Source: Phaeacidiphilus oryzae TH49 (GTDB lineage: Bacteria; Actinomycetota; Actinomycetes; Streptomycetales; Streptomycetaceae). From it: DNA of 64,000 nt. Below, piece after piece: positions 1 through 64,000 of this stretch (position 1 is its first letter; every line of letters begins with the position of its first letter). The translations under genes and the position numbers were made by a program. Under the pieces are notes generated by a model, which was given only the letters and a program-made list of their open reading frames with translations, had not been told where the DNA came from and did not search any database. Location of the stretch: positions 3,108,055-3,172,054 of the forward strand of contig NZ_JQMQ01000005.1 of assembly GCF_000744815.1 (NCBI RefSeq), given 5' to 3'.

Positions 1-308
1 GGGCGACCGGAGGGCTCCACCGAGCCTCCGCGATACGGCGGCCACGGCCGGACGGAGGGCCCCGGCGCGGGGGGCTGGGCCTTCGCAGGCGGAGAGGCCG
101 CAGCGTTCGCGGCGACCCCTCGGCGCGACACCGGGGGCCAGGCATGGGCCGGGGATGACGACGGCAACGACGGCGGCGCCCCCGGAGCGGACGGAGTGGA
201 GGTCGGCGGCGGTTGGCAGGCCAGCAGGGGGGACGGCAGCGGCGTCGGGGGCCCTGCCGGAGGCGGCACCGAGGGGGCGGCCGGCGGGCCGGAACCGAGC
301 GCGCGCCG
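1..308. other. Left-edge stretch without a convincing gene
   Basis: The first 308 bases are very GC-rich. One forward frame stays open from the edge and encodes Gly/Ala/Asp-rich low-complexity sequence, which could be the tail of a disordered protein whose start lies outside the window. I see no domain, ribosome-binding site or clear stop that would define a gene. Nothing else was found here. Confidence 0.3.
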
Positions 309-536
309 GTGCCGGAGGCGCGCATCGTGCCGGGGTTTCCGGCGATCCGCGCCGGCGGGGGGCGGCATCGGATGCCCGCGGCGCTGCGCCGGCGGCCGGG
401 GCCCGTGGCCGCGGGACTGCTGGTCGCGGCGGCCACCCTCAGCGCCGGAGCGCTCCGCTCCGCGAGCTCCCCCGCGTCACATCTGTCCGCCGCGCCACTC
501 GCCACTCAATGTCCCCGCGTTCACTCTCCCGAGTGA
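309..536 (+). pseudogene. Remnant of an SAF/CpaB-like (RcpC) protein N-terminus
   Basis: From a GTG at 309 the frame gives an Arg-rich start, then PAALRRRPGPVAAGLLVAAA, a basic stretch leading into one hydrophobic segment. This is the way SAF-domain (CpaB/RcpC-like) proteins found next to mscL in streptomycetes begin. After about residue 55 the frame runs into unrelated sequence and stops at 536, so the SAF domain itself is absent. I infer a truncated relic, probably from a deletion just upstream of mscL. The family call rests on remembered N-terminal resemblance and synteny. It could also be chance coding in a GC-rich spacer. Confidence 0.35.
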
Positions 537-625
537 GCCGATGATCAGGGAATTCACCAGGACCTTCGGTCAATTGGTACGGTCCTGCCCGACTCGTACC
601 CATCTATTCCTCTGAAGGCGGGGCC

Positions 626-1090
626 ATGAACGGCTTCAAGAAGTTCCTGATGCGCGGCAACGTCCTCGACCTCGCGGTCGCGGTCGTCATCGGCGCGGCA
701 TTCACCAACATCGTCAACGCGCTGGTGAAGGGCGTGATCAACCCGATCGTCGGGGCCTTCGGCACCACGGACCTGACGAACTACAAGTCCTGCCTGTCGG
801 GTTCCTGCACCCAGGCCAAGGACGGCACCGTCACCCACGGCATCTACATCCTGTGGGGCGACGTGGTCAGCGCCGCGCTGTCGTTCCTGATCACCGCCGC
901 GGTGGTGTACTTCCTCTTCGTGCTGCCGATGAACCGGCTGATGGCCCGCTACATGAAGCCCGCCGAGGTGGTGGAGGAGAAGCCGGTCGAGGCGGAGATC
1001 CCGGCCCAGGCCACCGCGGACTCGCGGGAGATCGCCCTGCTGGCGGAGATCCGCGACCTGCTGGAGGCGCAGCGCAACGGTCAGCGCTGA
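626..1090 (+). CDS. mscL: Large-conductance mechanosensitive channel MscL
   Basis: MscL forms a homopentameric pore in the plasma membrane that opens under membrane tension and releases solutes during hypo-osmotic shock. The 154-residue product has the diagnostic N-terminus GFKKFLMRGNVLDLAVAVVI, which is the amphipathic S1 helix running into TM1. An extracellular loop with two cysteines (around residues 53 and 58) follows, then TM2 near residues 80-105 and a Glu-rich C-terminal helix. Length is normal for the family. An AAGG-type ribosome-binding site precedes the ATG. The gene stands alone on the plus strand; the next genes are on the opposite strand. Confidence 0.97.
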   Translation: MNGFKKFLMRGNVLDLAVAVVIGAAFTNIVNALVKGVINPIVGAFGTTDLTNYKSCLSGSCTQAKDGTVTHGIYILWGDVVSAALSFLITAAVVYFLFVLPMNRLMARYMKPAEVVEEKPVEAEIPAQATADSREIALLAEIRDLLEAQRNGQR

Positions 1091-1162
1091 GGCGCGGGGC
1101 ACCCGTGGCCGTATCGCCCGTGACACCGGTCACACCGGCGACGCCGCTGACGCCGTGCCGGC

Positions 1163-1393
1163 TCAGTCGCCGTGGTGCGGGGGCCGCTCCCGCAGATACC
1201 AGTCCAGCGAGTCGTCCCGCCCCGCCGAGGACGGCCGCTCGCCCCAGCCGCGGTCGGTGTCGTCGGCCGAGACGGCGCTGAGCGGATCGTCGAAGACGAT
1301 CCGCTCAGCGCGTCGGCCGTCGCCGCTCTGCGGCTTCCTGCCCTTGTTTTCGTTTTCGTCGTTGCCGTCGTTCTTGTCGTTCGTCTGATCCAC
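1163..1393 (-). CDS. Small acidic conserved hypothetical protein downstream of hrdD
   Basis: The GTG start at 1393 is favoured because a perfect GGAGGT sits six bases upstream; an in-frame TTG at 1432 lacks one. The 76-residue product is highly hydrophilic: an Asn/Asp/Lys-rich head, a central ERIVFDDPLSAVSADDTDRG segment and a C-terminal WYLRERPPHHGD. I recall similar short proteins as conserved hypotheticals in streptomycetes, but their function is unknown. It lies 55 bases downstream of the hrdD stop on the same strand and may share its transcript. An exact 16-bp inverted repeat falls inside the coding region (see separate entry). Confidence 0.7.
   Translation of the reverse strand: MDQTNDKNDGNDENENKGRKPQSGDGRRAERIVFDDPLSAVSADDTDRGWGERPSSAGRDDSLDWYLRERPPHHGD
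1275..1311. repeat. Perfect hairpin inside a coding sequence
   Basis: Arms CGCTGAGCGGATCGTC and GACGATCCGCTCAGCG are exact reverse complements of 16 bases, separated by GAA; one further G-C pair extends the stem to 17. The hairpin covers codons for the ERIVFDDPLSA part of the small protein. There is no T-run on either side, so a classical intrinsic terminator is not obvious. It could attenuate read-through from either direction or be a chance result of codon choice. Confidence 0.8.
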
Positions 1394-1448
1394 GAGACCA
1401 CCTCCAGCGCCGCACCCCGTCGGGCGGCTCAAGGGTACGTCCGACCGG

Positions 1449-2444
1449 TCAGGCCGCTTCGAAGCCGGCGTGGTCGGCGATCTTGCGGAGCTCCGCCAGG
1501 GCGTGCTTCTCGATCTGGCGGATCCGCTCGCGGGTCAGGCCGTGCTGCTTGCCGACCTCGGTCAGGGTGCGCTCGCGGCCGTCCTCCATCCCGTAGCGGG
1601 AGCGGATGATGGACGCGGTCCGCTCGTCGAGCCGGTCGATCAGCGTCTCCAGCTCCTGGCGGCGCATCATCACCATCACCGCGTCCTCGGGGGACTCGGC
1701 TCCGGTGTCCTCGACCAGGTCGCCGAACTGGGTCTCGCCCTCGTCGTCCACGGTCATGTTGAGGCTGACCGGGTCGCGGGCCCAGTCCAGGACGTCCTTC
1801 ACGCGCTCCGGCGTGGAGTTGAGCTCGGCGGCCACCTCCGCCGGCTCCGGGTCCCGGCCCAGCTGCTTGTTCAGCTCACGCTGCACCTTGCGGATCCGTC
1901 CCAGCTCCTCGACCAGGTGGACGGGGAGGCGGATGGTGCGGGACTGGTCCGCTATGGAGCGGGTGATGGCCTGGCGGATCCACCAGGTCGCGTAGGTCGA
2001 GAACTTGAACCCCTTGCGGTAGTCGAACTTCTCGACCGCCCGCACCAGGCCCGCGTTGCCCTCCTGGATGAGGTCGAGCAGCGGCAGACCGCTGCGCGGG
2101 TACCGGCGGGCGACCGCGACGACCAGCCGGAGGTTGGAGCGGATGAAGACGTCCTTCGCCCGCTCGGCGTCCTCCGCCAGAGCCCGCAGTTCATCCTCCG
2201 TGACCCCGCCGGGCAGGCCGGCCGCCTTCTCGCTGCCCTCGGCCAGCCCGTCCAGCAGGTGCTGGGCGAACACGCCGGCCTCTATCCGCAGCGACAGCTC
2301 GACCTCTTCGGCGGCGTCCAGCAGAGGGGTACGGGCGATCTCGTCGAGGTACATGCCGACGAGGTCGCGGTCTGCATCGGCGTTGGTCGGCCTGGCGGTG
2401 CTGGCCCGGTCCGCCCTCTCACGAACGACTGCACGGGTCGCCAT
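1449..2444 (-). CDS. hrdD: RNA polymerase sigma factor HrdD (sigma-70 group 2)
   Basis: This 331-residue protein is a non-essential principal-like sigma factor that directs core RNA polymerase to housekeeping-type promoters. It starts MATRAVVRERADRAS and lacks the long acidic N-terminus of HrdB. Region 1.2 is DLVGMYLDEIARTPLL, region 2 includes IRSNLRLVVAVARRYPRSGL and the -10 reading YATWWIRQAITRSIADQSRT, and region 4 ends in TLTEVGKQHGLTRERIRQIE. The ATG at 2444 has a GGGAG site; the frame stays open upstream but without a site. Order and sequence match HrdD better than HrdA or HrdC as I remember them. A SigR-type promoter lies upstream. Confidence 0.93.
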   Translation of the reverse strand: MATRAVVRERADRASTARPTNADADRDLVGMYLDEIARTPLLDAAEEVELSLRIEAGVFAQHLLDGLAEGSEKAAGLPGGVTEDELRALAEDAERAKDVFIRSNLRLVVAVARRYPRSGLPLLDLIQEGNAGLVRAVEKFDYRKGFKFSTYATWWIRQAITRSIADQSRTIRLPVHLVEELGRIRKVQRELNKQLGRDPEPAEVAAELNSTPERVKDVLDWARDPVSLNMTVDDEGETQFGDLVEDTGAESPEDAVMVMMRRQELETLIDRLDERTASIIRSRYGMEDGRERTLTEVGKQHGLTRERIRQIEKHALAELRKIADHAGFEAA

Positions 2445-2539
2445 ACGTACTCCCTCGCTCGAAAACCGGATCTTCCAAGAAGTGGGTGCTTCCGGAGCGG
2501 CCCGGGGGGCGGAGCCCTCCAGCCCGTTCATAACGATCC

Positions 2540-2566
2540 AACGAGCAGATTCCGGACATCATTCCC
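2540..2566 (-). promoter_or_regulatory. SigR-type promoter of hrdD
   Basis: Read on the minus strand, GGGAAT is followed by exactly 18 bases and then GTT. This matches the disulfide-stress sigma factor SigR consensus (GGAAT-N18-GTT). It lies about 95 bases upstream of the hrdD ATG. hrdD is a known SigR target in Streptomyces coelicolor, so the promoter would couple HrdD supply to thiol-oxidative stress. Confidence 0.8.
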
Positions 2567-2646
2567 AAGGCGATCACATTTATCTTCGACTTGGTGTACG
2601 CTGCGCGCTTTCGCCCCGGCTCCGCACCGAACGTGATCAAACGCAC

Positions 2647-2714
2647 TCAGGGGGAGACGGGGCGGGCCCGCCGCGTTCCACGCGGTCCGGTACGCCTGCC
2701 CTGTCTCCCCCTGA
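2647..2714 (-). terminator. Strong hairpin terminator after gntP
   Basis: The arms at 2647-2666 and 2695-2714 pair over 20 bases with only two G-U wobbles (TCAGGGGGAGACGGGGCGGG on the left). The loop holds a second small hairpin, CCGCG-TTCCA-CGCGG. It sits 45 bases beyond the gntP stop and upstream of the hrdD promoter, so it should separate the two transcripts. No long U-run is present, as is common for actinomycete terminators. Confidence 0.75.
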
Positions 2715-2758
2715 GAACACAGCCGGGGGGCTTTTGGTTCCCTCTGGGTCGGTGTGTC

Positions 2759-4156
2759 CTACACCACCAGGCCGAGCAGCAGGATGATCACGATCGCGAC
2801 CACCGAGATGATCGTCTCCATCACCGACCAGGTCTTCAGGGTGTCCTTCACGGACATTCCGAAGTACCCCTTCACCAGCCAGAAGCCGGCGTCGTTGACG
2901 TGCGAGAAGAAGAGCGATCCGGCGCCGACGGCGAGCACCAGCAGGGCCGTGTGGGGACCGCTCATCCCGGCCGCCAGCGGCGAGACGATACCGGCGGCGG
3001 TGATGGTGGCCACGGTGGCGGAGCCGGTGGTGATCCGGATCAGCACGGCGACCAGCCAGGCCAGCAGCAGGGCGGAGAAGTGGAGGTGGACCGCCCAGTC
3101 CGAGATCATCTTGCTGATCCCGATGTCGACCAGGGCCTGCTTGAAGCCGCCGCCCGCGCCGACGATGAGGACGATGCCGGCGATCGGGCCGAGGGAGTGC
3201 TCCACCACCTCGCTGATCCGGCCGCGGGTGAAGCCCGCCGGGCGGCCGAGGGTGAACATCGCCAGCAGGACCGCGAGCAGCAGCGCGGTCAGCGGCGCAC
3301 CAAGGAAGTCGAAGGTGCTGCGGAAGGCGTTGTGGCCGTTGCTGTCGAGGACGTCGGCGAGCGCCTTGCCCAGCATCAGGACGACCGGGAGCAGCACGGT
3401 GCAGATGGTGGCGCCGAAGCTGGGGCGCCTGGCCGGGGCGTCGCCCTCCTCGGCACGCTCGTCGGCGGTGGTGGCCAGCGCGGCCGGCGGGGTGGCGACG
3501 GCCCAGCGGTCGGCGAACCGGCTGAAGACCGGCCCGGCGATGATCACGGTCGGGATGGCGACGACCAGGCCGAGGGCGATGGTGGTGCCGAGGTCGGCGT
3601 GGATCGAGGAGATCGCGGCCAGCGGGCCGGGGTGCGGCGGGATGAGGCCGTGCAGCACGGAGAGGCCGGCCAGGGCCGGGATGCCGACCCGCAGCATCGA
3701 GTAGTTGCCGCGGCGGACCACCAGCACGACCACCGGGATCAGCATGACGATGCCGATCTCGAAGAAGAGCGGCAGCCCGATCAGGGCCGCGATCAGCGCC
3801 ATCGCCCACGGGATGGTCCGCTTCGAGGAGCGGGCCAGGATGGTGTCGACGATCTGGTCGGCGCCGCCGGAGTCGGCGAGCAGCCGGCCGAGTATCGCGC
3901 CCAGCGCGATCAGCACGCCGGTGGAGGCGACGGTCGCGCCCAGTCCGCTGGCGAAGCTGTCGAAGACGTTGGCCAGCGGGACGCCTGCGACCAGGGTCAT
4001 CACGCCGGTGCCGACGGTCAGGGCCAGGAACGGGTGCAGCTTCAGCCAGCCGATGACGGCGATGATCACTGCGAAGCCGGCCAGCGCGGCGATGATCAGC
4101 TGGGTGTGGTTGTGGGAAGCGGGCGGCGCCGTGGCCGCGTCCGCCAGCAACCTCAT
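2759..4156 (-). CDS. gntP: GntP-family gluconate:H+ symporter
   Basis: The 465-residue integral membrane protein belongs to the GntP permease family, which imports gluconate or related sugar acids with protons. It shows about 12-14 hydrophobic segments. Family landmarks include IALGAILGRLLADSGGADQI, GLPLFFEIGIVMLIPVVV and LSVLHGLIPPHPGPLAAISS. A cytoplasmic loop near residues 245-265 is Ala/Glu-rich. The start at MRLLADAAT is preferred over an upstream GTG because the extra 32 residues look like untranslated leader. It is divergent from a FadR-type regulator that most likely controls it. The gluconate kinase usually found with this pair is not adjacent. Confidence 0.92.
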   Translation of the reverse strand: MRLLADAATAPPASHNHTQLIIAALAGFAVIIAVIGWLKLHPFLALTVGTGVMTLVAGVPLANVFDSFASGLGATVASTGVLIALGAILGRLLADSGGADQIVDTILARSSKRTIPWAMALIAALIGLPLFFEIGIVMLIPVVVLVVRRGNYSMLRVGIPALAGLSVLHGLIPPHPGPLAAISSIHADLGTTIALGLVVAIPTVIIAGPVFSRFADRWAVATPPAALATTADERAEEGDAPARRPSFGATICTVLLPVVLMLGKALADVLDSNGHNAFRSTFDFLGAPLTALLLAVLLAMFTLGRPAGFTRGRISEVVEHSLGPIAGIVLIVGAGGGFKQALVDIGISKMISDWAVHLHFSALLLAWLVAVLIRITTGSATVATITAAGIVSPLAAGMSGPHTALLVLAVGAGSLFFSHVNDAGFWLVKGYFGMSVKDTLKTWSVMETIISVVAIVIILLLGLVV

Positions 4157-4358
4157 GCTGCTAGCTCTCACGTCAACTCTCCGTTGAGTCTCCCGGCCCG
4201 ATGCGCCGGCGGGGTCTGTGCGGGCCCTGTGGTTCACGAGGGCCGCATGCACTATACGGTCGATAAGTAGTACGTATTCAAGTGTTTAGGGCGTGAACGT
4301 AGTATGTAGCCCGTCACAGCGGTGTGGATGCGTGAGTGCGAAGAGGCGGTCACCTGAG
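4157..4358. promoter_or_regulatory. Divergent control region of gntP and its regulator
   Basis: About 200 bases separate the two divergent genes. The centre (4251-4310) is clearly less GC-rich than its surroundings and holds several short, imperfect dyads: ATACG/CGTAT arms at 4254 and 4273, a TACGTA palindrome at 4271-4276, and TTCA/TGAA arms at 4278 and 4294. It is the natural place for the GntR operator and both promoters. I cannot single out one operator with certainty. Confidence 0.45.
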
Positions 4359-5099
4359 ATGAGCGGCAGCGGCAGCGGCGGCAACGGCGGCGTCGGCGCG
4401 GGCCCCCAGGGCCTGCACGGCAAGGTGCTCTCCACCCTCGGCCCGGCGATAGTCGGCGGGGAGATCCCGGCCGGCACGGTGCTGCGCGCGGAGGAGCTGG
4501 CCGAGCGCTACGGGGTCTCCCGGACGGTGGTCCGGGAGGCCGTGCGGGTGCTGGAGTCAATGCGGCTGGTCGGCATCCGGCGCCGGGTCGGGATCACCGT
4601 CGCGGCGCGCGAGGAGTGGGACGTCTTCGCCCCCGAGGTGATCGCCTGGCGGCTGGAGGGGGCCGACCGGCCGCGGCAGTTGAGATCGCTGACGGTGCTG
4701 CGCTCGGCGGTGGAGCCGATGGCGGCGGAGCTGGCGGCGCGGCATGCGAGCGCGGAGCAGGCGGGGCGGCTGACCGGGCTCGCGATCGACCTGGCGTCCA
4801 CGGCCAAGGCCGGGGACCTCCGCGCCTTCCTCGGCCACGACATGGAGTTCCACCGGCTGCTCCTGACCGCCTCCGGCAATGAGATGTTCGCCCGGCTGGG
4901 AGATGTGGTGGCGGCGGTGCTGACCGGGCGCACCGAACACCATCTGATGCCGGCGCATCCGGCGCCGGAGGCGGTGACCTGGCATATCGCGGTGGCGGAG
5001 GCGGTCCGCTGCGGGGAGCCCGCGGCCGCCCGCGAGGCGATGAGCTCGATCGTCTCCCGCGCGATGGACGAGCTCGCCGAGCTGGACGAGCCCAGCTGA
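4359..5099 (+). CDS. gntR: GntR/FadR-family transcriptional regulator of gluconate use
   Basis: The 246-residue protein has an N-terminal winged helix (roughly 20-90) with the recognition-helix region AEELAERYGVSRTVVREAVR. An all-helical FCD domain (105-235) follows, where HDMEFHRLLLTASGNEMFAR and a later histidine would form the metal/ligand pocket. Such proteins repress gluconate genes and release DNA on binding the sugar acid or its phosphate. It is divergent from gntP, which supports that role. The start is either ATG 4359 or an in-frame GTG at 4332; neither has a strong ribosome-binding site. A Gly/Ser-rich head precedes the winged helix. Confidence 0.88.
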   Translation: MSGSGSGGNGGVGAGPQGLHGKVLSTLGPAIVGGEIPAGTVLRAEELAERYGVSRTVVREAVRVLESMRLVGIRRRVGITVAAREEWDVFAPEVIAWRLEGADRPRQLRSLTVLRSAVEPMAAELAARHASAEQAGRLTGLAIDLASTAKAGDLRAFLGHDMEFHRLLLTASGNEMFARLGDVVAAVLTGRTEHHLMPAHPAPEAVTWHIAVAEAVRCGEPAAAREAMSSIVSRAMDELAELDEPS

Positions 5100-5122
5100 C
5101 CGGCGGCGGCCTGGGGCGGACG

Positions 5123-5144
5123 GCGCAGTTCCCCGCGCCCCTGG
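5123..5144. repeat. Interspersed GC-rich repeat, copy 1
   Basis: A 22-base sequence beginning GCGCAGTTCCCCGCGCCCCT occurs here and again at 57145-57166. In both copies it is followed a few bases later by CCCTTCGGG. It resembles the short interspersed elements scattered between genes in Streptomyces chromosomes. It lies between convergent genes, where it may act in transcript ends. Confidence 0.6.
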
Positions 5145-5207
5145 GGCGGCCCTTCGGGCCTGCCTTCGGGCCGCCGGGGCGGCCACCGGGGCGGTCGGCG
5201 GGGCGGG

Positions 5208-6401
5208 CTACTGGCGCGGGGGGAGGTTGCGCGGGCGGGCGAAGCGGACGGTCTCGGAGAAGGGGTCGTCGGTGGTGGGGGCGGGGTCCTCGCGGAGGGG
5301 GGTGAGGTCCTCGTCGTCGTCACCGGCCTCGGGGTACCGCACCGCGCGGGCGGTGACCGCCACCGCGAGGCCGGTCACGACGCCGAGGACGACCGTCGCG
5401 GGGATCGCCGACCCGGCGGCGGCCGGCAGCGCGGTGGCCGGCTGCTTGGTGCTCTGGGCGAGAGCGGTGAGGACCGCCACCACCAGGTTGGCCACCAGGA
5501 CCGCCGCGACCGCGAGGTAACACGCCCGCCAGGCGCCGCGGCGTACCTGCCGGGTCGCCAGCAGCCGGAGGAGGATCCAGACCAGGGCGGACTGGACGAG
5601 GAGCCACAGCGCCAGGCTCACCCAGTCCCGCCAGGAGGCGCCGCTCAGGTGCCAGGTCCAGGTCCCGGGGAAGGCGACGTGCTGGACCAGCGGCGCCCAG
5701 CTGCTGTCCGGCAGCTTCCGCTCGACGGTCTGGTTGCCTGCGGCCAGGCAGGCGAGGGCGACCAGGGCGCCGACCCAGGCGATCCAGCGGGCCTGCCGTG
5801 GGTGGTAGCCGACCCCCTCCTCGGGGTCGGGGTCCGGGGCCACGTACTCCTCGGGTTCGGAGGAGAGCGCGAAGAGCCGGCCGAGCACGGCGAAGACCAC
5901 CGCGGCGACCAGGGCGAGGACCGCGGCCACCGGGCTGCCCACGCCGATCTGGTCGGCGAGGGCGGTCAGGGTCTGGCCGGTGTGGCCGCCGTAGGCCAGC
6001 AGCACCGCCGAGCCCGCCAGCGCGAGGACGCCCGTGCCCAGGGCGACGCCCCACGCGGCGAGGAAGGAGGTGAACCAGCGCCCACGGGTCGGCGGAACGA
6101 TTCTGCCGAGCAGCAGCAGTCCCAGCAGCAGGAGGAGGACGGCTCCCCCGTAGCGCGACCACTCGCCGAGGCTCAGCAGGCCGGTCCGGGCCTGCGCCGA
6201 CACCAGTGCGTTGTACGGGAGTTGGGAGCTGTGGGTGCCGGCGTGGAACCACACGGTGACCCATAGCGAGGACTGTCGCGGCAGGCCGTGGTAGCCGCCG
6301 GCGAGCTTCGCCGCCATCGAGGGTGTGCAGATGGTCCAGAGAAGTCCGGCGTAGACCGCTGTCGCGGCAAATACCGGTATCCAAAGGCGTTTCCAGGACA
6401 T
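5208..6401 (-). CDS. Multi-pass membrane protein of unknown function
   Basis: I do not recognise a named family. The 397-residue product begins MSWKRLWIPVFAATAVYAGL and has about eight hydrophobic segments spread over residues 8-350, with a charged loop EEYVAPDPDPEEGVGYHP near the middle and a long acidic C-terminal tail. The ATG at 6401 has a GGGGAA site seven bases upstream. It ends a minus-strand pair: the GT2/GtrA gene stops only 54 bases upstream, so the two are probably co-transcribed. A role in making or moving an envelope glycolipid is plausible from context only. Confidence 0.7.
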   Translation of the reverse strand: MSWKRLWIPVFAATAVYAGLLWTICTPSMAAKLAGGYHGLPRQSSLWVTVWFHAGTHSSQLPYNALVSAQARTGLLSLGEWSRYGGAVLLLLLGLLLLGRIVPPTRGRWFTSFLAAWGVALGTGVLALAGSAVLLAYGGHTGQTLTALADQIGVGSPVAAVLALVAAVVFAVLGRLFALSSEPEEYVAPDPDPEEGVGYHPRQARWIAWVGALVALACLAAGNQTVERKLPDSSWAPLVQHVAFPGTWTWHLSGASWRDWVSLALWLLVQSALVWILLRLLATRQVRRGAWRACYLAVAAVLVANLVVAVLTALAQSTKQPATALPAAAGSAIPATVVLGVVTGLAVAVTARAVRYPEAGDDDEDLTPLREDPAPTTDDPFSETVRFARPRNLPPRQ

Positions 6402-6454
6402 TGCGGTTCCCCTTTCGGCGGGCACGCCGCCCGAGCGTAGAGGGGAACCGTGAT

Positions 6455-7720
6455 TCAGGAAACCTCGGCGGCCTTTCCGCCGCCTGCTCCGGCCCGCTGC
6501 GCACTCCTCCTCGGATGGAAGATCCATACCCGCATGAGGAGGAAACGCACCACGGTGGAAAGGGCGTTGGCGCCGAAGAGGGTCCCCAGGTCGACCAGCC
6601 GGCCCGGCCGATGGACGCTCGCGTGCACGACGGCCAGCGCGGCCTCGGAGACCACCAGGCCGATCAGAAAGGCGATCAGGCCTTCCAGTTGGTGGCGTAG
6701 CGCGTCCTTGGTGCCGGTGATACCGAAGGTGAATCGGCGATTCGCGGCGGTGTTGGCAATCGCGCACAGGAAGAGCGAGACGGCGTTCGCCAGCCAGGCC
6801 GGGGAAATCTGGCGGAGCAGTAGATAGAGGACGAGATAGGCGAGGGTGGACAGCACGCCGACCGCGACGAAGGCCGGTAGTTGGCGGCGGAGGCCGGTGG
6901 TGGCGGAGGCCGGTGTGCGGGCGGCCACCGGGACGGTGGGACCGCCGGTGCCCCGGAGGACGCGGCCGGCGACCCGGACCATCCCCTTGAGGTCGTCGAG
7001 GACGGTGCGGACGATGTCGACCCGGGAGTCCGGGTCGTCCACCCAGTCGACCGGGACCTCGTGGATGCGGAGCCCGGTGCGCTCGGCGAGGAGCAGGAGT
7101 TCGGTGTCGAAGAACCAGGCCTCGTCCTCCACGCCGGTCAGCAGCGCCTTGGCCACCTCGGTGCGGGCGGCCTTGAACCCGCACTGGGCGTCGGTGAACC
7201 TGGCCGCCATGGTGGTGCGCAGCAGGAGGTTGTAGGTGCGGGAGATGAACTCCCGCTTGGGGCCCCGGACCACCGCCGAACCGCGGTGGAGGCGGGAGCC
7301 GATGGCCAGGTCGCTGTGGCCGGAGAGCAGCGGGGCGACCAGCGGCAGGAAGGCGTCGAGCCCGGTGGAGAGGTCGACGTCCATATAGGAGACGACGTCG
7401 GCGTCGGACTCGCTCCACACCTTGCGCAGCGCGCGGCCGCGGCCCTTGAGGTCGAGGTGGACCGCGCGGACCTCGGGCAGCTCGTCGGCGAGCCGGCAGG
7501 CGGCCTTCCAGGTGCCGTCCACCGAGGCGTTGTCGGCGACGGTGATCCGGAAGCGGTACGGGAAGGTCTGCTTGAGGTAGGTGTGCAGCCGCCGGACGCT
7601 GGCGTCGAGGACGTGCTCCTCGTTGTAGACCGGCACGACGATCTCGACCAGGTGGTCGCCGGCGGGGGGCCCGGGGACCGCCGCCGGGGAGCCGGCCAGG
7701 AGTGTGGGGTTGCTGCTCAT
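6455..7720 (-). CDS. GT2 glycosyltransferase fused to a GtrA-like membrane domain
   Basis: The N-terminal 240 residues are a GT-A glycosyltransferase of the dolichyl-phosphate mannose/glucose synthase type: LVEIVVPVYNEEHVLDASVR, then the metal/nucleotide motif YMDVDLSTGL and the QCGFKA-DEAWFFDTELL segment. It should transfer a sugar from a nucleotide donor to polyprenyl phosphate on the inner membrane face. Residues about 285-410 form a four-helix GtrA-like domain, thought to help flip polyprenyl-linked sugars. The fusion combines donor synthesis and translocation. The start is ATG 7720 or GTG 7738; neither has a good site. It is followed by a membrane protein in the same operon. Confidence 0.9.
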   Translation of the reverse strand: MSSNPTLLAGSPAAVPGPPAGDHLVEIVVPVYNEEHVLDASVRRLHTYLKQTFPYRFRITVADNASVDGTWKAACRLADELPEVRAVHLDLKGRGRALRKVWSESDADVVSYMDVDLSTGLDAFLPLVAPLLSGHSDLAIGSRLHRGSAVVRGPKREFISRTYNLLLRTTMAARFTDAQCGFKAARTEVAKALLTGVEDEAWFFDTELLLLAERTGLRIHEVPVDWVDDPDSRVDIVRTVLDDLKGMVRVAGRVLRGTGGPTVPVAARTPASATTGLRRQLPAFVAVGVLSTLAYLVLYLLLRQISPAWLANAVSLFLCAIANTAANRRFTFGITGTKDALRHQLEGLIAFLIGLVVSEAALAVVHASVHRPGRLVDLGTLFGANALSTVVRFLLMRVWIFHPRRSAQRAGAGGGKAAEVS

Positions 7721-7932
7721 GACGACAAACGTGGCCACTGAGGCTGTGGCTGACCTGTGCTGGGCGTAGGGCGGGACTGAGACTGCGGGCCGACCGCCGG
7801 CGGCGGGGAACCCTTCCCAGGGATGACCTGGACTCCCCCTTCGGCAGGTGGGGGCACCGCCCGGCGGATGCGTACCCTGGATCGGCGGCGGGCGCCCGCG
7901 GGGCGCGGGGGGCCGAAGGGGGATCGCGGGTC

Positions 7933-9021
7933 ATGAGTCTGACGGGGACGCCGTTCTTCGCGTTGACCGTACTGTTCGCCGTGGTGTCCACGGTGCTGCT
8001 GCTGGTGCTGTGGAACCGGCTGCGCGGGCCGTTGGCGGTCCGGCTGGCCGGGCGGGTGGGGCTCGCGCTGCTGAGCCAGGCGGCCGCGGTGCTCTGCGTG
8101 ATGGTGTGGGTGAACAACACCCAGGGGCCGTTCTACGAGTCCTGGAGCGACCTGTTCGGGACGGGCGGTTCGGCGCAGGTGGCGCTGCCGGGAGGCGTCC
8201 AGGCGCGCGGCATCGGGGGGACCCGGCCGACCGCGGCGGAGCGGCTCTCCTTCACCCGGCAGGCCGGGGGCGTGCTGAAGACGGTCGCGGTGGGGCCGCG
8301 CTCCGGGATCAAGGCCGAGCTGCTGGTGTGGCTGCCGCCGGAGTACCGGGAGCCCGGCTACGCCCACCGCTCCTTCCCGGTGGTGGAGCTGCTGCCGGGG
8401 TTCCCGGGCGCCCCCTCCACCTGGTTCGGCTCGATGCACGGGCCGCAGGTGCTGGAGCGGCTGGTGGCGGAGCGGAAGGCGGGGCCGGCGATCCTGGTGG
8501 CGCCGCAGATGAACGTGCTGGGGCACACCGACCCCGGCTGCGCGGACGTCCCCGGCACGGCGGCCACCGCGACCTGGCTGGGGCGGGACGTGCCGGCGCT
8601 GGTGAAGGCCAACTTCCGGGCCCAGCACCCGGCGCGGGACTGGGGCGTGATGGGGTACTCGGCCGGCGGGTACTGCGCGGTCAATCTGGCGGTGCACTAT
8701 CCGGGGACGTTCCACTCGGCGGTCAGCCTCTCCGGGTACAACGCCCCGATCGCGGGACCGGTGCTCGCGGACCCGGTGCTGGCCGCCGAGAACAACCCGC
8801 TGCTGGTGCTGCGCCGGGCGCGGCGGCAGCCCGATGTGACGCTGCTGATGACCGGGACCGACCAGGACGGCGGGACGGTCCGGGACGCGTACGCGATCAT
8901 GCGGGCGGCGCGGCCGCCGGCCAGGGTGCTGCCGCTGATCGCCCCGAAGGGCGGGCACAACACCGGGGTGTGGCACAGCATGCTCCCGGCGGCCTTCACC
9001 TGGCTCGCGCGGCAGACCTGA
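7933..9021 (+). CDS. Membrane-anchored esterase (esterase D / mycolyltransferase-like fold)
   Basis: The 362-residue protein has two N-terminal membrane segments (about 8-27 and 38-60) and then an extracytoplasmic alpha/beta hydrolase of the putative-esterase family. The nucleophile serine is in WGVMGYSAGGYCAVN near residue 243, an acid residue is likely in LMTGTDQDGG, and the histidine is in PKGGHNTGVW. The YNAPI loop and general layout recall FrmB/antigen 85-type proteins. Substrate is unknown; deacylation or acyl transfer on an envelope polymer would fit the neighbours. A GAAGGGGG site precedes the ATG. The next gene begins four bases after its stop. Confidence 0.87.
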   Translation: MSLTGTPFFALTVLFAVVSTVLLLVLWNRLRGPLAVRLAGRVGLALLSQAAAVLCVMVWVNNTQGPFYESWSDLFGTGGSAQVALPGGVQARGIGGTRPTAAERLSFTRQAGGVLKTVAVGPRSGIKAELLVWLPPEYREPGYAHRSFPVVELLPGFPGAPSTWFGSMHGPQVLERLVAERKAGPAILVAPQMNVLGHTDPGCADVPGTAATATWLGRDVPALVKANFRAQHPARDWGVMGYSAGGYCAVNLAVHYPGTFHSAVSLSGYNAPIAGPVLADPVLAAENNPLLVLRRARRQPDVTLLMTGTDQDGGTVRDAYAIMRAARPPARVLPLIAPKGGHNTGVWHSMLPAAFTWLARQT

Positions 9022-9025
9022 CAGG

Positions 9026-10736
9026 ATGGTGTGCGTGAACGGTGGTGCAGCTTCCCTGAACGGACCCGTCTCGGTCGTGGTGATCGCGTACAACGACGCC
9101 GAGCACCTGGGGCAGGCGGTGACGTCCGCGCTGGCCCAGGGGGAGGCGGTCGGCGAGGTGGTGGTCGTCGACGACTGCTCGACGGACGCCACCGGCGCGG
9201 TCGCCGACCGGCTGGCGGCGGCCAACCCGCGGGTGCGGGTGGTGCACCGGGCAGAGAACAGCGGCGGCTGCGGGACCCCGCGCAACGACGGGGTGGCGGC
9301 CGCGCGCGGCTCCTGGATCGCCTTCCTGGACAGCGACGACGTGCTGCCGACGGGCGCGGTGGACGCGCTGCTGCGGGCCGCCGAGAAGAACGGTGCGGAC
9401 GTCGCGGCCGGGCTCTGCACCAGGCTGGAGCTGCCGGACCGCCGCGAGATGCCCTGGCAGCCGCAGCTGTTCGAGACCGCCGGGGTCTTCGACGGCCTCG
9501 GCGGGCGGCCGGAGACGGTCTGGGACACCCTCTCCGTCAACAAGCTGTACCGGCGCGACTTCCTGCTGGGGAAGGGCATCCGGTTCCCGGACGGCTCCCA
9601 GCACTACGAGGACTTCACCTTCTCCGCGCGGGTGTACGCGGCCGCCCCCCGGTTCGCGGTGGTGCCGCGCTCCGTCTACGTCTGGCACACCCGGCCGGGC
9701 GCCGCCAACCCGTCGATCTCGCTGCGCCGGGACCGGGTCACCAACTGGACCGACCGGATCGCCGCCCACCGGGGCGCCCTGGAGGCGCTGCGCCGGGGCG
9801 GCGAGGAGGGCCTCGCCCGGGCCGCCGAGCTGAAGTTCGCGGCCTACGACGTCCCCATGTACCTCCGCGACCTCCACCGGCGGCCGGCCGAGTACCGGAA
9901 CGAGTGGTGGCGGACCGCGCGGGAACTGCTGGGCTCCTTCACCGAGGGCTGGCTGGACGGCGCCGACCCGGCCACCCGCTGGCGGACCGCCGTGCTCCTC
10001 GGCCGGGAGGACCCGGCGGAGGCCGACCTCGGCCGGCTGGCCGAACTCTCCGCCGTGCCACCGCGCCTGGCCCCGCCGGCCGGCGGCGGCTTCCCCGGCG
10101 CGGACGCGGCCTCGGCGCGCTGGGACGAGCGGGAGCCGGCCGTGCCGCTGGCCGGGCTCGCCGAGGTGCCTGCCGCCGAACTGCCGCTCTGCGTCACGGC
10201 GGACGTCCGTCCGGGGCGGCGGCTGGGGATCACCCTGCGGCTGGCCGAGCTGTACGGCCGGGTCCGGGAGGCCGGGCCGGAGACCGTGACGCTGACGCTG
10301 CGCCACCGGCGTACCGGGGCCGAGCTGCGGCAGAGCGGCGCCTGGCGGCCGGCCGCCGGGCCGGGCCGGCGGGCGCGGGCGGCGCGGGCGCAGGAGGCGC
10401 GGCGGGCGCCGGGGCGCGGCGGGCGCAGGAGGCGCCGGGTCCGGCTGGACGGCGGAGTTCTCGCTGCCGGCCTGGGATCTGCGCGATCCCGCGGTGGAGT
10501 TGGCGGCCTGGGACGTCTTCGCCGAACTGGACTTCAGCGGCGGTGAGAGCGTCGAGGTCAAACCGCGGGCCGGGGCGGGGCTCGGCCGGACGGTGGTGCT
10601 CGGCGTCCACGGCGCGCTGCTGCTCGGTCCGTACGCGACCACCGACCGCTCGCTCGCGCTGCGGGCCGCGGACGGGGTGGCGGGCGGGCGCCGGGTCGCG
10701 TCGGGGCGGCTGGCGCGGCTTCGCCGTGGCCACTGA
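9026..10736 (+). CDS. GT2 glycosyltransferase with an apparent frameshift near the 3' end
   Basis: The first 450 residues hold a GT-A domain: VSVVVIAYNDAEHLGQAV, VVVDDCSTDATG and the metal-binding FLDSDDVLPTGA, then the HYEDFTF catalytic-base region. This is a family 2 transferase of the kind used for wall or capsule glycans. The open frame continues to 10546 but turns into Arg-rich sequence after about 10380. A good coding frame with ELAAWDVFAELDFSGG resumes one base out of phase and ends at 10736. The switch lies in the GC repeats at 10360-10440, where GCGCAGGAGGCGC occurs twice. Either the gene carries an indel there or the sequence has an error. ATG 9026 or GTG 9035 starts it. Confidence 0.8.
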
Positions 10737-10828
10737 AGGCTTGCGGGGCAAGGCTTCTGACGTTGCGTCAGCTCTTTCGAACGGGTCGGTGGGAAAAACC
10801 TCTTTCCTACCCGCGGACGGAGACTCCC

Positions 10829-10850
10829 CCCAGGGCCGAACACCCCTGGG
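10829..10850 (+). terminator. Possible terminator between the GT2 gene and the pgs block
   Basis: CCCAGGG and CCCTGGG form a 7-bp stem with an 8-base loop about 95 bases beyond the glycosyltransferase stop and upstream of the next transcription unit. No U-run follows. Confidence 0.35.
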
Positions 10851-10968
10851 ACACTAATGTGATTCTTCTGTGATATTCGCGCCCCTAAAGTATGGCTACG
10901 TCACAGTTGGTTGACGGATCACCGGAAGCACCGCCAGGCGTTGCGCGTCGCAGCGAGAGGACCCCACC

Positions 10969-13587
10969 CTGTCCACGGCCCCGACGGCGTCGTATCCACC
11001 GCCGCGCCGACACCGTACCCGGCGCCGCGCCGACATGCCTCTCCTCGGGGGTGTCCGACCGCCGCTCGCCGCGCTGCTGGTCCTGCTTCTCGTGGTCGCC
11101 CTGATCACCCTGTTCGGCCTCGGCCGCATCCACACCGCGGACGTGCCGCAGGCCGTCCAGGACAGCGAGCGGCAGATAGCCGCGGACGCCGCGGACGCCC
11201 TCCGCACCTCCATCGACGACCAGGCCGTCTCCCTCCGCCGCAGCGCCCACGCCTGGGCGGCGGCCCCCGGATCCACCACCCAGGCCCCGGCCGCCGCGCT
11301 CAAGACCCTGGCCCCCGGCACCGCGGTCAGCAAGGGCGCCGCCCTGGTCGACGCGCACAGCGGCAAGCTGCTCGCGGCCAGCGGGGAGTCGGTGCCGCTG
11401 TCCGCCGTGGAGGGGATGGCCGGGCTGCGCGGCGGCACCGCGGACATCGCCCCCCGGCTCGTCTCCGACGGCAGAAACGGTTCGCGGCTGCTGTACTTCG
11501 CCCGCGCGATCGTCACCGTGAAGGCCAGTCAGGACCCGAACGCGGACCAGAGCCAGGACCTCAACACCACCGGCACCCGGACCGTGCGGGACTGGCTGCT
11601 GGTGGTCTCCGAGCCGGTCACCGCGCCGGCCGTGCACGGCACCGGGCGCGGGGTCCAACTCGTCGACCGGAACGGCGCGGTGCTCTCCGGCGCGATCGCC
11701 GCCGAGGGCACCGGAGGGCCCAGCGCGGCCCCGGACGCCAGCGACAACGCCTCCGCGATCACCCAGCAGGACGGCGCGAGCCCCGGCGCGACCCCGACCG
11801 GGATCCAGCGGTCGCACGCCACCCCCTCGGCCACCGGCGCTCCCCAACTCGGCCCCGGCGACCGGGCGCTGTCCACCGAGGCCGCCTCCGCCGCGGCGGC
11901 CGTGCCGCACACCACCGACGCCACCGGCAGCCTTCTCGGCGACGCCTCCGGCGGGCGGCGTACCGTGGCCGGCTGGGCCTCGGTGGCCGGCGCCGCCCAG
12001 GGCAGCAGCGGCTCCGCCACCTCGACCAAGGCCGACACCGGCGACACCGACGCCCTCGGCCTCACCGTGGTCACCTATCGGATCGTCCAGCGCTCCGAGC
12101 TGATCGGCGGCGGACCCCAGGACGACTCCCGGTTCGCCCTGGAGGCCGCCGGCATCCTGCTGGTGCTGGCCCTCCTGGTCTGGCTGGCCCTCCTCGCCGT
12201 GCTGCAGCGGCCGCTGCTGCGGATGCACCTGGCCGCCGCCCGGCTGACCGGCGCCGTCGCGGAGGAGCCCGCGGGACCGGAGGAGCGCAGGGCCCGCGAG
12301 GAGGTGCTGGCCCGCCCGATCGCGGTGCCCCGGTTCGGGGAGCCGCGCCGGGTCGGGCGCGCCCTGGAGTCCATCCGGCGCCAGCTCGCCGAGGGCGGCG
12401 AGAAGGAGGGCGGCCGCCCGGTCCCCGGGGTACGGGTCGGCGTCCGGGCCGCGGTGGTCTGCTGCGGCCTGGTGCTCGCCGTCTGGGCCGTGCCGCTGCT
12501 CCTCCTGGTCAACCGGGTGGACGCGAGCAGCGCGGTGCCCAAGGACGTCGTCGCCGACCAGCAGGCCCGTACCCAGGCCGCCGCCGACCGGCTCAACTCC
12601 TCGCTCCAGCAGGCCGATCTGGAACTCGCCACGGCCGCCAAGACGCTGGGCTCCGGGACCAGGCCGGCGCAGCGGACCGCGCTGCGCAAGCTCCTCGCCC
12701 GGCACCACAGGTTCCGCTCGGTCTACCTCCTCGACCAGCACGGCCGCGAGGTGCTGAGGGCCGGCAAGGACCCGCTGCGCACCGTCGCCACCCTGCCCTC
12801 GGGCACCGGGATCACCCGGGTGAACACCAGCGGCCGGGTGCCCGGCATCGCCGCCTACACCCCGATCCCGGCCACCGCGGGCGGCGACGGCCGGGCGGTG
12901 ACGCTGGTCGGCGAGCTCGAACCGACCGTGCTTGACGGCATCCTGACCCGGCCCGAGCTGGGCTCGGTCTACCTCTCGGACGGCGACTTCCGGGTGCTCG
13001 CGGCCAGCGTCGGCTTCCGCGCCTTCGAGCAGCTGCCGCAGCCCGGGCTGACCACGCTGGCCAAGCGGGCCCAGGGCGGGGCCGGCACCAAGGGCACCGC
13101 GGCCTCCGCGATCATCAGGACCAGTTCCAGCCGGCGGCTCAGCTCAGCCTCCGGGGTGGCCGCGGCGGCGCCGCTGTCCACCGCGGGCACCACCGGGACG
13201 CTCAACTGGCAGGTGGTCTCGGTGGAGCCGGCCCAGTCGCTGAAGCTGGCGGCCTACCAGCAGCAGTGGCGGACCATGCTCGCCGGTCTGCTGGCCCTGA
13301 CCGTCGGCATCGCCTGCCTCGGCTGGCTGTACATCGTCGTGGTGCGGCCGCTGCGCTCGCTGGCCGAGCTGGCGGCGCGGCTCGCCGAGGGCGACCGGCG
13401 GACCGTCCTCTACCCCGTCCACCACGACGAGATCGGCTCCGTCACCCGCAGCCTCGAACTGCTCCGCCAGGCGCTCGCCCGGCAGGCCTCGGCCCACCGA
13501 GCCGAGCGCGCGACCGGCGCGCTGGCCGGGGTCGGCGGCGGCCCCGGCGGCAGCGATCACCACGAGCCCGCGCTGCGGGACGACTAG
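10969..13587 (+). CDS. Large HAMP-domain membrane protein of the pgs locus (probable CTG start)
   Basis: The protein carries four membrane segments at roughly 31-52, 390-412, 492-514 and 769-791 (numbered from the CTG). They flank two extracytoplasmic regions; the second resembles a Cache-type sensor fold, and a HAMP linker follows at about 791-845. No kinase or methyl-accepting domain is present, so it is not a standard sensor kinase. A start at CTG 10969 is favoured: GAGAGGA lies seven bases upstream, and the added 21 residues form a basic STAPTASYPPPRRHRTRRR head typical before TM1. The first in-frame ATG (11035) has no ribosome-binding site. It lies 15 bases before pgsB and probably monitors or organises polymer synthesis; that role is inference. 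Confidence 0.78.
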   Translation: MSTAPTASYPPPRRHRTRRRADMPLLGGVRPPLAALLVLLLVVALITLFGLGRIHTADVPQAVQDSERQIAADAADALRTSIDDQAVSLRRSAHAWAAAPGSTTQAPAAALKTLAPGTAVSKGAALVDAHSGKLLAASGESVPLSAVEGMAGLRGGTADIAPRLVSDGRNGSRLLYFARAIVTVKASQDPNADQSQDLNTTGTRTVRDWLLVVSEPVTAPAVHGTGRGVQLVDRNGAVLSGAIAAEGTGGPSAAPDASDNASAITQQDGASPGATPTGIQRSHATPSATGAPQLGPGDRALSTEAASAAAAVPHTTDATGSLLGDASGGRRTVAGWASVAGAAQGSSGSATSTKADTGDTDALGLTVVTYRIVQRSELIGGGPQDDSRFALEAAGILLVLALLVWLALLAVLQRPLLRMHLAAARLTGAVAEEPAGPEERRAREEVLARPIAVPRFGEPRRVGRALESIRRQLAEGGEKEGGRPVPGVRVGVRAAVVCCGLVLAVWAVPLLLLVNRVDASSAVPKDVVADQQARTQAAADRLNSSLQQADLELATAAKTLGSGTRPAQRTALRKLLARHHRFRSVYLLDQHGREVLRAGKDPLRTVATLPSGTGITRVNTSGRVPGIAAYTPIPATAGGDGRAVTLVGELEPTVLDGILTRPELGSVYLSDGDFRVLAASVGFRAFEQLPQPGLTTLAKRAQGGAGTKGTAASAIIRTSSSRRLSSASGVAAAAPLSTAGTTGTLNWQVVSVEPAQSLKLAAYQQQWRTMLAGLLALTVGIACLGWLYIVVVRPLRSLAELAARLAEGDRRTVLYPVHHDEIGSVTRSLELLRQALARQASAHRAERATGALAGVGGGPGGSDHHEPALRDD

Positions 13588-13602
13588 CAGAAGGTCATCG
13601 GA

Positions 13603-15387
13603 GTGCTGTTCCTCTACTTCGTCCTGCTGGCCGCATGTGCCGTGCTGCTCGTCGCGGGCGTGCTCGAGCAGCGGCGGCACTACGCCTCGCTGGAGCAGAT
13701 ACCCAGCCGGGTGCTGGTCAACGGCATCCGCGGGAAGAGCTCGATCACCCGGCTGTGCGCCGGGGCGCTGCGCGGCGGCGGGCTGGTCACGGTCGCCAAG
13801 ACGACCGGCACCGCCGCCCGGTTCATCCACCCGGACGCCACCGAGGAGCCGGTCTACCGCAAGTTCGGCATCGCCAACGTGGTGGAGCAGATCGGCATCG
13901 TCCGCCGGGCCGCCGCCTACCGCCCGGATGCGCTGGTGATGGAGTGCATGGCGGTGATGCCGGCGCTCCAGGAGATCAACCAGGAGAAGCTGATCCGCAG
14001 CACCATCGGCGTGCTGTGCAACGTCCGCGAGGACCACCTCGCCGAGATGGGCCCGACGCTGGACGACGTGGCCCGCTCGCTCTCCCGCTCGATGCCGGTC
14101 GGCGGGATCTGCGTGACCGCCGAGCGGGACCGGCTGCACATCCTCCAGGAGGAGGCGGACGCCCGGGACTGCCGGCTGATCGCGGTGGACCCGGAGAGCG
14201 TCACCGACGCCGAGCTGCGCGGCTTCTCCTGGTTCACCTTCAAGGAGAACGTGGCGATCGCCCTCGCGGTGGCCGAACTCCTCGGCGTGGAACGGGACGT
14301 CGCCCTGCAGGGGATGTACGACGCGCCGCCGGACCCCGGCGTCCTCTCCGTCGAGCGGTACACCACCCCGAACGGCAAGCGGATCCGCTTCGCCAACGTC
14401 TTCGCGGCCAACGACCCCGAGTCGACCCTGATGAACGTCCGCCAGCTGGAGACCCTGGGGGCGATCAAGCGCCCGCTGAACGTGGTCATCAACTGCCGCC
14501 CGGACCGGGTGGAGCGGAACGGCCAGATGGGCCAGATCATCCCGCAGCTCGCCCCGGAGAAGGTCTTCCTGATCGGCCACCCGACCAAGAGCGCCAAGGA
14601 CTTCATCCCCGCCGAGTTCACCGGCGAGATCGTCGACCTGGGCGGCGACAGGCGGGACCCGGTGGAGCTCACCGAGGGCATCATCGACGGCCTGGCCAGG
14701 GAGGCGTCCCTGATCGCCATCGGCAACATCCACGGCCAGGGCGAGCTCTTCCTGGAATGCCTGGCAGAACTCCCGCTGGACGAGAGCGAGGAGCCCTGGC
14801 CGGCGGCCGAGGAGGCGGCGGGCACCGCGCCGAACCCCGAGCGGGACGCGATCACCGTGCCGATCTCGGTGGCCCGCCCGCCCGAGCCCGAGCCGTACAG
14901 CTGGGTCGCGGCGCTGGAGACGACCGGCCCGCTGCGCCAGCTGAACGAGCGGCTGCTCGCCGACCTGCAGGCGCGCGGCGGGGCCGACGGCCTCCCGGAC
15001 GGGTACGGATACCCGCCGGAGCAGCGCACCGCGTCCTCCGGGCACCGCCCCGGCGACGGGGACGGTACGCCGCCGCGTCCGGAGACCCCGCGGACCAGCT
15101 GGGCGCGGACCGAGGAGGACCTCCGGCAGGAACTCGCCGCCGGCGTCTACGACCCGGTCGAGGAGGCCCTGGTGGAGCAGACCCTCGGCGGCGGCGACCG
15201 GCAGACCATGGGCCTGCGCATCCCCGGCCGCCGCGAGCTGGCCGCCCGGGCCGCCGCCAGACGCGCGGCCACCCACTACTCCGGCGGCACCCCCCAGCAG
15301 CGCGGGCCGTACGAGCCGTACGAGCGGTACCCGTCCGACCCGACCACCGAATCCGAGCCGCGACCGCAGACGAGGAACGACCAGTGA
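13603..15387 (+). CDS. pgsB: Poly-gamma-glutamate synthase subunit PgsB/CapB
   Basis: PgsB is the Mur-ligase-like amide ligase that polymerises glutamate through the gamma carboxyl group with ATP, working with PgsC at the membrane. After an N-terminal membrane helix (1-20) comes the P-loop NGIRGKSSITR (40-50). Further conserved parts are KTTGTAARFIHPDG-like sequence, the ECMAVMPALQEINQEKLI segment and NVREDHLAEMGPT. The core ends near residue 395, the normal family length. A further 200 Pro/Arg/Glu-rich residues form an unusual, probably disordered tail. The GTG start has AGAAGG upstream. Its stop overlaps the pgsC start, showing translational coupling. Confidence 0.93.
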   Translation: MLFLYFVLLAACAVLLVAGVLEQRRHYASLEQIPSRVLVNGIRGKSSITRLCAGALRGGGLVTVAKTTGTAARFIHPDATEEPVYRKFGIANVVEQIGIVRRAAAYRPDALVMECMAVMPALQEINQEKLIRSTIGVLCNVREDHLAEMGPTLDDVARSLSRSMPVGGICVTAERDRLHILQEEADARDCRLIAVDPESVTDAELRGFSWFTFKENVAIALAVAELLGVERDVALQGMYDAPPDPGVLSVERYTTPNGKRIRFANVFAANDPESTLMNVRQLETLGAIKRPLNVVINCRPDRVERNGQMGQIIPQLAPEKVFLIGHPTKSAKDFIPAEFTGEIVDLGGDRRDPVELTEGIIDGLAREASLIAIGNIHGQGELFLECLAELPLDESEEPWPAAEEAAGTAPNPERDAITVPISVARPPEPEPYSWVAALETTGPLRQLNERLLADLQARGGADGLPDGYGYPPEQRTASSGHRPGDGDGTPPRPETPRTSWARTEEDLRQELAAGVYDPVEEALVEQTLGGGDRQTMGLRIPGRRELAARAAARRAATHYSGGTPQQRGPYEPYERYPSDPTTESEPRPQTRNDQ

Positions 15388-15866
15388 TCCCCGCCGCCAT
15401 CACGCCCACGGTAGCCACCCTGGGCATCGCCCTCGGACTGGTCTTCTCGCTGGTCTGCTACCTCACCACCAACCTCTCCCCGGGCGGCATGATCACCCCC
15501 GGCTGGCTGGCGCTGACCATGGTGACGGACCTTCAGCGGGCCGGGCTGATGCTGGCCATCACGGTGCTGACCTACCTCGCCACCCGGGTGCTCCAGCGCA
15601 ATGTGATCCTCTACGGCAAGCGGCTCTTCGCGGCCGTGGTGCTCTGCGCGGTGCTGCTGCAGTGCACCGTGATGCTGCTGCTCCAGCAGGAGTTCCCGCT
15701 GCTGTACACCACGCAGACGCTGGGCTTCATCGTCCCCGGCCTGATCGCCTACCAGCTGGTGCGGCAGCCCGTCGCGGCCACCGCGATCTCCACCACGGCG
15801 GTCACCCTGGCCACCTACGTGGTGCTGATCGCCGGCCTGCTGATGGGCGTCATGCCGACCGGCTGA
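15384..15866 (+). CDS. pgsC: Poly-gamma-glutamate synthase subunit PgsC/CapC
   Basis: The 160-residue, almost wholly hydrophobic protein has about five membrane helices and the PgsC landmark NLSPGGMITPGWLAL near residues 30-45. A polar YTTQTLGFIVPGLIAYQLVR segment follows. It is the membrane partner of PgsB in polyglutamate polymerisation. The GTG start is nested in the pgsB stop (GTGA), so translation is coupled. The next gene begins 40 bases downstream. No PgsA/CapA-type export subunit is found in the window. Confidence 0.92.
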   Translation: MIPAAITPTVATLGIALGLVFSLVCYLTTNLSPGGMITPGWLALTMVTDLQRAGLMLAITVLTYLATRVLQRNVILYGKRLFAAVVLCAVLLQCTVMLLLQQEFPLLYTTQTLGFIVPGLIAYQLVRQPVAATAISTTAVTLATYVVLIAGLLMGVMPTG

Positions 15867-15906
15867 GCCGGCCCCACCCGCTGAGAGAGTCAGAGAGGAG
15901 CAGCCC

Positions 15907-17103
15907 GTGTACTCGCGTCCACCCGAGGCCCCCGAGGCCGCCCCGACCACCGGTGTCGGCGACGGAACGGGCGATCCGGCCGACGCCGCGAACGGTTCGC
16001 CGGGCGCGGCCCGGCCGGCGTCCCCCGCGGGCGCGGCGGCGCTCTCGTCCCTGCTCCCCCGCGGGGTGAGCCGGCGGGCGCTGCTCGGCGGCGCCGCGGG
16101 CCTCGCCGTGGCGGCGGCCGGCGGCGGCTACCTGTGGACCCGGGAGCGCGGCGGCGGGACGACGGCGGCGGCGGCGCCGACCGGGGCTCCCGTCGGCACC
16201 GACGACCTGGCCGGTCCTTACACCTACGAGCGGCTGAGCTCGCCGCCCCGGACGGTGGCCCGCTCGGCCAACGGGACGGTGGTCGGGACCTTCACCGACG
16301 GGGCGCGCTCCTGCGTCCTGGAGGGCGTCTCGCGGACCTTCAGCGAACCCCGCACCACCAGCGCCACGGTGACCAGTTCGGCGCACATCCGGCTGATGCC
16401 GACCACCTGGTCGCAGGGCCGGGAGAAGACCGCCTGGTTCGCCGAGTGGTTCCCCAGGACCCTCCGGGACACCTCGCCTGACGTCCTCGACATCGCCGCC
16501 CAGTACGGCGACAAGGCCCCGTCGAAGTACAACAGGAACGGGCTGCGGTACGCCGGGGACGCCCAGTTCGGCCCGGTGGTGCCCGGCCAGTCCGAGCTCT
16601 CCTTCCACTACCACGACGAGAAGTCGGACTTCTACGACTACCTCGGCATCCCGTGGCGGTTCTCGGACGGCACGGTCAAGCAGCCGGAGAAGGACCGGCT
16701 GGGCGACGTCGACTGCTCCGGCTTCATGCGGCTGGTGTGGGGCTACCGGATGGGCTATCCGATGCACGCCACCAACACCTCCGGCATCGGCCTGCCCCGC
16801 CGGGCGTACGCGATCGCCGCGTACGCCCCCGGGGTGCTGCTGATCCCGGACACCCACCAGCGGCCGACCGACCTCTCCCTGCTGCAACCCGGGGACCTGG
16901 TCTTCTTCGCCATCAACATCGGAAAGCCGATCTTCCTGGACCACTGCGGGATGTACATGGGCCTGGACGACGGCGGCCATCCGCGGTTCTTCTCCAGCCG
17001 CTCGCAGGCGAACGGGCCCACCATGGGCGACCTCGCCGGCCGGGCCACGCTGGACGGGAACGGCTTCTACGCGGCCGGACTGAGGACGGCGCGACGCCTG
17101 TGA
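15907..17103 (+). CDS. Tat-exported NlpC/P60-family peptidase
   Basis: The 398-residue product begins with a long low-complexity head, then a twin-arginine signal (SRRALLGGAAG, near residue 56) and a hydrophobic helix. The mature part ends in an NlpC/P60 fold: DVDCSGFMRLVW supplies the catalytic cysteine near 270 and FLDHCGMYMG the histidine near 346. Such enzymes cleave gamma-D-glutamyl bonds. Placed directly after pgsBC it could trim or release polyglutamate, as PgdS does in Bacillus, or act on peptidoglycan; which one cannot be told from sequence. A strong AGAGGAG site precedes the GTG start. Its stop overlaps the start of the next gene. Confidence 0.88.
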   Translation: MYSRPPEAPEAAPTTGVGDGTGDPADAANGSPGAARPASPAGAAALSSLLPRGVSRRALLGGAAGLAVAAAGGGYLWTRERGGGTTAAAAPTGAPVGTDDLAGPYTYERLSSPPRTVARSANGTVVGTFTDGARSCVLEGVSRTFSEPRTTSATVTSSAHIRLMPTTWSQGREKTAWFAEWFPRTLRDTSPDVLDIAAQYGDKAPSKYNRNGLRYAGDAQFGPVVPGQSELSFHYHDEKSDFYDYLGIPWRFSDGTVKQPEKDRLGDVDCSGFMRLVWGYRMGYPMHATNTSGIGLPRRAYAIAAYAPGVLLIPDTHQRPTDLSLLQPGDLVFFAINIGKPIFLDHCGMYMGLDDGGHPRFFSSRSQANGPTMGDLAGRATLDGNGFYAAGLRTARRL

Positions 17104-19412
17104 CTCCTCGCACCCCCCCGCCCCCGCCGCCGCGCAGGCGCGCCAACTCCGGTCCGCAGGACCGGTCCTCGACCCACCCCGACAAGGACTCCGCCACCTC
17201 CATGCCAGCCACCGACGCGGACGGCGCACCCGCCGAGCGGGCGAAGGCCGTCGTCTCGACCGGCCCGGTCCGGGTCGCCTGGGGCTCGGAAGGAAAGAGC
17301 GGCAGGTCGGCCGGCTCCGGCGGCGGCTCCGACCCGACCGGCGCCGCCGGCGGTTCCGGCCGGACGGACGAGGAGGACCCCGCCGAGCGGACCGCCCGGC
17401 TGACCGCCCCCCGCCGGTTCGACGAGACCACGGTGCTGCGCGTCCTGAAGGACCTCCCCAAGCCGGTGACCGGCGGGCGCGCCGCCGCCCGGCGGGCCCG
17501 CACCCAGCGTGCCGGGGCCGCGTCCGGCGGCTACCAGCACCCCTGGCAGCGCTGGGAGTCCGGGGCGCTCGCCGGCGTCCTCGCGCTGGCCGCGCTCCTC
17601 TACGGCTGGGGCATGGACCACGCCCAGCTCCACCCGTACTACACGGCGGCCGTCCGCTCGATGGCCGCCAGCTGGCACGCCTTCGTCTACGGCGGGGTGG
17701 ACGTGTCCGGCTCGGTGAGCGTGGACAAGCTGCCCGGCGGGCTCTGGCCGCAGGCGCTCTCGGTCCGGATCTTCGGCCCGCACTCCTGGGCGGCGGCCCT
17801 GCCGCAGGTCGTCGAGGGCGTGCTGACGGTCTACCTGACCCACCGCTACGTCCGCGCCTGGGCCGGTCCGGTGGCCGCGGCGATCGCCGCGCTGGTGCTG
17901 ACCCTGACGCCGGTGGCCGTCGTGCTGGACCGGCACAACATCCCGGACACCCTCCTCACCCTGCTGCTGGTGCTGGCCGCCGGGGCCTGCCAGAAGGCCC
18001 TCCACAACGGCCGGTTCGGCCCCCTGCTGTGGTGCGGGGTGTGGGTCGGGCTGGCCTTCCAGGCCAAGATGCTCCAGGCCTGGCTGGTGCTGCCGGCCTT
18101 CGCCGCGGTCTACCTCTTCGCCGGGCCCGGCGGGCTCGGCAGACGGGCCCTCCGGCTGCTGCCGGCCGGGCTGCTGTCGCTGCTGGTCTCCTGCTTCTGG
18201 ATCATCCTGGTGCAGCTGACCCCGGCCGGGAGCCGCCCGTACCTCGACGGCACCTCCAACAACAACCCGTTCACCCTGGTCTTCGGCTACAACGGGCTCA
18301 GCCGCTTCGGCTCCGACCCGACCGCGCTGGGCGCGGTGGCCGGCACCAGCGCCAGCCGCACCACCGGCAACACCGGCCTGGGGATGCTGGTCAACCACGT
18401 CGTCGGACCGCAGATCTCCTGGTTCCTGCCGCTGGCCCTGATGGCCCTGGTGCTGGCCGTGGTCTGGGGCCGCGGCGAGGAGCGCACCGAGCCGTTCCGC
18501 GCCGGATTCCTGATGTGGGGCGGCTGGCTGCTGGTGCAGGCCCTGATCTTCTCGGCGTCCAACGGCAACCACGGCTACTACATGGTCGTGCTGGCCCCGG
18601 CGATCGCCGCGCTGGCCGGCGGCGGGCTCAAGCTCTGCTGGAACGAGTACCACTGGGGCGAGGGCCGGGCCAGGCGCTGGGCGCTGCCGGCCGGCCTCGG
18701 GTTCACCCTGGTCTGGGCGCTCTGGCTGCAGTCCCCGCACCACGGGTTCACCGACTGGATGCCGCCGCTGGCCGTGATGCTCGGCTTCTGCGGCGTGCTG
18801 GGACTGGCCGCCCGCGGGCCGCGCACCCGGCCGCGCACGCTGCGCTGGGCGTTCGCCGCCGGGGTGGCGGCGACCCTGGTCGCCCCCGCGGTCTGGGGCT
18901 TCTCCGCGCTCAACCCGGTCTACGCGGGCGCCGACGTCTCGCCGCTGGCGGGCCCGGTGGGCAGCGAGTTCACCGACCTCAAGCACCACGAGGCCTCGGT
19001 GAGCACGGTCTCCATGAACAACCCGACCACCCGCGACCGGGCGCTGCTCGGCTATCTGACGGCGCATCGGGGCGGGGCGAAGTACCTGCTGGCGGCGCAG
19101 GCGGCGTACTCGGCGGAGCCGCTGCTGCGGGACACCCCCGAGCCGATCCTGGTCCTCGGCGGCTTCACCGGCCTCACGCCGTTCCCCTCGCAGACGGAGT
19201 TCGCCTCGTACGTCACCTCCAAGCAGGTCCGGTACGCGCTGCTGACCACCCGGCGGCCGGACACCCCGGCCACCCGGTGGGTGAAGCAGAACTGCGCGAT
19301 CGTCCCCTCGGAGGCCTACGGCCGGCAGAACCCCGGCTCGTTCACCCTCCACGACTGCGCGACCAAGCCCGCGAAGCCCGCCAAGCCGGCGAAGCGGACC
19401 GGGAAGAAGTGA
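17100..19412 (+). CDS. GT39/ArnT-like membrane glycosyltransferase
   Basis: The GTG at 17100 overlaps the preceding stop (GTGA), so the gene is translationally coupled to the NlpC/P60 gene. The 770-residue product has a disordered head of about 150 residues and then 11-13 membrane helices. The first loop carries VDVSGSVSVDKLPGGLWPQA, typical of PMT/ArnT-type GT-C enzymes that use a polyprenyl-linked sugar outside the membrane. A C-terminal extracytoplasmic domain follows (about 610-750) with ILVLGGFTGL. The tail is a Lys/Pro/Ala repeat (KPAKPAKPAK). I infer transfer of a sugar to an exported polymer or protein made by this cluster. Confidence 0.85.
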   Translation: MTPRTPPPPPPRRRANSGPQDRSSTHPDKDSATSMPATDADGAPAERAKAVVSTGPVRVAWGSEGKSGRSAGSGGGSDPTGAAGGSGRTDEEDPAERTARLTAPRRFDETTVLRVLKDLPKPVTGGRAAARRARTQRAGAASGGYQHPWQRWESGALAGVLALAALLYGWGMDHAQLHPYYTAAVRSMAASWHAFVYGGVDVSGSVSVDKLPGGLWPQALSVRIFGPHSWAAALPQVVEGVLTVYLTHRYVRAWAGPVAAAIAALVLTLTPVAVVLDRHNIPDTLLTLLLVLAAGACQKALHNGRFGPLLWCGVWVGLAFQAKMLQAWLVLPAFAAVYLFAGPGGLGRRALRLLPAGLLSLLVSCFWIILVQLTPAGSRPYLDGTSNNNPFTLVFGYNGLSRFGSDPTALGAVAGTSASRTTGNTGLGMLVNHVVGPQISWFLPLALMALVLAVVWGRGEERTEPFRAGFLMWGGWLLVQALIFSASNGNHGYYMVVLAPAIAALAGGGLKLCWNEYHWGEGRARRWALPAGLGFTLVWALWLQSPHHGFTDWMPPLAVMLGFCGVLGLAARGPRTRPRTLRWAFAAGVAATLVAPAVWGFSALNPVYAGADVSPLAGPVGSEFTDLKHHEASVSTVSMNNPTTRDRALLGYLTAHRGGAKYLLAAQAAYSAEPLLRDTPEPILVLGGFTGLTPFPSQTEFASYVTSKQVRYALLTTRRPDTPATRWVKQNCAIVPSEAYGRQNPGSFTLHDCATKPAKPAKPAKRTGKK

Positions 19413-19419
19413 CCCCGGG

Positions 19420-20397
19420 TCAGGTCAGGGAGCGGTCCCAGCTCGGCGACCGCTCCTGGCTGACCACCGGGATCGACCAGGAGACCCGCGCGGCGGCGAT
19501 CGGCCGCTGCGAGACCGGGTACGCGCGGGCGTCGTTGACGCTCCAGCGGAAGCCGGCGAAGCCGCCGTCCCCGCCGCCCGCGCCGTCCGAACCGGAGTAG
19601 AGGACCATGTGGCCGCGGCCCGCGCCGGTGTGCGGGACGGCGTCCACCGCCCGGCCGCCCCGCCTGCCGTAGGACCAGCGGGTGTCCGGGTACTTCTCGT
19701 AGAGGTCGAGCGAGCCGTGCTCGGGGTCGCCGTGCGGGGCGTCCGTGCAGTCCAGCACCTCGATGACATGGCCGACCGCGTCCGGTCCCAACTGGCGGTC
19801 CACCGGGGCGACCAGGGTGCCCTTGGCCTGCCGGACCATCGCGATATGGCCGGTGTACCAGGCGCGCGGGTCGCGGTAGTCGATGGCGACCAGGTCGCCG
19901 GGGCGCAGGTCGGCCGGCCCGCGGACCGCGGTGAACTGGGGGGCGCCGGAGGCGGCGGCGAAGCCGGCCCGGAACTCGGCGGCGTTGGGGTAGCGCTTGC
20001 TGCGGTCCCGCAGGCCCTCGGCGGAGAAGAAGTGCTGCCGGAAGTAGGCGTCGGTGGCCCAGCCGTAGGCCGTGCCGGCGCCGTAGACGTGCTGGAGGAC
20101 GAGGGTCTGGAAGGAGGCGCACTGGGCCAGGACGCGGCTGTCGCTCCCCCAGGAGACCTCGGTCAGGCGGCCGTCGTCGTCCGGCACGGACTTGTAGGAG
20201 TTGCGGTCGGCGTCCCAGGGAAGCGCGCTCAGCGCGTCCACGAGCTGCTCGGCGGCGGCCAGGTGGGGGGCCGTCCTCGGCTGCGGGGGCGGGGCGCTGC
20301 CGCCCTTCCGGCCGGTCCCGGACGAGCAGGCGGCGAGGCCGAGCCCGAGCCCGGCGCCCGCGGCGGCCAGCAACACCCGCCGACGGCTGAGCTCCAC
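19420..20397 (-). CDS. Lipoprotein with a CHAP/NlpC-like fold, function unknown
   Basis: The GTG at 20397 is preferred because GGAGGGGGAGG lies upstream, and it gives a standard signal: SRRRVLLAAAGAGLGLGLAAC with a twin arginine and a LAAC lipobox. The mature part of about 300 residues includes CASFQTLVLQHVYG and GDLVAIDY followed by WYTGHIAMV. That is a cysteine and a histidine in the order expected for a papain-like amidase, but I could not assign the family firmly. It is convergent with the GT39-like gene, with seven bases between the stops. Wall attachment or hydrolysis would suit the neighbourhood. Confidence 0.75.
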   Translation of the reverse strand: MELSRRRVLLAAAGAGLGLGLAACSSGTGRKGGSAPPPQPRTAPHLAAAEQLVDALSALPWDADRNSYKSVPDDDGRLTEVSWGSDSRVLAQCASFQTLVLQHVYGAGTAYGWATDAYFRQHFFSAEGLRDRSKRYPNAAEFRAGFAAASGAPQFTAVRGPADLRPGDLVAIDYRDPRAWYTGHIAMVRQAKGTLVAPVDRQLGPDAVGHVIEVLDCTDAPHGDPEHGSLDLYEKYPDTRWSYGRRGGRAVDAVPHTGAGRGHMVLYSGSDGAGGGDGGFAGFRWSVNDARAYPVSQRPIAAARVSWSIPVVSQERSPSWDRSLT

Positions 20398-20517
20398 CGG
20401 TGCGGCCCTCCCCCTCCACCAACCCACCCTTGCGCCAGGAAGATTACCGCCTGGGCTCGCGGGGCCGACGCCCCGCGCCCCCTCCTCGCGCCGACGGTGC
20501 CGCCGCCGCGGCCTGGT

Positions 20518-22701
20518 TCAGGCCGTGGGGAACACCCGGCGGGCCACCCGCTCGGCCGCCGCGCCGTCGTCGTACGGGCAGAAGCGGGCGCGGAAGGCGG
20601 CGCGGAGGCTGGTCGCGGCCGGGGCCTTCGCCGTGCCCGAGCGGAGGGCGTCCGTCAGCTCGTCCTGGGTCGTCGTCACGCTGCCCGGCGGCTCCGCGAA
20701 GAGGTCGAAGGTGACCCCACGGATCCGCCGGTAGTCGTCCCAGTCCGGCGCGTACACCACGATCGGCCGGTCCAGCGCCGCATAGTCGAACATCAGCGAG
20801 GAGTAGTCCGTCACCAGCACGTCGGAGGCCAGGCAGAGGTCCTCGACCGAGCCGTGGGCGGAGACGTCAAGCACCCGCGCCGCCCCCGGCTCGTCCGCCA
20901 GCTCGTCCAGCGCGCCGGAGTAGAAGTAGTGGGTGCGCACCAGCAGCGTGTGCCCGGCCCCCAGCTTCCGCGCCAGCTCGGCGACGTCCAGCAGCGGGAC
21001 GTAACCCCCGTGCTGCTCGCGGAAGGTGGGTGCGTAGAGGATCGAGGTGTCGGCCTCGGGGATCCCCAACTCGCCCCGGATCTTGGCCACTTCGACCGGG
21101 TCGGGGTCGACCAGCCGGTCGTTGCGCGGATATCCGGTCTCCAGCACCTCGTAGTCGCCGGGGTAGACCCGGCTGAACACCTCGGTGGAGTGGGGGTTCG
21201 GCGAGACCAGGAAGTCCCACCGCGCCACATGCTCCAGCAGCCGCTGGAAGTCCATCCCGTCCGCCGCCTCGGGGTGCTCGGCGAGGTCGAGGCCCAGCGT
21301 CTTCAACGGAGTCCCGTGCTGGGTCTGCACATGCACCGAGCCCGGCCGCTTGGTCATGGTGTGCGGGAAGTTGACGTTGTTCACCAGGTACTTGGCGGTG
21401 GCCATGGTCCGGAAGTACGCCGGGGTGCCCTCGACGACGTAGGGGGTGCCCGGCGGCAGCGCGGCCGCCTTCGCCCGGTCCGCGACCACCCACACGCCCT
21501 TGATCTGGGGGGCCAGCCGCCGCTGCGCCTCGTAGATCGCGGCGGGGTTGCAGGCGTAGCCGCGGTACCAGTAGGCCGCGTACACCGCGAGGTTCTCGTC
21601 CATCGGCAGCCGCAGGCAGGCCTGGTAGTAGCCGAAGCGCGCGGCCGAGCGGCCGAGCCGCCTGACCTTGGGTGTCGCCCGGCGGGCCTGCCGGCGCAGT
21701 CCGCCCGCGGCCGGCAGCAGCCGCTCGTGGGCGGCGAAGGCGTCCCGCTCGACCAGCCGGTACTGGGCGCCGCGCATCCCCTTGGGGAAGCGGTAGCCCT
21801 CCGGCCGGTGCCGCCGGAAGTGCGCGGAGATCCGGGCGAAGAACTCCCGGCGGAGGTGGTCCGGGACCAGCCCGGGGGTGCCGAGGAGGGTGACCGCCTG
21901 CTTGACCGTGCGGTCGAAGACCAGGGTGCGGAGGTCGTCCAGCTCCGGGCGGCCGTCCAGGAAGCGGAAGATCGCCTCGTACTGGCCGAAGGCGTCCAGG
22001 TGCTTGGGGGAGGCGGTGTTGGTGATCGCGCCCTCGCGCTGCCGGCGGTAGTGGTAGACGGGCAGGTCGAGGTAGGAGATCCGCTCGGCGGCGAGCAGCA
22101 GCGGATAGGTGACCGAGATGTCCTCGTAGAAGCCGCGGCCGAAGGAGACGTTCAGGGACTCCAGGAAGCCGCGCCGGACGATCTTGTTCCAGGCCGACAT
22201 GATCATCGTCAGCATGGCCGGCCGGTCCCGCAGGGTGAAGACCTCGGGCAGCGGGGGCTCGGTCATCAGCGAGCGCCAGGTGTTGGGCTCGCTGCTGCCG
22301 TCGGGGTAGGAGCGGACGTAGTCGGTGACCAGCACGTCCGGCGCCAGACCGGAGGAGTGGAGGGCGGCCAGCCGCTGGAGCACCGCGTCGACGGCGCCGT
22401 CGGACAGCCAGTCGTCGCTGTCCACGAACCAGAGGTAGTCGCCCTCGGCCTCGGCGATCCCGGCCTCCCGGGCCCCGCCCAGGCCCTGGTTCTCGGCGAG
22501 ATGGAGGACCCGCAGCCGGGGGTCGCGGTGGGCGTACTCGTCCAGGATCTCGCCCGAGGCGTCCGGGGAGCGGTCGTCCACCGCCACGATCTCGATGTCC
22601 TGCGCGGCCGTGGAGAGCAGCGAGTCCAGGCAGCTCGGCAGGTACGACTCCACCCCGTACACGGGCAGGACGATGCTGAGTCGGGTCGCCACGCGGGTCA
22701 T
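20518..22701 (-). CDS. Bifunctional GT2 / CDP-glycerol glycerophosphotransferase
   Basis: The 727-residue protein joins two enzymes of wall teichoic-acid type. Residues 1-230 are a GT-A transferase (LSIVLPVYGVESYLPSCLDS, then FVDSDDWLSDGA). From about 360 a TagF/TagB-like glycerophosphotransferase follows, with VHVQTQHGTPLKTLG, FLVSPNPHSTEVF, ILYAPTFREQ and VLVTDYSSLMFDYA as the usual landmarks. It should build or decorate a poly(glycerol-phosphate)-type polymer at the inner membrane face. ATG 22701 lies only two bases from GGAGAG; an in-frame GTG at 22692 has better spacing. It is a single gene with no partner on the same strand nearby. Confidence 0.9.
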   Translation of the reverse strand: MTRVATRLSIVLPVYGVESYLPSCLDSLLSTAAQDIEIVAVDDRSPDASGEILDEYAHRDPRLRVLHLAENQGLGGAREAGIAEAEGDYLWFVDSDDWLSDGAVDAVLQRLAALHSSGLAPDVLVTDYVRSYPDGSSEPNTWRSLMTEPPLPEVFTLRDRPAMLTMIMSAWNKIVRRGFLESLNVSFGRGFYEDISVTYPLLLAAERISYLDLPVYHYRRQREGAITNTASPKHLDAFGQYEAIFRFLDGRPELDDLRTLVFDRTVKQAVTLLGTPGLVPDHLRREFFARISAHFRRHRPEGYRFPKGMRGAQYRLVERDAFAAHERLLPAAGGLRRQARRATPKVRRLGRSAARFGYYQACLRLPMDENLAVYAAYWYRGYACNPAAIYEAQRRLAPQIKGVWVVADRAKAAALPPGTPYVVEGTPAYFRTMATAKYLVNNVNFPHTMTKRPGSVHVQTQHGTPLKTLGLDLAEHPEAADGMDFQRLLEHVARWDFLVSPNPHSTEVFSRVYPGDYEVLETGYPRNDRLVDPDPVEVAKIRGELGIPEADTSILYAPTFREQHGGYVPLLDVAELARKLGAGHTLLVRTHYFYSGALDELADEPGAARVLDVSAHGSVEDLCLASDVLVTDYSSLMFDYAALDRPIVVYAPDWDDYRRIRGVTFDLFAEPPGSVTTTQDELTDALRSGTAKAPAATSLRAAFRARFCPYDDGAAAERVARRVFPTA

Positions 22702-22756
22702 CTCTCCAGGGTCGGGGCCGTTCGGTCGGACCCGACTCTACTTCCACGCGATCGGC

Positions 22757-23230
22757 TCAGGCCGACAGCCGCTCCGCCGCCGGGTCCGGTCCGGGATCCT
22801 GCCCGGGGACGGCGCCGAGCGGGAGGGCGGCGTCCGCCTCCGGGTCCGGCTCGCGCCCCGGTTCGCCGACGATCGCGGAGTCCACGTCCGGGTGGATGTC
22901 GAAGAGCCGGCGCACCCCCAGCGCCGTGAAGACGCGGTGGACGTGCGCGCTGACCGGCGGCCGCCCGCCGTCCGGCGGCACGTCGGGCAGCACCAGCCGC
23001 AGCAGCCCGCCGCAGGAGCGCAGCAGTCTGCGGGCGGCGATCAGTACCCCGACGCCGCTGGAGTCGCAGAACCGCACCCCGGTGAGGTCGAGCACCAGCA
23101 GATGGCACCCGTCGGCGACCTGCTCGTGGACGCGCTCGCGAATGACAGCGCCGGAGAACAGGTCGATGTCCCCCGCGACCCGCAGCAGGATCCAGTCGCC
23201 CGATCTCTCCGTCGCCACACTCAGAGTCAC
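22757..23230 (-). CDS. STAS-domain anti-anti-sigma factor
   Basis: The 157-residue product has one STAS domain (residues 1-105): an N-terminal strand pair, then LLVLDLTGVRFCDSSGVGVL, where the first serine after Asp is the likely phosphorylation site by an anti-sigma kinase. Such proteins release a sigma factor when unphosphorylated. The C-terminal 45 residues are Pro/Asp/Glu-rich and probably disordered. GTG 23230 has a GGGAG site; an in-frame GTG at 23251 is possible. It is divergent from the ECF sigma gene, but ECF anti-sigma factors are not normally controlled by STAS proteins, so a functional link is uncertain. Confidence 0.85.
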   Translation of the reverse strand: MTLSVATERSGDWILLRVAGDIDLFSGAVIRERVHEQVADGCHLLVLDLTGVRFCDSSGVGVLIAARRLLRSCGGLLRLVLPDVPPDGGRPPVSAHVHRVFTALGVRRLFDIHPDVDSAIVGEPGREPDPEADAALPLGAVPGQDPGPDPAAERLSA

Positions 23231-23488
23231 GTCCGACGCACTCCCGACCACTCCCGAATGCCCTCGAAAACTACCCAACCAGGGAAACTGACTCCTCCTC
23301 AGCGTAGTGGGTCGCCCTGTGCGGCGACACCCCGTGACCACCGCACCCGGCACCGGGTGCCGGACCCGGCGTCTACCCGGTGACGGGTTCCGGCAACCCG
23401 TCCCCCCGCGGGCAGATGTACGGATAGATTGCCGACAGGTTGAGAACACCCACCTAGCCGTGCGGAGTAGCGAGGAGCGGTGGTACGC

Positions 23489-24073
23489 ATGGCGACACCG
23501 GAGAGCCCTGTCCGGTGGGACCGCCAGATCCAGCGGCGGCTGGCCCGGGGGGAGGAGTCCGCTCTGGGCGAACTGTACGACCAGTTCGCCCCGCTGGTGC
23601 ACGGCCTGGCGCACAGGGTCCTGGACGACCCGGACGCGGCCGAGCAGATCACCCGCGAGGTCTTCGGCTACATCTGGGAGAACCCGGACGCGTACGACCC
23701 CGGCCTCGGCTCGATGCGCTCCTGGATCGGCAACCTCACCCACCGCCGGGCCGTCGACCGACTCCGCCAGGAGCACGGGCTGCGGCCGAGCGGCCTGCCC
23801 GCGGCGGCCGGCGCCGCTCCGGACGAGGACCGGGCGATCCCGGCCCGCCTCGCCGAGCAGGTGCACGCCGCGGCCACCGCGGCCCGGGTCCAGCTGATCG
23901 TGGGCTCGCTGCCGCGCGGGGTGCGGGAGGCGGTGCTCCTCGCCTACTTCCGCGGCCACACCTACGAGCAGGCCGCCGCCGAGCTCGGGGTCTCCCCCGC
24001 CACCGCCAAGCACCGGATGCGGCTGGGACTGCAGCTCCTCTCCACCGCGCTGTCCTCCGCGGAGGCCTCATGA
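23489..24073 (+). CDS. ECF-type RNA polymerase sigma factor
   Basis: The 194-residue protein has sigma region 2 (GELYDQFAPLVHGLAHRVL and RSWIGNLTHRRAVDRLRQ) and region 4 (AYFRGHTYEQAAAELGVSPA followed by TAKHRMR). It lacks regions 1 and 3, so it is an extracytoplasmic-function sigma factor. ATG 23489 follows GAGGAG by 11 bases; a GTG nine bases upstream is too close to it. Its stop overlaps the start of the next gene (ATGA), which encodes a zinc-finger anti-sigma factor; this is the usual sigma/anti-sigma pairing. The upstream spacer has CGGCAACCCG, a possible ECF -35 element for autoregulation. Confidence 0.92.
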   Translation: MATPESPVRWDRQIQRRLARGEESALGELYDQFAPLVHGLAHRVLDDPDAAEQITREVFGYIWENPDAYDPGLGSMRSWIGNLTHRRAVDRLRQEHGLRPSGLPAAAGAAPDEDRAIPARLAEQVHAAATAARVQLIVGSLPRGVREAVLLAYFRGHTYEQAAAELGVSPATAKHRMRLGLQLLSTALSSAEAS

Positions 24074-25305
24074 GGTTCAGGGGCCGCGGCCTCCCCGGAC
24101 GCGGGGCCGGCTCCGACTCCGGCAGGACGGGCGGCGGCGCGGGCGGTGCCGAAGGCGCGGGCGGTGTCACCGGCGCGGGCGGCCCGGGATCGGGGGCCCG
24201 GCCGAGCGCGGGCGACGAGCACGAGGAGCTGCGCTCCCTCCTCGGCGCCTGGGCGCTGGACGCCTGCCCGCCGGCCGAGACCGCCCGTCTGGAGGCCCAC
24301 CTCGCCTACTGCCAGACCTGCGCCGAGGAGGCCCGCAGGCTGCGGGACGCGGCCGGCTGGCTCTCCGCCGACGACCCGCTGGACCCGGCCCCGGCCCTCC
24401 GCAACCGGGTGCTGGACGGCTGCCTGGGGCTGCGCGATCCCGCCGTGCGGGTGCCCGGCTGGGCCGCCCCGTTCGCCGCCGAGACGGCCAAACTCGACGC
24501 CCTCCTCAAGGACCTGGAGTCGGCGGAGTGGCAGGAGCGCGCCGAGGCGCCCTGGCAGGGCGGCAGCCTGATCCTGCGGCCCGCCGAACTGCTCTGCCAC
24601 CTCGCGGCCGTGGACGGCTGCGCGGCGAAGGTCCTCGGCCTGCCGGACCCGGTGGAGGAGGCCGAGGGCGGTCCCGGCCCGGGGACGGTGATGCGCGGCC
24701 CGGACGGGCCGATCGGCGGGGATCCGCTGATGGAGCGGACCCGGCGGCTGATCCAGCACTGGCGGGAGCGCTCCCCGGAGGGCGTCCGGGCGCTCTGGCG
24801 GGAGCAGACCCGCGCGCTGGTCGAGGCCGCCGGCCGGGCGGGGGATCCACCGGAGGGCCCGGAGGCCCCTCCGGCCCGGGAGGCACCGGAGGTCGACTAC
24901 GGCCGGTTCCGGCTGCCGCTGGCGGACGCCTTCCTGGACCGGGCCTTCGAGTGCTGGATCCACGGCGAGGACATCGCGCGGGCGGTGGACTACCCCTACC
25001 CGCCGCCCTCCTCCGCGCATCTGCAACGGCTGGTGGACCTCGGCGCCCGGCTGCTGCCGTCCGTGCTGCCGGCCTGGCTCGGGCCGATCCGGCTGGTGCT
25101 GGAGGGCGCGGGGGGCGGCATCTGGACCATCGGCGAGGAGGAGCCGGGCGAGGAGCCGGTGGCGGACGTCGTCCTGGACGCGCTGGAGTTCTGCTACCTG
25201 GCCGCGGGCCGCCGGCACGCCGACCGCCTGCCCTGCGGCATCCGCGGGGACGAGGAGGCGGCGCAGGCGCTGCTGGCCGCCGTCCCCCGGCTGTCCCGGC
25301 CGTAG
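24070..25305 (+). CDS. Zinc-finger anti-sigma factor fused to a maleylpyruvate-isomerase-like domain
   Basis: The 411-residue protein begins with a Gly-rich head, then an anti-sigma zinc-finger segment (about 50-100): GAWALDACPP followed by HLAYCQTCAEEARRL, the H-x3-C-x2-C signature that binds zinc and grips the sigma factor. Residues 140-405 resemble the mycothiol-dependent maleylpyruvate isomerase/DinB-like fold, with LLCHLAAVDGCA and ECWIHGEDIARAV supplying histidines. There is no membrane helix, so the pair is cytoplasmic. A mycothiol-linked fold on an anti-sigma factor suggests redox or electrophile sensing; this is inference. Translation is coupled to the sigma gene. Confidence 0.88.
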   Translation: MRFRGRGLPGRGAGSDSGRTGGGAGGAEGAGGVTGAGGPGSGARPSAGDEHEELRSLLGAWALDACPPAETARLEAHLAYCQTCAEEARRLRDAAGWLSADDPLDPAPALRNRVLDGCLGLRDPAVRVPGWAAPFAAETAKLDALLKDLESAEWQERAEAPWQGGSLILRPAELLCHLAAVDGCAAKVLGLPDPVEEAEGGPGPGTVMRGPDGPIGGDPLMERTRRLIQHWRERSPEGVRALWREQTRALVEAAGRAGDPPEGPEAPPAREAPEVDYGRFRLPLADAFLDRAFECWIHGEDIARAVDYPYPPPSSAHLQRLVDLGARLLPSVLPAWLGPIRLVLEGAGGGIWTIGEEEPGEEPVADVVLDALEFCYLAAGRRHADRLPCGIRGDEEAAQALLAAVPRLSRP

Positions 25306-25343
25306 GCCGCCGCCGAGGCGGGCCCGGGGCTCTACCTACCTAC

Positions 25344-26279
25344 CTACGCGAAGACGACCGTGCGGGAGCCGTCCAGGAGGACCCGGTGGTCGGCGTGCCA
25401 GCGGACCGCGCGGGCCAGCGCCACGCACTCGGCGTCCCGGCCGAGGGCGACCAGCTGCTCGGGGGTCACGTCGTGGCGGACGCGGACCACCTCCTGCTCG
25501 ATGATGGGGCCCTCGTCCAGCTCCGCGGTGACGTAGTGGGCGGTGGCCCCGATCAGCTTCACCCCGCGCGCATGCGCCTGGTGGTACGGCTTCGCGCCCT
25601 TGAAGCTCGGCAGGAAGGAGTGGTGGATGTTGATCGCCCGCCCCGAGAGCCGCTTGCACAGGTCGTCGCTGAGCACCTGCATGTAGCGGGCCAGCACGAC
25701 GAGTTCCACGCCCTCCCGCTCCACCAGGTCCAGCAGCCGCGCCTCCGCCTCGGCCTTGGTGTCCTTGGTGACGGGGATGTGCTCGAACGGGATTCCGTAC
25801 GGCTCGACCAGCCCCCGCAGGTCGGTGTGGTTGGAGACGACCGCGGCGATCTCCACCGGCAGCGCGCCGCTTCGGGCGCGGAACAGCAGGTCGTTCAGGC
25901 AGTGGCCGAACTTGCTGACCATCAGCACGATCCGCATCCGCTCGCCCGCCAGGTGGATCGCCCAGTCCATCCGGAAGGACTCGCCGATCGCCGCGAAGCT
26001 GGCCCGCAGCTTCTCGGCGTTGACGGTCCCGTCGGCCGCGAAGTGCACCCGCATGAAGAACAGCCCGGTGCCCGGGTCGCCGTACTGCTGGCTGTCCAGG
26101 ATGTTGCAGCCGGTCATGAAGAGGTAGCTGGACACCGCGTGGACGATGCCCTGCTTGTCCGGGCAGGAGAGGGTCAGCACATAGCCGGCCTCACCGCCGC
26201 CGCCACCGCTTCCGCTACCGCCGCCGACGCCGGACGCGTCGCGCCGCTGCTTCTGCTGCTCCTCGGGCTGCTCGGCCAT
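25344..26279 (-). CDS. purU: Formyltetrahydrofolate deformylase PurU
   Basis: PurU hydrolyses 10-formyl-THF to THF and formate, balancing one-carbon pools and feeding formate to PurT. The 311-residue protein has an N-terminal ACT domain (about 33-110, starting YVLTLSCPDKQGIVHAVSSY) and a formyltransferase-like domain. The latter carries NIHHSFLPSFKGAKPYHQA and IGATAHYVTAELDEGPIIEQ, which include the catalytic Asn, His and Asp. The first 30 residues are a Gly/Ser/Gln-rich head. ATG 26279 was chosen over an upstream GTG. The stop codon lies inside a short tandem repeat (TAGG units). Confidence 0.95.
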   Translation of the reverse strand: MAEQPEEQQKQRRDASGVGGGSGSGGGGGEAGYVLTLSCPDKQGIVHAVSSYLFMTGCNILDSQQYGDPGTGLFFMRVHFAADGTVNAEKLRASFAAIGESFRMDWAIHLAGERMRIVLMVSKFGHCLNDLLFRARSGALPVEIAAVVSNHTDLRGLVEPYGIPFEHIPVTKDTKAEAEARLLDLVEREGVELVVLARYMQVLSDDLCKRLSGRAINIHHSFLPSFKGAKPYHQAHARGVKLIGATAHYVTAELDEGPIIEQEVVRVRHDVTPEQLVALGRDAECVALARAVRWHADHRVLLDGSRTVVFA

Positions 26280-26327
26280 GCTCTCCGCTGCCTTCCTCAC
26301 CTGGTGCCAGAGGGACAGCGTCCCACA

Positions 26328-26765
26328 TCAGCCGATGCGGGTGAGTATCGCCAGGGACTCCAGGGAGCGGGGCGGGGCGTCCGGATCGTCCCCGTCGTCC
26401 ACGGCCAGCCGGATGTGCGCCTCGCGGCAGCTGCGGAGGACCTCCGGCCAGCCCTCGTGGGCGAGGTAGGCGTCGGCGGGCGCGTCCGCGCCCACCGCGT
26501 GGAGCACCTGGAGGACGGCGAGGACGGCGGCGTCCACCGCCGCCGCCTCGGCCTGGTCGCGGAGGATGGTGCCGACGTACTTCTCCGCGGACCAGCGGTC
26601 CAGCCAGGTGTCCTCGACGAGGCGGTAGACGGCGTCGGTGACGTCGCCGTACCCCTCCTGTCGGGCGACCCAGCAGTTCTGCTGGAACGCGGGGTCGCCG
26701 AGCATGTGCAGGGCCGAGCGGACACGGGCCCGCCAGCGCCACCAGGACACGTCAGAGAGCGGCAT
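26328..26765 (-). CDS. Conserved hypothetical protein
   Basis: The 145-residue product starts MPLSDVSWWRWRARVRSALH and contains EGYGDVTDAVYRLVEDTWLD. I recall similar proteins as conserved hypotheticals in streptomycetes, but no function is known. It is soluble, rich in Trp and acidic residues, without signal or membrane helix. It ends 49 bases before purU begins on the same strand and may share its transcript. ATG 26765 and an ATG nine bases upstream are both possible; neither has a clear ribosome-binding site. Confidence 0.75.
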   Translation of the reverse strand: MPLSDVSWWRWRARVRSALHMLGDPAFQQNCWVARQEGYGDVTDAVYRLVEDTWLDRWSAEKYVGTILRDQAEAAAVDAAVLAVLQVLHAVGADAPADAYLAHEGWPEVLRSCREAHIRLAVDDGDDPDAPPRSLESLAILTRIG

Positions 26766-26867
26766 GCCGCCCATGGTGCTGGAGCGATGGCGCCCGCGGG
26801 AAGACTTCACCGAACCTGACATGGGCCCGATCGTACGCGGAAGTCGACATTCCACATCGGTCCGGCC

Positions 26868-28691
26868 CTACAGCTGGGTGGCCGAGCGCTGCGGCAGCCC
26901 GTACGAGGTCGCCAGCGCGTTCCACAGCTGGGCGGCGCGCCGCTTGTCCGCCGTGGCGTGGTAGCTCGCCACGTCGCCCTTGGTCAACTCGCCGCCGGCG
27001 CGCGGATGGTGCTTCTTGCCGCACTCGCCCTTCGACTGGGCGCCCCAGTTCGCGTAGTGGGAGTCCGCGTCCGCGGAGGCCTGCCAGCCGCTGCGCAGCG
27101 CGGAGACCAGCGCCTGGCCGTTGCTCAGCTGCCCGACCGAGAGGCCGTTCAGCTTGGCGATCAGCCCGCGGCGCTGACCGGCCGCGTCCTTGAGGTCGGC
27201 CGAGGCCTGGTCCAGGTTCTGGCAGCCCTTGATCGAGGCCACCGCGTTGACCACCTCGGTACGGCTGTCCGCGGCCGTGCCCAGCAGATCGGAGAGGGCC
27301 TGGGCCTGCGACTTGCCGGCCGGGTCGGCGCCGGCCGGGCTGGAGCTCTGGCCGGAGGCCCCGGCGGAGGCCCCGGCCGAGGCGGACGAGGCCGCGTCGG
27401 CCTTGCCGCCGCCGCCGTTCAGCAGCGCGGCGGCGCCCACACCGACCACCGCGCAGGCCACCACGACGATGGCGCCGATGGCGAGCGGGGAGGGCCGGCG
27501 CCGCCGCGGCGGGAGGTCCTCCTCCATCTGCAGCCCCGCACCGGGGCCGGGGGGCTGGGCGCCGTACCCGGGGGGCTGGGCGCCGTAGCCCGGGGGCTGG
27601 GCGCCGTAGCCCGGCGGCTGGCCGCCGTAGCCGTAGCCGGGGTGCTGGCCGGGGGCCTGGCCGAAGGCCTGGGTGGGCGCCTGGTGCGGCGGCTGCGCGG
27701 GGCCCGGGCGCGGGCCTCCGGCGCGGCCGAAGCCCTGCCGGCCGAGGAAGCTGCTGTCCGCCGGGGTGTCCCAGCCCGGCTGGCTCTGCGGGGGCATCAG
27801 CTGGGTCGGCCGGCTCTCCGGGTCGGCCGGTCCCGGGGCACCGAACGGCGAGCCCTGCTGCGGTGCGCCCGGCTGCGGTGCGCCCGGCTGCGGCGGGAAG
27901 GCCTGGGTGGGCGCGCCCGGGTCCGGAAGGGCGCCCTGCGCCGGGTTCGGCGGCTGCCCGGGGCCCTGCTGGTACGACTGCGGGGGGAGCGCCTGGGTGG
28001 GCGCGGCGGCGAAGCCGGACGGGGCGCCGAAGCCCTGTCCGGGGCCACCGGGACCGCCGGAGCCACCAGGCCCCGGGCCGGCGTCCGGTTGCTGGGCGCG
28101 GGGTATCGCCTGAGTGGCCTCCTCGCCGTCGTGCGCCTGGTACCCGCCGTGCATCGGGAGCTGACCCGCCGTCCGCCCCTGGTCCGGCCCCTGCTGCGGG
28201 GACTGGAGGGTGAAGTCGTCGCCTCCCTCTCCCGGGAGGCTCTGCGGGCCGGAGGCGTACGGGTCGCCGGGGCGGGGGGTCAAGTGGCCTCCAGGGAGGG
28301 CGTTCTGGGGCGCGGCGCTCTGCCCGCCCGGGTACCGGGTACCGCCCGGCGGCTGCGACGCGGCGCCGTACCCGCCGCCGCCGGCGCCCTGACCGGGCGT
28401 CAACTCGCCCTGGGCCGGGGGCGGACCGGCGATCGGCTGGTACCCGTACGGGTCCGGGCCGACCGCCTCCACCGCTTCCTGAGGACCGGGGCCCCACGGC
28501 CGTCCGGTCTGCGGGAGCCGGGCGTCGACGCCTGACCCGCCGTCAGTCGACTGTGGCGAACGCCACACCTGCGGCGAGCTCCGCTGGACCACCTCGCCCT
28601 GGATCGTCGAGCCCGCTCCGCCGGGGGCGGGAGGCCCGTAGGGCGCGTCGGGGCGCGGCTCTTCCTCGGGGTCGGGGCTGCCGTGGTTCAA
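26868..28691 (-). CDS. Pro/Gly/Gln-rich single-pass membrane protein with TQ motifs
   Basis: I do not recognise a named family. Residues 1-410 are disordered and rich in Pro, Gly and Gln, with repeated Thr-Gln motifs (EEATQAIP, APTQALPP, APTQAFPP, RPTQLMPP, APTQAFGQ) and PPGYGAQ repeats before an Arg cluster. One membrane helix (PLAIGAIVVVACAVVGVGA, near 415-435) leads to a Ser/Ala linker and an extracytoplasmic domain of about 150 residues with cysteines at KGCQNL and GECGKK. This layout suggests a cytoplasmic tail phosphorylated on Thr and read by FHA proteins, with an outer sensor domain; that is inference. Confidence 0.8.
   Translation of the reverse strand: MNHGSPDPEEEPRPDAPYGPPAPGGAGSTIQGEVVQRSSPQVWRSPQSTDGGSGVDARLPQTGRPWGPGPQEAVEAVGPDPYGYQPIAGPPPAQGELTPGQGAGGGGYGAASQPPGGTRYPGGQSAAPQNALPGGHLTPRPGDPYASGPQSLPGEGGDDFTLQSPQQGPDQGRTAGQLPMHGGYQAHDGEEATQAIPRAQQPDAGPGPGGSGGPGGPGQGFGAPSGFAAAPTQALPPQSYQQGPGQPPNPAQGALPDPGAPTQAFPPQPGAPQPGAPQQGSPFGAPGPADPESRPTQLMPPQSQPGWDTPADSSFLGRQGFGRAGGPRPGPAQPPHQAPTQAFGQAPGQHPGYGYGGQPPGYGAQPPGYGAQPPGYGAQPPGPGAGLQMEEDLPPRRRRPSPLAIGAIVVVACAVVGVGAAALLNGGGGKADAASSASAGASAGASGQSSSPAGADPAGKSQAQALSDLLGTAADSRTEVVNAVASIKGCQNLDQASADLKDAAGQRRGLIAKLNGLSVGQLSNGQALVSALRSGWQASADADSHYANWGAQSKGECGKKHHPRAGGELTKGDVASYHATADKRRAAQLWNALATSYGLPQRSATQL
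27551..27630 (-). repeat. Tandem 21-bp repeats in coding sequence
   Basis: Three to four near-identical 21-base units encode PPGYGAQ copies of the Pro/Gly-rich membrane protein. Units differ by single bases. Length variation here would keep the reading frame. Confidence 0.8.
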
Positions 28692-28813
28692 GGCGTTTCC
28701 TCACTTCGCCCCGCGTCTCCCCCGGCTCGGCCGGGTCCGCCGCGGGACCCTTCTCGGGATCGCGCGCACGGCGACACGACCCCCTCTTCGGAACGACGCC
28801 ACACGCTACCCGC

Positions 28814-28857
28814 TCACCCCATGGGGTGACCACGTCCCGGTCACACCTGGTGAGCCA
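28814..28857. promoter_or_regulatory. Cluster of overlapping palindromes upstream of the Pro/Gly-rich protein
   Basis: TCACCCCATGGGGTGA (28814-28829) is a perfect 16-bp palindrome. It overlaps a second dyad, GTGACC/GGTCAC (28826-28831 and 28839-28844), followed by CACCTGGTGAG. They lie about 120-165 bases upstream of the gene's start, a likely operator and promoter region. The regulator is unknown. Confidence 0.55.
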
Positions 28858-28917
28858 GGACACTTACCTGTGCGTCAGGCATGACCGGGCGGACCGCGGC
28901 CCTTTGGCGGGCGCCCC

Positions 28918-30321
28918 TCAGGCCGCCTCGGCCGCCGCCATCGCCTGGAAGTCGCGGACCGAGCGCTGCCCCTGGAACGGCTCCAGACTCCGCTGGAAGT
29001 CGTCCAGGTACTCGGCGCCCCGGTTGGAGCGCAGCCCGGAGAGGAGCTCGACGGCGCGGGCGCCGGTGTCGCAGGCCTCCTCGACCTCGCGCTGCCGCAA
29101 CTGCGCGGTGGCCAGCAGCACCAGGTCGACCGCCCGCCGCCGGACCCGCCCCTCGGGATGCCCGGCGAGCGCCTCCTCGGCGTACCGGGCGGACTCCCGG
29201 GGCCGGTCCAGGTCGCGGTAGCAGTGCGCCAACTCGTCGGCCAGATAGGCCTGGTCGAAGTGGGCGATCCACGGCGGGTCCTCGTCCGGGCGGGAGTGCT
29301 CCATCGCGGCGGCGGCCCGGCCGCAGGCGGCTTCGCAGGCCCGGGCGTCGCCCTGCAGCGCGTGTCCGCGGGCCTCGGCCGCGTGGAACATGGCCATCGC
29401 GGTCGGCGTCGCGGCGTTCCGGGCGCCCTCCTGGGCGGCTCTCGCCAACTGGGCGATCTCACGCGGGTTTCCGAGCGAGGCGGCGAGATGGCTCATCGAG
29501 GCGGCCAGCACATAGCCGCCGTACCCGCGGTCGCCCGCCGCCTGGGCCAGCCGCAGGGCCTGGATGTAGTAGCGCTGGGCCAGGCCCGGCTGCCCGGTGT
29601 CCACCGCCATGTAGCCGGCCAGCTCGGTCAGCCGGGAGACGGCGGCGAAGAGCCGGCGCCCGGTCTCCTCGGTGTAGACGCCGGTGAGCATCCCGGAGAC
29701 CACGCTGTTCAGGTAGTGCACCACCACCGGCCGGACGTGGCCGCTGCCGAACCGGTGGTCCAGCTCGACCAGCATCTCGGTGGTGGCCTGCACCGCGGCC
29801 ACGTCCGCCCGGCCGACCCGGCCGCGGGCGCCCGCCGACTGCGCGGTGATCCCGCCGCCGCGGGCGACCTGCTCGTCCGGCGGGGTGATCAGCCAGTCCC
29901 GGCTGGGCTCCACCAGGGCTGAGGCGGCGACGGCGGCCCCGGTGAGGAAGTCCCGCCGGCCGACGTCGCTCCGCCACAGCTCACAGGCCTGCTCCACCGC
30001 GGTGCCGAGGCCGGCGGCGAACTGCAGGCCCACATGGGAGGAGAGGTTCTTGCCGTCGGCCATGCCGATCTCGTCCAGCGAGACCCCGCGGCCCAGCTTG
30101 CGGCCGATCGCCTCGGCGATCACCGCCGGCGCCTGCCCGCGCGGCTGCTGTCCGCGCAGCCAGCGGGCCACCGAGGTCTTGTCGTAACGGAGGTCGAGGC
30201 CGTGTTCGGCGCCGCAGAGGTTGACCCGCCGGGCGAGGCCGGCGTTGGAGCAGCCGGCCTCCTGGATCAGCGCCTGCAGGCGCTCGTTCGGCTGTCGCGC
30301 CACGAGCGGTCTGGCCGCCAT
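28918..30321 (-). CDS. NsdA-like regulator with helix-turn-helix and TPR-like repeats
   Basis: The 467-residue protein starts MAARPLVARQPNERLQALIQ, with AGLARRVNLCGAEHGLDLRY and SVARWLRGQQPRGQAPAVIA forming an N-terminal helix-turn-helix region. Residues 120-460 are helical repeats of TPR type (VDTGQPGLAQRYYIQALRLA, HFDQAYLADELAHCYRDL). It clearly belongs to the NsdA group of streptomycete regulators, which affect differentiation and antibiotic production; I cannot say it is NsdA itself. ATG 30321 has an AGGGGGAGG site. It is divergent from the Prim-Pol-like gene, a pairing I also remember from S. coelicolor. Confidence 0.85.
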   Translation of the reverse strand: MAARPLVARQPNERLQALIQEAGCSNAGLARRVNLCGAEHGLDLRYDKTSVARWLRGQQPRGQAPAVIAEAIGRKLGRGVSLDEIGMADGKNLSSHVGLQFAAGLGTAVEQACELWRSDVGRRDFLTGAAVAASALVEPSRDWLITPPDEQVARGGGITAQSAGARGRVGRADVAAVQATTEMLVELDHRFGSGHVRPVVVHYLNSVVSGMLTGVYTEETGRRLFAAVSRLTELAGYMAVDTGQPGLAQRYYIQALRLAQAAGDRGYGGYVLAASMSHLAASLGNPREIAQLARAAQEGARNAATPTAMAMFHAAEARGHALQGDARACEAACGRAAAAMEHSRPDEDPPWIAHFDQAYLADELAHCYRDLDRPRESARYAEEALAGHPEGRVRRRAVDLVLLATAQLRQREVEEACDTGARAVELLSGLRSNRGAEYLDDFQRSLEPFQGQRSVRDFQAMAAAEAA

Positions 30322-30362
30322 GCGTTCCGCCTCCCCCTCTGTTCCGCGCCGTCCGGTCCGTA

Positions 30363-30393
30363 CTACGGTCCGCCGTAGGGCCGTTGACGGCCC
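30363..30393. promoter_or_regulatory. Adjacent hairpins upstream of the NsdA-like gene
   Basis: CTACGG-TCCG-CCGTAG (30363-30378) is followed directly by GGGCCGT-TG-ACGGCCC (30378-30393). Both are perfect dyads 42-72 bases upstream of the regulator's ATG, so they may be operators or form structure in its 5' untranslated region. Confidence 0.45.
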
Positions 30394-30629
30394 GGGTCGG
30401 CGCCTGTCGACATATCGAGCATGTCCCGGAGGAGGGAATCGGCACCCGTGCGCCCCCCGCATTGCACCGGTGCGCTCCCGCTCGCGCCGGTACCGAGGGT
30501 GGTGCCCGCCATGGCCCGCGAGGGTGCCTGATCCGCCCCTTCCTCACCGGAAAGGGTGAGATCGGGTACTTGCCCCCGGAATTGCCCGACCGACCGTAAC
30601 CCCCGTGGGCGGCCGGAGTTGGGTACGGC

Positions 30630-31337
30630 GTGGAAGACACCCTCGGATCCACCCGGTCGGCCCCCGCCTCGGCTCCGGGCCTGCGTGAACCCCTCCTGCA
30701 AACCGCCCTCCGGTACGTCGAGGACCGGCACTGGGAGGTCGCCCCCGGCACCTGGCTGGTCGAGGACGACGGCCCCCTCCGCTGCTCCTGCGGGGACCTC
30801 GGCTGCCCCGCCCCCGGCGCCCACCCGGCCGGCGCCGGGGCCGCGGCCGGCGCCGGCCGCAAGGGCAGCGCCTCCCCCGCCTCGGTGCGCCGCTGGTGGA
30901 CCGAGCACCCGGAGGCCGCGATCCTGCTGCCGACCGGCCGCACCTTCGACGTGATCGACGTCCCCGAGGTGGCCGGCTGCCTCGCCCTGGCCCGGATGGA
31001 GCGGATGGGCGTCCAGCTCGGCCCGGTGGTCGCGATGCCCGGCCTGGGCACCGCCGGGCGCCGGCTGCTCTTCCTGGTGCTGACCGGTTCACTGGCCCAA
31101 CTCCCGGAGATGCTGCGGCACTCGGGCTGGCCGCCCGGCCGGCTCGACCTGATCGGGCGCGGCGAGGGCGGCTGGATCGTGGCCCCGCCGAGCCGGGTCG
31201 GCCAGTACTCCTTCGCCCAGTGGGCGCGGGAGCCCACGGCGCTCAACCGCTGGCTGCCCGAGGCCGCCGAACTGATCAGCCCGCTCGCGTACGCCTGCGG
31301 CCGGGAGGCGCCCGCGCTGCGGCGCGCGCCGCACTGA
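30630..31337 (+). CDS. Bifunctional DNA primase/polymerase-like (Prim-Pol) protein
   Basis: The 235-residue protein matches the small Prim-Pol/AEP-like proteins of actinomycetes: LQTALRYVEDRHWEVAPGTW near the start, a cysteine-rich LRCSCGDLGCPAPGAHPAG insert, VRRWWTEHPEAAILLPTGR and FDVIDVPEVAG. True AEP polymerases have a DxD-type metal motif; the DVIDVP sequence here is not a clean match, so catalysis is doubtful. It could be a regulatory or nucleotide-binding relic. GTG 30630 is the start; GGAG lies 12 bases upstream. The stop codon is inside a short repeat that recurs downstream. Confidence 0.75.
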   Translation: MEDTLGSTRSAPASAPGLREPLLQTALRYVEDRHWEVAPGTWLVEDDGPLRCSCGDLGCPAPGAHPAGAGAAAGAGRKGSASPASVRRWWTEHPEAAILLPTGRTFDVIDVPEVAGCLALARMERMGVQLGPVVAMPGLGTAGRRLLFLVLTGSLAQLPEMLRHSGWPPGRLDLIGRGEGGWIVAPPSRVGQYSFAQWAREPTALNRWLPEAAELISPLAYACGREAPALRRAPH

Positions 31338-31374
31338 GCGTTGAGCGCCCCGCACTGAGCACGCCGCACTGAGC
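31329..31374. repeat. Three copies of an 11-mer spanning the Prim-Pol stop codon
   Basis: CCGCACTGAGC occurs exactly at 31329-31339, 31350-31360 and 31364-31374. The TGA inside the first copy is the stop codon of the Prim-Pol-like gene. Confidence 0.8.
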
Positions 31375-31761
31375 GCGCCGCCGGGAGCGCTGGTCAGCGC
31401 GGTGACCGCGTATCCGCGAGGACTACCCGTCGCACGCCGCCGGAACGCCCCACCTTCGGGTGACAGGGCTCAAGGATTGCCGGCACGTGCCGAGGAAAGA
31501 CATCTCGGCGTGACGGACCCGCGGCAGAAGCACAGAGAGAGGGGAGGCGGAACGGGGGCGGCCCGGAGGGGAAGCCGGACCGCAGGCGGGGGGCCGCGGA
31601 ACGGGGAAGCTCGATGATCGGGAGATCGGGTCCGCGGGCCGGGAAAGTCACAGGTCCCCGCGAGGGGAGCGCCACCCCCGAGGGCTCGGGGTTCGGGGAG
31701 GCGCGGGGGTGGCCGGAAGGCCTCGGCGGCTCGGGGAGCGTCCCGCCGGGGCCTTCCGGCC
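31375..31761. other. 387-base gap without a supported gene
   Basis: Several short open frames cross this stretch, but they have Arg/Gly-rich products, no ribosome-binding site and no recognisable domain. It lies between the plus-strand Prim-Pol-like gene and the 3' end of the minus-strand DtxR-type gene, so both transcripts should end here. Apart from G-rich runs at 31540-31620 I see nothing I can name. Confidence 0.5.
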
Positions 31762-32469
31762 TCAGCTCTTCGCGCCGAAGACGTGGGCGGCGATGTCCTT
31801 GTCCAGCTCGGCGGCCTCGCCGCCGGAGGTGACCAGCACGCCGCCGGCGCCCTCGGAGACGCTGATCACCGCGCCCGGCTGCACCCCCGCCCGCCGCAGG
31901 GTGTACATCAGCTGGGCGTCGGTCTGCACCGGCTCGCCGATCCGGCGGACCACCACCGAACGGCCCTCCGGCTCGGTCACCCCGGAGGCCAGCTGCTCCA
32001 GGCTGACCAGCGAGTCGTCGCCCACCGTCCCGCCCAGCGCGGACGGGGTCTCGCCCAGCTCCTCCAGGCCCGGGATGGGGTTGCCGTACGGCGACTCGGT
32101 CGGGTGCCGGAGCAGCTCCAGCACCCTGCGCTCGACCGCCTCGCTCATCACGTGCTCCCAGCGGCAGGCCTCGGCGTGCACCTGCTCCCACTCCAGGCCG
32201 ATCACGTCGACCAGCAGGCACTCGGCGATCCGGTGCTTCCGCATCACCCGGGTGGCGAGCCGGCGGCCCTCCTCGGTCAGTTCCAGATGGCGGTCGTCCG
32301 CGACCCGGAGCAGGCCGTCGCGCTCCATCCGGCCCACGGTCTGGCTCACCGTGGGGCCGCTCTGCTCGAGGCGTTCCGCGATGCGGGCGCGCATCGGGAC
32401 CACGCCCTCCTCCTCGAGCTCCAGGATGGTGCGCAGGTACATCTCTGTCGTATCGATCAGACCGCTCAC
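31762..32469 (-). CDS. desR: DtxR-family iron-dependent repressor (DesR/DmdR1 type)
   Basis: The 235-residue protein has a winged helix (LIDTTEMYLRTILELEEEGV, RIAERLEQSGPTVSQTVGRM), a metal-binding dimerisation domain with CRWEHVMSEAVERRVLELL and HPTESPYGNPIPGL, and a C-terminal SH3-like FeoA domain. This is the iron-responsive repressor of siderophore and iron-storage genes; it matches the Streptomyces DmdR1/DesR protein closely as I remember it. The GTG at 32469 follows GGAG by 11 bases. It is divergent from an SIS-domain gene. I found no TTAGGTTAGG-type iron box near it. Confidence 0.93.
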   Translation of the reverse strand: MSGLIDTTEMYLRTILELEEEGVVPMRARIAERLEQSGPTVSQTVGRMERDGLLRVADDRHLELTEEGRRLATRVMRKHRIAECLLVDVIGLEWEQVHAEACRWEHVMSEAVERRVLELLRHPTESPYGNPIPGLEELGETPSALGGTVGDDSLVSLEQLASGVTEPEGRSVVVRRIGEPVQTDAQLMYTLRRAGVQPGAVISVSEGAGGVLVTSGGEAAELDKDIAAHVFGAKS

Positions 32470-32565
32470 AGCCGTCGGCTCCGTTCCTCGTGGTCCTGCT
32501 CCCAATTCTTGCGCATGCCGCCGACAACCACGGGACAACGGCGAGCCACCCCCTCCGCCACCGTG

Positions 32566-32595
32566 TTGACAGCCGTGCCGCCAAGGCCGCAACGT
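32566..32595 (+). promoter_or_regulatory. Possible promoter of the SIS-domain gene
   Basis: A perfect -35 TTGACA (32566-32571) is followed after 18 bases by CAACGT, only seven bases from the ATG. The transcript would be leaderless or nearly so. The -10 match is weak. Confidence 0.35.
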
Positions 32596-32601
32596 GCCTC
32601 C

Positions 32602-33351
32602 ATGACCGATCTCGCCGGCCGGTACTTCGACGCCGCCATCGCCGTCCTGGAACGCGCCCGCCGGGAGGAGGCGAAGAGCATCGAGCGCGCCGCCGAGACG
32701 CTGGCCGACGCGGTGGCGGACGGCGGCCGGGTGTTCGCCTTCGGCGCCGGCCACTCCTCGCTGCCGGCCCAGGACGTGGTCTACCGGGCGGGCGGCCTGG
32801 CGGTGATGAACCTGCTGGCGGTCCCCGGGGTGATCGGGGTGAACGTGATGCCGGCGACGCTGGGCAGCGCGCTGGAACGGGTCTCCGGCCTGGCCACCGC
32901 GACCTTGGACGCCAGTCCCGCGCGCTCCGGCGACGTCCTCTTCGTCGTCTCGCTGTCCGGCCGCAACGTGATGCCGATCGAGCTGGCCGCCCACGCCCGC
33001 GGGCGCGGGCTCACCGTGATCGGGCTGACCTCGCTGGACTACCCGGGGAAGGTGGAGTCCCGGCATCCCTCCGGGGGCTTCCTCAAGGACCACTGCGACA
33101 TCGTGCTGGACTCCAAGATCGGCGTCGGCGACGGCGAGCTGCGCGCGGACGGCGTCCCGACCGGCTTCGGGTCCGTCTCCAGCGTGGTGACGGTGGCCCT
33201 GATGCAGGCCGTGGTCGCCGAGGCGATCGGCCGTCTCGCGGAACGCGGCCTGGAGCCCCCCGTCTTCCGCTCCGGCAACGTCGACGGCGGCCGGGAGTGG
33301 AACGCCCAACTGATCGCCGACCACCACGACCGGGTCTTCTACGCCTTCTGA
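32602..33351 (+). CDS. SIS-domain sugar-phosphate binding protein
   Basis: The 249-residue protein is a single SIS (sugar isomerase) domain: VFAFGAGHSSLPAQDVVYRA in the first half, then LFVVSLSGRNVMPIELAAHA with the Ser-rich phosphosugar-binding loop. SIS proteins isomerise phosphosugars or sense them. No HTH is present, so it is not an RpiR-type regulator. It is divergent from desR, an arrangement I also recall from S. coelicolor. It may act in amino-sugar metabolism, but the exact substrate is unknown. ATG 32602 is the first plausible start. Confidence 0.88.
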   Translation: MTDLAGRYFDAAIAVLERARREEAKSIERAAETLADAVADGGRVFAFGAGHSSLPAQDVVYRAGGLAVMNLLAVPGVIGVNVMPATLGSALERVSGLATATLDASPARSGDVLFVVSLSGRNVMPIELAAHARGRGLTVIGLTSLDYPGKVESRHPSGGFLKDHCDIVLDSKIGVGDGELRADGVPTGFGSVSSVVTVALMQAVVAEAIGRLAERGLEPPVFRSGNVDGGREWNAQLIADHHDRVFYAF

Positions 33352-33444
33352 CGGAGTCGGGCCCGCCGGTCCGGGCGCGCGATGGCGCGGGGACGCCGAG
33401 GCGCGGGGACGCCGAGGCGTCGAGCGCCGAGGCGCCGGGCGAGA

Positions 33445-34872
33445 TCACCGCAGGCAGCGGCCGCTCAGCAGGGCGAGGTCCACCGCGGCCGCCGCCCGCG
33501 AGGCGACGTCCTCCGCGAAGGCGATGTCCGCCCGATCGAACCGCTGCCGCCCCGGGCCCCGCAGGAAGGTGAGCACCCCCACCGTCCGCCCCCGGCTGCG
33601 CAGCGGGGCGCACAGCCCGTGCGCCGTCCCCTCCGGCCACCGGCGGCCCGCCGCCCAGCCCGCGCCCGGGGCCGACGCCTCCGCGCTGATCGCGATCGCC
33701 CCGCCGCGCTCCAGCGCCAGCAGCGCGGGGTGCTGCTCCCCGTAGCGGACGGGGATCCCGCCGGGCTCCGGCAGCGCGCCCTGCGCCGCCGCACCGGACG
33801 GCGCCGAGGCGGCCCGCAGCAGGCGGCCCCCGCCGGCGCCCTCTTCGCCCCCGGCGCCCTCTCCGCCCTCCGGCTCCCCCGGTGCGGCCAGCACGTCGAG
33901 CAGCGCATGGTCGGCGAACCCCGCCAGCACGTAGTCGAGGTAACCGGCCGCCGCCTCCATCGGGTCCTCGCACTCCGCCGCCGCCTGCCCCGCCCGGCGC
34001 AGCTGCGTCGAGCGGAAGCGGAGTACGGAGCCCTCCCGCTCGGCCTGCTCCTCGCCCGTGACATCGGTGAAGAGCCAGGCGACGCCGAGCGGCACCGGCT
34101 CCTCGCCGAGCGGCGAGCCCAGCCGCACGAACTCGCTGCGCCAGCAGCGGCGCCGGCGCTCCGGATCGGCCCGCGGCACCGCCCACAGCCGTACGCCGGA
34201 CAGCGGCCTGCCGGTCGCCAGCACCCGCTGCAGCGCGGACTCCAGCTCCTCGACGCCCTCGGCGAGGAGCTCCCCGAGGGGCGCGCCCAGGGCGCCGTCC
34301 CGCCCGGTCTCCAGCAGGTCGGCCGCGGAGCGCCCGAGCGCCGCCGGCCGCAGGTCCGCGTCCACCAGCACGACGCCGCTGGGCGCATGGTCGAGCAGCG
34401 CCTCGGACAGCCCGAGCGAGCGCTCCAGATCGATCTGCGCCCCCGCCTCCGAGAACGCGAAGTACAGCCCGGGGCCCGCGGCCGCGTCGAGCGGTCCGAC
34501 CTGGGCGCGGACCAGCATCCGCCGTCCGTCCCTGGTCAGCATCGCGAACTCGTGGAGGCGCCGGCTGCCGGGCGCGAGCGCCCCGCGCAGCTGCTGGCGC
34601 ACGTATGCCGCGTCCGCCGGGCGCACGGCCCAGCCTTCGAGCCCCGGGCGGCCGACGGCCTCCGCCGCGGTCCACCCGAGCAGCCGCTCGGCCTCCCGGT
34701 TCCAGTGGGTCAGCGCCCCGGAGGGGTCCATCGCGGCGAGGCCGACCTCCATGCTGTCCAGCAGCGCGGTGAGCAGCGCCGCGTCCGCATCGCCCCCGTC
34801 CGCGCCGGGGCCGCCCCCGCTGCGCTCACCGGACTCGTGCAGAGGCGACCTCGCGCCTCGACCACCGCTCAT
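33445..34872 (-). CDS. PAS-PAS-GAF signalling protein without output domain
   Basis: The 475-residue protein contains a first PAS domain (about 30-145, LDSMEVGLAAMDPSGALTHW), a second PAS (155-285, LLDHAPSGVVLVDADLRPAA) and a GAF domain (290-470, ending FDRADIAFAEDVASRAA). No kinase, phosphatase or DNA-binding domain follows, unlike the longer SpoIIE-phosphatase proteins it resembles. It may sense a ligand and pass the signal by protein contact, or be a shortened descendant of such an enzyme. ATG 34872 has GGGGGAGGTG upstream. It is a single gene. Confidence 0.85.
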   Translation of the reverse strand: MSGGRGARSPLHESGERSGGGPGADGGDADAALLTALLDSMEVGLAAMDPSGALTHWNREAERLLGWTAAEAVGRPGLEGWAVRPADAAYVRQQLRGALAPGSRRLHEFAMLTRDGRRMLVRAQVGPLDAAAGPGLYFAFSEAGAQIDLERSLGLSEALLDHAPSGVVLVDADLRPAALGRSAADLLETGRDGALGAPLGELLAEGVEELESALQRVLATGRPLSGVRLWAVPRADPERRRRCWRSEFVRLGSPLGEEPVPLGVAWLFTDVTGEEQAEREGSVLRFRSTQLRRAGQAAAECEDPMEAAAGYLDYVLAGFADHALLDVLAAPGEPEGGEGAGGEEGAGGGRLLRAASAPSGAAAQGALPEPGGIPVRYGEQHPALLALERGGAIAISAEASAPGAGWAAGRRWPEGTAHGLCAPLRSRGRTVGVLTFLRGPGRQRFDRADIAFAEDVASRAAAAVDLALLSGRCLR

Positions 34873-34998
34873 CGCGTGGGACACCTCCCCCGACAACCAG
34901 GGGCCATTCAACCCGCCCCGCCTGGGCCGTACAGCGGTTTCGGGCAATTGCCACCCGATCGTTGGGCGGGGGCGCCGACCGGCAGCGGAAAAAAACCG

Positions 34999-35027
34999 TT
35001 GCCTCCTCCGACCCGGCTGCCTACCGT
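34999..35027 (+). promoter_or_regulatory. Promoter of the short leader frame
   Basis: TTGCCT and TACCGT are separated by exactly 17 bases. Transcription would begin near 35034, only about six bases before the extended Shine-Dalgarno sequence. Confidence 0.5.
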
Positions 35028-35039
35028 GGACAGCACACG

Positions 35040-35056
35040 GAAAGGAGGTGATCCAG
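35040..35056 (+). promoter_or_regulatory. Extended Shine-Dalgarno, 17-nt complement of the 16S rRNA 3' end
   Basis: GAAAGGAGGTGATCCAG matches the reverse complement of the bacterial 16S rRNA 3' terminus over 17 consecutive bases, far longer than a normal ribosome-binding site. It lies two bases before the TTG of a 12-codon frame. Such strong pairing should hold ribosomes at this spot. Confidence 0.8.
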
Positions 35057-35058
35057 AG

Positions 35059-35097
35059 TTGAGTACTTCTGGGACGCGTGAGGTGGCTGTTTCCTAG
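35059..35097 (+). CDS. Putative 12-residue leader peptide
   Basis: A TTG-initiated frame encodes M-STSGTREVAVS and ends at TAG 35095. It directly follows the extended Shine-Dalgarno and a well-spaced promoter, so translation is plausible although the frame is tiny. The peptide has no rare-codon run or amino-acid repeat of a classical attenuator. The downstream RNA folds into hairpins and a three-way junction before the DUF4231 gene at 35348, so the peptide may regulate that gene or belong to a small RNA. I do not recognise it. Confidence 0.5.
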   Translation: MSTSGTREVAVS

Positions 35098-35113
35098 CCA
35101 CTCCGCCCGCTGA

Positions 35114-35131
35114 GTGACCGCTCGCGGTCGC
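35114..35131 (+). promoter_or_regulatory. Hairpin after the leader frame, followed by CCTCC
   Basis: GACCGC-TC-GCGGTC forms a tight stem, extendable by a wobble and a further pair. The CCTCC at 35131-35135 that follows is complementary to the core GGAGG of the Shine-Dalgarno at 35044 and could mask it in an alternative fold. Confidence 0.45.
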
Positions 35132-35170
35132 CTCCTGGACGGAGCAGCGGGAGTAATCCAAGCAGTCACC

Positions 35171-35236
35171 CGGCCCCCGGGCCCGCCGGACAGTCCTTCC
35201 GGCAGCCGCCTTCGGCGGCTAGCGGCCCGGGGGTCG
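35171..35236 (+). ncRNA. Predicted three-way junction RNA structure
   Basis: An outer 13-bp stem (35171-35183 with 35224-35236, one G-U pair) encloses two hairpins: GCCGGA/TCCGGC (35185-35203) and AGCCGCC-TTC-GGCGGCT (35204-35220). The arms fit together almost without spare bases. No U-run follows, so it may be a terminator of the leader transcript, part of a regulatory RNA, or both. Confidence 0.45.
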
Positions 35237-35347
35237 TCCCATGCCCGCACGCGGACCGGCCGGACCGGACGCCGCCGCGGGCACTCTTTTGCTGTCAGGG
35301 CGCGTTCGCCACACTTGGCGGTGGACGGGCGACTGGGTGGGGGGCCG

Positions 35348-36265
35348 ATGGTGCGTCAGGATCCGCCGCGACAGCGGGAGCAGACGCTGCTGCCGGACTT
35401 CTTCGACTACGCGGACCGGGCCGCGCTGACCGGCCAGCGGCAGGCGATCCGCTGGTACGTCGGGCAGATCATCATGCTGCTGCTCGCCTCCGTGGTGGCG
35501 ATCCCGGACATCCACGCCAAGGGGCTCAACCTCTCGCCCGCGCTGTCGCTGCTGGCCTTCGTGGGCGCGTACTACTTCTGGGAGCGGCTGCGCGAGGAGC
35601 GCCCGCAGGCCGTCTGGTACGCCGGGCGGGCGGCCGCCGAGCTGATGAAGACCCTGGTGTGGAAGTACTCGGTGCGGGCCAAGCCCTTCGACGGGCCGCC
35701 CGAGTCCGCCGAGGCGGACGCCGGGTTCGCGGTGCAGATGGGCGAGGTCTTCCAGACCTTCCAGGACACCAAGGCGCTGCGCACCCGCTCCCGCCCGGAC
35801 ATCACCGAGGAGATGCGCCGGCGCCGGGCCTCCCCGCTCTCCGCCCGCCGGGACGTCTACCTCAACGAGCGGGTGCGCGGCCAGCGCACCTGGTACCGCT
35901 CGCGGGCCGACGAGTGCGACAGCGAGGCCGCCAAGTGGCAGGCGGTGTCGATCGTGGCGATCATCATCGGCGCCTCCTTCGCGGTCCTGCAGATCTTCCA
36001 GATCGTCCCCTGGCACGTGCTGGGCACCTTCACCACCGTCGCCGCCTCGGTCACCGCGTGGACCCAGCTCAAGCAGTACGGCCCGCTCTCCGCGGCCTAC
36101 CGCCTCGCGGCCACCGAGCTCGACATGCTGGAGGTCCAGCTGGAGCGCCTCGACATCAACGCCCCCGAGGCGGAGGAGAACTGGTCCCGGCTGGCCGCGG
36201 ACGCCGAGGACGCCATCACCCGCGAGCACACCGTGTGGCGGGCCCGGCGGGACCGTGCGGCGTAG
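35348..36265 (+). CDS. DUF4231 (SLATT-like) membrane protein
   Basis: The 305-residue protein has two pairs of membrane helices: IIMLLLASVVAIPDI with LSPALSLLAFVGAYYF (about 38-75), and VSIVAIIIGASFAVLQIF with LGTFTTVAASVTAW (about 200-235). The second pair and the following coiled region (LDMLEVQLERLDINAPEAEE) match the DUF4231 pattern, related to SLATT domains proposed as pore-forming effectors in nucleotide-sensing conflict systems. No nucleotide cyclase or SLOG partner is adjacent. ATG 35348 was chosen; GTG 35351 is also possible, and a G-run lies upstream. The next gene is convergent. Confidence 0.8.
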   Translation: MVRQDPPRQREQTLLPDFFDYADRAALTGQRQAIRWYVGQIIMLLLASVVAIPDIHAKGLNLSPALSLLAFVGAYYFWERLREERPQAVWYAGRAAAELMKTLVWKYSVRAKPFDGPPESAEADAGFAVQMGEVFQTFQDTKALRTRSRPDITEEMRRRRASPLSARRDVYLNERVRGQRTWYRSRADECDSEAAKWQAVSIVAIIIGASFAVLQIFQIVPWHVLGTFTTVAASVTAWTQLKQYGPLSAAYRLAATELDMLEVQLERLDINAPEAEENWSRLAADAEDAITREHTVWRARRDRAA

Positions 36266-36294
36266 CCACGCCGCGCCCCGGCGGGGGCGGCCGG

Positions 36295-37092
36295 CTACGG
36301 CCCCACCCGCACCGCCGTGTCCACCAGGTCGCGGACGCCGACCAGCAGCGCCCGGGCCGAGGCGACCCGGCCGGGGCGGAGGGTGCGCAGATGGGGGGTG
36401 ATCCGGGAGGCCCATTCCGGGAAGTGGAGGTCGTCCAGGGCGGCGTCGGTGAAGGAGACCCAGCGGGGCCGGCCGTCCGGGCCGAGGACCTTGCAGGAGT
36501 ACATCTGCTGGCGGAGGCCGCCGCGCCGGTACTCGGCCAGGTGGAGGGCGGTGGCGACCTCCAGGCCGACGCCCACCAGCAGGTTCTGCGCGTCGAGTTC
36601 GTACAGGCGGGCGAGCGGGGAGCGTTCGCCGAGGTGGCTGGTGAGGGCGTGGCCCTCGGTGATCCGGCGGGCCTGCGGGCCGATCGCCGCGAAGGAGGTC
36701 TGCGGGTGGGCGCTGCGCAGCGCCCCCGGCAGCCGGCGCACCCGTTCGGAGAGCACCCCCAGGGTGGGCGAGGCGGGGGTGCGCTCCGGATCGTAGGGCG
36801 GCATCCGGTCCCACAGCACGGAGGCCTGACGCTCCGTCAGGTGCCGAATGCGGCTACGATGCGCGCGCGAGGTCGTGGAGTTCTCGTCGGTAGCCGTGTA
36901 GACCACAAGGGTGCCCTCGGGGCCGAGCACCGCGCGGAGCGCCGCTATCGCGGAGTCGACGCCACCGCTGACCACACCGAGCGCGCGCATCGAGGACTGA
37001 ACCAGCAGCACCCCGCCCGGCCGGACACCCAACTCGGCGAGTTCGGCGGCCAGTTCGCGCTCCCCCGGCAGCCGTCCGAATTCTGTTCGCAT
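36295..37092 (-). CDS. AAC(3)-family N-acetyltransferase
   Basis: The 265-residue protein has the aminoglycoside 3-N-acetyltransferase (antibiotic_NAT) fold: LLVQSSMRALGVVSGGVDS near the start, TLVVYTATDENSTTSRAH and the family signature AHPQTSFAAIG near residue 145. Acetyl-CoA would donate to an amino group of an aminoglycoside or a related metabolite. Many such genes in actinomycetes are not resistance genes, so the substrate is open. It is divergent from an alpha/beta hydrolase and shares a 155-base control region with inverted repeats. No ribosome-binding site precedes the ATG. Confidence 0.88.
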   Translation of the reverse strand: MRTEFGRLPGERELAAELAELGVRPGGVLLVQSSMRALGVVSGGVDSAIAALRAVLGPEGTLVVYTATDENSTTSRAHRSRIRHLTERQASVLWDRMPPYDPERTPASPTLGVLSERVRRLPGALRSAHPQTSFAAIGPQARRITEGHALTSHLGERSPLARLYELDAQNLLVGVGLEVATALHLAEYRRGGLRQQMYSCKVLGPDGRPRWVSFTDAALDDLHFPEWASRITPHLRTLRPGRVASARALLVGVRDLVDTAVRVGP

Positions 37093-37101
37093 GTCGATGT
37101 T

Positions 37102-37189
37102 CTGTCCCGATCTTGGCAGAAAATCGCGACAGGACCCATCGGATGCTGCGGAACACCCGGTCGCAGACCGTACACTCCACAGCGGAGTG
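37102..37189. promoter_or_regulatory. Two inverted repeats between the divergent acetyltransferase and hydrolase genes
   Basis: CTGTCCCGAT and ATCGCGACAG (37102-37111, 37123-37132) pair in 9 of 10 positions and lie next to the acetyltransferase start. CACTCC-ACAGC-GGAGTG (37173-37189) is a perfect dyad about 60 bases before the hydrolase start. Both are candidate operators. Confidence 0.5.
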
Positions 37190-37247
37190 GTATGCCCTGG
37201 AACCTGCCGACCTGACTACCTACCCATCCTGAGAGGGTCCGATTCCC

Positions 37248-38276
37248 ATGGAGTTCACGGTTTCCGTCGACCTCCCTGGCAGCGAACCCAGACGCCTCCG
37301 GTACATGGACTCGGGCGACCCCGACGGCCGGCCCGTGGTGCTGCTGCACGGCACGCCGGGCAGCCGGCTGGGCCCCTTCCCCAACGAGGCGATGCTGTAC
37401 CGCAACAGCATCCGGTTGATCACCTACGACCGCCCCGGCTACGGCGGCTCGGACCGGATGGTGAAACGGCAGGTGGGCGACGCGGCCGCGGACGTGGAGA
37501 GGATCGCGGACGCTCTCGGGCTCGAACGCTTTGGAGTGGCCGGGCGGTCCGGCGGCGGACCCCACGCCCTCGCCTGCGCGGCCGCGCTGCCCGGCCGGGT
37601 GACCCGCTGCGCCTCCCTGGTCTCCCTCGCCCCGTACCGGGCGGAGGGCCTGGACTGGACCGCGGGGATGGTGGAGTCCAACCGCAGGGCGTACGCCGAG
37701 GCCGCGGAGTACGGGCTGAGCGAGGTCGAGGCGAGCCTCTGCCAGAAGCGCAGCGCGATAGCCGGCGAGGACCGGAGCGGCGGCGCCACCGCCGTGGCCG
37801 AGCGGCCGAGCGCGCAAGCGGCAGCGGCAGCGGCAGAGCGGCCGACCACGGCAGAGCGGCCGGCGGAGCAGCCGCAGGCGGCCGAGCGCTCCACCGTGGA
37901 CGGCGGCCGGATGCTGCGCCGGATGGACTCCGAATGGCACTCCACCGACCGGGCGGTGGCCATGAACCCGGAGCTGAGCCGACAGCTTCAGGCCACCTTC
38001 CAGGAGGCGCTGCGCACCGACACGGCCGGCTGGGCGGACGACGTGATGTCCTTCGTCAGCGACTGGGGCTTCGACCCCGCCGAGATCGACACCGACCGGG
38101 TGGACGTGCTCCTCTACCACGGCTCGGAGGACATCTACTCCCCCGCCTCGCACAGCCGCTGGCTGAGCTCCCGGATCAGGGGCTCGCGGCTGTGGATAGA
38201 GCCGGGCGTCTCGCACTTCGACAACCTCCGCCGGCTTCCCGAACTCCTGGTCTGGGTCGCCAACGGGGACGCCTGA
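37248..38276 (+). CDS. Alpha/beta hydrolase
   Basis: The 342-residue enzyme has a classical alpha/beta hydrolase layout: VVLLHGTPGSRLGPFP (oxyanion loop), YDRPGYGGSD, the nucleophile elbow GVAGRSGGGPHAL with serine near 106, an acid in YHGSEDIYSP and histidine in PGVSHFDNLR. Residues about 170-215 are an Ala/Glu/Pro/Gln-rich low-complexity insert in the cap region, which is unusual and has imperfect AERP repeats. A GAGAGGG site precedes the ATG. Substrate is unknown. It is convergent with the fxs operon, ending 31 bases from it. Confidence 0.87.
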   Translation: MEFTVSVDLPGSEPRRLRYMDSGDPDGRPVVLLHGTPGSRLGPFPNEAMLYRNSIRLITYDRPGYGGSDRMVKRQVGDAAADVERIADALGLERFGVAGRSGGGPHALACAAALPGRVTRCASLVSLAPYRAEGLDWTAGMVESNRRAYAEAAEYGLSEVEASLCQKRSAIAGEDRSGGATAVAERPSAQAAAAAAERPTTAERPAEQPQAAERSTVDGGRMLRRMDSEWHSTDRAVAMNPELSRQLQATFQEALRTDTAGWADDVMSFVSDWGFDPAEIDTDRVDVLLYHGSEDIYSPASHSRWLSSRIRGSRLWIEPGVSHFDNLRRLPELLVWVANGDA

Positions 38277-38307
38277 CCCTCCCGGATCCGGCGTCCCCGT
38301 ACCGCGG

Positions 38308-41300
38308 CTACCAGGGCTGGAGCTCCAGGATCCGGCTGAGCCGCTTGCGCTTCTGGGCCCGGGTGTACTCGGGGTGGTCGGCGTCCCCGAGCAGTGAGAA
38401 GAGCAGGGTCATCGCCTCCTCCCGGGTCCGCTCCGCCCGGTCGGCCTCGCCCAGCTCGGCGAGGACCAGGGAGAGGTTGGCGGCGCAGACCGCCCGGTCC
38501 AGGTGGCTCTCGCCGAACCAGGCGGTGGCCCGGTCGAGGGCCAGCTCGCCGATCCCCCGGGCCTCCTCCCAGCGCCCGTGCCCGGCCAGGGTGTTGGCCC
38601 AGTTGATGGTCGAGCAGATGGTGAACGGGTGCTGGTCGCCGAGCCGCTCCTCGAGCTGCCGGACGGTGGCGGCGTGGAGGTCGAGGGCCTCCAGCCGGCT
38701 CTCCCGGTCCAGGCTCTCGCTGGAGAGGAAGACGGCCAGGTTGTCCGCGCTGCCGAGGGTGTTGGGGTGCTCCGGGCCGAGCTGGGCGGCGAAGAAGGCG
38801 TGCACCTCCCGGGCCAGGTCCACGGCCTCCCGGTGGCGGCCGGCCATCCACTCCTCGGCGGCCAGGGTGAGCTGGCTGGTACGGGTGTCCGGGTTGTTCT
38901 CGCCGTACTGCTCGCGGCAGCGCTCCGCGGTGTCCCGGATCAGGGTGAGGGCGTTCTCCGACTGGCCCGCCAACCGGTAGGAGACGGCGAGGTTCCGGCA
39001 GATCACCAGGGTCCGCAGGTTGTTCGGCCCCTGGGCGTTCGCCATCCGCTCGCGGATCCGCTCCAGCCTGCGGACGGCCTCGGCGATCTGGCCGGCGTCG
39101 CGGAGGTCGCGGACCAGGTGGGATTCGGAGATCAGGGTCTCCGGGGCGTCCGCGCCGAGCACCCGGACCCGGCGCTCCCAGGTCTGCTGGTCGAGGCCGC
39201 GGGCGCGCTGGTAGTCGCCGAGCAGCCGGTGGTCGAGCGCGACGTTGTTGGCCATCCGCAGGGTGCGGACGTGGTCCGGGCCGAGCCGGTTGGTCAGCGA
39301 CTGGAGGGTCTGCTCGTCCTGGGTCAGGGCCTCCTGGTAGCGGCCGAGGGCCCGCAGGTCGCCGCCGACGTTGCCGGCCGAGATCAGCGCGTGGACGTGC
39401 TCGGGTCCGCTCACCCGGCGCTGCCTGCCCAGGGTCTCCTGGTCCATCTCCAGCGCCTCGCGGTAGCGCCCGGTGCTGCGCAGCACGTTGCCCAGCTCCC
39501 GGCGCAGGGCCAGGGTCACCCGGTCGTTCTCGCCGAACTGCTCGCCCCAGGTCCTCAGCAGGTCGCTGCCGATCGTGTTGGCGCGGTCGAACTCACCGCG
39601 CAGCCAGAGGTAGCGCACCCAGTCGACCATCAGCTCGCGGGCGTCGTCGTCCCGGCTGGTGCGGGCCTGCGAGGGGGTGAGGTGGGGCCAGATACGGTCC
39701 AGCTCCGGCCAGTTGGCCTCGTTGTCCACGTCGCCCTCGATCCGGGCGCGGCCGGCCGTGAGCACCTGGTGGACGCGGCGGCGGCGCTCCTCCTGGGCGT
39801 CCTCCTCAAGGCTGGAGCGGACCACCACCTGGACGAGCCGGTGCAGCTGCACGGTGGAGTGCTGGTTGTCGATCCTGGCCAGGGAGTACTTGCCGAGCTG
39901 CTCGAAGACCGTGCCCAGGGTCGCCCGGTCGCTGATCGCGTCGTCCACCTGGCTCAGCTCGCGGCGCAGCTCACGGTCGTAGAGGAGGTCCATAGCGATC
40001 GGCTCGGGGGCGAAGAAGGCGCACAGCTCCAGCATCCGGGCCGCCGCCGGGGCCTCCTGCCGGAGCGTCTCCACCGAGATGTTCCAGGTGCGGGCGACGG
40101 CGTTCGGGTACTCGTTGGCCTTGCCTGCCGCCAGCAGCGGCGGCAGCTCCCGGTGCAGCATGTCCAGGTACTCCGGGACGGGCGTGCCGGTGGTGTCCAG
40201 CCAGGCGGCGGACTGCTCGATGGCCAGCGGAAGGTCGCCCAGCTGCTCGGCCACGTCGTTGGCCTGCTCCCGGGTCAGCCGCGGGACGCGGAAGAGGAGG
40301 TGGCGGATGGACTCCTCGCGCGGGAAGACGTCCAGGTTGATCGGGTCGGCCACGCCGGACCAGGCCGGGTTGCGGGAGGTGATGATCACGTGGCCGCTGC
40401 CGCCGGGCAGGAAGCCGGTCAGGTCCTCCGGCTCGCCCGCGTTGTCGAAGATCAGCAACCAGTGCTTGCTGGGGTAGCCGCGGCGCAGCGCGTCCAGCGC
40501 GTAGGCGGCGTTGGGCGCGGCGACCGGGGAGGCGCCGGGCCCCTCCTCGGCCATCCGGTGGGCGTCGATCCGCTGGGCCAGGTTGCCCAGTTCGACCGGG
40601 ATCAGGTCGCGCTGGTCGGCGGCCACCCACCAGATCACGTCGTACTCGAAGCGGTACCGCCAGGCGTACTCCTTGGCCAGCTGCGTCTTGCCGACGCCGC
40701 CCATGCCGTGCAGCGCCTGGGTGGACTGGGACGGGGTGGCCTGGAGGAGGGCGGTCGCCTCGCCGCCCCGCAGCTGGGCGCGGAGCCGGGCGAACTCCTC
40801 GGCCCGGCCGGTGAAGGTGCGGTTGCGCACCGGCAGGTTGGTGATCTCCGGTTCCGCGCCCGGGTAGCGGGCGGTGACCCGGGCGGCCTCGTTGCCGGTG
40901 AAGTTGTGCCGCGGGTTCATCGCCTGCAGCAGGGCCCGGACCGCGTCCCGCTGGTTCAGCTGGGTGAGGTCGAGGCGCTCGGCGGCCCGCCCGGACTCCA
41001 GCCGGGCGCCGCCGACCAGGACCGAGAGCTCCCGGGGGAGCTCGCCGGTGGCGGGCAGCCCGGCCACCCGGGCGCGGAAGCCCTCGGCGGCCGCGGAGTC
41101 CTGGAAGGCCCGGGAGACCACGCTGACCACCCGAGGGGCGGACTTCAACTGCTCGTCCGGCTGCACGGTCTCGCCGCCGTTCGCGGCCGGCCGGGCGGCG
41201 GCCCCGCCCGGCTGCGCCGGCGTGTCGGGCTGCGGCACCTGGTCGACGATCGGGAGGGTGCTGACCTGGTACTCGCTCTCCTCCAGCACCTCGCGCAGCC

Positions 41301-42369
41301 ACAGCGCCCAGTGCTGGTCCTCGGGCAGATGGGCGAGGACCACGGAGGCGGGCTCGGCGAGCCGCCGGGTGTACCGGCCCCGCCAGGTCAGCCGGAGGTC
41401 CTCGTCCATCTCGGGCAGCCGGACCACCTCGCCCTCGGTGATCTCGCCGGTCAGCCGCTCGCAGGCGGCCAGCAGGGAACGGGGGTCGCCGGGCCGGTCG
41501 CCGAAGACCGCCGGCATCTCCTCGTAGGCGTAGAACGGCTGGTACGGGAACGGGATGCGGCTCCAGTAGGCGTCCCGTTCGACCGCGCTGCGGCCGGAGG
41601 GCAGGCCGTCGAAGCGGTTGCGGGCCAGCGCCTTGCCCGCCTCGGCCTTGTCGTGCTCGCCCTCGTCGATCCGCATCGGCACCGGCAGCACCCGGCGGGT
41701 CCGGCTGAGGTCGCGCCGGACGTCGCGGGCCACCTCGGCGGCGCCGTCGATGCCCTGGCCGCTCAGGGTGAAGCAGACCACCAGGGTGTCCGGCAGGTCG
41801 AGGGTGCAGATCCCGGCGACGTCGCTGAGCCCGGTCCTGCTGTCGATCAGCACGTAGTCGTACTCGCGGGTCATCGCCTCCCGCATGGCCAGCAGGAACC
41901 GCTTGCCGTACTCCCTGGTGTAGAAGACGGTCCAGTTGATCTCGGAGAGCTCCCGGGAGTAGTCCCAGCCCACATGGCCTGCGGGGAGATAGGAGAGCCG
42001 GCCGCCGGCCGGGAAGTGGTCCCAGTTGAGGTCGATGACGTGCGGTCCCAGCGCGGTGGACCGCTCGATCAGCTCGTCGGGCGCGCCGGGGCGGCGGCCC
42101 TCGGGGGTGACCCCCTTGAGCGCCTCGCGGTAGGCGCTGATCATGTGGATGACACCGCAGCCGGTGCGGGCGGACTCCGGCGGTAGGAAGGGCTCCAGGA
42201 ACCGGTCGAGACCGGGCGCCTCCAGGTCCCAGTCCACCACCAGCACGCTCTTGCCGCTGGCGGCGAGGATCCAGGCGACGTTGGCCAGCGCCATGGTGCG
42301 GCCGGTGCCGCCCTTGTACGAGTAGAACGTGACCACCTGGCCGTTGTGGTCGATGGACTGCGGCGTCAT
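38308..42369 (-). CDS. fxsT: FxSxx-COOH system ParA/NB-ARC/TPR protein FxsT
   Basis: The 1353-residue protein is multi-domain. Residues 10-300 are ParA/MinD-like, with P-loop YSYKGGTGRTMALANVAW (19-25) and LIDSRTGLSD. Residues about 340-480 look TIR-like (VVLAHLPEDQHWALWLREVL). Residues 515-800 are an NB-ARC ATPase, with ALHGMGGVGKTQLAKEYAWR as Walker A and LLIFDNA as Walker B. About eight TPR units follow (1000-1340, e.g. LRSTGRYREALEMDQETLG). This is the NLR-like architecture of the FxsT family and suggests a signal-controlled switch. ATG 42369 has GAGGGA upstream. It is the last gene of the fxs operon, 64 bases after the second fxsC. Confidence 0.9.
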   Translation of the reverse strand: MTPQSIDHNGQVVTFYSYKGGTGRTMALANVAWILAASGKSVLVVDWDLEAPGLDRFLEPFLPPESARTGCGVIHMISAYREALKGVTPEGRRPGAPDELIERSTALGPHVIDLNWDHFPAGGRLSYLPAGHVGWDYSRELSEINWTVFYTREYGKRFLLAMREAMTREYDYVLIDSRTGLSDVAGICTLDLPDTLVVCFTLSGQGIDGAAEVARDVRRDLSRTRRVLPVPMRIDEGEHDKAEAGKALARNRFDGLPSGRSAVERDAYWSRIPFPYQPFYAYEEMPAVFGDRPGDPRSLLAACERLTGEITEGEVVRLPEMDEDLRLTWRGRYTRRLAEPASVVLAHLPEDQHWALWLREVLEESEYQVSTLPIVDQVPQPDTPAQPGGAAARPAANGGETVQPDEQLKSAPRVVSVVSRAFQDSAAAEGFRARVAGLPATGELPRELSVLVGGARLESGRAAERLDLTQLNQRDAVRALLQAMNPRHNFTGNEAARVTARYPGAEPEITNLPVRNRTFTGRAEEFARLRAQLRGGEATALLQATPSQSTQALHGMGGVGKTQLAKEYAWRYRFEYDVIWWVAADQRDLIPVELGNLAQRIDAHRMAEEGPGASPVAAPNAAYALDALRRGYPSKHWLLIFDNAGEPEDLTGFLPGGSGHVIITSRNPAWSGVADPINLDVFPREESIRHLLFRVPRLTREQANDVAEQLGDLPLAIEQSAAWLDTTGTPVPEYLDMLHRELPPLLAAGKANEYPNAVARTWNISVETLRQEAPAAARMLELCAFFAPEPIAMDLLYDRELRRELSQVDDAISDRATLGTVFEQLGKYSLARIDNQHSTVQLHRLVQVVVRSSLEEDAQEERRRRVHQVLTAGRARIEGDVDNEANWPELDRIWPHLTPSQARTSRDDDARELMVDWVRYLWLRGEFDRANTIGSDLLRTWGEQFGENDRVTLALRRELGNVLRSTGRYREALEMDQETLGRQRRVSGPEHVHALISAGNVGGDLRALGRYQEALTQDEQTLQSLTNRLGPDHVRTLRMANNVALDHRLLGDYQRARGLDQQTWERRVRVLGADAPETLISESHLVRDLRDAGQIAEAVRRLERIRERMANAQGPNNLRTLVICRNLAVSYRLAGQSENALTLIRDTAERCREQYGENNPDTRTSQLTLAAEEWMAGRHREAVDLAREVHAFFAAQLGPEHPNTLGSADNLAVFLSSESLDRESRLEALDLHAATVRQLEERLGDQHPFTICSTINWANTLAGHGRWEEARGIGELALDRATAWFGESHLDRAVCAANLSLVLAELGEADRAERTREEAMTLLFSLLGDADHPEYTRAQKRKRLSRILELQPW

Positions 42370-42433
42370 TGCGGGTCCCTCGGGAGCGGTGGAGCGGAAC
42401 GGAGTGCGGACTCGGCCGGCTTCTGACGGTACG

Positions 42434-43768
42434 TCACCAGCGGGATGCCTGGCCCGGGTCGGGCCCGAACAGTCGCGGGGGCGGATCGTCCTGCTGCTCG
42501 GCCGCGGGGTCGTACGCGGGCTCGAGTTCGGGGTCGGACCGCCGCCTGCCACGGGCGCTGTGCTCCAGCTGGTCCGCCGCCCGGCGCAGCTCCTGGGCCA
42601 GGGTCTGCCGGAGCGCGCCGGGATCTGTGACAACGATCGGCAGGCTGCGCAGTTGCGGTTTTCGGCGGCTGAGGAAGGGTTCCAGGGTCTGGTAGAGCCT
42701 TCGCCGCCGGTCCTCCTCAGCGTCGGCGTCCCCGCCGTCCACGCCGTCCTCGCCGCCGGACCAGGGCACCAGCACCGCCAGCGGCCCGCCGACCTCGCGG
42801 GCCACGAACTCCCGTACGAGGTCGGCGAGTCGGGGGTCGTCCAGCGCCCACGGGTCGATCAGCAGGACGGTCACCGCGTCGGGATGCGGCGGCGGGGGGA
42901 GGCCGCCGCCGACGAAGGGGTCGACGAAGGGGTCGACCACGGATCCGTAGCCCTGCCCCTCCAGCATCCGGCGGACCTGGTGGATCAGCGAGTCCGGCGG
43001 CTCGGCGTCGCCCTGCGGCGGACGCAGCCCCCAGAGCCGCGCCGACGGCCCGTCCGGCAGCGCCGCCACCAGCAGGCGCACCATCCCGGACGGGTCGAAC
43101 GCGCTCTCGGTGTTCTCCAGATCGACCACCCCCGTCCTGGCGCCCGGTGCGGACCGGGCGGAGGCCACCACCAGGTCGGCCAGCCGGCGGACCGCCTGCC
43201 GGTACTCGGCCCGCCGCAGCGGCGAGCGGCCGAGCGCCAGCATTCCGTCGGAGGCGTACCCGGCGCCTATCCGCGCGTGCTCGAACTCCAGCTCCTCGGC
43301 GGCCCTGGGCAGCAGCACGGCCGGCACCGGCCGCCACAGCACCGGGACGATCGGGGGCTTCCACCCGCGGTCCCCGGGCCGGACGAAGCTCTGCGCGAAG
43401 GCCTGCCACTCCTTCCCGCAGAAGTCGTTGCGGAAGTACTCCTCGCAGAACAGCGGCACCAGCACCCGGCTGTTCAGCAGGGCGTGGTCGAGCAGCTTGT
43501 AGGCGTACGCAGGATCGTCGGAGTCCGCGGGGTCCGCCGCCGCCGGGCCGGCGCCGGCAGCGGAGACGGCGTCCTCGCCGCCGGCGCGGAGGTTGAGCCG
43601 GCCGGCCGCCGCCGGCCTGGGCAGTCTGGCGATCTCGGCCACGTCGGCGGAGAGGAGGCGGTGGAAGCCGTCGACGGCCGGGTCCACGCCGGGCGTCGGG
43701 GCGAGCGGATAGGGCGCGCTCAGGAAGTAGCTGACCGGCGTCTCCGGTCGGGTGCTCACGGGCGCCAT
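42434..43768 (-). CDS. fxsC: TIR-like protein FxsC (second copy)
   Basis: The 444-residue protein has an N-terminal TIR-like domain (1-205): YFLSAPYPLAP, SRVLVPLFCEEYFRNDFCGK and EWQAF match the FxsC pattern. A second domain (210-420) has DAVTVLLIDPWALDDPRLAD and PLAVLVPWSGG, as in the FxsC C-terminal family. The catalytic glutamate of NAD-cleaving TIR enzymes is not evident, so a signalling or scaffold role is more likely than NADase activity. Its ATG lies three bases after the stop position of the preceding fxsC in its restored frame, typical of an operon. The C-terminal 40 residues are charged and disordered. Confidence 0.88.
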   Translation of the reverse strand: MAPVSTRPETPVSYFLSAPYPLAPTPGVDPAVDGFHRLLSADVAEIARLPRPAAAGRLNLRAGGEDAVSAAGAGPAAADPADSDDPAYAYKLLDHALLNSRVLVPLFCEEYFRNDFCGKEWQAFAQSFVRPGDRGWKPPIVPVLWRPVPAVLLPRAAEELEFEHARIGAGYASDGMLALGRSPLRRAEYRQAVRRLADLVVASARSAPGARTGVVDLENTESAFDPSGMVRLLVAALPDGPSARLWGLRPPQGDAEPPDSLIHQVRRMLEGQGYGSVVDPFVDPFVGGGLPPPPHPDAVTVLLIDPWALDDPRLADLVREFVAREVGGPLAVLVPWSGGEDGVDGGDADAEEDRRRRLYQTLEPFLSRRKPQLRSLPIVVTDPGALRQTLAQELRRAADQLEHSARGRRRSDPELEPAYDPAAEQQDDPPPRLFGPDPGQASRW

Positions 43769-43771
43769 CCG

Positions 43772-44180
43772 TCACCCGTCCTCTTCCGGGCCGGGGCCGG
43801 ACAGGGAGCCGGGGCCGGGTTCGCCTTCGGGGCGCCGCTCCCGCCGCTCGGCACGCGGCCCGCGGGCGGCGCCCGCCGTGCCGCTCTTGCCGGCGGGCCG
43901 GCGGGCCCGGGTCGAGGCCGCACGCGGGGCCGGCGGACCGGCGGGTCCGGGCGGACCGGGTGGGCCGGGTGGCTCCGGCGGACCGGCGGGCGCCCGGTGC
44001 TCCTCCTGACGGGTCTTGAGGACGGTGACGTTCTCCTCCGGGACACCGCTCGGGCCGGCTAACGCCACCGGCCCCTCCACGGCCGCGGAGGCCGCCGCGG
44101 ACGCGAACGCCGGTGGCGGCACCGCCTCCCCGGCCGCCCCTCCCCGGGCCTCGCCCGCCCCCAGCCGCGGCCCGCGGCCT
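43772..44180 (-). pseudogene. Out-of-frame C-terminal part of the first fxsC gene
   Basis: One base out of phase with the TIR-like frame upstream, this stretch has good coding character: PPAFASAAASAAVEGPVALA, then PEENVTVLKTRQEEH and a Pro/Gly-rich tail. It ends at a stop at 43772, right before the next fxsC start, as expected for an intact operon. The phase change lies near the G-run CTGGGGGCGGG at about 44155-44170. A single-base indel or sequencing error would explain it. In this frame a TTA leucine codon, rare in streptomycetes and read by the bldA tRNA, occurs near 44060. Confidence 0.6.
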
Positions 44181-44916
44181 CGTCCCCGTCGACCTCCTCG
44201 GCACGCCCGGCACGCCCGCCGGGGGGCCGCCCGACGTGGAGGAGGGGCGGGCCCGACTCCTCGCCGAAGGCGCTCGGCACGTCGTCCAGGTTCTGCCGCG
44301 GCTTCCCCCGGTTGATGCAGTTGCGGTAGGCGACGTCCCGGATCCGCTCGGCCAGCAGGTAGATCGTCTCCTCCCGGTCCTCGCGCATCTTCGGCCTGGC
44401 CATCAGGCCGTACAGTCCGGTCCGCTGGTAGCTGGGCGGGAACTCCCCGCTGATGTGCTGGATCTTGGCCGCGATCGCCGGCATCTCCCCCGGCAGCGGC
44501 GCCCAGCAGATCGGCACGATCGACTCGGTGTGCTCCCAGCCCGGCCACCGGGGCTCGGTCCTGCGCTCGGAGAAGGCCTTCCACTCCCGGCCGCACATGT
44601 CGCTCTTGAAGTACGCCGGGGAGAGCAGCGGCACGAAGACCCGGCAGGTCGCCAGCTGGTCGGCGAGCCAGCGCCCCCAGTCCGTGCCGACCTGGATCTC
44701 GCTGTCCACCCAGCCCATCCGGACGTTGTCGCCGGTGACCTCGATCGGGTCGCAGATCTCCCGCAGGTGCCAGCAGAGTTCGGTGTAGAGCTGGTGGACC
44801 AGCCGGCGCGGGGTGCTCTCCGGCGGGTCGTCCTCACGCGCGCCCTTGGGGTGCGCGTGGCTCATGAAGAAGTACGGCCAGGAACGCTCTTCGCCGGTCG
44901 GCCCCTGAGGCACCAT
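44059..44916 (-). CDS. fxsC: TIR-like protein FxsC (first copy, probably frameshifted)
   Basis: The 285-residue frame encodes a TIR-like domain of FxsC type: SWPYFFMSHAHPKGAREDD at the start, MGWVDSEIQVGTDWGRWLAD, then ATCRVFVPLLSPAYFKSDMC and GREWKAFSERR. After LDDVPSAFGEES the sequence becomes Gly/Arg-rich and ends at 44059, leaving a 290-base gap to the next gene. That gap carries a coding frame one base out of phase, so the true gene probably runs 44916 to 43772. It follows fxsB by 92 bases on the minus strand. FxsC proteins are found only with FxSxx-COOH systems and their biochemical role is unknown. Confidence 0.82.
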   Translation of the reverse strand: MVPQGPTGEERSWPYFFMSHAHPKGAREDDPPESTPRRLVHQLYTELCWHLREICDPIEVTGDNVRMGWVDSEIQVGTDWGRWLADQLATCRVFVPLLSPAYFKSDMCGREWKAFSERRTEPRWPGWEHTESIVPICWAPLPGEMPAIAAKIQHISGEFPPSYQRTGLYGLMARPKMREDREETIYLLAERIRDVAYRNCINRGKPRQNLDDVPSAFGEESGPPLLHVGRPPGGRAGRAEEVDGDEAAGRGWGRARPGEGRPGRRCRHRRSRPRRPPRPWRGRWR

Positions 44917-45008
44917 GCCGTGGCCCCCTCACCCCGTGGCCCGCGCGGTCGCCACCGCCATCGGGAAATCACTCTACAGTCGTGATGTGCACGGAGGTTG
45001 ACGTTTCA

Positions 45009-47543
45009 TCAGCTGAATTCCACTGAAACCGATCGTCCGCTTCCCGCCCCCTCGCCCCCGGCTCCGGGCTCCCCGCACGGCGGCTCACGGAGCCACCCGA
45101 CCGCGAAGGACCGGCCGAGCCGGCTGAGCGCCCCGCCGGTCAGCAGCGACTCCGTCGCCTCGGCGAGCGCCGCGCGCCAGCGCAGCAGCTGCCCGCGGGC
45201 GGCCTCGGCCTGCCCGAGCTCGGCCGGCGACGCCCCGGGCCGCCGGGCCCGCCGCTCCAGGACGCGCAGCCGCGCGGCCCAGAAGTCGACCACGGCGAGA
45301 TGGGCGTAGATCCCCTGGAGGACGCCCTCCGGGGGCCGCGGGTCCGGCCGCCAGCCGACCTCGACCGGTTCCCCCGCCCGCGCGGGGTCGACCAGTTCGC
45401 GGAAGTCCAGCACCGCACCGAGCTTGCTGTGCTGGAACTCGTGGACCAGCTCCCGGGCCAGCGACTCGTGGACGGCCAGCTCCTGCCCCTCGGCCGGCAG
45501 GGCGACCGCCGCCGCGCCGGGGGCGGCCCGGGAGGTGGCGCTGAGCCCGTGCCCGGCCGGGTCCGGCTCCAGCGGGGTGAGCACCCGCAGGCCGGCGGCC
45601 AGCCCCTCGGCGTAGCCGGTGAGCTCGCGGTCGATCAACCGCCGCGCCTCGGCGGCGGTCTCGGTCCAGCGGCGGAAGGCCGCCCGGTCCAGCCGGGCGG
45701 CCGGGCGCAGCAGCGGATCGCCGCCCAGTGCCTCGCCCCGGCAGGGGTCGACGTCGTCCAGCCACAGCGTGCCCGCGTCGCCGCTCCAGAGCGCCCGGAC
45801 GGGCAGCCAGCCGGGGGTCTCCGGGCCCAGCGCCAACGGCGTCCGGCCGGGGCCGGGGAGGATCACCCGTCCGCCCCCGCTGCCGGTGACCCGCAGCACG
45901 GCGCCCCCGGCGGCGTCCCCGGCGGTCTCCTCGCCCCCGGGGATCCGCAGGACGCCCAGCGAGGGCAGCCGCAGCAGTCCACCGGGCCGGGTCCGCACGG
46001 CCACCTCGGCCGGGCTGCCCGCTCGTACCACGGCCGCCGCGGTCACCTCGGCCGCCGCGGCGGCCGCGGCGGCCGCGGCGATCGCCGACGCACCCGCCTC
46101 GCCGGAGGCCGGCCCGGCCGGAGCGGCGAACCCCAGCCGGCTGTACGGGTAGTCGAAGACCTCGTCGAGCGCCCGCGCGCCGGCCTCGTCCGCCTCCAGC
46201 TCCAGCAGCACCTCGCGCAGCGCCTGGTCGGCGGTCCTGAGCAGGCGGACCTTGAACCGCTGGGTGCCGGCCCCGGCCAGCGCGCGGACGGCCGCCGCGC
46301 TGCCCCGGCCGGCGGCCAGGCCGCGCCACTCCTCCGGACCGAGCTCCAGCCGCAGCCGGGAGCGCAGCTCCACCCCGTTGATCAGCGCCTTGAGGTCCTC
46401 GCAGTACACCGAGGGGTGGTCGAAGCCGCCGGGCGAGCCCGCGCCGTCCGCTCCCGCGCCCTCCGCTCCCGCGCCGTCCGCGCTCCGGTAGCGGTGGGCG
46501 TAGAGGCCGCCGCCGCAGCTGCCCACCACCGGGCAGTCGCGGCAGGTCTCGCACAGCCCGGCCAGGCCGAGCTGACGGGCCGTCACCCCCGGGTGCCGGG
46601 CGGCCCGTTCGAAGGCCTCCGGGTCGAAGACGTCCAGCCCGGTCCCGGGAGCGCCGTCGTACGCGGTCTTCAGCGAGTCCGCCTGCTCCAGGCTGCCGTC
46701 GGTCTCGATGACCAGCAGGTCGACCGGGTCCAGGCCGAGCGCCTCGGTCTCGCTCGGGCCGCCCTCGGCCATGTTCAGCAGCGAGTCGAAGAGCCGCACC
46801 GGCATCGGCCGCCCGGTCCGCTCCCACAGGTCGTACACCCTGAGCAGCCAGTCGGCGTACGGCACCGGTCCGGCGCCGGGCGGGCGCAGCGGGGGATGGT
46901 CCCAGGTGGCGTGCGGCAGCAGGAAGTCGACCCGCGGCGGCTCGGCGTCGAGCAGCGCCCGGTACACCGCCTCCGGATCGCTGCGGACGTCCACGGTGCA
47001 GAGCAGCCCGGCGTAGAGGTGGCGCCAGCGCGGGGAGGCGAGCAGCCGCAGCGCCCGCCTGACCCGGTCGTAGCTGCTGCGTCCGTTGGCGTACCTGCGG
47101 TGGAGGTCGTTGGCGGCCCGGTCGCCGTCCAGGGAGACACCGACCTTGATCCGGTGCCGGCTGAAGACCTCGCAGAACCGCTCGTCCAGGGTCAGCCCGT
47201 TGGTGTGGATCCGGAGGTCGAGGAGGTCCGGGTCGTCCAGCGCGCCGCGAAGCGCCTCCGCGGCCTCGGCGATCCTCTGCGGTCCGGCCAGCAGCGGTTC
47301 ACCGCCGTGCAGCACCACCTGGACCTGGGAGAGCCGGTGGACGCGCGCGTGCTCGGCGATCCGCAGCGCGGTCTGCCGCAGGACGTCGGGGCCGGCGGCC
47401 CACGGCCGGCCGGCCCAGCTCTGATCCTCGTGCTCGTAGACGTAGCAGTGGTCGCAGGCCAGATCGCACCGGCTGTGCAGCTTCAGCACGAACTGCCGGA
47501 AGGGGACGACCGGCGGCCCCAGGGCCGGCCCCGGATGCGGCAC
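45009..47543 (-). CDS. fxsB: FxsB-type radical SAM/SPASM enzyme with HExxH peptide-modification domain
   Basis: The 844-residue enzyme starts at a GTG eight bases after the fxsA stop. Residues 10-240 are a radical SAM domain with the 4Fe-4S motif CDLACDHCYVYE (Cys 26, 30, 33) and a CETCRDCPVVGSCGGGLYAH SPASM region near 330-350. The C-terminal 450 residues form the HExxH putative peptide-modification domain, with LVHEFQHSKLGAVL near 700 as metal site. In FxSxx-COOH systems this enzyme is thought to modify the short FxsA peptide. The fusion places two modifying activities in one chain. An Ala-rich stretch joins the domains. Confidence 0.93.
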   Translation of the reverse strand: MPHPGPALGPPVVPFRQFVLKLHSRCDLACDHCYVYEHEDQSWAGRPWAAGPDVLRQTALRIAEHARVHRLSQVQVVLHGGEPLLAGPQRIAEAAEALRGALDDPDLLDLRIHTNGLTLDERFCEVFSRHRIKVGVSLDGDRAANDLHRRYANGRSSYDRVRRALRLLASPRWRHLYAGLLCTVDVRSDPEAVYRALLDAEPPRVDFLLPHATWDHPPLRPPGAGPVPYADWLLRVYDLWERTGRPMPVRLFDSLLNMAEGGPSETEALGLDPVDLLVIETDGSLEQADSLKTAYDGAPGTGLDVFDPEAFERAARHPGVTARQLGLAGLCETCRDCPVVGSCGGGLYAHRYRSADGAGAEGAGADGAGSPGGFDHPSVYCEDLKALINGVELRSRLRLELGPEEWRGLAAGRGSAAAVRALAGAGTQRFKVRLLRTADQALREVLLELEADEAGARALDEVFDYPYSRLGFAAPAGPASGEAGASAIAAAAAAAAAAEVTAAAVVRAGSPAEVAVRTRPGGLLRLPSLGVLRIPGGEETAGDAAGGAVLRVTGSGGGRVILPGPGRTPLALGPETPGWLPVRALWSGDAGTLWLDDVDPCRGEALGGDPLLRPAARLDRAAFRRWTETAAEARRLIDRELTGYAEGLAAGLRVLTPLEPDPAGHGLSATSRAAPGAAAVALPAEGQELAVHESLARELVHEFQHSKLGAVLDFRELVDPARAGEPVEVGWRPDPRPPEGVLQGIYAHLAVVDFWAARLRVLERRARRPGASPAELGQAEAARGQLLRWRAALAEATESLLTGGALSRLGRSFAVGWLREPPCGEPGAGGEGAGSGRSVSVEFS

Positions 47544-47551
47544 CGGCCAGA

Positions 47552-47758
47552 TCAGATCGAGGAGTTGAAGCGGGAGACGGGCGCGGAGGCCGCCGTCGCG
47601 CCGCCGTCCTCGGCGGACCCGACGACGGGCGCCGGGGCGCCGGAGAGTCCGGTGAGACGGGCGAGTTCAGTCAGTGAGCCGCGGCGCGCGGCCGGCGCTG
47701 CCGACGGCGCCGGGCCGGCTGACCCGGTGGTGGTGGCGGTGGAGCCCGGAGTAATCAT
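47552..47758 (-). CDS. fxsA: FxSxx-COOH precursor peptide FxsA
   Basis: The 68-residue product ends in RFNSSI, which fits the F-x-S-x-x-COOH signature exactly (Phe-Asn-Ser-Ser-Ile). The middle has SLTELARLTGLSG, the usual leader-like helix that the modifying enzyme could recognise; the rest is Ala/Ser/Pro-rich. ATG 47758 is preferred: CGAAGG lies ten bases upstream, while the TTG at 47788 has no site. It is the first gene of the operon, followed after eight bases by fxsB. It is likely a ribosomally made, post-translationally modified peptide; the modification and its use are unknown. Confidence 0.88.
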   Translation of the reverse strand: MITPGSTATTTGSAGPAPSAAPAARRGSLTELARLTGLSGAPAPVVGSAEDGGATAASAPVSRFNSSI

Positions 47759-47789
47759 CGACCGTCCAGCCTTCGGGGGTTGAGTCAAT

Positions 47790-47856
47790 GCCTACCTGTG
47801 CTGTGCGCTGTGCCACCTCATTGTCCGCATGCGGGACGGGGTGCCCGCAAGTAGGT
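47790..47856. promoter_or_regulatory. Upstream region of fxsA with distant inverted repeat
   Basis: CCTACCTG (from 47791) and CAAGTAGG (from 47848) are near-complementary arms (7 of 8) about 50 bases apart in front of fxsA. Between them lies GCGGG-N8-CCCGC. On the minus strand TTGCGG and GACAAT with about 18-19 bases between them could be the promoter. Confidence 0.4.
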
Positions 47857-47944
47857 ATTCCGTCCATGACCGTCTCCGCCCCGCCCTCCGGACAAGAGGT
47901 CCTGAAACACCCGCCTCATTCCCGCCACCCGCCCGCGCGGCGGC

Positions 47945-48640
47945 TCAGGGGTTGAGCCGCTCGATCCGCCATCCGGTCCCCGAGGCCGCGTCCGCGCGGT
48001 ACCGCAGCCGGTCGTGGAGGCGGTTCTCCCGGCCCTGCCAGAACTCCAGCTCGTCCGGGACGACCAGGAAGCCGCCCCAGAACGGCGGCACCGGGACCCC
48101 CTCGCCCTCCGGGTACCGATCGGCCAACTCCCGGTAGCGGCCCTCCAGTTCGGCGCGGTCCCGGACCACCTGGGACTGCTCGCTGGCCCAGGCGCCGAGC
48201 TGCGAGCCGTGCGGCCGGGTGCGGAAGTAGGCCGCGGTCTCGTCCCTTCCGATCCGCTCGGCCCGCCCGCCGACGATCACCTGGCGGCCCAGCGGATGCC
48301 AGGGGAAGAGCAGCGAGACCTGCGGGTTCTCCGCCAGCTGCGAGCCCTTGCGGGAGCGGTAGTTGGTGTAGAAGACGAAGCCCCGCGCGTCGAACCCCTT
48401 GAGCAGCACGGTCCGTGAGCTCGGCCGCCCGTCCGCGCCGACCGTGGAGACGACCATCGCGTTGGGCTCGGGCAGCCCGCCCGTGCGGGCGTCGTCGAAC
48501 CAGGCGCCGAACTGCCGTATGGGGTCGGCCGCCAGCTCGCTCTCGTCGAGTCCCGCCGAACGGTACTGGCGGCGCATCCGTGCCGGATCGGCCGGCGCCG
48601 CGGGGGTGGTCGCTGACGTCACCCGGACATCATGGCGCAT
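47945..48640 (-). CDS. pdxH: Pyridoxamine 5'-phosphate oxidase PdxH
   Basis: PdxH oxidises pyridoxine or pyridoxamine phosphate to the cofactor pyridoxal 5'-phosphate using FMN and oxygen. The 231-residue protein has [20 protein letters not shown], the FMN-binding [20 protein letters not shown] and [20 protein letters not shown] segments, [14 protein letters not shown] and a C-terminal [18 protein letters not shown] 48640 or an in-frame GTG at 48622 could start it. It is divergent from citrate synthase. PLP from this enzyme would serve SerC nearby and the dehydratase at the right edge. Confidence 0.95.
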
Positions 48641-48814
48641 CCCACCGACAGGTCCGCGGCTGCCCGGGGCGCGCCGGGGGCGTGCGGACGATCGCCCACC
48701 CCTTGGTTCGCTACGGTCCGCCCACCCCGCCGAGGGGGTGTGCGGAACTTCACGCGAACGAGTAAGGCACTGAGTGCCGCGTCCCCCTGTGCCTTTGCCC
48801 CATGGAGTACTAGG

Positions 48815-48826
48815 GTGTCGCGACAC
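48815..48826. promoter_or_regulatory. Perfect 12-bp palindrome in the pdxH/citrate synthase spacer
   Basis: GTGTCGCGACAC lies about 150 bases upstream of the citrate synthase ATG, directly after GTACTAGG, which could be a -10 region. It is a candidate operator. The rest of the 333-base spacer (48641-48973) shows no gene I can support. Confidence 0.4.
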
Positions 48827-48846
48827 AGTGGTGCGCAGGGATCTGA

Positions 48847-51339
<2,493 letters not shown>

Positions 51340-51343
51340 CCAG

Positions 51344-51433
51344 CTAGCGCCCGACCAGCGCGCCCACCACGACGACGATCAGCAGCACGACGAACGCGCC
51401 GGTGACGATACGGGTACGGGTCTTCGGGTCCAC
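51344..51433 (-). CDS. 29-residue single-pass membrane protein
   Basis: A GTG at 51433 opens a 29-codon frame: a basic MDPKTRTRIVTG head followed by the hydrophobic segment AFVVLLIVVVVGALVG and a final Arg before TAG. An in-frame stop lies five codons upstream, which fixes the region. I recall comparable tiny proteins annotated near serC in streptomycetes. It lies between the ends of serC and thpR and reads on the minus strand, so it is probably translated from the downstream end of no other gene. Function unknown. It is short enough to be missed by gene finders. Confidence 0.6.
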   Translation of the reverse strand: MDPKTRTRIVTGAFVVLLIVVVVGALVGR

Positions 51434-51442
51434 GCCCGAAGC

Positions 51443-51985
51443 TTACCCGCGCCCCAGCGGCCAGCTGCCGACGGCCCGGTACCGCGCCGGGCCGTCGCCC
51501 AGCCGGCTGCTCATCAGCACCATCTCGTCGGCGAGCCACGGCCCGCTCTCGAATCCGGCCAGCGCGTCCGCGTAAGGGCGCAGGTCCGTACCCGCGCGGG
51601 GGCGGGTACGGGCCAGCGTCAGATGCGCCCGGAACCGTTTCGTGTCCGCCGGGATCCCCGCGCGCCCGGCCCCGGCCCGCACGCTCTGCGCGAGCCGGGC
51701 GAGGGCGCGGGTCTCGCCGCGTACGCCCACCCACAGCGCGCGGTCGCCGAACCGCCCGCCGCCGCCGAGCGCCAGCGTCATCGGCGGATGCCGCCGCGCG
51801 GCACGCGCGAACCGCTCGCCCAGCTCCGGGAGGAGTTCCTCCCCCACCTCACCGAGGAACGCGAGGGTCAGATGCCGGCCGGCCGCCTCCGTCCACCGCA
51901 ACTCCCCGTCCCGCAGCGGCGCGACGGCCTCCTCCAGCCGCGCCAGCACCTTCTCCGGCGGCACCACCGCCACGAACAGCCGCAC
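51443..51985 (-). CDS. thpR: RNA 2',3'-cyclic phosphodiesterase ThpR (2H family)
   Basis: The 180-residue protein is a 2H phosphoesterase, formerly called 2'-5' RNA ligase. It begins VRLFVAVVPPEKVLARLEEA and has the two HxT motifs: RHLTLAFLGEV near residue 37 and RAHLTLARTRP near 125. These open 2',3'-cyclic phosphates on RNA. Length is normal. The start is GTG 51985; no good Shine-Dalgarno is visible. It lies 65 bases downstream of the MFS gene on the same strand and could be co-transcribed. Confidence 0.9.
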   Translation of the reverse strand: MRLFVAVVPPEKVLARLEEAVAPLRDGELRWTEAAGRHLTLAFLGEVGEELLPELGERFARAARRHPPMTLALGGGGRFGDRALWVGVRGETRALARLAQSVRAGAGRAGIPADTKRFRAHLTLARTRPRAGTDLRPYADALAGFESGPWLADEMVLMSSRLGDGPARYRAVGSWPLGRG

Positions 51986-52050
51986 GCCCCCATGATGCCC
52001 GGCGGGAGCGCCCCCGCATCCGCGCGTCGGGCCTCGGACCGGGTCCGGCC

Positions 52051-53427
52051 CTAGGCGGCGGCCACCGGCACCAGCTGGACCCCCCGCCGCGTCACCCGCA
52101 GCCGCAGCCGCGCCGTCCGCGCCAGGACGACGCCGACCACCAGCGCCGCCGCCGCCGACACCGCACCGCAGGCGAAGAGCCCGATCCGGGGCCCCCACTG
52201 CTCGGTGACCCAGCCCACCACCGGCCCGCCGATCGGCGTCCCACCGGTGAAGACCATCATGTACAGCGACATCACCCGGCCCCGCATCTGCGGATCCGTC
52301 GCCAGCTGCACGGTCGAGTTGCTGGAGGTGTTGAAGGTCAGCCCCAGCAGCCCGACCACCGTCAGCATCGCCGCGAACAGCCAGTACCCCGGCGCCCACG
52401 CGGTCAGCGCCTCCAGCACGCCGAACGCCAGCGCCGCGACGACCAGCATCCGCAGCCGCACCCGCGACCGCCGCGCCGCCAGCAGCGCGCCCGCCAGCGA
52501 GCCGACCGCCATCGCCGTGTTGAGCAGACCGTACTGCCCCGCACCGACATGGAAGACGCTGTAGGCGAACCCGGAGAGGACGGTCGGGAAGTTGAACCCG
52601 AAGGTGCCGATGAAGCCGACCATCACGATCGGCCAGATCAGCACCGGATGCTGCCGGACGTACTGCAGCCCCTCCCGCAGCTGGCCCTGCTCCCGCGGCA
52701 CCCGCGGCAGCGGGGTCAGCTCGGAGGACCGCATCGCCATCAGCCCGGTGATCACCGCCGCGAAGGACATCGCGTTGATCGCGAACGCCCACCCCGAGCC
52801 GACCGCGGCGATCACCGCACCGGCGACGGCCGGCCCGATCAGCCGGGCGGTCTGGAAGTTGGCCGCGTTCAGGCTGACCGCGTTCCGCAGCTGCCGCTTG
52901 CCGACCATCTCGGCGACGAAGGTCTGCCGGGTCGGGTTGTCCACGACGGTGATCAGGCCGAGGCAGAAGGCCAGCAGGTACACATGCCAGACGTGCACCG
53001 CGCCGGTCAGCGTCAGGGTCGCCAGCACCGCGGCGAGCAGGCCCATCCCGCCCTGAGTGAACATCAGCAGCCGCCGCTTGCCGAAGCGGTCGGCGATCAC
53101 CCCGCCGAAGAGGCCGAAGAGCAGCATCGGCAGGAACTGCATCGCGGTGGTGATCCCCACCGCGAAGGAGCTGCCGGTGAGGCTCAGCACCAGCCAGTCC
53201 TGGGCTATTCGCTGCATCCAGGTGCCGGTGTTGGACACCACCTGGCCGGCGAAGTAGTAGCGGTAGTTGCGGACTCCGAGCGAGGCGAACATCCCCACCC
53301 GGCGGGACTTCCGCGCCTGCAGGGCCGTGGTGGTGACGGCGGCGGTCGCGGTCTCCGGGACCGGGGTGTTCTCGGTGGTGGATTCGGGTACGGCGGTTCG
53401 GTCGACGTCGTCGTTCGCCGAAGTCAA
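52051..53427 (-). CDS. MFS transporter (DHA3/enterobactin-exporter-like)
   Basis: The 458-residue protein has twelve membrane helices. A short disordered head ends at KSRRVGMFASLGVRNYRYYF, which is how MFS exporters of the EntS-like group start. The conserved loop 2-3 motif is GVIADRFGKRRLLMFTQGG, and NPTRQTFVAEMVGKRQLRNA is the diagnostic segment for this group. It probably exports a small hydrophobic compound. The start is TTG 53427, six bases after GGGGAG. The MarR-type gene lies 86 bases upstream on the same strand and likely controls it. Confidence 0.9.
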   Translation of the reverse strand: MTSANDDVDRTAVPESTTENTPVPETATAAVTTTALQARKSRRVGMFASLGVRNYRYYFAGQVVSNTGTWMQRIAQDWLVLSLTGSSFAVGITTAMQFLPMLLFGLFGGVIADRFGKRRLLMFTQGGMGLLAAVLATLTLTGAVHVWHVYLLAFCLGLITVVDNPTRQTFVAEMVGKRQLRNAVSLNAANFQTARLIGPAVAGAVIAAVGSGWAFAINAMSFAAVITGLMAMRSSELTPLPRVPREQGQLREGLQYVRQHPVLIWPIVMVGFIGTFGFNFPTVLSGFAYSVFHVGAGQYGLLNTAMAVGSLAGALLAARRSRVRLRMLVVAALAFGVLEALTAWAPGYWLFAAMLTVVGLLGLTFNTSSNSTVQLATDPQMRGRVMSLYMMVFTGGTPIGGPVVGWVTEQWGPRIGLFACGAVSAAAALVVGVVLARTARLRLRVTRRGVQLVPVAAA

Positions 53428-53513
53428 GACGGTCTCCCCTGGATGGTCAGCGCGCTGCGTGATGTTCTCCCCGGTTCGGCGGTGTGCTGTGGTCTCTGTG
53501 CTTCCGACTGCCG

Positions 53514-53951
53514 TCACAACTGCGCGAGGCGCTCCAGCACCGGAGCGGCCGCGCGCAGCTGCGCCCACTCCTCGTCCTCCAGGCCCTTGGCGAGCTCGGC
53601 GAGCCACGCGTCGCGCTTCCGCTTGCTCTCCTTCATGATCTCGGCGGCCGGCTCGGTGGCGCTGACCACCACCTGCCGCCGGTCCTCGGGATGCGGCTCC
53701 CGGCGGACCAGGCCCTTGTCCTCGAGCATCGCGATGATCCGGGTCATCGAGGGCGGCTGGACGTGCTCCTTCCGCGCGAGTTCGCCGGGGGTGGCCCGGC
53801 CGCATCGCGCGAGGGTGCCGAGCACCTGCATCTCGGTGGGACTCAGCGAGCTCTCGATCTGCTGGTGCCGGAGCCGGCGGGAGAGACGCATGACCGCCGC
53901 ACGCAGGGTGGTGACGGCGGCCAGGTCTTCCTCGGCAGTCAGTTCGGCCAT
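53514..53951 (-). CDS. MarR-family transcriptional regulator
   Basis: The 145-residue winged-helix protein has LSPTEMQVLGTLARCGRATP, GELARKEHVQPPSMTRIIAM and the wing LVRREPHPEDRRQVVVS, all typical of MarR. Such dimeric repressors release DNA when they bind phenolic or antibiotic-like ligands. It is directly upstream of an MFS exporter on the same strand. A TTAG-N5-CTAA dyad and a TTAGCCT direct repeat lie in the 30 bases before its start, so autoregulation of the pair is likely. Confidence 0.93.
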   Translation of the reverse strand: MAELTAEEDLAAVTTLRAAVMRLSRRLRHQQIESSLSPTEMQVLGTLARCGRATPGELARKEHVQPPSMTRIIAMLEDKGLVRREPHPEDRRQVVVSATEPAAEIMKESKRKRDAWLAELAKGLEDEEWAQLRAAAPVLERLAQL

Positions 53952-53955
53952 GTTC

Positions 53956-53981
53956 TTAGCCTATCTCATTAGCCTGTCTAA
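53956..53981 (-). promoter_or_regulatory. Probable MarR operator
   Basis: TTAGCCTGTCTAA (53969-53981) contains the dyad TTAG/CTAA, and TTAGCCT is repeated 13 bases away at 53956. The site is unusually AT-rich for this genome and ends five bases from the marR start, so bound protein would block transcription. Confidence 0.6.
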
Positions 53982-54032
53982 AGGAAACCCGGGGGTCGAC
54001 GGCGCGCCGTTCTCGTCGGGGTCTGTGCGTAG

Positions 54033-54067
54033 ACCCCCTACTGGGGTTATCTAGGGGGTATAACCCC
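54033..54067. promoter_or_regulatory. Interleaved palindromes before the RHH/Clp-N gene
   Basis: Two perfect 8-bp inverted repeats are interlaced: ACCCCCTA (54033-54040) with TAGGGGGT (54052-54059), and GGGGTTAT (54043-54050) with ATAACCCC (54060-54067). Only one can form as a hairpin at a time; as DNA they give two overlapping operator dyads. The site lies 30-64 bases before the ATG. The gene product has a ribbon-helix-helix head, so it may bind here itself. Confidence 0.7.
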
Positions 54068-54096
54068 GAACGCACCCCAAGGGGGGCTCACAGCCC

Positions 54097-54918
54097 ATGC
54101 CGAAGATCAACGTCTATCTGCCGGACGAGCTCGCCGAGGCGGTCAAGGAGACCGGCGTCCCGGTCTCCGCGATCTGCCAGCGGGCGCTGGAGCAGGCGGT
54201 CCGGCGGGTCAGCTCGATCCGCACGGTGGTCCAGAGCGACCTCGGCGCCCCCGGCGCGGGCGACCCCGCCCCCCGGCTCTCCCGCTTCACCCGGCGCGCG
54301 GGCGAGGCCGTCCGGCTGGGCGTCCAGCGGGCGCGGAAGCGCGGCTCCGGGCTGGTGGAGACCGCGGACCTGCTCTCCGGACTGCTGCTGGAGGGCGGCA
54401 ACCTGGCGGTCCAGCTGCTGCCGTCCATGGAGGTCGAGCCCGACGAGCTCCGCCACCGCCTGGACGCCCTGCCGCCGCGCTCGGACGGCGAGGCCTCCGG
54501 GGAGACCGGGGGCAGCGAGGACGCCGGGAACGCCGGGGAGACCGCCGCCCCGCCCCAGGAGGCCCGCTTCTCCCCCGAGACCGCCGCGGCCCTCGAACTG
54601 GCCGCCCACGAGGCCCTCAGCCTGGGGCACAACTTCGTCGGCGGCGAGCACGTCCTCCTCGGCCTGATCGCCGAGCCGGACGGCGCCGCCGGCCGGATCC
54701 TGCGCGAGCTGGGCGCCGAGCTGCGGCTCACCCGCCGCACCACCTCCGCCGCCATCGCCGGCTACGCCTACCAGCAGGCGCAGGCCGCCGCCCGCAGCTC
54801 CGCCGACCCCGCCGCCGGGGCGGCCGCCGACTCCGTACGGCAGCTGCTGGCGCGGCTGGACCGGCTCGAACAGCGGCTGGACGAGCACCTCGGCGGCGCC
54901 CCGAACGCCCAGGGCTGA
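54097..54918 (+). CDS. Ribbon-helix-helix protein fused to a Clp N-terminal-like domain
   Basis: The 273-residue protein starts PKINVYLPDELAEAVKETGV followed by SAICQRALEQAVRR, a ribbon-helix-helix DNA-binding motif. Two helical repeats then resemble the Clp N (double Clp-N) domain: RRAGEAVRLGVQRARKRGSG with LLSGLLLEGGN (65-125), and LELAAHEALSLGHNFVGGEH followed by VLLGLIAEPDGAAGRI (165-215). No AAA+ module follows, so it is not a chaperone subunit by itself. A C-terminal coiled coil closes it. I infer an autoregulated transcription factor that uses the Clp-N fold to bind a protein or ligand. Confidence 0.82.
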   Translation: MPKINVYLPDELAEAVKETGVPVSAICQRALEQAVRRVSSIRTVVQSDLGAPGAGDPAPRLSRFTRRAGEAVRLGVQRARKRGSGLVETADLLSGLLLEGGNLAVQLLPSMEVEPDELRHRLDALPPRSDGEASGETGGSEDAGNAGETAAPPQEARFSPETAAALELAAHEALSLGHNFVGGEHVLLGLIAEPDGAAGRILRELGAELRLTRRTTSAAIAGYAYQQAQAAARSSADPAAGAAADSVRQLLARLDRLEQRLDEHLGGAPNAQG

Positions 54919-54959
54919 GCCCGAAGGACCCCGCCCCGGACACCGCCCCGGACGCCGAA

Positions 54960-55002
54960 CGGCGCCGCGGCCGACTGCGCGAGGCAGCCGGCCGCGGCGC
55001 CG
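54960..55002. terminator. Bidirectional hairpin terminator
   Basis: CGGCGCCGCGGCCG and its exact complement form a 14-bp stem with a 15-base loop that itself can pair CTGC/GCAG. It lies between two convergent genes and should end both transcripts. Confidence 0.8.
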
Positions 55003-55038
55003 AAGCGGGGTGGACGCGGGCGGTGGACCGAGCCGGCG

Positions 55039-56499
55039 TCAGCCGACGCCCAGCGCCTGCTCGATGGGGCCGAGCGCGAAGTAGACCACGAAGATCACGC
55101 TGACGATCCACATCATCCACGGGATCTCGCGGACCCGGCCGGTCGCCGCCTTCAGCACGGTGAAGGCGATGAAGCCGGCGCCGATGCCGCTGGTGATCGA
55201 GTACGTCAGCGGCATCACCAGCATGGTGAAGAAGACCGGGACGCCGATCGTGTAGTCGCTCCAGTCGATCGACCGGACGTGCGCGGAGAGGATCAGGAAG
55301 CCCACCGCGACCAGCGCGGGCGCCGCCGCCTGCTGCGGGACGACCAGGGCGATCGGCGAGAGGAAGAGCGCCAGGGCGAAGAGGACGCCGGTGAAGACGC
55401 TGGCCAGACCGGTCCGGGCGCCCTCGCCGACGCCGGTGGTCGACTCCACGAAGGCGGTCGACCCGGAGGAGGAGCTGACGCCGCCGAGCGCGGTGGCCAC
55501 ACCGTCGATCATCAGGACCTTGCTCATCCCCGGCAGGTCGCCGTTCTCGTCCAGCAGCCCGGCCTCCTCGGTGACGCCCATGATCGTTCCCATGGCGTCG
55601 AAGAAGGTGGAGAGGAGGATCGAGAAGACGAAGAGGATGCCGGGCAGGATCCCGACCTCCTTGAACCCGCCGAACAGGCTGAGCTTGCCCATCAGCCCGA
55701 AGTCGGGCGCGGCGACCACCTTGTGCGGCCAGGACGGGATGGTCAGGCCCCAGGAGTCGGCCGGGATGGTGGCGATGGTGTTGATGATGATCGCGACCAC
55801 GGTGACCACCGCGATGCTGATCAGCACCGCGCCGGGGACCTTACGGGCCATCAGGACCAGCATCAGCAGCACGCCGAGGACGAAGCAGAGCACCGGCCAG
55901 CCGTTGAGGTGGCCGTCCGAGCCGAGCTGGACCGGGGTGGTGGTGTGCGCGGCGTCCGGCACCCGGGAGATGAACCCGCCGTCGACCATCCCGACCATCA
56001 GGATGAACAGCCCGATGCCCATCGTGATGCCCTTGCGCAGGCCGTCCGGGATCATCGCCATGACCCGCTGCCGCAGACCGGTGGCGACCAGGATCATGAT
56101 GCAGATACCGGCCAGCGTGACCATCCCCATGGCCTCGGGCCAGGTGGTCTTGGGGGCGATCTGCAGGGAGACCATGCTGTTGACGCCGAGCCCGGCGGCG
56201 AGGGCGATCGGCACCCGGCCGATCACGCCCATCAGCAGGGTGGTGAAGGCGGCGGTGATGCAGGTGGCGGTGACCAGCTGACCGCTGCTCAGGTGGTGGC
56301 CGTACTTGTCGACCCCGCTGGAGAGGATGATCGGGTTCAGAACGATGATGTACGCCATCGCAAAGAACGTGACCACGCCACCGCGGAGCTCGCGGCCGAC
56401 GGTGGATCCGCGCTGGGTGATCTCAAAGTACCGATCGATCCAGTGGCGTGGTGGCGCGTCCTTGGGGGACAACTCCTGGGCGGCTGCCGGCGAAGACAT
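55039..56499 (-). CDS. NCS2-family purine permease (AzgA-like)
   Basis: The 486-residue protein has about 13 membrane segments and the AzgA-type landmarks ELRGGVVTFFAMAYIIVLNP, GLGVNSMVSL, MGIGLFILMVGMVDGG and VSSSSGSTAFVESTTGVGEG. It should take up adenine, guanine or hypoxanthine with protons. ATG 56499 has AGGAAG seven bases upstream; a longer in-frame start is weaker. It is transcribed alone, divergent from a DUF2530 gene. Confidence 0.92.
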   Translation of the reverse strand: MSSPAAAQELSPKDAPPRHWIDRYFEITQRGSTVGRELRGGVVTFFAMAYIIVLNPIILSSGVDKYGHHLSSGQLVTATCITAAFTTLLMGVIGRVPIALAAGLGVNSMVSLQIAPKTTWPEAMGMVTLAGICIMILVATGLRQRVMAMIPDGLRKGITMGIGLFILMVGMVDGGFISRVPDAAHTTTPVQLGSDGHLNGWPVLCFVLGVLLMLVLMARKVPGAVLISIAVVTVVAIIINTIATIPADSWGLTIPSWPHKVVAAPDFGLMGKLSLFGGFKEVGILPGILFVFSILLSTFFDAMGTIMGVTEEAGLLDENGDLPGMSKVLMIDGVATALGGVSSSSGSTAFVESTTGVGEGARTGLASVFTGVLFALALFLSPIALVVPQQAAAPALVAVGFLILSAHVRSIDWSDYTIGVPVFFTMLVMPLTYSITSGIGAGFIAFTVLKAATGRVREIPWMMWIVSVIFVVYFALGPIEQALGVG

Positions 56500-56715
56500 T
56501 GGGCTGCTTCCTCTGCAACAGGGTGGCGGGGAGAGGTGCACGGTGGTGCGAAGGGGTGGTGCGGGAACGGGCGCCGGCGCTTGCGTCGACCGGGCGACGC
56601 TGGCCGGACCGTGGGCAGCCGACCGCTTCCCGAGGAGTCAGTATGAATAGTTGTCCAGGATTGTGCTATCTGCGCGCGTAGAGATTCACCGGACCGTGCG
56701 AGATAAGCTTGCGAC

Positions 56716-56976
56716 GTGAAGGACCGGAAGAGCAGCCTGCGCCCAGCCCCGCCGCCGATCGAGGCCAACGAGGTGGCGATCACCACCGGGGGCACGATCC
56801 TCTGGCTGGTCGCCTTCGTCGTGCTGCTGCCGTTCCACAGCGCGCTGTCCGCGCATCACGCTACCTGGTGGCTCTGGACCTGCCTCTGCGGGGCCGCGCT
56901 GGGCGCCTACGGCATCCACTACACCCGAGCCCGCCGCGCCGCGCTCGCGCGCAAGCGCGCAGCAAGCGACTCCTAG
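56716..56976 (+). CDS. DUF2530 small membrane protein
   Basis: The 86-residue product has a Pro-rich cytoplasmic head (PAPPPIEANEVAITTGGTIL) and two membrane helices (about 28-46 and 54-70), ending in a basic tail. It fits the DUF2530 family of actinobacteria, whose function is not known. The GTG at 56716 follows an AT-rich AGATAAGCTTGCGAC stretch that could hold the -10 element. It is divergent from the purine permease. Confidence 0.85.
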   Translation: MKDRKSSLRPAPPPIEANEVAITTGGTILWLVAFVVLLPFHSALSAHHATWWLWTCLCGAALGAYGIHYTRARRAALARKRAASDS

Positions 56977-57293
56977 CCCGAGCGCAGCGCCGCAGGCGCA
57001 AGCAAGGGGCGCGGGGGACCGCGCGCCCAGCCCCCTACGGCGCCGCACCGGGCAACGGCATGGGGGGTCCCCCGCGCCCTTAAGGCGTGGGGAGGGTGGC
57101 AACCCGGACTCCGCCCCCGCCTGCGGCGGACTGCGCCGCCGGCCGCGCAGTTCCCCGCGCCCCTGGAATCGCCCTTCGGGCTCACGCGGGGCTCGGGGCG
57201 GCCGGCCCCGGGAAACGGTGAGAGGTCGGGCCGGGGCAGGATCCCTGGCCGACCCAGCGCGCGAGGCGCCTCCCCGCCGCATAGATTGCCCCC
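56977..57293. repeat. Intergenic stretch with inverted short interspersed repeats
   Basis: This 317-base spacer has no gene. An AAGGGGCGCGGGGGACCGCG segment at 57004 is nearly the reverse complement of the 22-base repeat at 57145-57166, which also occurs at 5123. The two can pair across about 120 bases. Just before the next gene, CATAGATTGCCCCC precedes its ATG, suggesting a -10 element and a leaderless message. Confidence 0.55.
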
Positions 57294-59807
57294 ATGGAAG
57301 CCACGTCTGACGAACCGTCGGCTCCCACGGCGGGGCCCGAGGCCACCGGACTGTCCGCTCAGGACGTCGCCGACCGCGTCGCCCGCGGTCAGGTCAACGA
57401 CGTGCCCGCACGCTCCAGCCGCTCCCTCGGCGAGATCCTCCGGGCCAACATCCTGACCCGGTTCAACGCCATCATCGGCTTCCTCTTCGTGGTCATCCTG
57501 ATCGTCGGCCCGATCCAGGACGGCCTCTTCGGCTTCATCATCGTGGCCAACACGGGCATCGGCATCGTCCAGGAGCTGCGCGCCAAGCGGACCCTGGACA
57601 GCCTGGCCGTGATCGGCGAGGCCCGCCCCCGGGTCCGCCGCGACGGCCGCACCCAGGAGGTGCCCACCGGCCGGCTGGTGCTCGGCGACCTGATCGAGCT
57701 CTCCCCCGGCGACAAGGTCCCGGTGGACGGCGACACCGTCTGGGCGGACGGACTCGAGGTGGACGAGTCCCTCCTCACCGGCGAGGCCGACCCCGTGCTC
57801 AAGCGCCCCGGCGCCCCGGTGCTCTCCGGCTCCTTCGTCGTCGCCGGCGCCGGCCTCTTCACCGCGACCAGGGTCGGCCGCGAGGCGTACGCCGCGCAGC
57901 TGGCCGAGGAGGCCTCACGGTTCACCCTGGTCCGCTCCGAGCTGCGCAGCGGGATCGACGCCATCCTCCGCTACATCACCTGGGTGCTGGTGCCGGTCGG
58001 GATCGGCCTGGTGCTCAGTCAGTTCTACGTGGACCGCAGCGATCTGCCGGAGGCGATCCGGCGGATGGTGGCCGGGATCGTGCCCATGGTGCCGGAGGGC
58101 CTGGTGCTGCTGACCTCGATGGCGTTCGCCATCGGGGTGGTCCGGCTGGGCCGCCGGCAGTGCCTGGTGCAGGAGCTGCCCGCGATCGAGGGCCTGGCCC
58201 GGGTGGACACCGTCTGCCTGGACAAGACCGGCACCCTCACCGAGGGCGGGATGGACCTCTCCGAGGTCCGGCCCCTCGGCACCGGGGCAGACCTGACCGG
58301 GCCCCGGATCCGCGAGGTGCTCGGCGAGCTCGGCGTCGCCGAGCCACGGCCCAACCCCAGCCTGCGGGCGATCGCCGAGGCCTGCCCGGCCCCGGAGGGC
58401 TGGCGGGTGCTGGCCGACGCCCCCTTCTCCTCGGCCCGCAAGTGGTCGGGGGCGCGGCTCGCGGCCCCGGACGGCGCGGAGTCCACCTGGCTGCTGGGCG
58501 CCCCGGACGTGCTGCTGCCGGCCGGCCACCCGATCCTCGGCGAGGTGGACGAGCTGGGCGCGCAGGGCCTGCGGGTGCTGCTGCTCGGCCGGACGGACCG
58601 TCCGCTGGACGCGCCGGAGCCGGCGGCGGGCCTGCGCCCGGCGGCGCTGGTCGTCCTGCGGCAGCGGATGCGGCCGGACGCCGGGGACACCCTGGAGTAC
58701 TTCCGCCGGCAGGAGGTCGCCGCCAAGGTGATCTCCGGGGACAACGCGGTCTCGGTCGGCGCGGTCGCCCGGGCGCTGGGCCTGCCGGGTGCGGAGAGCC
58801 CGGTGGACGCCCGGCGGCTGCCCGCCGAGCGGGCCGAGATGGCCCCGACCGTGGACGGCCACAGCGTCTTCGGCCGGGTCACCCCGCAGCAGAAGCGGGA
58901 GATGGTGGGCGCGCTCCAGTTGCGCGGCCGGCATGTGGCGATGACCGGCGACGGCGTCAACGACGTGCTGGCGCTGAAGGACGCGGACATCGGGGTGGCG
59001 ATGGGCTCCGGCAGCGAGGCCACCCGGGCGGTGGCCCAGATCGTGCTGCTCGACGACCGGTTCGCGACGCTGCCCGACGTGGTCGCGGAGGGCCGCCGGG
59101 TGATCGGCAACATCACCCGGGTGGCCAACCTCTTCCTGGTCAAGACGGTGTACTCGGTGCTTCTCGCCGTGCTGGTGGCGGGCTTCCGGGTGCCGTACCC
59201 GTTCCTCCCCCGGCACTCGACGGTGCTGTCCGGGCTGACCATCGGCATCCCGGGGTTCTTCCTGGCGCTCGCGCCGAACACCGAGCGGGCCCGGCCGGGG
59301 TTCGTCCGCCGGGTGCTGCGGTTCGCCGTCCCCTGCGGTCTGATCGCGGGGGCGGCGACCTTCGCCTCCTATCTGCTGGCCCGTGCGGACCACAGGACCG
59401 GGCGGGTCGCCGACACCAGCGTGGCCACCCTGGTGCTCTTCCTGCTGGCGCTCTGGGTGCTGGTGATCATCGCGCGGCCGTACACCTGGTGGCGGGTGCT
59501 GCTGGTGGTGGGGATGGCGGTGCTGTTCGGCCTGGTCCTGGTGGTGCCGCCGGCCAAGGACTTCTTCCAGCTGGACCTGGAGGGCTGGCGGGACCCGTGG
59601 GAGGGGGTCGCCATCGCGGCGGCCGGCTGCGCGGCGATGGAGTTCGCCTGGCGCGCGGTCGCCCGCCTCGGCGAGCGCCGCGACGCCGAGCGCGCCCGGC
59701 GGGACGGCCGGCGGAGCTCCTCAGAGGACGGCTCGCGAGACGCCTCGCGGGAAACCGAACGTGAGACCGGTCACGAGGTCGAACGCGAGGGCCGCCGCGA
59801 CGGCTGA
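57294..59807 (+). CDS. P-type cation-transporting ATPase
   Basis: The 837-residue pump has the full P-type plan: actuator motif DESLLTGEADPV, a PMVPEGLVLLTSMAFAIGVV core helix, the phosphorylation site DKTGTLT with Asp near 309, and the hinge GDGVNDVLALKDADIGVAMG. It has about ten membrane segments. Core helix 4 has PEGL rather than a CPC motif, so it is not a copper/zinc pump; the layout resembles the CtpE group linked to calcium in mycobacteria. The C-terminal tail is strongly charged. The ATG is seven bases after a TAGATT that may be a -10 element. It stands alone. Confidence 0.92.
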   Translation: MEATSDEPSAPTAGPEATGLSAQDVADRVARGQVNDVPARSSRSLGEILRANILTRFNAIIGFLFVVILIVGPIQDGLFGFIIVANTGIGIVQELRAKRTLDSLAVIGEARPRVRRDGRTQEVPTGRLVLGDLIELSPGDKVPVDGDTVWADGLEVDESLLTGEADPVLKRPGAPVLSGSFVVAGAGLFTATRVGREAYAAQLAEEASRFTLVRSELRSGIDAILRYITWVLVPVGIGLVLSQFYVDRSDLPEAIRRMVAGIVPMVPEGLVLLTSMAFAIGVVRLGRRQCLVQELPAIEGLARVDTVCLDKTGTLTEGGMDLSEVRPLGTGADLTGPRIREVLGELGVAEPRPNPSLRAIAEACPAPEGWRVLADAPFSSARKWSGARLAAPDGAESTWLLGAPDVLLPAGHPILGEVDELGAQGLRVLLLGRTDRPLDAPEPAAGLRPAALVVLRQRMRPDAGDTLEYFRRQEVAAKVISGDNAVSVGAVARALGLPGAESPVDARRLPAERAEMAPTVDGHSVFGRVTPQQKREMVGALQLRGRHVAMTGDGVNDVLALKDADIGVAMGSGSEATRAVAQIVLLDDRFATLPDVVAEGRRVIGNITRVANLFLVKTVYSVLLAVLVAGFRVPYPFLPRHSTVLSGLTIGIPGFFLALAPNTERARPGFVRRVLRFAVPCGLIAGAATFASYLLARADHRTGRVADTSVATLVLFLLALWVLVIIARPYTWWRVLLVVGMAVLFGLVLVVPPAKDFFQLDLEGWRDPWEGVAIAAAGCAAMEFAWRAVARLGERRDAERARRDGRRSSSEDGSRDASRETERETGHEVEREGRRDG

Positions 59808-59917
59808 CGCGGCCCGGGTCCGGCGGCTACGGTGGGGCGCGAACGCCGCCCGGGAGGCCGTAGGCTGCGGATTCCCGAGCGACCCGCTCAGCAGAGCGAT
59901 CCAGGATTCATGGGGGG

Positions 59918-61387
59918 ATGGTGGGCGCGGTGGCCCGAACGCTGCCGGAGGCCGAGGGCGCCGAGGAGCGCATCGCGGGCCCGCTCCAACGCACCCGGCG
60001 GCTGCCCGCCGTGACGCCCCATCTCGCGCTCGCCGCACTGGCCTTCGCCGCGTACGCGACCCTGGAGATCGCCCGCTATCTGCGCTTCGCCCAGATGTCC
60101 TGGGACCTGGCGATATTCGTCCAGGAGGTACGCGGCTACGCCGGGCTGCACGCGCCGATCGCGGACATCAAGGGCCCCGGCTTCGACATCCTGGGCGATC
60201 ACTTCAGCCCGATCGTCGCCCTCCTCGCCCCCTTCTACCGCGCCTTCCCGACCCCGGTGACGCTGCTGGTCGGCCAGTCGCTGCTGTTCGCGGTCTCGGT
60301 GGGGATCGTCTCGGCCACCGCGGCGCGCTTCCTCGGCCGCGCCCGCGGGCTCGCCCTCGGGCTGGCCTACGGGGCCTCCTGGGGGCTGCTGAACGCGGTC
60401 GACTTCGACTTCCACGAGATCTGCTTCGCCCTCCCGCTGCTCGCCCTGGTGCTGCGGGCGCTGCTGCTGGAGCGCTGGACGGCGGCAGCGCTGTGGTCGC
60501 TGCCGCTGCTGCTGGTCAAGGAGGACCTGGGGCTGACCGTGGCCGCGGTCGGCGTGCTGATCGCGGCCCGCGGCCGGGACGACGCCCGGGCCAGGACCAC
60601 CGGCGCCGGGCTCGCCCTGGTCGGCGCGGGCGCGCTGCTGCTGACCGTCTACGTGCTGATCCCGCACTTCAACGCGGAGGGCAGCTACCCGTACTGGAAC
60701 AAGCTGCCCGGCGGGGGGCTCTCCGGCACCGGGCCGCTGACGCTGCTGCGCCATCTGTTCTGGCCCGGGGTCAAACTCACCACCCTGGCCTGGACGGTGG
60801 GGATCACCGGCTTCCTCGCCCTGCGCTCGCCGCTGCTGCTGCTCGCCGTGCCCACCCTGCTCTGGCGGTTCGCCTCGGACAACGCCATGTACTGGGGCCG
60901 GAGCTGGCACTACAGCGCGGTGCTGATGCCGATCGTCTTCCTCGCCCTGGTGGACGGGGTGCTTCGGGCCGAGGGCTCGCGCCTCCCCGCGCTGCGCGGC
61001 TACGCGCGGGCGGCGGTGCCGCTCGCCGCCGGGATCGCGGCGGCGCTCTCCCTCACCTCGCCGCTGCACAGTCTGGTCGACCCGGCCACCTACCGCCCCG
61101 GGGCGCACGGCGAGGCGGCGAACCGGGCGGTGGCGGCGGTGCCGCGGGGGGTGACGGTGGAGAGCGACATCACGCTGCTCTCGCACCTGGCCGCGCGGGA
61201 CGACGCCTACTGGGTCGGCGGCAGCACCCGCACCCCGCCGCAGTACCTGGCCCTGGACCTGTCCAGCGGCTGGTCGCCGGGGCCGCCGGACGACCTCCCC
61301 GGGTACGCCCGCCAGCTCCACCCGGGCACCCAGTGGTCGGTGGTCTTCCGCGAGGGCGGGCTGGCCGTCCTCAAGCGGACCTCCTGA
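59918..61387 (+). CDS. DUF2079 multi-pass membrane protein
   Basis: The 489-residue protein has about ten hydrophobic segments and the DUF2079 signature pieces: QMSWDLAIFVQEVRGYAGLH near the first extracytoplasmic loop, LGDHFSPIVALLAPFYRAF and NAVDFDFHEICFALPLLALV. The DH and FDFHE motifs lie on the outer face, as in GT-C-like enzymes, to which the family may be distantly related. The last 110 residues form an outer domain. ATG 59918 was taken; it is preceded by GGGGGG. The stop lies seven bases from the convergent DUF4229 gene. Confidence 0.88.
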   Translation: MVGAVARTLPEAEGAEERIAGPLQRTRRLPAVTPHLALAALAFAAYATLEIARYLRFAQMSWDLAIFVQEVRGYAGLHAPIADIKGPGFDILGDHFSPIVALLAPFYRAFPTPVTLLVGQSLLFAVSVGIVSATAARFLGRARGLALGLAYGASWGLLNAVDFDFHEICFALPLLALVLRALLLERWTAAALWSLPLLLVKEDLGLTVAAVGVLIAARGRDDARARTTGAGLALVGAGALLLTVYVLIPHFNAEGSYPYWNKLPGGGLSGTGPLTLLRHLFWPGVKLTTLAWTVGITGFLALRSPLLLLAVPTLLWRFASDNAMYWGRSWHYSAVLMPIVFLALVDGVLRAEGSRLPALRGYARAAVPLAAGIAAALSLTSPLHSLVDPATYRPGAHGEAANRAVAAVPRGVTVESDITLLSHLAARDDAYWVGGSTRTPPQYLALDLSSGWSPGPPDDLPGYARQLHPGTQWSVVFREGGLAVLKRTS

Positions 61388-61394
61388 CGGAGCG

Positions 61395-61787
61395 TCAGCC
61401 GGCGGCCCGGTTGGCCTCGTCGACCTCGTCCTCGGCCGCGTTCTGGGCGGCGATCCGCTGCGCCATGGTCATCTTCCCGGGGCGGGACTCCCGCCGCTCC
61501 TTCACCCGCTGCACGCCCGTGGTGATCTGCTCGGACATCGCGTTCCGCTGCCGGTTCAGCGCCACATAGCTGATCGGCGCCGAGACCACGGCCGCGATCA
61601 GCAGCAGGAAGATGGCCCCGCTCGCCCCGGCCACCGGGATGATGTGCGCCAGCGCCAGCAGCCAGCACACCAGGAAGCAGGCCAGGAAGATCGTCACTCG
61701 CATGGACGTGTAGCGGAGGGTGGCATGCCTGGCGCTCACCGGCGCGGCGGCCTGTGCGGTCTCCGTGGCTGCGTCCTTGGTCGTCAC
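61395..61787 (-). CDS. DUF4229 small membrane protein
   Basis: The 130-residue product has two membrane helices (about 30-52 and 55-75: VTIFLACFLVCWLLALAHII, IFLLLIAAVVSAPISYVAL) and then a long basic cytoplasmic tail, the pattern of the DUF4229 family. The function is unknown. GTG 61787 follows GAAGGGG. In streptomycetes I recall this family near mqnE, as here, with a GNAT gene between them. Confidence 0.87.
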   Translation of the reverse strand: MTTKDAATETAQAAAPVSARHATLRYTSMRVTIFLACFLVCWLLALAHIIPVAGASGAIFLLLIAAVVSAPISYVALNRQRNAMSEQITTGVQRVKERRESRPGKMTMAQRIAAQNAAEDEVDEANRAAG

Positions 61788-61857
61788 TCGCGTCCCCTTC
61801 TCAAGGTGTGGCCCTACCAGTCAAGCACGGACGGAACACCCGATCTTGCGGGGGGCC

Positions 61858-62400
61858 TCAGTCCAGGGCGAGCCACATGTGAACGTCGTCGCGGTCGTCG
61901 CCGGGGGCGACGCGTATCGCGCCGGGTATCCGCCCGACCTCCTTGTAGCCGCCCCGGGCGTAGAACCGCTCCAGGCCCAGGCCGCCGCGCAGGGTCAGCT
62001 TCATCCCGGCGAGCCCCATCCGGCGGCCGACCCGCTCGACCTCGGCCAGCAGCTGGAGGCCGTAGCCGCGGCCCTGGAAGTCCGGGTGCACCATCAGCCG
62101 CTTGAGCAGCCGCCAGTGCGACATCAGCTCGAAGCGCAGATCGGTGACGAAGACCACCGCGGCCAGCCGGCCGGTGCCCGGCTCGCGGCCGATCAGCAGC
62201 CGGTCCGGGCCCTCGCCGGCCGCACCGAGCCCGGCGAACTGCCACTCGGCGGTGGGCCGCACCTCCTCCGCCGTGACGGGGGGCACGAAGCCGACCGCCC
62301 CGCCCGCGTTGGTCACGTCCGCCCAGAGGGCGGTGACCTCCGCGCGCAGGGCGGGGGTGAGCTCGGGGTCGAGGGTGAAGTCCAGGGGCTGCTGCGACAT
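61858..62400 (-). CDS. GNAT-family N-acetyltransferase
   Basis: The 180-residue protein has a GNAT fold: VFVTDLRFELMSHWRLLKRL, then the acetyl-CoA loop HPDFQGRGYGLQLLAEVERV and AGMKLTLRGGLGLERFYARG. The start is ATG 62400. The N-terminal SQQPLDFTLDPELTPALRAE helix precedes the fold. Substrate is unknown. It lies 117 bases downstream of mqnE on the same strand. Confidence 0.88.
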   Translation of the reverse strand: MSQQPLDFTLDPELTPALRAEVTALWADVTNAGGAVGFVPPVTAEEVRPTAEWQFAGLGAAGEGPDRLLIGREPGTGRLAAVVFVTDLRFELMSHWRLLKRLMVHPDFQGRGYGLQLLAEVERVGRRMGLAGMKLTLRGGLGLERFYARGGYKEVGRIPGAIRVAPGDDRDDVHMWLALD

Positions 62401-62485
62401 GCTGCGAGCCTAACCGCCGGCACCCGCGGGCCCTCCGGGACCTCGGTCCCCGATCGATCGGCCCCGCAGCGGTCGGCTCCGCAAC

Positions 62486-62532
62486 GGTCAGACCGGCATC
62501 GGTCAGACCGGCAGCGGTCAGACCCGCATCGG
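62486..62532. repeat. 15-bp tandem repeat spanning the mqnE stop codon
   Basis: Three consecutive units close to GGTCAGACCGGCATC run from about 62486. The stop codon of mqnE (TGA at 62520-62518) lies in the last unit, and the other units carry a TGA in the same phase. Confidence 0.7.
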
Positions 62533-63681
62533 CTGCGGGGACTCCCGGCGCGCCGGGTCCGGGCCCTCGTACTCGTTGAGGATCTCGTAGCGGGTGTTGC
62601 GCTCCACCGGGCGGAAGCCGGCGTCCCGGATGAGGTCGAGGAGGTCCTCGCGGGACATCTTGTTGGGCGTGCCGAAGCCGTCCGCGTCGTGGGTGATCTT
62701 GTACTCGACGACCGAGCCGTCCATGTCGTCCGCGCCGTGGTTGAGCATCACCTGCGCGCCGGCCAGGCCGTGCATCACCCAGAAGACCTTGACGTGCCGG
62801 ATGTTGTCGAAGAGCAGCCGGGAGACCGCGAAGGTGCGGATCATCTCGGCCCCGGAGGCCATCGTGGTCCGCGCCTGCAGCTGGTTGCGGATCTTGCCGT
62901 CCTTGGAGTCCACGAAGTCGTGCTGGTAGCGCAGCGGGATGAAGACCTGGAAGCCGCCGGTCTCGTCCTGCAGCTCGCGCAGCCGCAGCACGTGGTCCAC
63001 CCGGTGCCGGCGCTCCTCGATGTGGCCGTAGAGCATGGTGGCCGGGGTCTTGAGCCCCTTCTCGTGCGCCAGGCGGTGGATCCGCGACCAGTCCTCCCAG
63101 TGGGTGTCGTGGTCGACGATGTGCTGCCGGACCTCCCAGTCGAAGATCTCCGCCCCGCCGCCGGTCAGCGACTCCAGGCCGGCGTCGATCAGCTCGTCCA
63201 GGATCTCGCTCGCGCCCAGTCCGGAGATCTTCTCGAAGTGGTGGATCTCGGTGGCGGTGAAGGCCTTCAGGGCGACGCCGGGCAGCGCCTCCTTCAGCGC
63301 CCGCAGCGAGCGCGGGTAGTACCGCCAGGGCAGCGTCGGGTGGAGGCCGTTGACGATGTGGAGCTCGGTGAGCCGGTCGTTCTCCATCGCCTTGGCCAGC
63401 CGCACGGCCTCCTCGATGCGCATGGTGTACGCGTCCTTCTCGCCCGGCTTCCGCTGGAACGAGCAGTACGCGCACGAGGCCGTGCACACGTTGGTCATGT
63501 TGAGGTGCCGGTTGACGTTGAAGAAGACGGCGTCGCCGTTCTTCTCGGTCCGCACATGGTGGGCGAGTTCGCCCAGCCAGGCGAGGTCGTCGGTCTCGTA
63601 GAGGGCGATGCCGTCCTCGCGGGTCAGCCGCTCACCGGCGCGGACCTTCTCCTCCAGCTCCCTCTTGAGTCCCGCGTCCAT
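62518..63681 (-). CDS. mqnE: Aminofutalosine synthase MqnE (menaquinone biosynthesis)
   Basis: MqnE is the radical SAM enzyme that joins SAM and 3-[(1-carboxyvinyl)oxy]benzoate to give 6-amino-6-deoxyfutalosine in the futalosine route to menaquinone. The 387-residue protein has the 4Fe-4S motif CTASCAYCSF (Cys 66, 70, 73), TELHIVNGLHPTLPWRYYPR, LTGGGAEIFDWEVRQHIVDH and MLYGHIEERRHRVDHVLRLR. It lacks the extra features of MqnC. ATG 63681 is preferred over two upstream in-frame ATGs. The futalosine route replaces the MenFDHCEB pathway in streptomycetes, which fits the host. Confidence 0.96.
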   Translation of the reverse strand: MDAGLKRELEEKVRAGERLTREDGIALYETDDLAWLGELAHHVRTEKNGDAVFFNVNRHLNMTNVCTASCAYCSFQRKPGEKDAYTMRIEEAVRLAKAMENDRLTELHIVNGLHPTLPWRYYPRSLRALKEALPGVALKAFTATEIHHFEKISGLGASEILDELIDAGLESLTGGGAEIFDWEVRQHIVDHDTHWEDWSRIHRLAHEKGLKTPATMLYGHIEERRHRVDHVLRLRELQDETGGFQVFIPLRYQHDFVDSKDGKIRNQLQARTTMASGAEMIRTFAVSRLLFDNIRHVKVFWVMHGLAGAQVMLNHGADDMDGSVVEYKITHDADGFGTPNKMSREDLLDLIRDAGFRPVERNTRYEILNEYEGPDPARRESPQPMRV

Positions 63682-63727
63682 ACGACCAGCGCCTCCGCAC
63701 GTCCGATTCATCAGATACCGCAAACCG

Positions 63728-64000
63728 CTACGAGGCTACAGCCACCAGCTCCGCCAGCAGCGCCGGGTCGATGTTGCCGCCGCTGACGACGGCCGCGAAG
63801 CGGGCGCCGGGCAGCTCGGCGGCGTGGTGGAGGTAGGCCGCGGTGGTGACCGCGCCGGAGGGCTCGGCGACCAGCCGGCCGCGCCGGGCCAGCACCCCGA
63901 CCGCGTTCCGGATCTCGTCCTCCGTGACGGTGACGAAGTCGTCCACGTACTCCTTGATGTGCGGCCAGTTGAGGAGGCCGACGGCGCTGGTGCGCAGGCC
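63728..64000 (-). CDS. Threonine/serine dehydratase-like PLP enzyme, partial
   Basis: The frame stays open to the right edge, so only the last 90 residues are present. They contain VTVTEDEIRNAVGVLARRGR, then VAEPSGAVTTAAYL and RFAAVVSGGNIDPALLAELV, the typical C-terminus of threonine ammonia-lyase and related fold-type II PLP enzymes. The residues before 63946 (LRTSAVGLLNWPHIKEY) continue the same frame, so the internal GTG is not the start. The PLP lysine lies outside the window. Threonine dehydratase, serine racemase or another family member cannot be told apart here. Confidence 0.85.
   Translation of the reverse strand, partial: GLRTSAVGLLNWPHIKEYVDDFVTVTEDEIRNAVGVLARRGRLVAEPSGAVTTAAYLHHAAELPGARFAAVVSGGNIDPALLAELVAVAS

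What the first reader, a model, noticed from the sequence alone, without database searches (positions are those of the whole stretch)
38308..47758. Complete FxSxx-COOH operon combining a modified peptide with TIR-like and NLR-like proteins
Five adjacent minus-strand genes encode a 68-residue precursor ending Phe-Asn-Ser-Ser-Ile, a radical SAM/SPASM enzyme with an HExxH domain, two TIR-like proteins and a ParA/NB-ARC/TPR protein. The families are known by name, but what the peptide does is not. Peptide plus TIR-like plus NB-ARC/TPR is the parts list of an immune-type switch: the peptide could be the ligand that the NLR-like protein guards. This copy also has two fxsC genes.
Basis: partly seen in the sequence, partly recalled or inferred. 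Interest (0 to 1): 0.78.

Follow-up and report, generated by a model that had tools for sequence, protein, structure and literature searches.

The report
Peptide-coupled TIR/NLR operon plus channel gene
A soil actinobacterium carries a chromosomal gene set that makes a small, probably chemically stapled peptide next to immune-receptor-like proteins, and genes just outside the reported block, including a predicted membrane-channel protein, appear to belong to the same machine, which suggests a concrete and testable way it could work.

Summary
FxsB, FxsC1 and FxsT pass curated profile cut-offs; FxsC2 falls below them; FxsA rests on position and motif. The families are known, and a conflict system with the peptide as "toxin or signal" is already in print (Kaur et al. 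2020, PMC7159879, section 24). Added here: the set extends beyond the coordinates. An alpha/beta-hydrolase (37248-38276), a divergent AAC(3)-like acyltransferase (36295-37092) and a two-TM SLATT protein (35114-36265) recur at fxs loci: 59, 41 and 44 of 68 named loci, SLATT in three arrangements. In 61 genomes 16 of 20 SLATT_3 genes lie within 20 kb of an fxsB (0.13 expected by random placement). SLATT was seen in no locus of the second family. FxsT holds a TIR-like domain with Glu at the catalytic position in 1 of 114; FxsC keeps it in 120 of 122. Tandem fxsC recurs (5 of 30 relatives' loci). Best mechanism: peptide gates FxsT, whose pseudo-TIR recruits FxsC TIRs, whose NAD-derived signal acts on SLATT. 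No biochemistry tested; phage defence not shown; the locus looks vertically inherited.

The parts
47552..47758 (-). fxsA: 68-aa precursor ending FNSSI
   Evidence: translation; among 68 different tails collected with the pattern F.S[SACG]. (so F, S and the SACG class are imposed) -4 is N 42/Q 16, -2 A 35/S 30, -1 L 30/I 28/V 9; an F.S..-ending frame near fxsB in 67 of 68 named loci
45009..47543 (-). fxsB: radical SAM/SPASM cyclophane synthase fused to HExxH (aKG-type beta-hydroxylase) domain
   Evidence: TIGR04269 543.5 bits, TIGR04267 115.8 bits; cluster and SPASM Cys invariant in the 14 sequences aligned; HEFQH
44059..44916 (-). fxsC1: short TIR-only protein with D-EI-G-W and CGREW motifs
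   Evidence: NF040588 156 bits, TIR_2 39 bits; sequence, alignment
42434..43768 (-). fxsC2: degenerate TIR (D-EI-G-W motif lost, CGKEW kept) plus FxsC C-terminal domain
   Evidence: (below cut-offs), alignment, model, VIA
38308..42369 (-). fxsT: ParA/MinD-like domain with KGGTGR P-loop, TIR-like domain without the Glu, NB-ARC, DUF7779, TPRs
37248..38276 (+). alpha/beta-hydrolase convergent with fxsT (GRSGG nucleophile elbow)
   Evidence: PF00561 63 bits, sequence; relative in 59 of 68 named loci and 27 of 30 relatives' loci
36295..37092 (-). AAC(3)-like (Antibiotic_NAT) acyltransferase, divergent; usually between fxsB and fxsC, here 3' of the hydrolase
   Evidence: PF02522 219 bits; AAC_3 equivalog 164 bits, below cut-off 270; in 41 of 68 named loci, 39 of these 41 between fxsB and fxsC
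35114..36265 (+). SLATT_3 + SLATT_1 two-TM protein (likely start is an ATG inside this ORF)
   Evidence: PF18184 129 bits, PF18181 128 bits; NF033610 161, NF033634 117 bits; 44 of 68 named loci; 16 of 20 SLATT_3 genes of 61 genomes within 20 kb of fxsB

Best explanation
This is a member of the stand-alone FxSxx-COOH systems in which a ribosomal peptide is stapled and then used as the gating ligand of an NLR-like switch. FxsB would cross-link Phe to Ser in the C-terminal F-N-S (three-residue cyclophane) and its HExxH domain may hydroxylate the peptide; the AAC(3)-like enzyme probably acylates it and the hydrolase may cleave or clear it (all inferred). FxsT reads the peptide, or its loss, most likely through the TPR/NB-ARC part (inferred). 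FxsT carries a TIR-like domain without the catalytic Glu (shown by sequence), which on oligomerisation would recruit and line up the FxsC TIR domains, which keep it. These would turn NAD+ into an ADP-ribose-type signal (inferred) that opens the neighbouring two-TM SLATT protein and arrests or kills the hyphal compartment (inferred). In this copy FxsC is split into a TIR-only protein (fxsC1) and a degenerate-TIR protein with the C-terminal domain (fxsC2), consistent with a division of labour.
For: Gene identities by profile. Linkage in 68 named loci; 45 SLATT genes in 44 loci stand in three arrangements (21 5' divergent, 14 3' convergent of which 12 in pdxH loci, 10 3' co-directional), so not one frozen order. 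Enrichment: 16 of 20 SLATT_3 (0.13 expected) and 24 of 43 Antibiotic_NAT genes (0.27 expected) within 20 kb of fxsB. TIR motif over all loci held: FxsC has Glu in 120 of 122 and Cys in 120 of 122; FxsT has Glu at that position in 1 of 114 and Cys in 1 of 114. FxsT TIR_2 match in 27 of 27 chosen rows, best 7e-24. NB-ARC P-loop GMGGVGKT present. AAC(3)-like genes also beside short FxsB in three loci where no fxsC/fxsT was found (L064, L066, L067), so the gene goes with peptide maturation. NCBIfam names the FxsB family cyclophane-forming; MscB joins Phe to Ser (PMC11002830 passage); a fused rSAM-HExxH protein makes a cyclophane and beta-hydroxylates (PMC12636437 passage). TIR-SLATT gene pairs in phages and SLATT as predicted ADPr-regulated membrane effector: PMC9503650 passage.
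Against: No biochemical test. SLATT was not detected in 24 of 68 named loci (stretches end about 8.7 kb 3' of fxsB, so some are missed, e.g. the L040/L081 locus has one 15 kb away) and in 20 of 30 relatives' loci, among them all 15 from the second family (f3), whose 14 genomes have no SLATT_3 at all; it is at most a lineage-specific output arm. Random-placement expectations ignore common descent. HExxH is absent from 46 of 107 FxsB frames over 700 aa, so hydroxylation is not essential. Two FxsC lack the Glu (Gln in the second FxsC of tandem locus L047, Asp in L069). Window FxsT alone matches TIR_2 below the cut-off (22.7 of 28 bits). No evidence that FxsT binds FxsA or FxsC, or that FxsC acts on NAD+. 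FxsC2 model had no PDB match at E <= 0.001.
Confidence: 0.4

Rival explanations
1. Guard/decoy phage defence: FxsA is the guarded ligand, phage interference with its maturation triggers FxsT and abortive infection.
For: NLR/TIR parts list; prior proposal of a conflict role; FxsT matches the PADLOC candidate-defence model PDC-M28B at 2e-24 (two stretches, best in the ParA-like domain) and a second PDC-M28B model at 3e-11.
Against: No FxsT match in 50,697 phage records, 3 plasmid records of 72,556; core-chromosome neighbours (pdxH in 21 of 68 named loci, citrate synthase also in 19 of these).
Confidence: 0.22
2. Development or programmed cell death switch of mycelial bacteria: the stapled peptide is an endogenous signal that times compartment arrest or lysis; phages are incidental.
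For: Stable chromosomal setting; FxsB in 44 of 52 genomes of the window's order and 0 of 9 from other orders or families of the class; link to a membrane protein.
Against: No expression or mutant data; 6 of 37 genomes of the window's own family lack FxsB at E 1e-60.
Confidence: 0.25
3. The peptide is a secreted or intracellular toxin/antibiotic and FxsT/FxsC are its regulators or self-immunity.
For: Maturase, acyltransferase and hydrolase could be tailoring or self-protection enzymes; Kaur et al. allow a peptide toxin. Neighbour clustering also showed a secreted trypsin-like protease family in 33 loci of two Streptomyces arrangements and an ABC-transporter ATPase family in 10 loci, neither in the window.
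Against: Those two families are absent from the other arrangements or scattered, as expected of common Streptomyces genes; the conserved core is about five residues.
Confidence: 0.12
4. SLATT, hydrolase and acyltransferase are just conserved neighbours without a functional link.
For: Part of the linkage is vertical synteny (12 of 45 SLATT genes lie in pdxH loci); SLATT absent from all f3 loci.
Against: SLATT and hydrolase occur on either side of the core and in different orientations in different lineages; 16 of 20 versus 0.13 expected.
Confidence: 0.15

Closest known systems
FxSxx-COOH peptide-processing systems (Kaur et al. 2020, PMC7159879; NCBIfam NF040586, NF040588, TIGR04269, TIGR04276)
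   Same: fxsA, rSAM/SPASM fxsB, TIR-like fxsC, ParA-NB-ARC-TPR fxsT
   Different: Kaur et al. treat the HExxH domain as a peptidase, while NCBIfam now names it an aKG beta-hydroxylase; their passages on SLATT, acetyltransferases and hydrolases that I saw do not tie these to FxSxx (figures and source data not seen); two fxsC genes and a displaced acyltransferase gene here
Triceptides / MscB and fused rSAM-HExxH (ChlBH)
   Same: SPASM rSAM forming a three-residue cyclophane, Phe-Ser precedent; fused HExxH domain
   Different: Here the maturase sits with TIR/NLR proteins; modification not measured
Thoeris and TIR-SLATT gene pairs
   Same: TIR domain beside a predicted nucleotide-responsive effector; SLATT as predicted membrane effector
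   Different: No ThsA seen; TIR is under an NLR-like hub with its own TIR-like domain and a peptide input
Plant TIR-NLRs
   Same: TIR, NB-ARC and repeat domains
   Different: Catalytic-looking TIR and NLR are separate proteins; the NLR's own TIR-like domain lacks the Glu

Membership tests
FxSxx-COOH system | short precursor ending FxSxx next to fxsB | tested here: met
   68 aa ending FNSSI, 8 nt before fxsB
FxSxx-COOH system | FxsB rSAM/SPASM over curated cut-off | tested here: met
   543.5 bits, cut-off 370
FxSxx-COOH system | FxsT (NF040586) over cut-off | tested here: met
   889.8 bits, cut-off 300
FxSxx-COOH system | FxsC N-terminal TIR over cut-off | tested here: met
   FxsC1 156 bits, cut-off 130; FxsC2 97 bits, below
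FxSxx-COOH system | FxsC C-terminal domain TIGR04276 over cut-off | tested here: inconclusive
   FxsC2 41.4 bits, cut-off 55
FxSxx-COOH system | peptide is modified | not testable with these tools
   needs mass spectrometry
Catalytic TIR NADase (FxsC1) | catalytic Glu in the CxxE(W/L) motif (position recalled) | tested here: met
   CGREW in FxsC1; Glu in 120 of 122 FxsC frames
Catalytic TIR NADase (FxsC1) | NAD+ hydrolysis or cyclisation | not testable with these tools
   needs enzyme assay
TIR-NLR with catalytic TIR (FxsT) | Glu in the NLR's own TIR domain | tested here: not met
   window Phe; Glu in 1 of 114 FxsT frames, Asp in 5, gap in 3
Thoeris | ThsA effector | tested here: not met
   no such match among the seven proteins scanned with PADLOC or in the Pfam scans of cluster and neighbours
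AAC(3) aminoglycoside resistance enzyme | AAC_3 equivalog cut-off | tested here: not met
   164 bits, cut-off 270
SLATT effector | SLATT domain over cut-off | tested here: met
   NF033610 160.6 (45), NF033634 116.8 (41)

The most novel reading that the evidence does not exclude
A ribosomal stapled peptide is the ligand of a bacterial NLR hub whose own TIR is dead and which drives separate catalytic TIR proteins; their NAD-derived signal opens a SLATT channel, giving mycelial actinobacteria a peptide-gated, inherited cell-arrest or suicide pathway. The tandem-fxsC form would be an evolutionary split of FxsC into a catalytic and an adaptor protein.
Probability: 0.25. Interest if true: 0.88.

Novelty: new variant of a known kind. 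Interest (0 to 1): 0.62.

Why it matters
A defined extra set of partners, a dead-TIR hub with a separate live-looking TIR, and a candidate membrane output turn this into a testable circuit and link peptide natural-product chemistry to NLR/TIR signalling.

Tried and rejected
Neighbour clustering (40 largest families of six or more loci listed) gave mostly lineage-specific flanks. One family, found in 43 of 121 stretches searched (120 loci and the window stretch), looks by eye like a SLOG/LOG-type Rossmannoid protein next to SLATT or fxsA. It has no Pfam or NCBIfam match, its only PDB match was at E 0.31, only 10 of 51 genomic copies lie within 20 kb of fxsB (0.33 expected), and the window has none (three distant copies in the own genome). 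Not claimed as part of this copy.

FxsC2 structure: mean pLDDT 71.8; Foldseek no match at E <= 0.001; VIA best Z 11.0 (RRS1 TIR, 131 aligned, rmsd 3.0) for residues 227-402, tied within 1 with unrelated flavodoxin-like folds: a Rossmannoid fold, nothing finer. FxsT 519-aa model: ParA/MinD fold; its TIR part was barely tested by that list. FxsC1 was not folded.

TIR tree (57 rows, from the 40 relatives' loci, the window and only 10 of the 80 named loci; stretches of 90 residues or fewer left out): tandem fxsC genes have long branches without firm places; one or several origins of the duplication is not resolved.

Selections: alignments A1 (14), A2 (32 of 74 candidates), A3 (27 of 72) and A4 (14 of 43) were chosen by hand from longer lists; one search recounted the TIR motif on all 122 FxsC and 114 FxsT frames. 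12 of 80 named loci lacked full flanks and were left out. The relatives' and named sets overlap (contigs of equal length: L044/L077, L038/L130, L040/L081). The rSAM-domain scan returned the best 80 of 588, so the named set leans to Streptomyces and Kitasatospora.

Literature: 'FxsB' with 'cyclophane' and two of 'FxsA/FxsC/FxsT' gave no paper, 'FxsB' gave three unrelated ones, 'FxSxx' three, one relevant.

Full report
What is there. The window lies in a genome of the family Streptomycetaceae: three of its family members in the genome set have contigs of the same lengths as named Streptacidiphilus and Kitasatospora records; no other genome of its genus was among the 61 searched. The five genes are real and at the stated coordinates. 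FxsB, FxsC1 and FxsT exceed curated cut-offs; FxsC2 is below all of its own. FxsA is a 68-residue frame ending FNSSI, 8 nt before fxsB; no profile matches it, so its identity rests on position and motif. Among 30 loci of relatives with fused or long fxsB (L034-L063), fxsT and fxsC were found in 29 each and an F.S..-ending frame in 24; among 68 named loci with full flanks (of 80) in 67, 67 and 67.

Two fxsC genes. A short TIR-only fxsC followed by a longer one with the C-terminal domain occurs in five of the 30 relatives' loci (L045 in its second gene set, L047, L049 with a 137-residue fragment, L051, L057) and in none of the 68 named loci. In the window, fxsC1 keeps the D-EI-G-W and CGREW motifs; fxsC2 has lost the first and keeps CGKEW. 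End branches of the window copies in the TIR tree are 1.43 (fxsC1) and 1.27 (fxsC2) against a median of 0.35, with unsure places. The fxsC1 tail is uncertain: the GC signal changes frame near 44200-44100.

The set is larger than reported. Beyond fxsT lie an alpha/beta-hydrolase, an AAC(3)-like acyltransferase and a SLATT_3+SLATT_1 protein. In 68 named loci the hydrolase is found in 59, SLATT in 44, AAC(3)-like in 41. The 45 SLATT genes sit 5' divergent (21), 3' convergent (14) or 3' co-directional (10); the 61 hydrolase genes 3' convergent (49), 5' co-directional (10) or 5' on the other strand (2). The AAC(3)-like gene lies between fxsB and fxsC in 39 of 41, last in one cut stretch, and 3' of the hydrolase in one (L149), as in the window. 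Over 61 genomes 16 of 20 SLATT_3 and 24 of 43 Antibiotic_NAT genes lie within 20 kb of one of 69 fxsB genes; random placement gives 0.13 and 0.27. That expectation does not correct for shared descent, so the different arrangements are the better argument. Against it: none of the 14 genomes of the second family (f3) has a SLATT_3 gene. The AAC(3)-like protein is well below the cut-off for true aminoglycoside enzymes, and it also accompanies short FxsB in three loci where no fxsC or fxsT was found (L064, L066, L067), which places it with peptide maturation.

Active and dead domains. FxsB keeps the radical SAM and SPASM cysteines and HEFQH; of 107 FxsB frames over 700 residues 61 have an HExxH motif after residue 350 and 46 do not, and NCBIfam knows an inactivated form. 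FxsT's ParA-like domain has KGGTGR in 27 of 27 aligned rows (Arg where Lys is usual, from recall), in line with Kaur et al. calling it inactive; the model matches MinD/Soj (best Z 22.9, 235 aligned, rmsd 2.8). Its middle domain matches TIR_2 in 27 of 27 rows (best 7e-24; window alone 22.7 bits, below the cut-off of 28). Over all frames held, FxsT has Glu at the motif position in 1 of 114 (Asp 5, Gln 1, gap 3, the rest mostly Leu, Val, Ala), while FxsC has Glu in 120 of 122; the exceptions are Gln in the second FxsC of L047, itself a tandem locus, and Asp in L069. So the NLR-like protein carries a pseudo-TIR while the catalytic-looking TIR is in trans.

Mechanism. Shown: gene content, linkage, motif conservation. 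From the literature: MscB joins Phe C4 to Ser C-beta (PMC11002830, passages; I recall, unchecked, that its InterPro family is the FxsB one); a fused rSAM-HExxH protein needs a cyclophane and beta-hydroxylates (PMC12636437, passages); TIR domains pair with SLATT in firmicute phages, and SLATT is predicted to be an ADPr-regulated membrane effector (PMC9503650, passages). Inferred: FxsT senses the peptide or its loss; pseudo-TIR recruits FxsC; FxsC makes an NAD-derived signal; SLATT is the output. The sign of gating (peptide as activator, or as inhibitor whose loss activates) is open.

Defence or development. FxsT has no match in 50,697 phage records at E 1e-20 and matches 3 of 72,556 plasmid records at 1e-60, one of them an 11.9-Mb record, so of chromosome size. 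The window and 21 of 68 named loci have pdxH as neighbour, 19 of these also citrate synthase. FxsB was found in 44 of 61 genomes: 31 of 37 in the window's family, 0 of 1 and 13 of 14 in two others of its order, 0 of 9 elsewhere in the class. This speaks for vertical inheritance and an endogenous role at least as much as for mobile phage defence. On the other side, FxsT matches the PADLOC candidate-defence model PDC-M28B at 2e-24, its best stretch in the ParA-like domain, so a defence role is not excluded.

What is known. Kaur et al. 2020 (PMC7159879; section 24 read whole, other passages by search) already describe these stand-alone systems and propose a toxin or signal. The passages I saw on SLATT, hydrolases and acetyltransferases do not tie these to FxSxx, but figures and source data were not seen. 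Haft and Basu 2011, Phan and Morinaka 2022 and Morishita et al. 2024 are known to me from recall or citations only; two of them were asked for and are not held.

Verdict. Observation confirmed; interpretation partly supported and partly prior art; added value is the extended gene set, the dead-TIR/live-TIR split and a concrete circuit.

Noticed in passing
L073 (own genome, C5 about 3952900-3958500): A second fxsC-fxsT pair in the same genome; no fxsB, SLATT or hydrolase detected in the 20-kb stretch.
   Followed up: partly
L102:19744-20481 (-), L051:8151-8675 (+), L037:8063-9049 (-): A family resembling SLOG/LOG Rossmannoid proteins by eye lies next to SLATT or fxsA in 43 of 121 stretches; members scanned had no Pfam or NCBIfam match.
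   Followed up: partly
window 43770-44200: Third-position GC signal moves to another frame between fxsC1 and fxsC2; the 290-base gap is Pro/Gly-rich and open in a frame that ends just before the fxsC2 ATG.
   Followed up: partly
46 loci listed, e.g. L034-L036, L078, L086: FxsB frames over 700 residues that lack an HExxH motif while the rest of the system is kept in most.
   Followed up: no
L064, L066, L067: Short FxsB with AAC(3)-like genes and no fxsC/fxsT found, perhaps a separate peptide pathway.
   Followed up: no
L044, L045, L046, L084, L089, L103: Second fxsC-fxsT pairs beside the main operon, suggesting local duplication of the sensor/TIR half.
   Followed up: no
e.g. L093:5203-6462 and 18551-19792, L034:17749-18990: A secreted trypsin-like serine protease family (named by eye) flanks the locus in 33 Streptomyces-type loci, in some on both sides.
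   Followed up: no
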